Virus record (IMG/VR): IMGVR_UViG_3300024277_000010 | Span: 1-24,665 of that record | Source: a virus | DNA length: 24,665 nucleotides | Strand: one strand, 5' to 3' | Part shown: piece by piece, positions 1 through 24,665 of the stretch | How positions within the stretch are numbered: the stretch's first letter is position 1 | Layout of the letters: each line of letters begins with the position of its first letter | Translations under genes and position numbers: made by a program | Notes under the pieces: model-generated | The model's input: the letters and a program-made list of their open reading frames with translations, nothing else | Told to the model about the DNA's origin: nothing | The model's database searches: none

Positions 1-32
1 ACCTAGCTGCTGCTGAGGAAATGACTAAGTGA
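1..32 (+). CDS. 3' end of an upstream gene (partial)
   Basis: Reading from base 3, the frame gives LAAAEEMTK and stops with TGA at 30-32. The stop overlaps the GTG start of the next gene in a GTGA junction, the tight coupling used throughout this arm. Only nine residues are visible, so the product cannot be identified. In T7-like phages the position just before the exonuclease often follows DNA polymerase genes, but nothing here confirms that. Confidence 0.6.
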   Translation, partial: LAAAEEMTK

Positions 33-868
33 AAACTGTAGATACACTGGTAGATGACATCTACAAGCTAGTGGAAGGGGGCACTAGCCCCTCCACTGCA
101 AACAACCACGTGCATGTCAGCTATGACAAGTGGTTTAACAAGGAAGAGCGCACACGAGAAGACAAGGTGCTGTACTTCAGCGAGGTAGGTGATCCCTGCC
201 CACGTCGTCTGTGGTATAAGTACAACATGCCTAGCGTTGGCGAGAAGCCTGATGGTCGCAGCCTACTCAAATTCTTTTATGGTGACATTCTAGAAGAGTT
301 GGTGTTGAACGTAGCTGAGGATGCTGGTCACAGTGTTACTAGTAAGCAAGAGCGTGTGACATATGAGGTTGGTGATGGTTGGGTTGTACGAGGTCGCATT
401 GATGCCATCATTGATGGTGTTCCTGTTGACGTAAAGAGTGTTACTAAATATTCTGAAGAAAAGTTTAAGAACAATCTAGTTGACGATCCATTCGGATATT
501 ACCAACAACTTAACGGCTATGCTACTACTCTTAACGCTGATAATGCTGGTTTTCTTACTATCCAGAAAGAACTCGGGCACGTAAACTACTACCCCATTGA
601 AGTAAACAAAGGGCTGTTTAAGCTGCAAGCTGAACATGCTGTAGAGACTGTTAGTCTAGAGTCACTTAATTCGATTCAACGACTAGAACCCGTCCCTGCT
701 AGCAAGACCAGCAAGAATAAGAAGCTGTGTACCAGTTGCAGCTATTGCAACTTTAAGAAGGAATGCTGGCCTGAAATGCGTACATTCTTGTATGCCTCTG
801 GCCCAGAGTTTCTAGTTGAAGTGGTGGATGTTCCACGAGTTATGGAGGTTACAGATGCGAGTAGTTAA
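29..868 (+). CDS. Cas4/RecB-like PD-(D/E)XK exonuclease with cysteine cluster
   Basis: A 279-residue protein that fits the Cas4/AddB-like branch of PD-(D/E)XK nucleases. Visible motifs are GRIDAIIDG around D125, VDVK with D134 and K136 as the metal-binding/catalytic pair, and a QxxxY-type helix (YYQQLNGY, 157-164). One cysteine near the N-terminus (C57, in DPCPRRLWY) and four near the C-terminus (C234, C237, C240, C246) give the split pattern that holds a 4Fe-4S cluster in Cas4 proteins. The GTG start is supported by GAGGAA at 15-20 and by overlap with the previous stop. In T7-like phages this slot holds the 5'-exonuclease that degrades host DNA and processes replication intermediates; the same job is inferred here. 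The nuclease family is fairly certain, the polarity is not. Confidence 0.85.
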   Translation: MKTVDTLVDDIYKLVEGGTSPSTANNHVHVSYDKWFNKEERTREDKVLYFSEVGDPCPRRLWYKYNMPSVGEKPDGRSLLKFFYGDILEELVLNVAEDAGHSVTSKQERVTYEVGDGWVVRGRIDAIIDGVPVDVKSVTKYSEEKFKNNLVDDPFGYYQQLNGYATTLNADNAGFLTIQKELGHVNYYPIEVNKGLFKLQAEHAVETVSLESLNSIQRLEPVPASKTSKNKKLCTSCSYCNFKKECWPEMRTFLYASGPEFLVEVVDVPRVMEVTDASS

Positions 869-1064
869 AGAAGCATGGCTACTGGAACATCAGGCAACAG
901 GTGAGTTTATGTTAATGCAAAACACATCTACGCCTAAGTTGTATGTTTCAGAGAAGAGTGCTAAAAGTGCTGCTGAATATCATGGTGAGTACAGCAATGA
1001 AGGTGTAGTTGCATATAAACCAATCAAGGCATTTCTTGTAGTAGAAGATGACATTCCATTTTAA
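855..1064 (+). CDS. Small phage protein, unknown function (69 aa)
   Basis: The ATG at 855 is chosen because GGAGG lies at 844-848; an in-frame ATG at 816 lies deeper in the nuclease gene without such a site. The gene overlaps the nuclease by 14 nt. The protein begins MRVVKEAWLLEH and ends VEDDIPF, with a mixed, soluble composition, no membrane segment and no cysteines. Short proteins of this kind are common between replication genes of T7-like phages. I do not recognise a characterised family. Confidence 0.7.
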   Translation: MRVVKEAWLLEHQATGEFMLMQNTSTPKLYVSEKSAKSAAEYHGEYSNEGVVAYKPIKAFLVVEDDIPF

Positions 1065-1075
1065 GGAGCATTGAC

Positions 1076-1363
1076 ATGACAAAACATTTTGAATTTCATT
1101 TCAGCGAGTCGCAACCAGAATCAGATTGCACATTCCCAGACGTTGAATATCCGCATGTGAAGGTTATTAATCACGCAGTTACGTTCAGTAGTGACACTGC
1201 ATGGGATAACATCATCCTAGAGTTTGCACGATTCCTAGATTGTGTAGGTTATGTAGGTGTAAAAGAACGAGTGCAAGGTTACATTAACGGCTACTGGTCA
1301 AAGTTTGATAAACTTGCTGAGGAAGAAGATGAAGATACTGGTCATCCCGGATTGTCAGATTAA
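1076..1363 (+). CDS. Hypothetical protein (95 aa)
   Basis: It starts with ATG after AAGGAGC, an excellent ribosome binding site, 11 nt after the previous stop. The protein is acidic and soluble, with a strongly acidic end (EEEDEDTGHPGLSD). It contains two cysteines and several aromatic residues, but no motif I recognise. Its last 35 nt overlap the start of the metallophosphoesterase gene, which suggests translational coupling. The function is unknown. Confidence 0.7.
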   Translation: MTKHFEFHFSESQPESDCTFPDVEYPHVKVINHAVTFSSDTAWDNIILEFARFLDCVGYVGVKERVQGYINGYWSKFDKLAEEEDEDTGHPGLSD

Positions 1364-2096
1364 GGAAGGCGTACCTACAGATCATCTCACATGGGCTGGT
1401 AAAGCTATTATAGATTACCGGCCTGATGTTGTGGTGAACTTAGGTGACTTTGCTGACATGCCATCACTGTCTACGCATGACATTAAAGGTTCTAAATACT
1501 TTGAAGGATTGCGTTACAAGAAGGATGTAGAGGTAGTTAAGGAGGCTATGCAGAAACTGCTAGCCCCTCTACGTGAGTTGCAAGACAAGCAGAAGAAGAA
1601 CAAAGAGAAAGTGTATAAGCCAGTTATGCACATGCTGTTAGGCAACCATGAGAATCGTATCAATAGAGCAGTGAACAACAACCCGACCCTTGAAGGACTC
1701 ATCTCCACCAAGGATTTATGTTACGAAAAAGATTGGATTGTCCATGAATTCCTCCATCCTATTTTTATCAATGGCGTTGGTTTCAACCATTATTGGCCTG
1801 TTGGAGCTATGGGCAGGCCCGCTGGTACTGCTAGTGCTATTATTAGTAAGCTCCATATGTCTTGCATTGCTGGCCATCAACAAGGAAAACAAGTAGCCTA
1901 TGGCAAACGTGCAGATGGTCAATCTATCTGTGCTATAATTGCAGGAAGCTACTATCTACATGACGAGAGTTACATGGATCAGCTTAGCAACAAACACTGG
2001 CGTGGGCTTGTTATGCTGAACGAAGTTAACGATGGTCACTTTGATGAGATGTTTCTATCAATTGAATATTTAGGAAAGCGTTATGGCGAAGTTTAA
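1329..2096 (+). CDS. Calcineurin-like metallophosphoesterase
   Basis: A 255-residue protein with the signature blocks of dimetal phosphoesterases: D8 in VIPDCQ (D-x-Q instead of the usual D-x-H), GDFAD at 39-43, GNHE at 105-108, a histidine in GFNHYW (H153) and a GH pair at 182-183 (GHQQ where GHTH is common). Family members cleave phosphomonoesters or phosphodiesters; in phages they are variously linked to DNA repair, nucleotide turnover or end processing, and nothing here shows the substrate. The ATG at 1329 (MKILVIPDCQ) is preferred over an in-frame start at 1305 because family members begin directly at the first beta strand and GAGGAAGAAG precedes it. It lies just after the exonuclease block and overlaps both neighbours, so it belongs to the same transcription unit. 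Confidence 0.82.
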   Translation: MKILVIPDCQIKEGVPTDHLTWAGKAIIDYRPDVVVNLGDFADMPSLSTHDIKGSKYFEGLRYKKDVEVVKEAMQKLLAPLRELQDKQKKNKEKVYKPVMHMLLGNHENRINRAVNNNPTLEGLISTKDLCYEKDWIVHEFLHPIFINGVGFNHYWPVGAMGRPAGTASAIISKLHMSCIAGHQQGKQVAYGKRADGQSICAIIAGSYYLHDESYMDQLSNKHWRGLVMLNEVNDGHFDEMFLSIEYLGKRYGEV

Positions 2097-2430
2097 ATAT
2101 TACTCGCGTAAGTTTCTAAACAAGAAAGAAGGCATTGCTGCCATTGAATCAACAGTAGCTAGTTGGGACTTAGGTGACGGCATTGATGGTAACATCACCA
2201 TTTCAGACTGTAATCGAAACGTCAGTCTAGACTTCAGTGTATATGATGTAGACGATTTGCCTACAAAATATATGAAGCTAGGTTTGCTGTTAGAAGAAGT
2301 GAAGAAGATGCACGACTACTACACAAACAATTATGAAGCTATGGCAGAAGATTTAAAACAATCTGAACTTAAACGTAAAGAGTGGAAGAAAAAGAAACAA
2401 GTAGTGAGGGTTGTTGAGGATGAACTATAA
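2083..2430 (+). CDS. Hypothetical protein with basic C-terminal helix (115 aa)
   Basis: It starts 14 nt inside the metallophosphoesterase gene, with AGGAAAG about 10 nt upstream. The N-terminal half is mixed alpha/beta in appearance; residues from about 65 on (KLGLLLEEVKKMHDYY and then a run rich in K and E) look like a long charged helix or coiled coil. There is no membrane segment or known motif. The tail is Lys/Arg-rich, so nucleic-acid contact is conceivable but not shown. Confidence 0.7.
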   Translation: MAKFKYYSRKFLNKKEGIAAIESTVASWDLGDGIDGNITISDCNRNVSLDFSVYDVDDLPTKYMKLGLLLEEVKKMHDYYTNNYEAMAEDLKQSELKRKEWKKKKQVVRVVEDEL

Positions 2431-2653
2431 TGACAAATTATGGAAGGTGAAGCAGTTTATTGAAGAGAACTTTGACGACCCTGTTGAACTCACTATTGCA
2501 CTAGGACTATCTGTAGAAGACTTCATTCAGCTATTACCAGATGTTCTAGTTGCAAACTACAATAAGTTTTTTGAAGCGTATGACGACACAGAAGAAGACA
2601 CAGTTGAAGACGAGCCGTTCGACTTTGGAACTGGAGAAGATTGGGAAGAATAG
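2420..2653 (+). CDS. Small acidic protein, unknown function (77 aa)
   Basis: The start is taken at ATG 2420 (MNYNDKLWKVKQ), with TGAGGG at 2405-2410, rather than the in-frame TTG at 2411. It overlaps the preceding gene by 11 nt. The protein is very acidic, ending in a run of D/E (DDTEEDTVEDEPFDFGTGEDWEE broken by few other residues). Such short acidic phage proteins sometimes mimic DNA or bind host enzymes, but that is only a possibility. No family recognised. Confidence 0.65.
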   Translation: MNYNDKLWKVKQFIEENFDDPVELTIALGLSVEDFIQLLPDVLVANYNKFFEAYDDTEEDTVEDEPFDFGTGEDWEE

Positions 2654-2753
2654 GCGGCGTGAAGTTATTAATAACGAGCGTACTAAAGATTGGCAACGAC
2701 AACTGAAAGAATATGAGCAAAACAAAACTTATTTGGAGTACACCGGAAGGTGA
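2625..2753 (+). CDS. Possible small ORF between two genes (42 codons, uncertain)
   Basis: Between the acidic protein and thyX there is a protein-like open frame reading RRREVINNERTKDWQRQ and ending TYLEYTGR, overlapping the first 41 nt of thyX. It has no ATG or GTG in a sensible place; TTG 2625, CTG 2631 or a rare ATT at 2640 (with GGAG just upstream) are the only options. The composition, charged and helix-like, looks like coding sequence. It may be a real small gene with a rare start, or only a chance open frame. Confidence 0.25.
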   Translation: MELEKIGKNRRREVINNERTKDWQRQLKEYEQNKTYLEYTGR

Positions 2754-3342
2754 GGAACTGGTAGCTTACATGGCACGTGTAAGCAATCCAGAAAATCAAG
2801 ACAATAAGGCGACTGCATCTAAGCTAATCAAATATCTTGTCAACCATAAACACTGGTCGCCTCTAGACATGGTGGATATGTGTGTTGAAATTGAAACTAC
2901 ACGAGACATTGCACGACAAGTGTTACGTCATCGCAGTTTCTATTTCCAAGAGTTTAGCCAGCGTTATGCTGAGGTCAGTCAATTTGAAACCAGTGATGCA
3001 CGACTACAAGACACTAAGAATAGGCAGAATAGTTTGGAAACAGACGACAGTATGCTTAAGTCGTGGTGGGAATATCAGCAGAGCAAAATTATTAGCGAGT
3101 GTTATAGTGTTTATTCACAAGCATTGGAACGTGGCATTGCTAAAGAAGTTGCACGTAAGGTGTTGCCAGAAGGACTAACCATGAGCCGCATGTACATGAA
3201 GGGTACACTACGCAATTGGCTACATTACATTGATGTTCGCACTGACCCATCTACTCAGAAAGAACATCGTGAGTTAGCTGAGCAATGCAAAACCATTCTG
3301 CTACAATGCTATCCATCTATGGAGATGATATGGACAAAGTAA
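2713..3342 (+). CDS. thyX: Flavin-dependent thymidylate synthase ThyX
   Basis: A 209-residue protein that makes dTMP from dUMP using FAD, NADPH and methylene-tetrahydrofolate. The diagnostic ThyX motif RHR-x7-S is complete: R72, H73, R74 and S82 (within LRHRSFYFQEFSQRYAE). The C-terminal RNWLHYIDVR block (167-176), with the conserved arginine at 176 that binds dUMP, is also present, and length matches the family. The ATG at 2713 follows a modest AAAGAA site. ThyX differs from the host's classical ThyA in many bacteria and allows thymidine synthesis independent of dihydrofolate reductase. With the RNR, glutaredoxin and MazG further downstream it supplies dNTPs for phage replication. Confidence 0.95.
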   Translation: MSKTKLIWSTPEGEELVAYMARVSNPENQDNKATASKLIKYLVNHKHWSPLDMVDMCVEIETTRDIARQVLRHRSFYFQEFSQRYAEVSQFETSDARLQDTKNRQNSLETDDSMLKSWWEYQQSKIISECYSVYSQALERGIAKEVARKVLPEGLTMSRMYMKGTLRNWLHYIDVRTDPSTQKEHRELAEQCKTILLQCYPSMEMIWTK

Positions 3343-3539
3343 AACCAGTAGTATATTTCCTAGGGCAACCTAGGTGGGATACAGAAATGTTTCCCGGCGC
3401 TGAAGTTGCACATGTATTTACACTAGATCATTATGTGTGGGGGCGAGAAGCTGTACGTACTAGTAGGGTAGTTAAAAAGAATGACGACGGCAGTTTTGAA
3501 ACACTGAACACACGCTATGTTCCGTACAAAGATGAATAA
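3330..3539 (+). CDS. Hypothetical protein (69 aa)
   Basis: The likely start is ATG 3330 (MDKVKPVVYFLG) with GGAG at 3321-3324; an in-frame ATG at 3285 would lie 58 nt inside thyX. It overlaps the end of thyX by 13 nt. The protein has a hydrophobic first strand and a central HVFTLDHYVWG stretch, without membrane segments, cysteines or known motifs. Function unknown. Confidence 0.65.
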   Translation: MDKVKPVVYFLGQPRWDTEMFPGAEVAHVFTLDHYVWGREAVRTSRVVKKNDDGSFETLNTRYVPYKDE

Positions 3540-3563
3540 AGAAGACATCAAGGAGTTTCTGAA

Positions 3564-3806
3564 ATGAGTGGAGATCACAACGCCTATCAAAAGTGGCGTG
3601 AAAAAGAAGCTTATGTTGTGCCAATGACACCTGAAGGTGTTAAAAGTTCGCAAGAGAGGTGGCGAGGCTTTAATCAGGGTTATAAACAAGCCATAAAAGA
3701 CTGTGTTGCTTTGTTAATGATTCAGCATGAAGCAGCAAACGGAGTACACAACTATTGGAAAGTTGCTGCAAATTTAATCCAAGCAGACTTAGCGAGTGAC
3801 ACATGA
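3564..3806 (+). CDS. Hypothetical protein (80 aa)
   Basis: It starts at ATG 3564 after AGGAG at about 3551-3555. The protein has an N-terminal charged part (KWREKEAYVVP), a RWRGFNQGYKQAIKD helix typical of small phage proteins, and a helical C-terminal half. Its stop overlaps the next start in an ATGA junction at 3803-3806, indicating coupled translation. No function can be assigned. Confidence 0.7.
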   Translation: MSGDHNAYQKWREKEAYVVPMTPEGVKSSQERWRGFNQGYKQAIKDCVALLMIQHEAANGVHNYWKVAANLIQADLASDT

Positions 3807-4003
3807 GTTGGATATTGACTGGTTTTGTTTCAGAGATGGGAAACCTTGTTCAGCATATAGTACCCACAGATGATCTGTATGAGCATGAATTACTTCCCAC
3901 TTGTTGGTGCTGTCCTCAGATTGACGCTAAAGATTTTTTAGCCATTCACAACTCTGCAGATGAGCGAGAAAAGTTTGAAAGAGGTGAAAGGAAGCCATCG
4001 TGA
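3803..4003 (+). CDS. Small CWCCP-motif phage protein (66 aa)
   Basis: It begins at the ATGA overlap with the preceding gene. The most notable features are a DLYEHEL block followed by CWCCP (cysteines 34, 36 and 37) and an HNSADEREKFERGER segment. This arrangement of a short acidic/His stretch, a Cys-rich motif and a charged tail recurs in small phage proteins I have seen in T7-like genomes, but no activity is known to me. The cysteines with histidines could bind a metal. Confidence 0.7.
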   Translation: MSWILTGFVSEMGNLVQHIVPTDDLYEHELLPTCWCCPQIDAKDFLAIHNSADEREKFERGERKPS

Positions 4004-4149
4004 CAGTAGAACATTTGATCGTAGGTGCTACAGGTATTGGCTATCTCATCGTAGGTGTGCTACAATGGCTCAAAGGCGAGACTGCTAACGGCATGATATG
4101 GACAGGTTATGCCTTTGCACAAGTTGGTTTATGGTTAAACATTAAATGA
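4000..4149 (+). CDS. Small two-helix membrane protein (49 aa)
   Basis: The gene starts with GTG at 4000 in a GTGA overlap with the previous stop and is preceded by AAAGGA at 3987-3992. The 49-residue product starts MTVEHLIVGATGIGYL, giving a glycine-rich transmembrane segment at about residues 5-23, then a short polar loop (KGETAN) and a second hydrophobic segment at about 31-47, ending in NIK. Small proteins with two membrane spans in phages can be holins or inner-membrane effectors; I see no other lysis gene on this strand, so a holin role is possible but unproven. Membrane location is the firm part. Confidence 0.65.
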   Translation: MTVEHLIVGATGIGYLIVGVLQWLKGETANGMIWTGYAFAQVGLWLNIK

Positions 4150-4156
4150 GGAACAC

Positions 4157-4393
4157 ATGATTAATGAGCACGACATTGCAGACATGAAAGCTTTGTATGA
4201 ACTGGAATATGGACAACATTTTAAACTTGCGCCGCAAGATGTTATTAGTGTACCTCCGGATAGTGAGGAATTTACAACTGGTGATGTATTCAAATTCTTG
4301 GGCATTGATGGAATGTACAGCAAATCTACTGACAGCAACGGCACTCGTCACTATTTCGCTGCTTGGACAAAAGTAATTCCGTGGGTGGTGTAA
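4157..4393 (+). CDS. Hypothetical protein (78 aa)
   Basis: It starts at ATG 4157 with GAGGAA at 4148-4153. The protein shows a helical N-terminus (DIADMKALYELEYG), then a KLAPQDVISVPPDSEEFTTGDVFKFLGIDG part and an aromatic C-terminus (FAAWTKVIPWVV). It could be a small nucleic-acid or protein binding module; no known motif is visible. It is followed after one base by the next gene, consistent with one operon. Confidence 0.65.
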   Translation: MINEHDIADMKALYELEYGQHFKLAPQDVISVPPDSEEFTTGDVFKFLGIDGMYSKSTDSNGTRHYFAAWTKVIPWVV

Positions 4394-4394
4394 C

Positions 4395-4601
4395 ATGGCA
4401 ATGATTGATGTTGGTGGTATAAAAGAAGAGTCTATTCAATATCGAGTAGAAGCTATCACAGCAATTATGAACCATGTAGCAGGAGATAGTGTTAAAGTGG
4501 CAGCACTACAAGCACTGGCTACAATGCTACAAGTTGGAAATACAACAATCTCAGATTGTACGTTTAATGCTGGTGATAGCGGTGGCCTCAAGTATCCGTA
4601 A
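4395..4601 (+). CDS. Hypothetical protein (68 aa)
   Basis: It starts at ATG 4395, one base after the previous stop, with only a weak GGGTGG upstream, so it probably relies on coupled translation. Residues 11-47 form an amphipathic helical part (EESIQYRVEAITAIMNHVAG and on), followed by a short TTISDCTFNAGDSGG tail. The end overlaps the start of the HNH gene by about 20 nt. Not recognised. Confidence 0.6.
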   Translation: MAMIDVGGIKEESIQYRVEAITAIMNHVAGDSVKVAALQALATMLQVGNTTISDCTFNAGDSGGLKYP

Positions 4602-5121
4602 CGATGGGGAATGGACAGAAGGACGCTATCGAAGTTTCATTACTAGTACGCTACGTGGTGGAATGCGTAGATGGCCTCCTAAATGGAAAGCCCTCAAGGA
4701 AGCTGAAGTAGGTAGGAAGACAAACAAGAAGACAGGTAAGCTAGCAATGCACTACAAGTGCGCTAGCTGTGGTGAAGAGTTTACCTCCAAGGATGTTGAA
4801 GTAGATCATAAAGAACCAGTGGTTGAACTCACTGGTTTTGTTTCTTGGGATGTGTACATTGACCGTCTATTCTGTGAGAAATCTAACCTGCAAATATTGT
4901 GTAAGAGTTGCCACAAGGTAAAGACAAAGGAAGAAAAGAATGACGCTAAGCGAATATCAACAACTGGTGAAACAGTTTCTACTACCAGAGTCAAACAACC
5001 GAGAGTATCTGGTGTACGGTCTGGGAGCAGAAGCGGGGGAGGTACTGGACGTATTCGCAAAAGCAGTAAGGGACAATCAAGGACAAGTCCCGCTAGAGCC
5101 GCTAAAAAAAGAGCTAGGTGA
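4582..5121 (+). CDS. HNH endonuclease with extended basic tail
   Basis: A 179-residue protein if the GTG at 4582 (GGTGAT just upstream) is used; ATG 4567 is an alternative. Homologs begin a few residues before the RNDGEWTE block, which supports 4582. The nuclease core is clear: zinc-binding CxxC pairs (C60/C63 and C107/C110), VDH with D75-H76, N102 and H111 as the H-N-H triad, and a WPPKW-type segment typical of T7-like phage HNH proteins. Such enzymes nick or cleave DNA and may act in packaging or as homing-type nucleases. The oddity is the tail: residues about 120-179, rich in Arg, Ser, Gly and Thr, are read entirely from bases that also encode MazG in the +1 frame. Relatives that I recall end near residue 120-130. 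Confidence 0.82.
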   Translation: MASSIRNDGEWTEGRYRSFITSTLRGGMRRWPPKWKALKEAEVGRKTNKKTGKLAMHYKCASCGEEFTSKDVEVDHKEPVVELTGFVSWDVYIDRLFCEKSNLQILCKSCHKVKTKEEKNDAKRISTTGETVSTTRVKQPRVSGVRSGSRSGGGTGRIRKSSKGQSRTSPARAAKKRAR

Positions 5122-5254
5122 TGTGCTGTTCTTTGTAGCCATGCTTGCTGAGAAATACGGTATGTCCCTAGACGATGTTGCTATTAGTAATGTCAACAAA
5201 CTGCGTAGCCGTAAGGAGCGTGGTGTTATTCAAGGAAGTGGTGATGAACGCTGA
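4940..5254 (+). CDS. mazG: MazG-like nucleotide pyrophosphohydrolase
   Basis: A 104-residue all-helical protein of the MazG superfamily, which hydrolyses NTPs or dNTPs to monophosphates and pyrophosphate. The metal-binding motifs are visible: a GAEAGEV block at about 29-35 and KKELGDVLFFVAMLAEKYG at about 55-73, with the typical ISNVNKLRSRK ending at about 83-93. It starts at ATG 4940 with AAGGAAG about 7 nt upstream, deep inside the HNH gene, giving a 182-nt overlap. In phages MazG is thought to balance nucleotide pools or lower (p)ppGpp; here it lies among dNTP-supply genes. Substrate cannot be told from sequence. Confidence 0.88.
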   Translation: MTLSEYQQLVKQFLLPESNNREYLVYGLGAEAGEVLDVFAKAVRDNQGQVPLEPLKKELGDVLFFVAMLAEKYGMSLDDVAISNVNKLRSRKERGVIQGSGDER

Positions 5255-5456
5255 AGTGAATGAAGAGGAAGCATGGTTGCATCATGTAATTAAAGACTTT
5301 GATTACGTTGTGTGCAGTGGTAAATATGGGCCGTTGTTTTATGACTTGCTATCTGACCAAGCTAAGCTAGTGTTAAACAACATGTACAACTTAGAACAGA
5401 GAGGATGGGAAATCTCATGTCCATCGCAATCAGACTCTTGGCAGGTTTCACAGTAG
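5244..5456 (+). CDS. Hypothetical protein (70 aa)
   Basis: The ATG at 5244 (MNAEVNEEEAW) is chosen on the basis of AAGGAAG at 5232-5238; the in-frame ATG at 5175 is deep within mazG. It overlaps mazG by 11 nt. The protein has an acidic N-terminus, a central VVCSGKYGPLFYDLL part and a helix with LVLNNMYNLEQRGWEI. It is a soluble small protein with no known motif. It ends overlapping the next small gene by 40 nt. Confidence 0.65.
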   Translation: MNAEVNEEEAWLHHVIKDFDYVVCSGKYGPLFYDLLSDQAKLVLNNMYNLEQRGWEISCPSQSDSWQVSQ

Positions 5457-5554
5457 GTTTTGAAGTAACACCTGCACCGGGTGTTTATTTCACTTTATAT
5501 CTCGGCATTGCCGAAGTTGCATTTTATAACGAAGAGGAATTAGAAGATGAGTGA
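5417..5554 (+). CDS. Small hydrophobic protein upstream of RNR (45 aa)
   Basis: An ATG at 5417, with GAGGA at 5401-5405 and GGGA at 5407-5410, opens a 45-residue frame beginning MSIAIRLLAGFTVGFEV and ending EEELEDE. Residues 3-34 are largely hydrophobic and interrupted by a TPAPG turn, so it may be membrane-associated or a tight beta protein. It overlaps the preceding gene by 40 nt and the RNR start by 8 nt and fills an otherwise empty gap between them, which supports it being real. Function unknown. Confidence 0.6.
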   Translation: MSIAIRLLAGFTVGFEVTPAPGVYFTLYLGIAEVAFYNEEELEDE

Positions 5555-7448
5555 ATTAGGTCTATACGAATCATTTATTGCTAAGAGCCGCTACTCACGT
5601 TTTCTTGATGACAAGAACCGTCGTGAACATTGGCCTGAAACTGTAGAGCGTTACATGAATTTCATTGACAAACATCTACAGAAGAAACACAGCTATGCTA
5701 TGGCTATGGACTTGAAGAATGAGTTGTACAATGCCATTCTAAATCGTGAAGTCATGCCATCTATGCGAGCAGTTATGACTGCTGGTGAGGCACTAGAGCG
5801 TGACAACACTGCTGGCTACAACTGTAGCTACCTACCTGTAGACGATGTTAAATCCTTTGATGAAGCCATGTACATCCTGCTATGTGGCACTGGTGTTGGT
5901 TTCTCAGTAGAGAGTAAATATGTCAACAAGCTACCTGAAGTCCCTGCAAAGATGTTTACTAGCGACACTACTATTGTTGTGGCTGACAGCAAAGCAGGTT
6001 GGGCCAAAGCCCTACGTCAACTCATTGCCCTACTGTATTCAGGGGAAGTACCGAAATGGGACGTTAGCAAAGTCCGTCCGGCAGGGGCACGCCTTAAGAC
6101 GTTTGGTGGTCGAGCTAGCGGCCCTAAACCCCTCACTGAACTCTTTGAATTTGTTACTAATAAATTTAAAGGTGCGTCAGGTCGGAAACTTACCAGCTTG
6201 GAATGCCATGACATTATGTGTAAGATTGGCGAGGTCGTGGTTGTTGGTGGGGTACGTCGGTCAGCGATGATTAGTTTGAGTGACTTAAGTGATGATAGGA
6301 TGCGACATGCCAAAGCTGGTCAGTGGTGGGAGCGAGAAAGCCAACGAGCACTTGCAAACAATAGTGCAAGCTATAATGAACGACCCTCAGTTGGGGAATT
6401 TATGTCAGAGTGGTTGGCGCTGTATCAGTCATACTCTGGCGAGCGCGGCATCTTCTCACGAGAAGCAGCTAAATCTACAGTTGCAAAACACGGAAGGCGA
6501 GACAGCAGCTATGATTTTGGGACTAATCCATGCTCCGAAATCATCTTACGTCCGTATCAGTTTTGTAACCTTACGGAAGTTGTCGCCCGAGACAATGATA
6601 ATGGAGAAAGTCTACAGCGAAAAGTTAGACTGGCCTCTATCCTTGGCACTTTCCAGTCTACTCTTACAGAATTCCCTTATCTAAGGAAAGTATGGCAGAA
6701 GAATACTGAAGAAGAACGCCTACTTGGTGTATCCATTACGGGCATCCTAGACTGCCCCATTTTGAACAACGTAAACGACGATGGTCTGTCATCACGCTTA
6801 GAAGAGCTACGTGACTTGGCTGTTGTTACTAATAAGGATTTTGCTAATGCACTCGGAATTCCTCAATCGGCTGCTGTTACGTGTGTTAAACCTTCTGGTA
6901 CCGTTTCTCAACTTGTTGATTCTGCCAGTGGCATTCATGCTCGTCACAGCAATTACTACATTCGCCGTGTGCGGAATGATAACAAAGACCCTATTACTGC
7001 CTTTCTACAGTCTCAAGGAGTACCTTCAGAACCGGAACACCTAAAGCCACATGACACCACTGTGTTTAGCTTTCCAATGAAGAGTCCTGATGGATGTATT
7101 ACTCGTGATGAGTTGGACAGCTTCACACATCTAAAGCTATGGCTAACCTATCAACGTCACTGGTGTGAGCATAAACCCTCCATCACTGTGTATGTTAAAG
7201 AGAAGGATTGGCCTTCTGTAGGTGCATGGGTGTGGGAACACTTTGATGAGATTAGTGGTATTAGTTTCCTACCTTGGGATGGTGGTACTTATAAGCAAGC
7301 ACCCTATGAGGAGATTGATAAAGCTACTTATGATAAGCTAGCAGCTACAATGCCTAAAGCTATTGATTGGGAACAGTTTGTTGAGTTTGACGACAACGTT
7401 GAAGGTGCTCAGCAACTGGCATGTGTAAGCGGTTCGTGCGATGTATAA
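5547..7448 (+). CDS. nrdJ: Adenosylcobalamin-dependent (class II) ribonucleoside-triphosphate reductase
   Basis: A 633-residue monomeric class II enzyme that reduces ribonucleotides to deoxyribonucleotides using a B12-generated thiyl radical, independent of oxygen. The active site is complete: the N-x-C-x-E motif NPCSE (N327, C329, E331) carries the radical cysteine, and C93 (GYNCSYLP) and C340 (QFCNL) are the redox pair. The C329-C340 spacing of 11 equals that of the Lactobacillus leichmannii enzyme. The C-terminal CVSGSC pair (C626, C631) accepts electrons from thioredoxin or glutaredoxin, and a glutaredoxin is encoded just downstream. It is about 100 residues shorter than the L. leichmannii enzyme, mostly N-terminal and between C93 and C329. 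ATG 5547 follows GAGGAATTAGAAG. No intein interrupts it. The phage must rely on host cobalamin. Confidence 0.95.
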   Translation: MSELGLYESFIAKSRYSRFLDDKNRREHWPETVERYMNFIDKHLQKKHSYAMAMDLKNELYNAILNREVMPSMRAVMTAGEALERDNTAGYNCSYLPVDDVKSFDEAMYILLCGTGVGFSVESKYVNKLPEVPAKMFTSDTTIVVADSKAGWAKALRQLIALLYSGEVPKWDVSKVRPAGARLKTFGGRASGPKPLTELFEFVTNKFKGASGRKLTSLECHDIMCKIGEVVVVGGVRRSAMISLSDLSDDRMRHAKAGQWWERESQRALANNSASYNERPSVGEFMSEWLALYQSYSGERGIFSREAAKSTVAKHGRRDSSYDFGTNPCSEIILRPYQFCNLTEVVARDNDNGESLQRKVRLASILGTFQSTLTEFPYLRKVWQKNTEEERLLGVSITGILDCPILNNVNDDGLSSRLEELRDLAVVTNKDFANALGIPQSAAVTCVKPSGTVSQLVDSASGIHARHSNYYIRRVRNDNKDPITAFLQSQGVPSEPEHLKPHDTTVFSFPMKSPDGCITRDELDSFTHLKLWLTYQRHWCEHKPSITVYVKEKDWPSVGAWVWEHFDEISGISFLPWDGGTYKQAPYEEIDKATYDKLAATMPKAIDWEQFVEFDDNVEGAQQLACVSGSCDV

Positions 7449-7458
7449 GGAGATTAAA

Positions 7459-7692
7459 ATGAATTTTGGACACGCTATTGATTTGTTAAAACAAGGTAGT
7501 AAAGTTGCTCGTGAGGGGTGGAACGGAAAAGGGCTGTGGTTAGAACTACAGGTTCCAGATAAGTATAGCAAGATGACCTTACCTTACGTGTACATTAACT
7601 ATCCATCGGATGCTGTAAATACACCAAACGCTAGAGTACCGTGGCTTGCTAGCCAAACCGACATGCTTGCTGAAGATTGGTTCGAGGTGTGA
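7459..7692 (+). CDS. DUF2829/Tad2-like anti-Thoeris protein
   Basis: A 77-residue protein matching the DUF2829 family: EGWNGKG at 19-25 and the C-terminal block VPWLASQTDMLAEDW at 60-74 are the family's hallmarks, as is the MNFGHAIDLLKQG start. The ATG at 7459 is set by AAGGAGA at 7447-7452; the in-frame ATG at 7441 is inside the RNR end. Family members characterised as Tad2 bind and sequester the cyclic ADP-ribose signal made by Thoeris TIR proteins and so block host immunity; some are reported to bind CBASS signals too. That activity is inferred for this protein by family only. It sits between RNR and its glutaredoxin, an unexpected place for an anti-defence gene. Confidence 0.88.
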   Translation: MNFGHAIDLLKQGSKVAREGWNGKGLWLELQVPDKYSKMTLPYVYINYPSDAVNTPNARVPWLASQTDMLAEDWFEV

Positions 7693-7693
7693 T

Positions 7694-7885
7694 GTGCGTA
7701 CACTAGTTGTATATACAAAAGATAATTGTCCTAACTGCGATGTTCTTAAGGCACGACTAAAGCGTGAAGAGGAAGCATATGTAGAAGTCAACATTGGTAA
7801 AGACATTACTCGTGAGGATTTTCTAGCCCTCTATCCTAATGTACGTGCAGTGCCGCACATGGTGTTTGAAGACCGTGGCGAGTGA
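7694..7885 (+). CDS. Glutaredoxin-like protein (probable RNR electron donor)
   Basis: A 63-residue thioredoxin-fold protein starting at GTG 7694 (MRTLVVYTKD), with GAGG at 7684-7687. The dithiol active site is CPNC (C12, C15) and the cis-proline loop is AVPHMVF (P54). Small glutaredoxins of this type reduce the C-terminal cysteines of ribonucleotide reductase, and this gene lies one gene downstream of the phage enzyme. It stops right after the third strand (VFEDRGE), lacking the usual GG-containing turn and final helix, so it is about 15 residues shorter than typical. Its last 11 nt overlap the sigma factor start. Confidence 0.85.
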   Translation: MRTLVVYTKDNCPNCDVLKARLKREEEAYVEVNIGKDITREDFLALYPNVRAVPHMVFEDRGE

Positions 7886-8447
7886 GGATGAGTTACTAAT
7901 AACTAAAGCGTTAGCAGGGGATAGCAAGAGCTATTCCTTGCTATTTGCTAAGTATTGGAAGCGAGTGTATATGTTTCTTAGGAAGCGTGTACATGACAAC
8001 CACACAGCAGAAGAACTTACTCAGGATGTATTTGTGTCAGCATTCAAATATCTGCACACATACAAGAAAGAGTTAAGTGGATTCTATACTTGGCTATGTA
8101 CAATTGCCATCAACACGGCCTCTAAACGGCCCTACAAGGCGTTTAATTTAGAAGTCGAGGGGGTGACTAGTGTGACACCTGAAACCCTGTTTGAAAGCAA
8201 TCAAACACTTAGTCTTCTTATGAACGACTTGTTTAAGTTGCCATATAAACAACAACGTGCAGTATGGCTAAAACTATATGAGGGATTGTGTTATACTGAG
8301 GTTGGCAACTTGCTAGGTGTAAGTCCCGGCTACGCAAAGAAGCTGGTACACACTGCAAAGAAACGTTTAAGGAGCATTAATGACGAACGACGAAAGCTAT
8401 CGGATGATGGAGGCGCTAAGGCGCTATGTGCGTCTGAAAGTGTATGA
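7875..8447 (+). CDS. ECF-like RNA polymerase sigma factor
   Basis: A 190-residue protein with the two-domain layout of extracytoplasmic-function sigma factors. Region 2 spans about residues 20-85 (TAEELTQDVFVSAFKYL, then FYTWLCTIAINTASKR, matching the core-polymerase and -10 binding helices). Region 4 spans about 112-167, with a helix-turn-helix YTEVGNLLGVSPGYAKKLV for -35 recognition. Regions 1, 1.2 and 3 of housekeeping sigma factors are absent. The start is set at GTG 7875 because ECF proteins start near this point; the ribosome binding site is weak, so coupling to the glutaredoxin gene is likely. It would direct host RNA polymerase to phage promoters, probably middle or late genes. Its final 68 nt overlap the next gene. 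No anti-sigma factor is recognised. Confidence 0.87.
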   Translation: MASEDELLITKALAGDSKSYSLLFAKYWKRVYMFLRKRVHDNHTAEELTQDVFVSAFKYLHTYKKELSGFYTWLCTIAINTASKRPYKAFNLEVEGVTSVTPETLFESNQTLSLLMNDLFKLPYKQQRAVWLKLYEGLCYTEVGNLLGVSPGYAKKLVHTAKKRLRSINDERRKLSDDGGAKALCASESV

Positions 8448-8547
8448 AACTGACAAGACAATGGAAATAGTGTTGCAATTCCGTACAGAAGACGGTAAAG
8501 TTCATCAACTGTGTAACAGTTTTATGGAGAAACCAAATGGAAATTGA
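8380..8547 (+). CDS. Small protein overlapping the sigma factor end (55 aa)
   Basis: ATG 8380 is preceded by AAGGAG at 8369-8374, a strong ribosome binding site inside the sigma factor gene. The frame encodes 55 residues: a basic helix (MMEALRRYVRLKVYE), a strand-like MEIVLQF and a TEDGKVHQL part. It overlaps the sigma gene by 68 nt and the next gene by 11 nt. The position directly after the sigma factor and the small size raise the possibility of a sigma partner, but nothing in the sequence shows that. Confidence 0.7.
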   Translation: MTNDESYRMMEALRRYVRLKVYETDKTMEIVLQFRTEDGKVHQLCNSFMEKPNGN

Positions 8548-8719
8548 AGTGATGGAAGAGCATGAAGATGGATCAGCAACCGTTATGTTGCGAGACATCG
8601 AACCACGTATGATGCAACTCCTATTGCAAGAAGGACTCATCTCTTTGCTAACTAAAGAGATTGAAAAGGCAGAAGCAGAGAAGCGTATTCCAGCGTTGTT
8701 TAAGGAGAAAGTTGAATGA
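8537..8719 (+). CDS. Small acidic helical protein (60 aa)
   Basis: It starts at ATG 8537 with GGAGA at 8526-8530. The protein has a negative, strand-like first part (MEIEVMEEHEDGSATVML) and a helical second part rich in Glu and Lys (LTKEIEKAEAEKRIPALF). The stop overlaps the DUF3310 start in an ATGA junction at 8716-8719, so translation is coupled. I do not recognise the family. Confidence 0.7.
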   Translation: MEIEVMEEHEDGSATVMLRDIEPRMMQLLLQEGLISLLTKEIEKAEAEKRIPALFKEKVE

Positions 8720-9066
8720 AGTATGAAGAAGTAATGGCAGCGCAGTACGGTGGCAATCATTACAAAGAACGTGCTATTCAACCTTGGGAAGTATGGGAGG
8801 CGTATGATATGAATGGGTGGGAAGCAAGTGCCCTAAAATATTTGCTACGCTATAAAGATAAGGGTAAACCTTTAGAAGACCTACATAAGTGTCTACATAA
8901 CATTCAATATCTCATTGCTAAAGAAGAAAGGAAACAAAATGTACAAAATCAAACGAATCAAGGGCGGGATGCCAAAATCTTTGAAGCAGTTGTTCAGCAA
9001 CTACAACGAAGCACGGAGTGCCCTACGCAAGTATATGCGGAAGCAGGGACAATTCCGCAGGGGTGA
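8716..9066 (+). CDS. DUF3310-family phage protein with alternate-frame tail
   Basis: The first 70 residues match DUF3310: AAQYGGNHYK at 8-17, IQPWEVWEAYDMNGWEASALKYLLRYKDKG at 21-50 with breaks, and LEDLHKCLHNIQYLI at 53-67. Proteins of this domain are widespread in phages and are often annotated as nucleotide-kinase-like, but no reaction is established. Residues 75-116 (beginning NVQNQTNQG) are encoded by bases shared with the next gene, and they show little of a conserved character. The family normally ends soon after the last helix, so this tail is likely a by-product of a stop codon lying inside the next gene. Confidence 0.85.
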   Translation: MKYEEVMAAQYGGNHYKERAIQPWEVWEAYDMNGWEASALKYLLRYKDKGKPLEDLHKCLHNIQYLIAKEERKQNVQNQTNQGRDAKIFEAVVQQLQRSTECPTQVYAEAGTIPQG

Positions 9067-9121
9067 ACACCCTACCATGCTTGTAATGCAAAGCTTTGGT
9101 TTCATTATTAGTAAGGCTTAA
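8939..9121 (+). CDS. Small basic protein, last gene of the left arm (60 aa)
   Basis: ATG 8939 is preceded by AAAGGAA at about 8927-8933. The protein begins MYKIKRIKGGMPKSLKQL and has the helix YNEARSALRKYMRKQG, a pattern seen in small phage proteins, then a short hydrophobic end (MLVMQSFGFIISKA). It is strongly basic, so nucleic-acid binding is possible. It overlaps the DUF3310 gene by 128 nt in the +1 frame. The hairpin terminator starts right after its stop. Confidence 0.75.
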   Translation: MYKIKRIKGGMPKSLKQLFSNYNEARSALRKYMRKQGQFRRGEHPTMLVMQSFGFIISKA

Positions 9122-9150
9122 AAAAGAAGGGGGCTTAATTGCCCCCTTTG
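9121..9150. terminator. Bidirectional intrinsic terminator between convergent arms
   Basis: A perfect 8-bp stem AAGGGGGC / GCCCCCTT with loop TTAATT lies at about 9127-9148. On the minus strand it is followed by an unbroken T-run (the A-run just after 9120 on the plus strand), and on the plus strand by TTTG. It sits exactly between the last plus-strand gene and the last minus-strand gene, so it can end transcription arriving from both arms. The minus-strand side has the better U-tract. Confidence 0.85.
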
Positions 9151-9702
9151 TCATTCCCCAATTTTCTTCTGTAACAACCCGTATACTTGCGCTACTGTAC
9201 GAGGTTTTTTAGTTTTTGAGTCATAGAATATAGACTTATTAGCTTTATACTGGTCTGGAGTAACCACATCCTTTGCTAGTTTCTTAGGCGCAGCACTAAG
9301 GAATTTCTTAGCACCAGATACACCCAAGAAATGAGCAGCGTATAAATCAGTGTCTGTAGGATCAGTACCTAAGTGTTGTTTAAGTTGTTTCTTATTGTCT
9401 TCAGTAAACTTCTCTACAACAAGTTTAGATTTAGCAGGGTCAAACCTATCATCTAGCTTCAATCCCAATCCATACTTCTTGTTATATTCTTTCCAAGTAC
9501 CCTCAGTAAATTGATATAGGCCAGCGGCGCTACTAGTAGCAGCTTTAGCTTCAGCCTTACCACTGCTTTCAGCCATAGCTAGGCGTTGATAGTAGTCTGG
9601 CTTAGCAGGCTCTGGTGCAGGAGCAGGGGTAGTAGAAGCAACTTGTTGTGTTTGTTGCTGTCCCATACCAATGAATTTTTGAAAGTCTTCCCAAATACTC
9701 AT
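9151..9702 (-). CDS. Lytic transglycosylase (SLT-type virion protein)
   Basis: A 183-residue protein starting at ATG 9702, directly after the stop of the upstream gp15-like gene. A low-complexity Gln/Thr/Pro/Ala linker (about 14-34) precedes an SLT domain: YYQRLAMAESSGKAEAKA with the catalytic glutamate E45, then GLYQFTEGTW at 61-70, the classic goose-lysozyme-like signature. The rest (to 183) fits a muramidase-like helical bundle. In T7 this activity is the N-terminal domain of gp16, which opens the peptidoglycan during DNA ejection; here it is a separate gene. A role in ejection rather than lysis is inferred from its place with internal virion genes. Confidence 0.9.
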   Translation of the reverse strand: MSIWEDFQKFIGMGQQQTQQVASTTPAPAPEPAKPDYYQRLAMAESSGKAEAKAATSSAAGLYQFTEGTWKEYNKKYGLGLKLDDRFDPAKSKLVVEKFTEDNKKQLKQHLGTDPTDTDLYAAHFLGVSGAKKFLSAAPKKLAKDVVTPDQYKANKSIFYDSKTKKPRTVAQVYGLLQKKIGE

Positions 9703-9703
9703 A

Positions 9704-11971
9704 TTACTGCCCAATAACATCAACACCGTCAGCTTCAAGCTGAGATACAGCATCGTCAATACTCATCTTTCTTTCTGCTGCAAACCTAGCTACGTCAGCC
9801 ATATTTGCAGTGCGCTTACCAGAAGGTTGTTGAGTAGCCGCCTGTACAAACTCTTGTGTACGCCCCTCACTTACAGTTTTACCTTTAGTAAATGCAGAGA
9901 TAAATTCTTTTCGTAGTTCTTGTGTAGACATACCTGTTACATCAGCTTGAACACGTAGCATCTCGTCAATGGCAGATAAAGCATTGTTCACTGCTGAAGG
10001 TTGGTTAGCTACACGAACATAGTTGTCATAAGAACGGCGTTCAGTAGGTGTAAGATTTGCACGAGGTACACGATTAGCTACAACACGTAGTGGAGCATTA
10101 CCAGTAACATCTGCAAACACAACTTTAGATGCGTTAACATCCAGTCCGGGAACACCTTGTACAAACGCTTTTACATACTCGTCATAAAACTGCTTAGCTT
10201 TATCGCCGTGAGCCTGCGTACCATAGATGTATTGGTTAGCAGCCACTTTAACTTGTTCTGCTACAGCTTGCTTATCTGTAGGAGATAGGCTACCAAGAAC
10301 AGCTTTAGTTGCAACTTGACCAGTCTTCAAATATTGTTCAGCATTAGCTGGTTGTTGGAATGCAGATACAACATAGTCAGCTACATCCTGTACCTTATTC
10401 TCAGACATCCCACCTTGGGCTAAATCTACAATCTTCTGTTGTTTTTGTTTATGTGTAGTTAACGAGGCAGTAGCATCTTGTTTATTTGCAGGAATAGCAG
10501 CAACAGGAGTTTCCTTATATTTATTCATACTACCCATTAGTTTCACAAACTCATCTGTAGATACACCAGACAAGATTTGTTCACGTACACGGTTAGCATG
10601 GTCAATGATTGAGGCAGCACGAGGGTAACGAGCACGAGCATCGTTGTATCCTTTGCTATCACCCGACATACCTAGCTGAGCTACAATCTCTGCTGGAATT
10701 CCTAGACTTCTCACCATAGTGTCTACAATGTTTAAACGACGCTGTAGTTCAGTTTCTCTATCGTCCTTAGTAGCAATACCAACTAGGAAGCTAGTAGGAT
10801 TCTTAGTATAAAATTCACGCTGAGAAGTGTACCAATCGTTAAGAACGCCCATAGCAGTTTTAACTTTATCTGCATCAGCAGGGGTGCTACGTGCTTTAAG
10901 ATTTAGTTCATTAACAGCAGTGTTATATTGTGTATCTAATAGCTGCAACACCTCAGTCCCTGCTTTATCTACAATAGCTTTATATTGAGCACTGTTCTTA
11001 ATAGCGTCAGGAATACTACCAGAAGCAATTTGAGCACGAGTAATACCTAGTGCTGATAATTGTGCATAAGTAGATGCGTTCTTAGCAATTAAATCACTTT
11101 GAAATCCAGCAACAGTAATATTAGAAAAATTAAGAATATTATTTCCACCAAGTTCCAAAGCTTGTTTAGCATTTTCTTTAGATGTACCAGCAGCAACAGA
11201 GGCATTAGCCAACTCCATACGTAGGCTAGGGTCTACAGCATTAAACTCTGCAAGGGCTTGTGTTTGACTTACACCACCTTTAATACGGTCAGCAACATAT
11301 GCTTTTTGTAATTCACCTTGAATTTGCTCTTGACGCTTAGCTTGTTCTGCACTTTGTTTTTCAATAAAGTTTACATCCTCATACAGCTTAGCTACAGAGT
11401 ACATATCCAAGCCACGCTTACCTGTAACTTGTTCAGACACACTGCGAAATTCATCAGCAAGCATAGGATGCTCTGCAATGTATTTCTTTAGCATTGTTTC
11501 AGAACGTAGCATAAACTCATTGTAGCGACTAGGCATAGAATCTCTAGCTGCTGCAATGCGCTGCTGTTCAGAACGATAGCGAGATACAATCTCATTCTCT
11601 TGTTTAGTGCCAAATGCCTGTGCTAGTGTCTTAGCTTCTTCAGGATCAGAGCCAGTTAGAAGAGATGCTGCACGATATTCATCTACAAGATTAGGTATGT
11701 TATTACGTTCTTGTTGAAAAATAGTTTTAGCTGTAATATCAGCCGCCTTAACCTCATCCATTTCTTTCTGAAGTTGACTGACACCAGCTTGTAGTTCACC
11801 CCGTAAAGCTTCTGTCTGTGTAGTTTTATAAATATCTAGGCCAGCTTGTGCAACACCCTTAATGGCTGTAGCAATACCCTGAGCTTGCATCTGCATTCCC
11901 CTAGCAAGTGTAGAGGGATCAGCCATAGCTGGTTCAATACTGCGAGTAATGTCTTGACGGTATGTTGCCAT
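9704..11971 (-). CDS. gp15-like internal virion/ejection protein (755 aa)
   Basis: A 755-residue, mostly helical, Ala/Gln-rich protein with no membrane segments or enzyme motif, starting at ATG 11971 with GGAGAAG upstream. The length (T7 gp15 is 747 residues), composition and neighbourhood among gp14-like and gp16-like genes point to the internal core protein that forms part of the DNA-ejection conduit. The start follows the stop of the 1787-residue gene directly. Similarity is based on size, position and composition; I cannot show homology from the sequence alone. Confidence 0.8.
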   Translation of the reverse strand: MATYRQDITRSIEPAMADPSTLARGMQMQAQGIATAIKGVAQAGLDIYKTTQTEALRGELQAGVSQLQKEMDEVKAADITAKTIFQQERNNIPNLVDEYRAASLLTGSDPEEAKTLAQAFGTKQENEIVSRYRSEQQRIAAARDSMPSRYNEFMLRSETMLKKYIAEHPMLADEFRSVSEQVTGKRGLDMYSVAKLYEDVNFIEKQSAEQAKRQEQIQGELQKAYVADRIKGGVSQTQALAEFNAVDPSLRMELANASVAAGTSKENAKQALELGGNNILNFSNITVAGFQSDLIAKNASTYAQLSALGITRAQIASGSIPDAIKNSAQYKAIVDKAGTEVLQLLDTQYNTAVNELNLKARSTPADADKVKTAMGVLNDWYTSQREFYTKNPTSFLVGIATKDDRETELQRRLNIVDTMVRSLGIPAEIVAQLGMSGDSKGYNDARARYPRAASIIDHANRVREQILSGVSTDEFVKLMGSMNKYKETPVAAIPANKQDATASLTTHKQKQQKIVDLAQGGMSENKVQDVADYVVSAFQQPANAEQYLKTGQVATKAVLGSLSPTDKQAVAEQVKVAANQYIYGTQAHGDKAKQFYDEYVKAFVQGVPGLDVNASKVVFADVTGNAPLRVVANRVPRANLTPTERRSYDNYVRVANQPSAVNNALSAIDEMLRVQADVTGMSTQELRKEFISAFTKGKTVSEGRTQEFVQAATQQPSGKRTANMADVARFAAERKMSIDDAVSQLEADGVDVIGQ

Positions 11972-14900
11972 TTATTCTTCTCCGAATGGGCTTGTTACTA
12001 GTAAACGATTTTTGTGTGAGGACATTTGTGTTGCCCACTTAGCAAATGCTTCTCTACCTACTGTGTCGTAAGAAGTCGTGTCTTTAATGAGTCGTTTAAT
12101 GAATTGTCTATCTGATTCAGGTAGAGGTGCCATAACTGCTTCAGCAGCAGAATAGTTTTGTTTCATACCTTCAGTGTCGCCATTTAGATAGGCTTTACGA
12201 GCGAGACCTTCTAAGCGCATAACACTATCAGCATATTTCTGCATGGTCTTTGCATATGCTTGTTTAGATGCAAACACTGTACCACTTTCATATGCTTCAG
12301 TGCTTTGGAAACCTAGTCCTTGTGCAATGAGTTCTGTCCAAGATAGGTTTGCTAGTGGATCACCACGTTTATTAAGCACCATGCCATTAGCATGATAGGC
12401 CCAATATGCCTTGTCAATGTTACGCCATGAAGATGCCATTGTTGCACCAGCAGCCGATAACGTTGAAGCAAAATCTCCTAGTGTCCACTCGTCTTTGTAG
12501 CGATAGTCTAGGAAAATTTCAGGTAGTTCTAGAATGGCTGTTAGTGTTGATCCAGTTGGGCCAGCTAACTTCTTAACGTCTACCTTCTCACCCTTAAACA
12601 AATCAAATATTGCATCGCCTAAATCTTCGTACCACTGAATAGACGATAGACGGCTACCTAAAGCAATGTTTGTACGCTCACCTGTTAATAGTTCACCAAC
12701 AGTTGAAATGATACCCGCAAGAGCACCTTGAGTTAGATATTGTTTTTGAGTCTCACTAAGTTCACCATTCATCTTATCGCCTAGCCATTCTTCAATGAAG
12801 TCTGGTGTAGCGTTATTAGTAATACCATATAGTAGGTAGCTACCTAGTGTCAAACGTACAGCATCTGCTGTGCTTAGTGATGGTGACTTTTTACCTACCA
12901 ATGCACCAGTCTGTGCAATGAGGTTAGTGCCCAAACGGATGTTATGTTGTAAGAACTGTAAAGGAATACCTAGAACACCTTTAGAGATACGAGCATCATT
13001 AGCTCGTGTCATGTTCATTGTCAAATCATCTGCACGTTGAACAATGGTTTGTAGTGCAGCATCAGTGTTCCATGCTACACCGGGATTAGCTTCCATAAAC
13101 TCACGACGAGCAATGTCAAATGCACCAACACGGTTAATCTCTTCACCTTTGTTGAAGAACATCATCTGTGCTTGGTTAAATTTAGCACTACGTTTAGCAA
13201 AGATGTTTAGAGCACCATCAGCACCGTTGTAGGTGGAGGATGCACCAATGTTATCTAGCAAGCCAACACGTTTAATGGCTTCAGCTACATCAGCAAACTC
13301 ATTTGCATCCATCCCCATTTTCTTAGCAATTCCAGAACTCTTGTGAACAAACTTCCATACAGAAGGATTATCCGAAGTCATGGCAGCAAGAATAGGACGA
13401 ATAGAGAATGCAGCTTTAAGCCCATGTTTAGGACTCATAGATGCAGCCAACAACATACCTGAAGACTGCACGATAAGCTGTGCTGGAGAGAATAGTCCAA
13501 GCATCAGTGTGGAGTTAGCACCCTTGGCCCAATTGATTAGATCGGTACGGCGTAGCCACTGACCAACATGTGAGAAGCCGGGAACGTTAATGTTACTAGT
13601 AAGGTTGTTAACAGCGTGTTGAATCAGCTTTTCATCAATACTCTTAACACCTAACTGAGTAAGAATAAAGTCTTTTGTAGCTAGCATCTGCTTAGCTTTA
13701 CTATCAGAGAGAGCATAACCACTAACGTTGTTTACCACATTAAAGAACACTTGTTCAGCACTTTTAGCGTTAGCTTTATCAATGTCTGAAATAGTGTCTT
13801 CAAAGGTGTTATACCAACGTTCAATGGAGTTTCTACGCCACTCGTTAAGTGCAGCAAATCTAGCTGTGTTGCTAATCTCAGCTTCAAGACTTTGTAGTGG
13901 GCCAAGTGTTTCTAGACGTGTGCTACCTGTGCTAATAGATTTAATACCAGCTTCAGTACGGCCTGACCAGAATACACGGCCTTGTTCACCTTCCATAGAG
14001 CCAATGCCTGTTACATCACGGAAGAAGTTATCTTCAATACGTGTGTAGTTAAACACAGCTTTAGCTCCATCAAACTCACCGTTATTAATACGCTGTGCTA
14101 ACTCAGCAGCATCGGTCTCATAAGACGTTAAGAAACGAGACACATCTTCAGCTTTAACTACATTACCAGCCCTACGGAATTCTAGTAAGTCATTAAACCC
14201 TTTAACATATTGAGAAGCATTATTTTCTGATACAGCAGTGCGGAATGCGTAAGACACATCCTGTAGCTCGTCATCAATGAGTTGCTGCCCTTTAATCTTG
14301 ATAAAGTATTCTTCAGTATAAATGCGACTATACGCACCGTCTACACGGCCTACAACAGAAGTAATGTCTCCTGTCTTAACCTGAGAAGGTGGCACAGCAA
14401 TACGAGTAATAGAGCCTTTACGACCCTCTACTGTTTGTGCTTTAGCATATTCAAATACTTGTAGACCACGAGCATCGAACTCTTTAGCTTTATCTTCAGT
14501 GAGAGTTACATACTTTTTATTTTCTACATCATATACTTTTCGGCCTGTTACTTCAGCAAGTGTTTTACTCTTAGCAGGGCCACTAAACACACCATCATCA
14601 CCCATACCAACAAACACGCTGATATACCCTTTAGCAATAAAAGCATTAGCTGCTTCTTTATTCTTTAGGTAATATTCAACGTTCCGCATTGTACGGAAAG
14701 CGTAATAGGCTTCAATCTCTTCATCTTTACGTAAACCAGCAGTTGCTAGCTCAACAAGATTCATGTCTCGCTTTAGTGTCTCTGTCTGCACTAAAGCAGC
14801 ATTAACCATATCAATTTGCTTAGCATCTAGTTTGTCAAAACTAGCCTTAATAAAGTCACTCTGTACCTTACCGTAGCGTGTACGCTTGTACATTGAAAGC

Positions 14901-17335
14901 AAAGCAGGACTATAAATGGAATTAACTGACGCTAGGCGAGGATTAATCTTACCTAGAGTTAGGTGCATCTGGTCTAGTTCTTCTTGGCTAATCTTACCAA
15001 TGTCAGCAGTGTATACAGGCATGTCTGCCTTCTGACGCAGGTAGTAACCTGTAGGAGCAGTAGATGCTTCAATGTCTGCTGTAACACGTGCAGCTACAGC
15101 CGACTCTAGAGAAGCTAGGTCAGCATCAAGTTTAGCGTTAGGTAGGTAAGGCTTAATAACACGATTAACATCCAACATAGACGTTAGCGCACCTTGACCA
15201 CCAATGTCAATTTGACGTGGTAGTGTGATGCGTAGTCCTTGCTTAGTCATCTCTTCGTTAAGACCAAACCACTCAGATAGAGCAGTGTCTTTATTACCAA
15301 ATCCAAGAAGCTGTTTAAATGTCTGCCATAGTTCAGTTAGTAACGTAGTATTTTTATATTTAATACTATCTAAAAATGCTGCTACTTTAGGTAGTTGATT
15401 AATTGACCAAAGACCAGCAGTTGCAAACTCTTCTGTGTTTTTAGTTAAATATTCCAAATATCCTTTAAGTTCTTTATCTTTAACTTTAGTAATTTCTTTA
15501 ATTACAGCTTCACGTAGATTATCCATTTTAGTAGTAATTTTACCTAACTCACTACTGGGATTTAATTTACCGTATTTAATTTTATGACTAGTAACAGCAT
15601 GAATAAGCTCATGACTAAATACGTTACTATCCTTATTGCCCCGATACATTAGCAGCGTATCTGTAGCAGGGTTATATGATGCCCGACCATCACCAATGTT
15701 TACAACTACCCTAGTTTCTTTAGGTAGTAGTTTAATAATTTTATCAATTACAAATTGTTCTGGTTGAGTAGCTGTCTCACGTACTGCTGTCCACGCATCC
15801 TCAACATTTCGAGTACGACGAGGGTATACTCCAGCTTTACTAGCTTCTGGTAGTTTACCACTAGGCATTACTAGTAGTGGTAGTTGCTTTTCCATGTTAG
15901 CAACTGTACCTGCATTACTCATACGAGGTGCAAAATTAGCTTCTTGAATTTTATTGCTAAGTTCTGCAATGCGAGTATCTAACTCATTAATAGCAGCTTT
16001 AATTTCTGTTTCTTTACCAAGTACAGGTACTACTTCTAACTCACCACGTTTAATGTCTTTATAATAGGCGAGTGCTTCTTCAGCCGTAGCAAATGGTCTA
16101 CCACCACTATCACCGTAAGTAACGTCAATAGATAGTCTACCTTGTTCGGGTAGAGCAGTTACTTTACTAGCTACAATAGATGAATTATTTTCTTTAGAAT
16201 AAATTTGTTCTAGACGCATCTTAGTTGCAAGCACTTCTTCAGGCTTAGCACCACCACTATATAGTGTAGCATCTAAGTCTTTTAGAGTTGCGTCTAGACG
16301 TTTACGTAGGTTATCTTGCACACCAGAAGATGCACCATCTAACTCTTTAGACAATAGGGTTTTGGCGCTAATAGAGCCTTCTAGAGCGTCTTTTGGAGAT
16401 ACGTTAAGGGCAGACTTACCATCTGTAAGTTGATCGGCTATTTCCTTAGCTACTGTTTCTTCAGCCCCTACTTTACGAGCAAGGTTAATTGCTTTAGTAG
16501 TCCCCATTACAGCACGTAATGAACCACCTAAGAATGAACCAATAGATAGTAGGTCTAAAGACGAAAACACAGCATCTACCGTAGTAGAACTGCTATAACC
16601 ATTTAATGCTGCTTCAAAGAAGCGGCGAGTGTTTGCTTCACCGATTACAGGAGCTAGGCGTTTAGATAAAGAGTTAATTACTTTAGGTCTGTCATCAGGA
16701 GAAACAATTGTTAGTGTTTCTAGCAGTGCATTAACACCCGACTCAAAAGAGTATGCTCGATTGCCAGTGTAACCAATCTTTTCAATTTCTTCGTTAAGAA
16801 TAGGGGTAAGACGACCTACATCTGCTACAGATTGTAAACCACTAAAACTCATTGCTAGTTGTGCGCCATCACTACGACCAGTAAGACTAGCAGCAGCAAC
16901 TTCCAATGCAGTACGTGTAGCAACATTATCTTTGTATAGTTGAGCAAGCCTAATAACTTCATCTTTAGGTTTACCCATTGAAATACTAATGCGCTCTAAT
17001 GCTTCTTCAGAACTATCTTGCACATCATCATAGAATGATTCTGGCTTAACAATTTCAGCCTCTGCAATAGCTTTAAAGCCTGCTTCTACGGCAGGCGCAT
17101 TATTAGTCTTAGCTAGTTCTAGTGTTGCATTCTTAAGAATTTGTAAATTATCTTGACGGACAAGTTTAGCACGTTCAGCCGCTACATAAGCAGGGCCTAG
17201 CGTAGCAGTTTCTTTCAGAACATCGTTAACTCTTCCACTATCAGCGCCATACAACACAGCTAGTGTGTGGTTTGCTACAGGAACGGATGCGTAGTCTTTT
17301 TGTTCTGTTGTTTCGTAGATGTTAAACTCTTCCAT
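11972..17335 (-). CDS. gp16-like giant internal virion protein with HExxH metallopeptidase domain
   Basis: A 1787-residue protein, larger than T7 gp16 (about 1318). It starts at ATG 17335 after AAGGAAT. Residues 1-350 are helical; residues about 510-650 contain a zincin-like domain: HELIH at 575-579 (H575, E576, H579), preceded by strands (VVVNIGDGRASYNPATD) and followed by NTEEFATA with E635/E636 as a possible third ligand. The C-terminal half has long helices with hydrophobic stretches (for example around 1265-1310, SPAQLIVQSSGMLLAAS) and GIPLQFLQHNIRLG, typical of phage ejection and large polyvalent proteins that cross the cell envelope. The transglycosylase domain of T7 gp16 is absent here and encoded separately. 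The DNA for residues about 375-680 is clearly lower in GC than the flanks. Role in ejection is inferred from position; peptidase activity from the motif. Confidence 0.85.
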   Translation of the reverse strand: MEEFNIYETTEQKDYASVPVANHTLAVLYGADSGRVNDVLKETATLGPAYVAAERAKLVRQDNLQILKNATLELAKTNNAPAVEAGFKAIAEAEIVKPESFYDDVQDSSEEALERISISMGKPKDEVIRLAQLYKDNVATRTALEVAAASLTGRSDGAQLAMSFSGLQSVADVGRLTPILNEEIEKIGYTGNRAYSFESGVNALLETLTIVSPDDRPKVINSLSKRLAPVIGEANTRRFFEAALNGYSSSTTVDAVFSSLDLLSIGSFLGGSLRAVMGTTKAINLARKVGAEETVAKEIADQLTDGKSALNVSPKDALEGSISAKTLLSKELDGASSGVQDNLRKRLDATLKDLDATLYSGGAKPEEVLATKMRLEQIYSKENNSSIVASKVTALPEQGRLSIDVTYGDSGGRPFATAEEALAYYKDIKRGELEVVPVLGKETEIKAAINELDTRIAELSNKIQEANFAPRMSNAGTVANMEKQLPLLVMPSGKLPEASKAGVYPRRTRNVEDAWTAVRETATQPEQFVIDKIIKLLPKETRVVVNIGDGRASYNPATDTLLMYRGNKDSNVFSHELIHAVTSHKIKYGKLNPSSELGKITTKMDNLREAVIKEITKVKDKELKGYLEYLTKNTEEFATAGLWSINQLPKVAAFLDSIKYKNTTLLTELWQTFKQLLGFGNKDTALSEWFGLNEEMTKQGLRITLPRQIDIGGQGALTSMLDVNRVIKPYLPNAKLDADLASLESAVAARVTADIEASTAPTGYYLRQKADMPVYTADIGKISQEELDQMHLTLGKINPRLASVNSIYSPALLSMYKRTRYGKVQSDFIKASFDKLDAKQIDMVNAALVQTETLKRDMNLVELATAGLRKDEEIEAYYAFRTMRNVEYYLKNKEAANAFIAKGYISVFVGMGDDGVFSGPAKSKTLAEVTGRKVYDVENKKYVTLTEDKAKEFDARGLQVFEYAKAQTVEGRKGSITRIAVPPSQVKTGDITSVVGRVDGAYSRIYTEEYFIKIKGQQLIDDELQDVSYAFRTAVSENNASQYVKGFNDLLEFRRAGNVVKAEDVSRFLTSYETDAAELAQRINNGEFDGAKAVFNYTRIEDNFFRDVTGIGSMEGEQGRVFWSGRTEAGIKSISTGSTRLETLGPLQSLEAEISNTARFAALNEWRRNSIERWYNTFEDTISDIDKANAKSAEQVFFNVVNNVSGYALSDSKAKQMLATKDFILTQLGVKSIDEKLIQHAVNNLTSNINVPGFSHVGQWLRRTDLINWAKGANSTLMLGLFSPAQLIVQSSGMLLAASMSPKHGLKAAFSIRPILAAMTSDNPSVWKFVHKSSGIAKKMGMDANEFADVAEAIKRVGLLDNIGASSTYNGADGALNIFAKRSAKFNQAQMMFFNKGEEINRVGAFDIARREFMEANPGVAWNTDAALQTIVQRADDLTMNMTRANDARISKGVLGIPLQFLQHNIRLGTNLIAQTGALVGKKSPSLSTADAVRLTLGSYLLYGITNNATPDFIEEWLGDKMNGELSETQKQYLTQGALAGIISTVGELLTGERTNIALGSRLSSIQWYEDLGDAIFDLFKGEKVDVKKLAGPTGSTLTAILELPEIFLDYRYKDEWTLGDFASTLSAAGATMASSWRNIDKAYWAYHANGMVLNKRGDPLANLSWTELIAQGLGFQSTEAYESGTVFASKQAYAKTMQKYADSVMRLEGLARKAYLNGDTEGMKQNYSAAEAVMAPLPESDRQFIKRLIKDTTSYDTVGREAFAKWATQMSSHKNRLLVTSPFGEE

Positions 17336-17347
17336 CTTATTCCTTGG

Positions 17348-17755
17348 TTACTTTTTACGTAAAGCACTTGCTACATCGCCTACTGCGCCAAAAATAGTAG
17401 CCGTAGATTGCCACTGAGCAGCATCTGCTGCTGCACTGGTAATTGCTGTGTTTTCTTTAGCCACATCAGCCATATAACTTACATTACTGGCTAATTGAGC
17501 ACCAACACTAGATGTACCACCAGCTAGAGCACTACCACCCATACCACCTGTTTGAGCAGCTACGTTAGTCATAGACGCTTGGGCAAGTCGAGCTTCACGA
17601 ATTTGTTGTCGAACAGAACGAACGTTTTGAATTTCCGCACGACGTTGTTCAGCTTCATATTGTCGTTGTGTAGCTTTTCCTGCTTGATAACTACTGTAAG
17701 CAGAAGCACCTGCTGTTCCCACTGCAATATACCCTAAAGTTACTGGATCACACAT
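17348..17755 (-). CDS. gp14-like internal virion protein
   Basis: A 135-residue protein starting MCDPVTLGYIAVGTAGASAY, the form typical of T7 gp14-like internal core proteins. A Gly/Ala-rich, weakly hydrophobic N-terminus is followed by a charged helix (QRQYEAEQRRAEIQNVR) and a QTGGMGGSALAGGTSS segment. In T7, gp14 goes into the outer membrane on infection and forms the pore for DNA ejection. It starts at ATG 17755 with AAGGA upstream, its A overlapping the previous stop by one base (TAATG). It is somewhat shorter than T7 gp14. Confidence 0.87.
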   Translation of the reverse strand: MCDPVTLGYIAVGTAGASAYSSYQAGKATQRQYEAEQRRAEIQNVRSVRQQIREARLAQASMTNVAAQTGGMGGSALAGGTSSVGAQLASNVSYMADVAKENTAITSAAADAAQWQSTATIFGAVGDVASALRKK

Positions 17756-18036
17756 TATAATTCCTTCACCATGATTAAGTCAGTTTCTGTTTCAGTGTGT
17801 TCTTTAAATCCAAGTCGTTTTTGAAACACTCGTACACTATCGTGTTCTTTTTTAATTTGCGTAAATACTTTATCATATCCTTCTTCACGCAATGCTTGTA
17901 ACGTAGCAGCCCAGTTATCAAATGTATCTTTATAAGATGATTTTGTAAATGTACGCAACTCACCGTATACAATAGCAACATCATCTCTAAAATCTAAATA
18001 AAGTGTGCAAGCACTGTTATCAATAATTTTAAACAT
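17755..18036 (-). CDS. GNAT-like small protein in the gp13 position
   Basis: A 93-residue protein with AGGAG before its ATG at 18036. The C-terminal part (ALREEGYDKVFTQIKKE, then VRVFQKRLGFKEHTET) has the arrangement of the last helix and strand of GNAT acetyltransferases, where the residue set around R-x-x-F-Q-K-R-L-G-F mimics the typical end of the fold. The N-terminal half has alternate hydrophobic strands. The full acetyl-CoA binding motif (Q/RxxGxG/A) is not visible, so it could be inactive or structural. T7 has gp13 in this place, and related phages often carry a gene annotated as acetyltransferase here. Confidence 0.55.
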   Translation of the reverse strand: MFKIIDNSACTLYLDFRDDVAIVYGELRTFTKSSYKDTFDNWAATLQALREEGYDKVFTQIKKEHDSVRVFQKRLGFKEHTETETDLIMVKEL

Positions 18037-20251
18037 TGGTAGCTCCTACGAATGTTCCTGTCCAACCTACAATCTTCATATCTTTACCAGCTTGTGCTGT
18101 ATATTTGAATTGTACAGCTTTACCTCTGCCACGTAATTTATTCTTACTAATAACTAGTGGATAACCATCATCAAATGTGTCTTCACCACTAGCAAAGAAT
18201 GGGCGTAACTGTCGATAGACTTGTACTTCATCAGCCCACTTACCGGGATAACCATTGTCAGTGAAGTCCCACCTACTTTGCATTAGACAACCACTCTGAT
18301 TTAGAGGAATAGCGTCCTCATCAAATGCAGTTTCAGTGCGCTTCATAAACACTGTCAAATATTGTCCAGTCTTAGAACGAGCAGGGCCATTACCACCCAT
18401 GTTATAGCCAGTAATAAAATATGCTGGCATTTCAACACCAGTGTTACTATAGCTATACCAGTCTTTAAACTTAGTAGTGTTCTCACGATCATTAACAAAG
18501 TCTGCAAATGTTAATGAGTAGTTGTTACTGGTAACTGGATGTAGACAAACAATCTTGTACACCTTCTCAGTGCCCCGAATAGTTGGGATAGTTGCTACAA
18601 CATCATCAGTAGATGCAATAACATCGTCACTACCAGCAATAACTTCATAAATTTCACCAGCACTCACTGTCTCTTTAGTAGTCTCAATTGAAACAGGAAT
18701 AACACCAGTTGTGGTGTCTAGGCTAAACCAATACCATGCATTAAGGCGTAGATCGAGGGCCAACACAGTGTTTTTATTGAATCTACCAACGCTGGTAGAA
18801 GTGCTGTCTGTGTTTGAATATAGCCAATAAATTGTTTTGTTAGTAGCATTGTAGGAACCCTCAGCGTATAGTTTGCCAAGAACAGGAATGTCTTGATAGA
18901 ATGTTTTAATAGCTTGATCGCTAGTATTCTTAGCACTATACTCTACAGAGTTAGTAGCTTGTACTACATAAATACCAGACGTACTCCAGTAGAGTAAAGT
19001 ATCTTCAACTTGCACTACACTCTTACTGCCTACACAACCCACAGTTGATACACGCTCTACTGAATAACTAGCGGCAGTGAACCCTTGGTCAATGCCTGAA
19101 ATAAACCATACACCGTTAGTAGCTAGCACCATAATGCCACGACCTAGTGGCTGTAGTCCTACAATTTCACCAGCTTCAGGAATCTCAATGGTGCCACCAT
19201 CATCGTCTTCTAAGTCACTTAATACTTCAGATGTTGGGTCATTAGTTTGATAGCACTTACCTACTTTAGTGAATTCATCTAACACTTGGCTAAAGAACAC
19301 AGTACCTAGCAAATCAGAACTAGGCATACCTGCATACCATGCCCTACCTGCAAAGAATGCACACTGCTTAGGAGAATATGTTACATCAGCTAGTGGGTCA
19401 ATAACGTAATGCCCTTTAGGAGCCGGGGAGTTACCAAAGTCTTGTTTGTTTAAAAATGATGCGTCAAAATTATCGCTAGTATCTTTACCATAAATCCAAC
19501 TCTTTGTGTTAGCTGGATATTTACCATCTTCTACATCAAGAGAACCGCCGTTAGCTGTGCGGTAGGCATCAATCTTTTCATCAGTCCAACCTTGGTTATA
19601 TAGATTGTACTTAACATCTGCAATGTCAATACCTAGTGCCATCCACTCTGCACCAGTATATTCTGCATCAACAGGAATAATGTTACCACTGCTATCTACT
19701 AGGGGCTTACCTTTAAAGTTACGAATTTCTAAAGCAATGGCAGACACACTAATGGTGTCTGTAGATGCGTTGTATGTAATTACAATTGGCTTAGTATTCT
19801 GGCTAGTTACAATGAGTTTACCGTAGGTAGGAGCATAACTACATGCAGCAGTACCTTCAATTTCAGTGTTACCAGTTGCTTTATAGCTGTTTAGATTTAC
19901 TGTAAATGATTTTTTATTAGAGCTAACACTACCTGTAGCAGCTTCGTAGAAATGTAAAATAGGCCCAGTCTGAACTACAAAGAAATCAAGGTTGCCATTA
20001 CCAGCAACCGTGTTCCATAGTCCAGACGTAAAGGCCCATAAGTCTTTATTGTCGCTACTAATAGCACTAGCATACAAGGAATAACTATCTTCATAGTCTA
20101 ACCCTGTACGGCGTTCAACTGTACCGTCTACTTGCGGTACTACGTTAACACCTTCTTTCCAACTATTTTCAGGTGTAATAAAATAGCCGCCCTCAGTATT
20201 GAGGCCACCTACAAAAGTAAACGCATCTTTTACTGAGGCTTGAACTGCCAT
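18029..20251 (-). CDS. gp12-like tail nozzle protein (tail tubular protein B)
   Basis: A 740-residue beta-rich protein (T7 gp12 is 794), with AAGGGG upstream of ATG 20251. The start (AFTFVGGLNTEGGYFITPENSWKEGVNV, broken into blocks at about 11-36) is the recurrent opening of this family, in which GGLN-TE and the VNVVPQVDGTVERRTGLDYE block recur. The order after gp11-like genes and before gp14-like ones fits T7 layout. It would form the hexameric nozzle at the tail tip that contacts the host surface. It overlaps the next gene by 8 nt. Confidence 0.9.
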   Translation of the reverse strand: MAVQASVKDAFTFVGGLNTEGGYFITPENSWKEGVNVVPQVDGTVERRTGLDYEDSYSLYASAISSDNKDLWAFTSGLWNTVAGNGNLDFFVVQTGPILHFYEAATGSVSSNKKSFTVNLNSYKATGNTEIEGTAACSYAPTYGKLIVTSQNTKPIVITYNASTDTISVSAIALEIRNFKGKPLVDSSGNIIPVDAEYTGAEWMALGIDIADVKYNLYNQGWTDEKIDAYRTANGGSLDVEDGKYPANTKSWIYGKDTSDNFDASFLNKQDFGNSPAPKGHYVIDPLADVTYSPKQCAFFAGRAWYAGMPSSDLLGTVFFSQVLDEFTKVGKCYQTNDPTSEVLSDLEDDDGGTIEIPEAGEIVGLQPLGRGIMVLATNGVWFISGIDQGFTAASYSVERVSTVGCVGSKSVVQVEDTLLYWSTSGIYVVQATNSVEYSAKNTSDQAIKTFYQDIPVLGKLYAEGSYNATNKTIYWLYSNTDSTSTSVGRFNKNTVLALDLRLNAWYWFSLDTTTGVIPVSIETTKETVSAGEIYEVIAGSDDVIASTDDVVATIPTIRGTEKVYKIVCLHPVTSNNYSLTFADFVNDRENTTKFKDWYSYSNTGVEMPAYFITGYNMGGNGPARSKTGQYLTVFMKRTETAFDEDAIPLNQSGCLMQSRWDFTDNGYPGKWADEVQVYRQLRPFFASGEDTFDDGYPLVISKNKLRGRGKAVQFKYTAQAGKDMKIVGWTGTFVGATNV

Positions 20252-20260
20252 TATTTCCCC

Positions 20261-20527
20261 TTAAACTGTAGCTTCTTCTACATCAATATTTCGTTGTTTT
20301 GCAACTGCTAGGATTCGTTCTTTACGTGTAAACAAACCTTTTAGTTCATCAGGCACTTGACCTCGCATTGAGTATCGGCAACTATATAGTCCCATAGGAG
20401 TACGCTCAATGATGAGTTTATTAACAATGCCTTTTTCTTCTCGTTCTTCTTTTCTCTCTTTAGCAGCTTCTTTTTTAGCTAAAGATTTTTCCATTACTTT
20501 GTCATAAGATGATTTACTTGCGTCCAT
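20261..20527 (-). CDS. Small charged protein between tail genes (88 aa)
   Basis: An 88-residue, highly charged protein with a long K/E-rich helix (KVMEKSLAKKEAAKERKEEREEKG, about 10-33), then a strand part (VNKLIIERTPMGLYSCRY) and a charged end. It begins inside the gp11-like gene (14-nt overlap) with GGTGA upstream. The position between gp11-like and gp12-like genes suggests a tail or assembly factor. Not recognised beyond that. Confidence 0.6.
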   Translation of the reverse strand: MDASKSSYDKVMEKSLAKKEAAKERKEEREEKGIVNKLIIERTPMGLYSCRYSMRGQVPDELKGLFTRKERILAVAKQRNIDVEEATV

Positions 20528-21221
20528 AATTCACCAATGTGTTATATTTAATTTCACCGTTTTCATTGCGCCATGCATCATTACGCATTGCCATACGGCC
20601 CCTTGTTGCTTTCCGTTCTTCACGAGCATTGCTTTGTTGTTTCAAGTTAACAAAGGCTTGACTCTTAGCTTCAGCTAGAAGAGTTGGAAAAAACTTTTCT
20701 GGAATGTTGGGTACAAACGTATCAATGTGGCTCCATGATGCTTGCTGTGTACCGTATACAACACTCTTAGAAGCTTGTAGCGTAGTATCTACAATACTGT
20801 TATAGCCATCAAACACAATGTATGTATCATCATAGCTAGTCCAATAAGTTGGGTCTTGATTGATAACATATCCACTACTATTGACAACACCAGTTTGTTC
20901 TACACGATTTGTAATGATGTCGTTAAATGTCTCTGGATCAACCCACTGCACTTCTTTCTTATTATACTTAATCCATTTAATCTTATTCCATGTGTCTGGA
21001 ATTTTCATTTTAGTTGGATTACTAGTATCTCCCAGTGCTTGAAGAGCGCCTAGTGTAAATAGAAAAGGCCAGTCACGCTGGCTAAGTAGTTCAAAATAGG
21101 CTTCTTTAACAAGTTCTGCAACTTGTACAGCTTCTACAGTTTCATCAATAGAATCTACAGGATCAGAGTCTAGTGCAGATAGGATGTTTTGCACCATGTC
21201 TAGGAGTGTCATCTTAGCCAT
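20514..21221 (-). CDS. gp11-like tail adaptor protein (tail tubular protein A)
   Basis: A 235-residue protein with AAGGAG before ATG 21221. The layout fits the T7 gp11 family: an N-terminal helical part (MTLLDMVQNILSALDSD; VQVAELVKEAYFELLSQRDWPF), a beta-rich middle (SGYVINQDPTYWTSYDD; YIVFDGYNS) and a C-terminal helix with AKSQAFVNLKQQSN and Arg-rich end. This adaptor ring joins the portal to the nozzle and closes the head after packaging. T7 gp11 is 196 residues, so this one is a bit longer. Confidence 0.9.
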   Translation of the reverse strand: MAKMTLLDMVQNILSALDSDPVDSIDETVEAVQVAELVKEAYFELLSQRDWPFLFTLGALQALGDTSNPTKMKIPDTWNKIKWIKYNKKEVQWVDPETFNDIITNRVEQTGVVNSSGYVINQDPTYWTSYDDTYIVFDGYNSIVDTTLQASKSVVYGTQQASWSHIDTFVPNIPEKFFPTLLAEAKSQAFVNLKQQSNAREERKATRGRMAMRNDAWRNENGEIKYNTLVNYGRK

Positions 21222-21230
21222 ATATACTCC

Positions 21231-21812
21231 TTAACTTGGATCAACTAGTAGGCAACTTAGACTAGCTTCTTTAGGTGTAATGTTAGTACCAGAAGATGTA
21301 CCATCGCCGCCAACATACATAGTAAGAACATCACCAGCAGCTAGAGTTACATATCCATTAGCAGCTAAGTGAATAGTGTCTACGTTATTAGTAGGTTTCT
21401 TAGCGTATACTTTACGAGTAGATGGAGTACCGTTTACAGCATAGTGAAAGTTATATGCTGCGCCACTAGAAATTGCAGCAGTTTCAAAAACAATCCAGAA
21501 GTCTAGTTGATATACACCTGCTTGAGTAATAGTGAATTGTCCGTTAGCAGCAGATGGCGTAATGTTCTGGTATCCATTGGCTGTCCATGCGCCAGTGGGA
21601 TTTAACTTAGCTAAAGCACTAGATGCAGCTAAAGTTTGAGATGTGCTACTACCTGAAATGTATAAGTCACCGTATGCGTGACCAGCGACATATTGCCATA
21701 CGCCACTACCACTACCATTTGCTACATATACTTTACCTGAAGCGGCTGAAGCAACTCCCTTTGGTTCATGTAGCTGACTATCTGGTAATGCGCTATGTTG
21801 CACTTGTGCCAT
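21231..21812 (-). CDS. Head-fibre-like virion protein with C1q/TNF-like end
   Basis: A 193-residue Gly/Ser/Ala/Thr-rich protein with GGAG before ATG 21812. The N-terminal ALPDSQLHEPKGV (8-20), followed by SGKVYVANGSGSGVWQYV, is a motif I have seen at the N-terminus of capsid-attached fibres or decoration proteins. From about 60 to 190 the pattern of short strands (FTITQAGVYQLDFWIVFE; VTLAAGDVLTMYVGG) resembles a C1q/TNF-like jelly roll, which forms trimers. The place next to the capsid and decoration genes suggests a head fibre rather than a tail fibre. Carbohydrate or host-surface binding is possible. Confidence 0.65.
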   Translation of the reverse strand: MAQVQHSALPDSQLHEPKGVASAASGKVYVANGSGSGVWQYVAGHAYGDLYISGSSTSQTLAASSALAKLNPTGAWTANGYQNITPSAANGQFTITQAGVYQLDFWIVFETAAISSGAAYNFHYAVNGTPSTRKVYAKKPTNNVDTIHLAANGYVTLAAGDVLTMYVGGDGTSSGTNITPKEASLSCLLVDPS

Positions 21813-21841
21813 TTATATCTCCAAAAGGGAAAAGAGGAAGA

Positions 21842-21858
21842 GGCTGAACTAGTCAGCC
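21842..21858 (-). terminator. Stem-loop between decoration and fibre genes
   Basis: The bases GGCTGA and TCAGCC form a perfect 6-bp stem around the loop ACTAG. On the minus strand the stem is followed by a pyrimidine-rich run (TCTTCCTCTTTTCCC), not a pure U-tract, so it may be a weak terminator or a 3'-end stabiliser for the capsid/decoration message. Confidence 0.45.
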
Positions 21859-21879
21859 AACTCCCCCTTATTCAGTTAC

Positions 21880-22338
21880 TTATAGGTAACGAACTACGAT
21901 GGTAGCAGTACCGGCAGTGAATGTGCCAGTGAAGGCTACGTCTAGAGTATCAGCAGAAGCGTACACTTTGCCTAGACCACGGTTGGTAGCAGCATCACCA
22001 ATTGCATATGCACCAGCAGCACGAATAGTAGCACCAGCAGTTAGGTTAGCAGTAGCACCTTGAGTAGCTGAAATCCAGCCATCAGCATCGCTACCATCAC
22101 CTAGCTGTACGTCAGTACCACCAGCCCATGCAGTGCCTACTTTAAGAACTACGTCTAGAACTACAGCACCTGCGGGGATGTCAATGACAGCGCCAGAAGA
22201 TTGATAGGTAATTGCTAGATGAGCTTCTTTTACAGCACCGTCGGTTTCATATACGCCAGCAACATTACGCTCAGGGTAGTTGGGGCCGAAACCAACAACT
22301 AGACCGTCAGCGTTAGTCCAAGTAGATTTACGAGTCAT
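21880..22338 (-). CDS. Probable capsid decoration protein (152 aa)
   Basis: A 152-residue Ala/Gly/Thr-rich protein with AAGGAAT before ATG 22338. It is predicted, from alternation of polar and small residues, to be all-beta (VIDIPAGAVVLDVVLKVG; LDVAFTGTFTAGTATIVV). The lack of charged and aromatic residues is typical of head-surface proteins. Lying immediately after the major capsid gene and before the fibre gene, a decoration or minor capsid role is inferred. No firm family match by eye. Confidence 0.55.
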   Translation of the reverse strand: MTRKSTWTNADGLVVGFGPNYPERNVAGVYETDGAVKEAHLAITYQSSGAVIDIPAGAVVLDVVLKVGTAWAGGTDVQLGDGSDADGWISATQGATANLTAGATIRAAGAYAIGDAATNRGLGKVYASADTLDVAFTGTFTAGTATIVVRYL

Positions 22339-22356
22339 TTTATATTCCTTTCAGGA

Positions 22357-22375
22357 GGAGGGGACTAGCCCCTCC
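22357..22375 (-). terminator. GC-rich stem-loop after the major capsid gene
   Basis: A perfect 7-bp stem GGAGGGG/CCCCTCC around loop ACTAG starts 7 nt beyond the capsid stop. On the minus strand no U-tract follows (TGAAAGGAATATAAA, then the next start), so it is probably an RNA-stabilising or partial-termination hairpin that lets capsid mRNA accumulate above downstream genes. Confidence 0.5.
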
Positions 22376-22381
22376 GACAAA

Positions 22382-23338
22382 TTAGATGGTGGACTTAGAG
22401 ATAACGCTTACTAGGCACTCAGGACGATAGAGCTTGAGACCAAAACGGGCGTTCATCACGTATTCGTCACGGCGTAGGTCTTTGTTGCGCTCGTATTCAA
22501 CACGAGGCATTTGACGGTAGGCACCGACGAAAGGAGTTAGATCACCACCAACAGACATAAAGATGTTGGTAACAGGGCTAGCAGGTACAGACACGCTAGA
22601 GATAGAAGTGTCGGTAGGAGTAGCTAGGAAGTTAGAAACATAAACGTCAAAACCGAAAATGCTCTTAACAAAGCGCATACCAGTTACGTCGTTTACGAAA
22701 CCACCATTAACAATACCACCGAAAGCAGGGTTGTTAGTGAAGGCTTGAGCACCAACTAGTTGGTTAAACACATACTCTTGTGAGGGGTCAATAATGGCTA
22801 CACGAGTGCCGCCAGCGTTGGCCTTGTCTAGAGCATACTTAGCCTTAGCAAAGTCATCTAGAGATAGAGTGGTGTTGCTGTTACCAGAAGCTACGAAACG
22901 GTGAGCAGCGCCGTTAATGGAGTTGGCATCGTTAGCAGTTTGGGTGTTAGCTAGAGAGAAGACAGAGCCTTCTAGGTTCTCATCAAGAGCACGACGCATC
23001 TTGGTGGGGAACATACCGATTAGCTGTTGAGCGTAGTAAGAGTCTTGCTTAGCCTTATCAGTGATGTAGGTAGCAGCTTCTACGTAACGGTCAATGGTGA
23101 AGTTGAATTCACCAGTGTCGATGCTGTCATAAACCACAGGGGTTAGTTCAGCAGTCTCACGCATTGGTAGTTCACCAACTGAGGGGATGGTAAACTGGTT
23201 GCCATCAGGGAAGCCACTTAGCATACGAACATACTTAGTGCCCATTAGTTGTTCTTGTAGAACATCTTTTAGTTCAGCAGACCAGAGTTCTGCACGAACT
23301 AGGTTTTCATTAACCTTTGTATAATCCATTCCAGACAT
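22382..23338 (-). CDS. Major capsid protein (HK97 fold)
   Basis: A 318-residue protein, comparable with T7 gp10A (about 345), with AAGGAG upstream of ATG 23338. The start (YTKVNENLVRAELWSAELKD) and the sequence KYVRMLSGFPDGNQFTIPSVGELPMRE are typical of phage capsids with an N-arm and beta-rich E-loop; the IDPSQEYVFNQLVGAQAF segment is like the P-domain of related capsids. The gene order scaffold-capsid-adaptor-nozzle supports the call. There is no slippery sequence near the end, so no T7-type 10A/10B frameshift product is apparent. Confidence 0.92.
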   Translation of the reverse strand: MSGMDYTKVNENLVRAELWSAELKDVLQEQLMGTKYVRMLSGFPDGNQFTIPSVGELPMRETAELTPVVYDSIDTGEFNFTIDRYVEAATYITDKAKQDSYYAQQLIGMFPTKMRRALDENLEGSVFSLANTQTANDANSINGAAHRFVASGNSNTTLSLDDFAKAKYALDKANAGGTRVAIIDPSQEYVFNQLVGAQAFTNNPAFGGIVNGGFVNDVTGMRFVKSIFGFDVYVSNFLATPTDTSISSVSVPASPVTNIFMSVGGDLTPFVGAYRQMPRVEYERNKDLRRDEYVMNARFGLKLYRPECLVSVISKSTI

Positions 23339-23348
23339 TTAATTCTCC

Positions 23349-24077
23349 TTAAGACCCAAAATATAGGGTCGGGTTTTTAGAAACAGTTTGTTGCAGCTTA
23401 TATTGGAAATCTTGTGACCAGTAGAGAGTAGGATTATCTTTGCGGACAGATGCTGCCCACTCTTTAGTGCCTTCAATCTTACTACGATCACCACCATTAG
23501 AAGCTACAGAAGTGGTGTTGAATGAGGATGTGTCCATGTGATTAGCTGGAGCAGGAACACCAGCAAACAAAGATACAAACTCATCTGGATCGGTAGCAGC
23601 TAGTTCCATAAGGATTTTGGCTTTTTCTGGAGTAGCAGCACGCTGCTTAAATACTTCAGTTGCTTTTTCACCAAATTTCTGTTTCATCAGAGCATCAGCT
23701 TTAAGCAAATTGCCATTCTTAGTTTCTAGTTGTTTACGACCCTCTAACGTCTTCTCTACAAGCTGTTGCACAACATCAGGGGTAATGCCCTGAGCAGGAG
23801 GATTGTCGGCCTCTGGTGCAGACCCTTGCTTCGACATACGCTCAAGAACTTCGTCAATGGTTTTAGCGGAAGCTACTTGCTCACGTAGTTTACGATTTTC
23901 CTCTTTCAAGGTTTCAATAAACTGGTCAGCATTGGTGTAGGCTTTAGCCAAATCCTCTGCGGTCTTGTATTTTTGTGTATCACCAACAAGTGCGGTGAAC
24001 AAAGAGCTATCAGTTGTCGCTGAAGCAGGTGCGGCAGTGTTATTGTCTTCACCACCAAAAATTGTAGCATCGGTCAT
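23349..24077 (-). CDS. Scaffold/capsid assembly protein
   Basis: A 242-residue acidic, mostly helical protein with GGAG upstream of ATG 24077. A charged coiled-coil-like region (YTNADQFIETLKEENRKLREQVA, about 47-69) and a long helical middle (VEKTLEGRKQLETKNGNLL) fit scaffolding proteins; the C-terminal part with DNPTLYWSQDFQYKLQQ and NPTLYFGS may dock on the capsid. The place between portal and capsid genes is the T7 scaffold (gp9) position. It acts transiently in procapsid assembly. Confidence 0.85.
   Translation of the reverse strand: MTDATIFGGEDNNTAAPASATTDSSLFTALVGDTQKYKTAEDLAKAYTNADQFIETLKEENRKLREQVASAKTIDEVLERMSKQGSAPEADNPPAQGITPDVVQQLVEKTLEGRKQLETKNGNLLKADALMKQKFGEKATEVFKQRAATPEKAKILMELAATDPDEFVSLFAGVPAPANHMDTSSFNTTSVASNGGDRSKIEGTKEWAASVRKDNPTLYWSQDFQYKLQQTVSKNPTLYFGS
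23353..23370 (-). other. Inverted repeat at the scaffold/capsid border
   Basis: GACCC and GGGTC form a 5-bp stem with an 8-nt AU-rich loop at the very end of the scaffold gene, directly upstream of the capsid ribosome binding site (AAGGAG). It may modulate capsid translation or mark an mRNA processing site; the short stem keeps confidence low. Confidence 0.35.
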
Positions 24078-24098
24078 GCTTTTCTCCTAAAAATTGAC

Positions 24099-24114
24099 AG
24101 CCTTATAGTAGGCT
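24099..24114 (-). terminator. Weak stem-loop upstream of scaffold gene
   Basis: AGCCT and AGGCT pair around a 6-nt loop between the 83-residue gene and the scaffold gene. Read on the minus strand it is followed after a few bases by TTTTT, a weak terminator pattern, so it could dampen read-through from the small upstream gene into scaffold. Confidence 0.35.
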
Positions 24115-24126
24115 TATTGAAAAACG

Positions 24127-24378
24127 TTACCTTTTGGCTGTATCTGGTAACATTGAAATGATTAAATCAAATGCTTTAATTTGCCCTAAATTGAACGCCA
24201 ATTTAGCGTAATGGTTAGGACAATCAAAATCATCTTTCTTTACACTATTAATATCTTCTTTCAATACTAATAATGTTTTGTATAAAGCTTCTAAAGTATA
24301 GCTACTATTATTCCAAGCTTTAATAAACTCTTCATTGCTACTATCTTTAGGTTTATTATTAAGTAATAGTTTATTCAT
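24127..24378 (-). CDS. Small AT-rich gene between portal and scaffold (83 aa)
   Basis: An 83-residue protein, rich in Leu, Asn and Lys, starting at ATG 24378. It reads MNKLLLNNKPKDSSNEEF at the N-terminus, followed by helices (YTLEALYKTLLVLKEDINSV; AKLAFNLGQIKAFDLII). No family is recognised. There is no Shine-Dalgarno site: the bases upstream are almost pure A and T, so initiation probably depends on the unstructured AU-rich leader. The base composition is much more AT-rich than its neighbours, hinting at a recent acquisition into the portal-scaffold junction. Confidence 0.6.
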   Translation of the reverse strand: MNKLLLNNKPKDSSNEEFIKAWNNSSYTLEALYKTLLVLKEDINSVKKDDFDCPNHYAKLAFNLGQIKAFDLIISMLPDTAKR

Positions 24379-24471
24379 TATATATAATATAGTTTATATA
24401 TATTAATAATATATTTATATATAACTATTATTAATTATATACTATATATTACTAATATACTTATTATTATA
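24379..24471 (-). promoter_or_regulatory. Almost pure A+T intergenic island
   Basis: Only 5 of these 93 bases are G or C. It includes a perfect inverted repeat ATATATTA/TAATATAT at 24398-24414 and several TATAAT-like hexamers on the minus strand, one directly upstream of the 83-residue gene's leader. It is the only non-coding stretch of notable length in the window. It may be a promoter, an unwinding element or a scar of gene insertion; the -35 side of a promoter is not evident. Confidence 0.4.
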
Positions 24472-24665
24472 TTACATCATTGGCTGTTGATTGTCAACCC
24501 CTTCAGGCATGGGGCCTTCAGGACTCACTGCTGCCTCGGTTTGAATATCCTCGGCAACTTGGTTCATAAGTCGTTGTGTTTCAGCTTGTTCAAAAATCAT
24601 AGCATTGTCTTGTACAATGCGGTAGTTTTGCCAACCTAGATTCTCTTCAAGTGCCTTAGCAATTG
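24472..24665 (-). CDS. Portal (head-tail connector) protein, C-terminal part
   Basis: The minus-strand frame entering from 24663 encodes 63 residues and stops with TAA at 24472-24474. It reads AKALEENLGWQNYRIVQDN and QAETQRLMNQVAEDIQTEA, then a Pro/Gly/Gln-rich end (PEGPMPEGVDNQQPMM). A helical, Gln/Glu-rich end followed by a flexible tail is typical of T7 gp8-type portal proteins, and the portal is the expected neighbour upstream of the scaffold. The start lies beyond the window. The call rests on position and tail character. Confidence 0.7.
   Translation of the reverse strand, partial: IAKALEENLGWQNYRIVQDNAMIFEQAETQRLMNQVAEDIQTEAAVSPEGPMPEGVDNQQPMM

Follow-up and report, generated by a model that had tools for sequence, protein, structure and literature searches.

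The locus and the virus

The stretch of DNA considered here, referred to as the window, is an entire virus record of 24,665 bases but a fragment of a genome; a 37,718-base record (G001) contains it at 99.99% identity. Genes for replication and nucleotide metabolism make up an early arm on one strand, virion genes a late arm on the opposite one, and in the window the two meet head-on at about 9.1 kb. G026 is among the relatives in which the arms run outwards from some 1.2 kb of mostly noncoding DNA, and the 127-base end repeats of G026 and G028 suggest that these two records are complete. The features relevant to what follows are:

5547-7448, + strand: class II ribonucleotide reductase (RNR; Pfam), upstream of the sigma factor gene in the early arm
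7441-7692, + strand: Tad2-like Thoeris anti-defence ORF (PF11195, E 1.8e-23), between RNR and glutaredoxin
7646-7885, + strand: glutaredoxin (Pfam), overlapping the start of the sigma factor gene
7875-8447, + strand: gene for the 190-aa ECF sigma factor, close to the early-arm end, with region 2 at about residues 23-82 and region 4 at about 121-165
8380-8547, + strand: conserved 55-aa ORF overlapping the 3' end of the sigma factor gene, a candidate sigma partner
9127-9148, - strand: terminator-like hairpin (8-pair stem and T run) at the late-arm end, where the arms converge
9151-22338, - strand: remaining late-arm genes (tail, internal virion proteins, transglycosylase/lysin), whose predicted promoters are A and B
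22382-23338, - strand: major capsid gene, downstream of promoter B and after the scaffold gene
23349-24077, - strand: scaffold gene, the first gene downstream of promoter B
24131-24099, - strand: predicted late promoter B, GGTAACGTTT (-35, 24131-24122), 13 nt, CTATAAGGC (-10, 24108-24100), 22 nt before the scaffold ATG

The capsid protein is 43-47% identical to those of Siovirus and Veravirus (SIO1, ICBM and CRP phages) and the tail protein about 30%, and with homology to Zobellviridae extending to the capsid, portal, terminase and tail genes, and two arms on opposite strands, the capsid and tail proteins place the phage near or in that family. 'T7-like', the term of the preliminary description, is only loosely right, the virion genes being Zobellviridae-like, on the minus strand, in one of two converging arms. 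Two minor candidates elsewhere came to nothing: an Rfam match to isrG in G026 was below threshold and was disregarded, and where a tRNA was suspected by eye in G029, ARAGORN found none.

An ECF sigma factor maintained by phages

The sigma frame is open throughout, and its GTG start, kept as such in most relatives, overlaps the glutaredoxin stop by 11 nt. To judge by its sequence, the product is an ECF (group IV) sigma factor. Pfam recognizes Sigma70_r2 (E 2.8e-11) and Sigma70_r4_2 (E 4.8e-6), both above cut-off, and the protein matches PHROG 1740, 'RNA polymerase sigma factor' (E 9e-24), with a score under the cut-off of the NCBIfam RpoE model. Neither region 1.1 nor region 3, nor any further sigma domain, was found by Pfam in the 190 residues. 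The nearest solved proteins are AlgU and E. coli sigmaE. Domain by domain, the top Foldseek matches of the AlphaFold model are ECF sigma factors (AlgU at 2e-8), and its superposition on region 2 of sigmaE gives an rmsd of about 2 A; the model consists of helices with a loose linker at 86-98, and at a pTM of 0.41 the domain arrangement is uncertain. Pfam, PHROG and the fold matches thus bear out the initial identification of an ECF-like factor with well-formed regions 2 and 4 and without housekeeping regions.

Relatives are encoded at at least 50 IMG/VR loci, 49 of them at 44-100% identity, because of which the gene is regarded as a maintained phage gene. Mean column identity in an alignment of 24 of them is 65%. 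The phage copies form one group in the tree (support 93/84), and within this clade the genes of other relatives are intact, 42-74% identical to that of the window, and situated at the same place after RNR; the RNR-sigma order near the end of the early arm is conserved in every examined relative that possesses the factor. In G065 the apparent absence of the gene comes from a break of the contig between RNR and DUF3310. The best bacterial matches, at about 30% identity over the full length, are from Gallionella and other Betaproteobacteria, which might be taken as weak evidence pointing to the host.

A cognate anti-sigma gene near that of an ECF sigma factor is usual, not universal. None was recognized beside the gene in question, and the neighbouring 55-aa ORF has no known family or fold: Pfam and PHROG gave no match and a PDB fold search no clear one, the predicted fold being alpha-beta-beta-beta with a pLDDT of 88. 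Of 21 sigma-bearing genomes, 19 have this ORF immediately behind the sigma gene; of eight records without a sigma gene, none has it. The statement in the preliminary description that the factor has 'no obvious partner' needs a caveat as regards this conserved neighbour.

Search for a phage RNA polymerase

A single-subunit phage RNA polymerase controlling the virion arm had been named at the outset as what would speak against a late switch by the sigma factor. None was found in the relatives: PF00940, the T7-type polymerase family, is absent from 36 related records and from five further records of the clade (some of these records being fragments), and from 13 named Zobellviridae or similar phages, with T7 itself as positive control giving E 1e-110. 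A study of a Klebsiella phage from this family describes Zobellviridae as being without a polymerase and reports no sigma factor (PMC9960094).

Two predicted late promoters

The first late gene, with its tail-fibre N-terminus, was collected from 45 loci. De novo expectation maximization on the last 110 nt upstream of it in 33 non-redundant sequences yielded GGTAACaTTT-N13-CTCTAAGCa, with a log-likelihood of 347 against 99-116 for shuffled sets; an attempt with 220-nt upstream regions had locked on a conserved G-rich element, and it was the rerun with 110 nt that gave the promoter. The two-box ECF promoter consensus from the relatives reads GGTAACrTTT-N13-CTCTAAGC. A two-box matrix was built from these A sites only, with the lineage under test left out and B sites never in training, and in whole genomes it finds A and one other place: site B, which is on the late strand, 20-27 nt ahead of the scaffold gene. 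Site B is present in the scaffold-upstream gap of 22 of the 23 clade records that contain this gap, that of G019 being weak (8.5 bits). Every one of the 39 matches above 17.5 bits in the 896 kb of 28 sigma-clade records is A or B, to be compared with five per 1.97 Mb of simulated sequence, at a cut-off picked after the data were seen. The preliminary description had called for a shared motif in front of the virion arm and possibly within it, and what has come to light is one ECF-type site ahead of the first late gene and another ahead of scaffold and capsid.

In the window, site B reads in full GGTAACGTTT-TTCAATAAGCCTA-CTATAAGGC and scores 21.2 bits with the site-A matrix, the next best match in the 37.7-kb genome having 13.0 and the simulated maximum being 15.8. 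It is also the sole match in the window, and an exact one, to GTRACRTTT-N14-TMTAAG with up to one mismatch allowed (expected 0.00); a pattern with a different, wrong spacing has chance matches only. Site A of the same phage is found on L289 (G050), a contig with a 100% identical terminase, and reads AGTAACGTTT-N14-CTATAAGCA, 72 nt before the gene. Its spacer is one base longer than that of site B, and the two sites have in common an unusual CTATAAG.

In the window phage and some relatives, promoter B includes a short inverted repeat, AGCC..GGCT, before a T run (24119-24099, minus strand). The repeat is not conserved in G022-G026 or G016, and since relatives such as G026 are without it, a terminator does not explain the conservation of site B. 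The sigma clade also has a strongly conserved noncoding element, CCCACCCACCAC ... GTTTAAAACGATTTTAAGGGGGGTAGAAGGC, in the divergent region upstream of promoter A, at 250-400 of L289 for instance; it is perhaps an origin or a regulatory element.

Relatives without the sigma factor

Profile searches detected no sigma domain in G028, G029, G045, G067, SIO1, MEP402, ctOsX528 or PQ867844. G028, G029 and G045, in which the RNR-to-lysin junction is complete and there is no sigma gene, are without A and B sites, and 329 kb of sigma-less relatives hold a single match to the matrix above 17.5 bits, at 44832 in G029, that is neither A nor B. Sigma-bearing genomes with the relevant gap on the contig all have the site, G019 only weakly.

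Some relatives have sequences of other types. GGAACTT-N16-TCTAA, which is RpoE-like, is present in G028 at 41351-41378 (plus strand) and 40784-40811 (minus strand) and in G029 at 16948-16975 (plus strand); the two in G028 are the only ones in 1.64 Mb of the relatives' loci, the G029 site being outside those loci. Host sigmaE possibly reads these sites. Upstream of the first late gene in L213/L214 and L215/L224, where sigma-bearing phages have the ECF site, good sigma70-type promoters, TTGACA-N17-TATTAT and TTGACA-N17-TAAGAT, can be made out by eye; G045, to which L215 belongs, has no sigma gene.

Covariation of sigma factor and promoters

Of 16 core positions, 0.8-1.1 differ between the A and B sites of one genome and 3.2 between genomes, and the concerted change has a permutation p of 0.002 over six strict lineages. 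There is also a counterpart in the protein. The recognition-helix residue aligned with S172 of sigmaE is K where the box is GTAAC (the window phage, G013, G056 and G022-G026) and N where it is GTGAC or GTGAG (G002, G004, G009-G011, G016, G019 and G051); G017 and G031 have an unrelated helix and a TGTAAAC box. The identity of this residue accordingly varies together with base three of the GTRAC core, and the tree requires at least three changes of it. As there are only three to four independent changes, the covariation is supportive, not conclusive, and the p of 0.008 from the lineage table presupposes nine independent lineages. In sigmaE, S172 contacts base -34 and R171 the pair at -31 (PMC6713349). 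The base varying here is -33, which adjoins the one contacted by S172 and is not the same base; the position of R171 is a nearly invariant lysine in the phage factors. The sigma/promoter combinations among the relatives form a natural series: GTAAC with K, GTGAC with N, TGTGAG with AQN, and TGTAAAC with the unrelated helix.

A proposed late switch and its alternatives

Because the sites are restricted to the clade, A and B change together and the helix residue covaries, the phage sigma factor very probably directs late transcription. The reading preferred here, to which we assign a probability of roughly 0.88, is that it commandeers host core RNA polymerase and brings it to late promoters A and B. 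Its basis is in sequence: the sigma domains, the lack of a T7-type polymerase, the two sites, their clade restriction and the covariation. The initial interpretation, a late-gene switch through an ECF sigma factor and host polymerase, is supported at the sequence level.

The order of events can be envisaged as follows. Host polymerase would first transcribe the early arm, presumably from sigma70-type promoters; scans with the sigma70 consensus of the G026 divergent region and the sigma-lysin junction were at chance level, and so early promoters were not identified. The sigma factor, made from the end of the early arm, would then bind host core polymerase, and its appearance would, on this presumed timing, switch on the virion arm. 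Initiation at A, before the first late (tail fibre) gene, is predicted to cover the late arm, that at B to add scaffold and capsid mRNA, and the hairpin at 9148-9127 would end the late transcript. No A- or B-type site is near the sigma gene, so that positive feedback on it is not predicted, unlike in phage 7-11.

A more elaborate version can be entertained, unlikely as it is when taken whole. In it the sigma factor and the 55-aa protein would form a dedicated two-protein late switch, the latter aiding in displacing or outcompeting host sigma70, and in addition the lineage would have swapped late promoters read by host sigma factors, of the GGAAC or sigma70 type seen in sigma-less relatives, for ones read by a captured RpoE-like factor of drifted specificity.

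Could a host ECF factor of the RpoE/AlgU type instead read both late promoters, with the phage factor doing some other job or merely helping? The spacing and the -10 box of the late-promoter motif do resemble those of the RpoE consensus, and GGAACTT-N16-TCTAA is present in two sigma-less relatives, in the divergent region ahead of their first late gene. However, the -35 box is GTRAC and not GGAAC, the lineage-specific changes in A and B track the recognition helix of the phage factor, and GTRAC sites are absent from sigma-less relatives, all of which makes this reading quite improbable. Somewhat less probable again is that the factor serves mainly to reprogramme host genes, as an auxiliary metabolic or stress regulator, leaving late genes to host sigma70. 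Its gene adjoins metabolic genes (RNR, glutaredoxin, ThyX and MazG, by Pfam), and some contigs without a known sigma factor have, by eye, sigma70-like boxes before the first late gene; against this, the predicted sites occur nowhere but ahead of late phage genes, and they covary with the sigma factor. That the gene is a recent and functionless passenger can be given hardly any credence, as nothing favours it apart from absence from some relatives, and one clade of intact genes, at 42-74% identity and in the same place after RNR, contradicts it.

Comparison with known systems

The closest parallel in mode of action is the Salmonella phage 7-11, a podovirus without its own RNA polymerase, whose gp47 is a proven late sigma factor acting in vivo and in vitro at GTAAtg-(16)-aCTA upstream of late genes (PMC8948821). 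Both phages are without a T7-type polymerase of their own and have a sigma gene in the arm opposite the late one and two-box late promoters, predicted ones in the present case, and the motif described here, GTRACR-(17)-[T/A]CTAAG, is strikingly close to that of 7-11. They differ in virus family, in the number of promoters (two predicted here, eight there), in the absence here of a site near the sigma gene and in its position after RNR, and similarity to gp47 consists of a weak region 2 match only. gp36 of phiEco32 directs host polymerase to middle and late genes from a single box, tAATGTAtA, with a helper, gp79, of which 7-11 has no homologue (PMC8948821). Like the factor treated here, gp36 (held in PDB 9m7y) is a phage ECF sigma of PHROG 1740; unlike it, gp36 has no recognizable region 4 and has a single-box promoter, the similarity being again weak and limited to region 2. 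Only part of region 2 aligns with gp36 and gp47, and in the tree the present factor is on a branch separate from both, so that it would resemble them in mode of action and is not classed as their homologue.

RpoE and AlgU are the best relatives in sequence and fold, and have the same promoter layout with a TCTAA-like -10 box. They are set apart by full-length identity of about 30%, by a -35 box of GGAAC instead of GTRAC, and by the lack of a recognized anti-sigma gene beside the phage factor.

Within the same virus family, the Pseudomonas phage IME180 (Zobellviridae, Paundecimvirus) has an unannotated sigma-like CDS at 32847-33353 of MF788075, a 'hypothetical protein' with Sigma70_r2 at E 3.4e-15 and PHROG 1740 at E 4.5e-37. 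This gene differs in its position, which is not after RNR but between primase/helicase and DNA polymerase, in having no Pfam region 4 and in its weak similarity to the clade described here. It led to the dropping of the notion that sigma factors are confined to the uncultivated clade, and because of it sigma use in Zobellviridae is taken to be wider than this clade. At the same place as in IME180, the Klebsiella phage Asterion (PV891806, 16397-16876) has a weak sigma match.

Significance

A literature search, with many subscription journals outside its scope, brought up no paper that connects Zobellviridae to a sigma factor encoded by these phages themselves, and the lineage, regulon and coevolution record were found nowhere in it. 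This suggests that what is new here is the lineage, the putative two-promoter regulon, the apparent coevolution of sigma and promoter, and the linked 55-aa ORF as a possible partner.

Zobellviridae are without an RNA polymerase, and for one large uncultivated clade a late switch can now be proposed, consisting of a sigma factor and two predicted promoters. The series of sigma/promoter pairs that its members provide is a test bed for how the specificity of ECF sigma factors changes. As for the virus itself, it would very probably switch on its particle-building genes with the machinery of its host, and not with an enzyme of its own.
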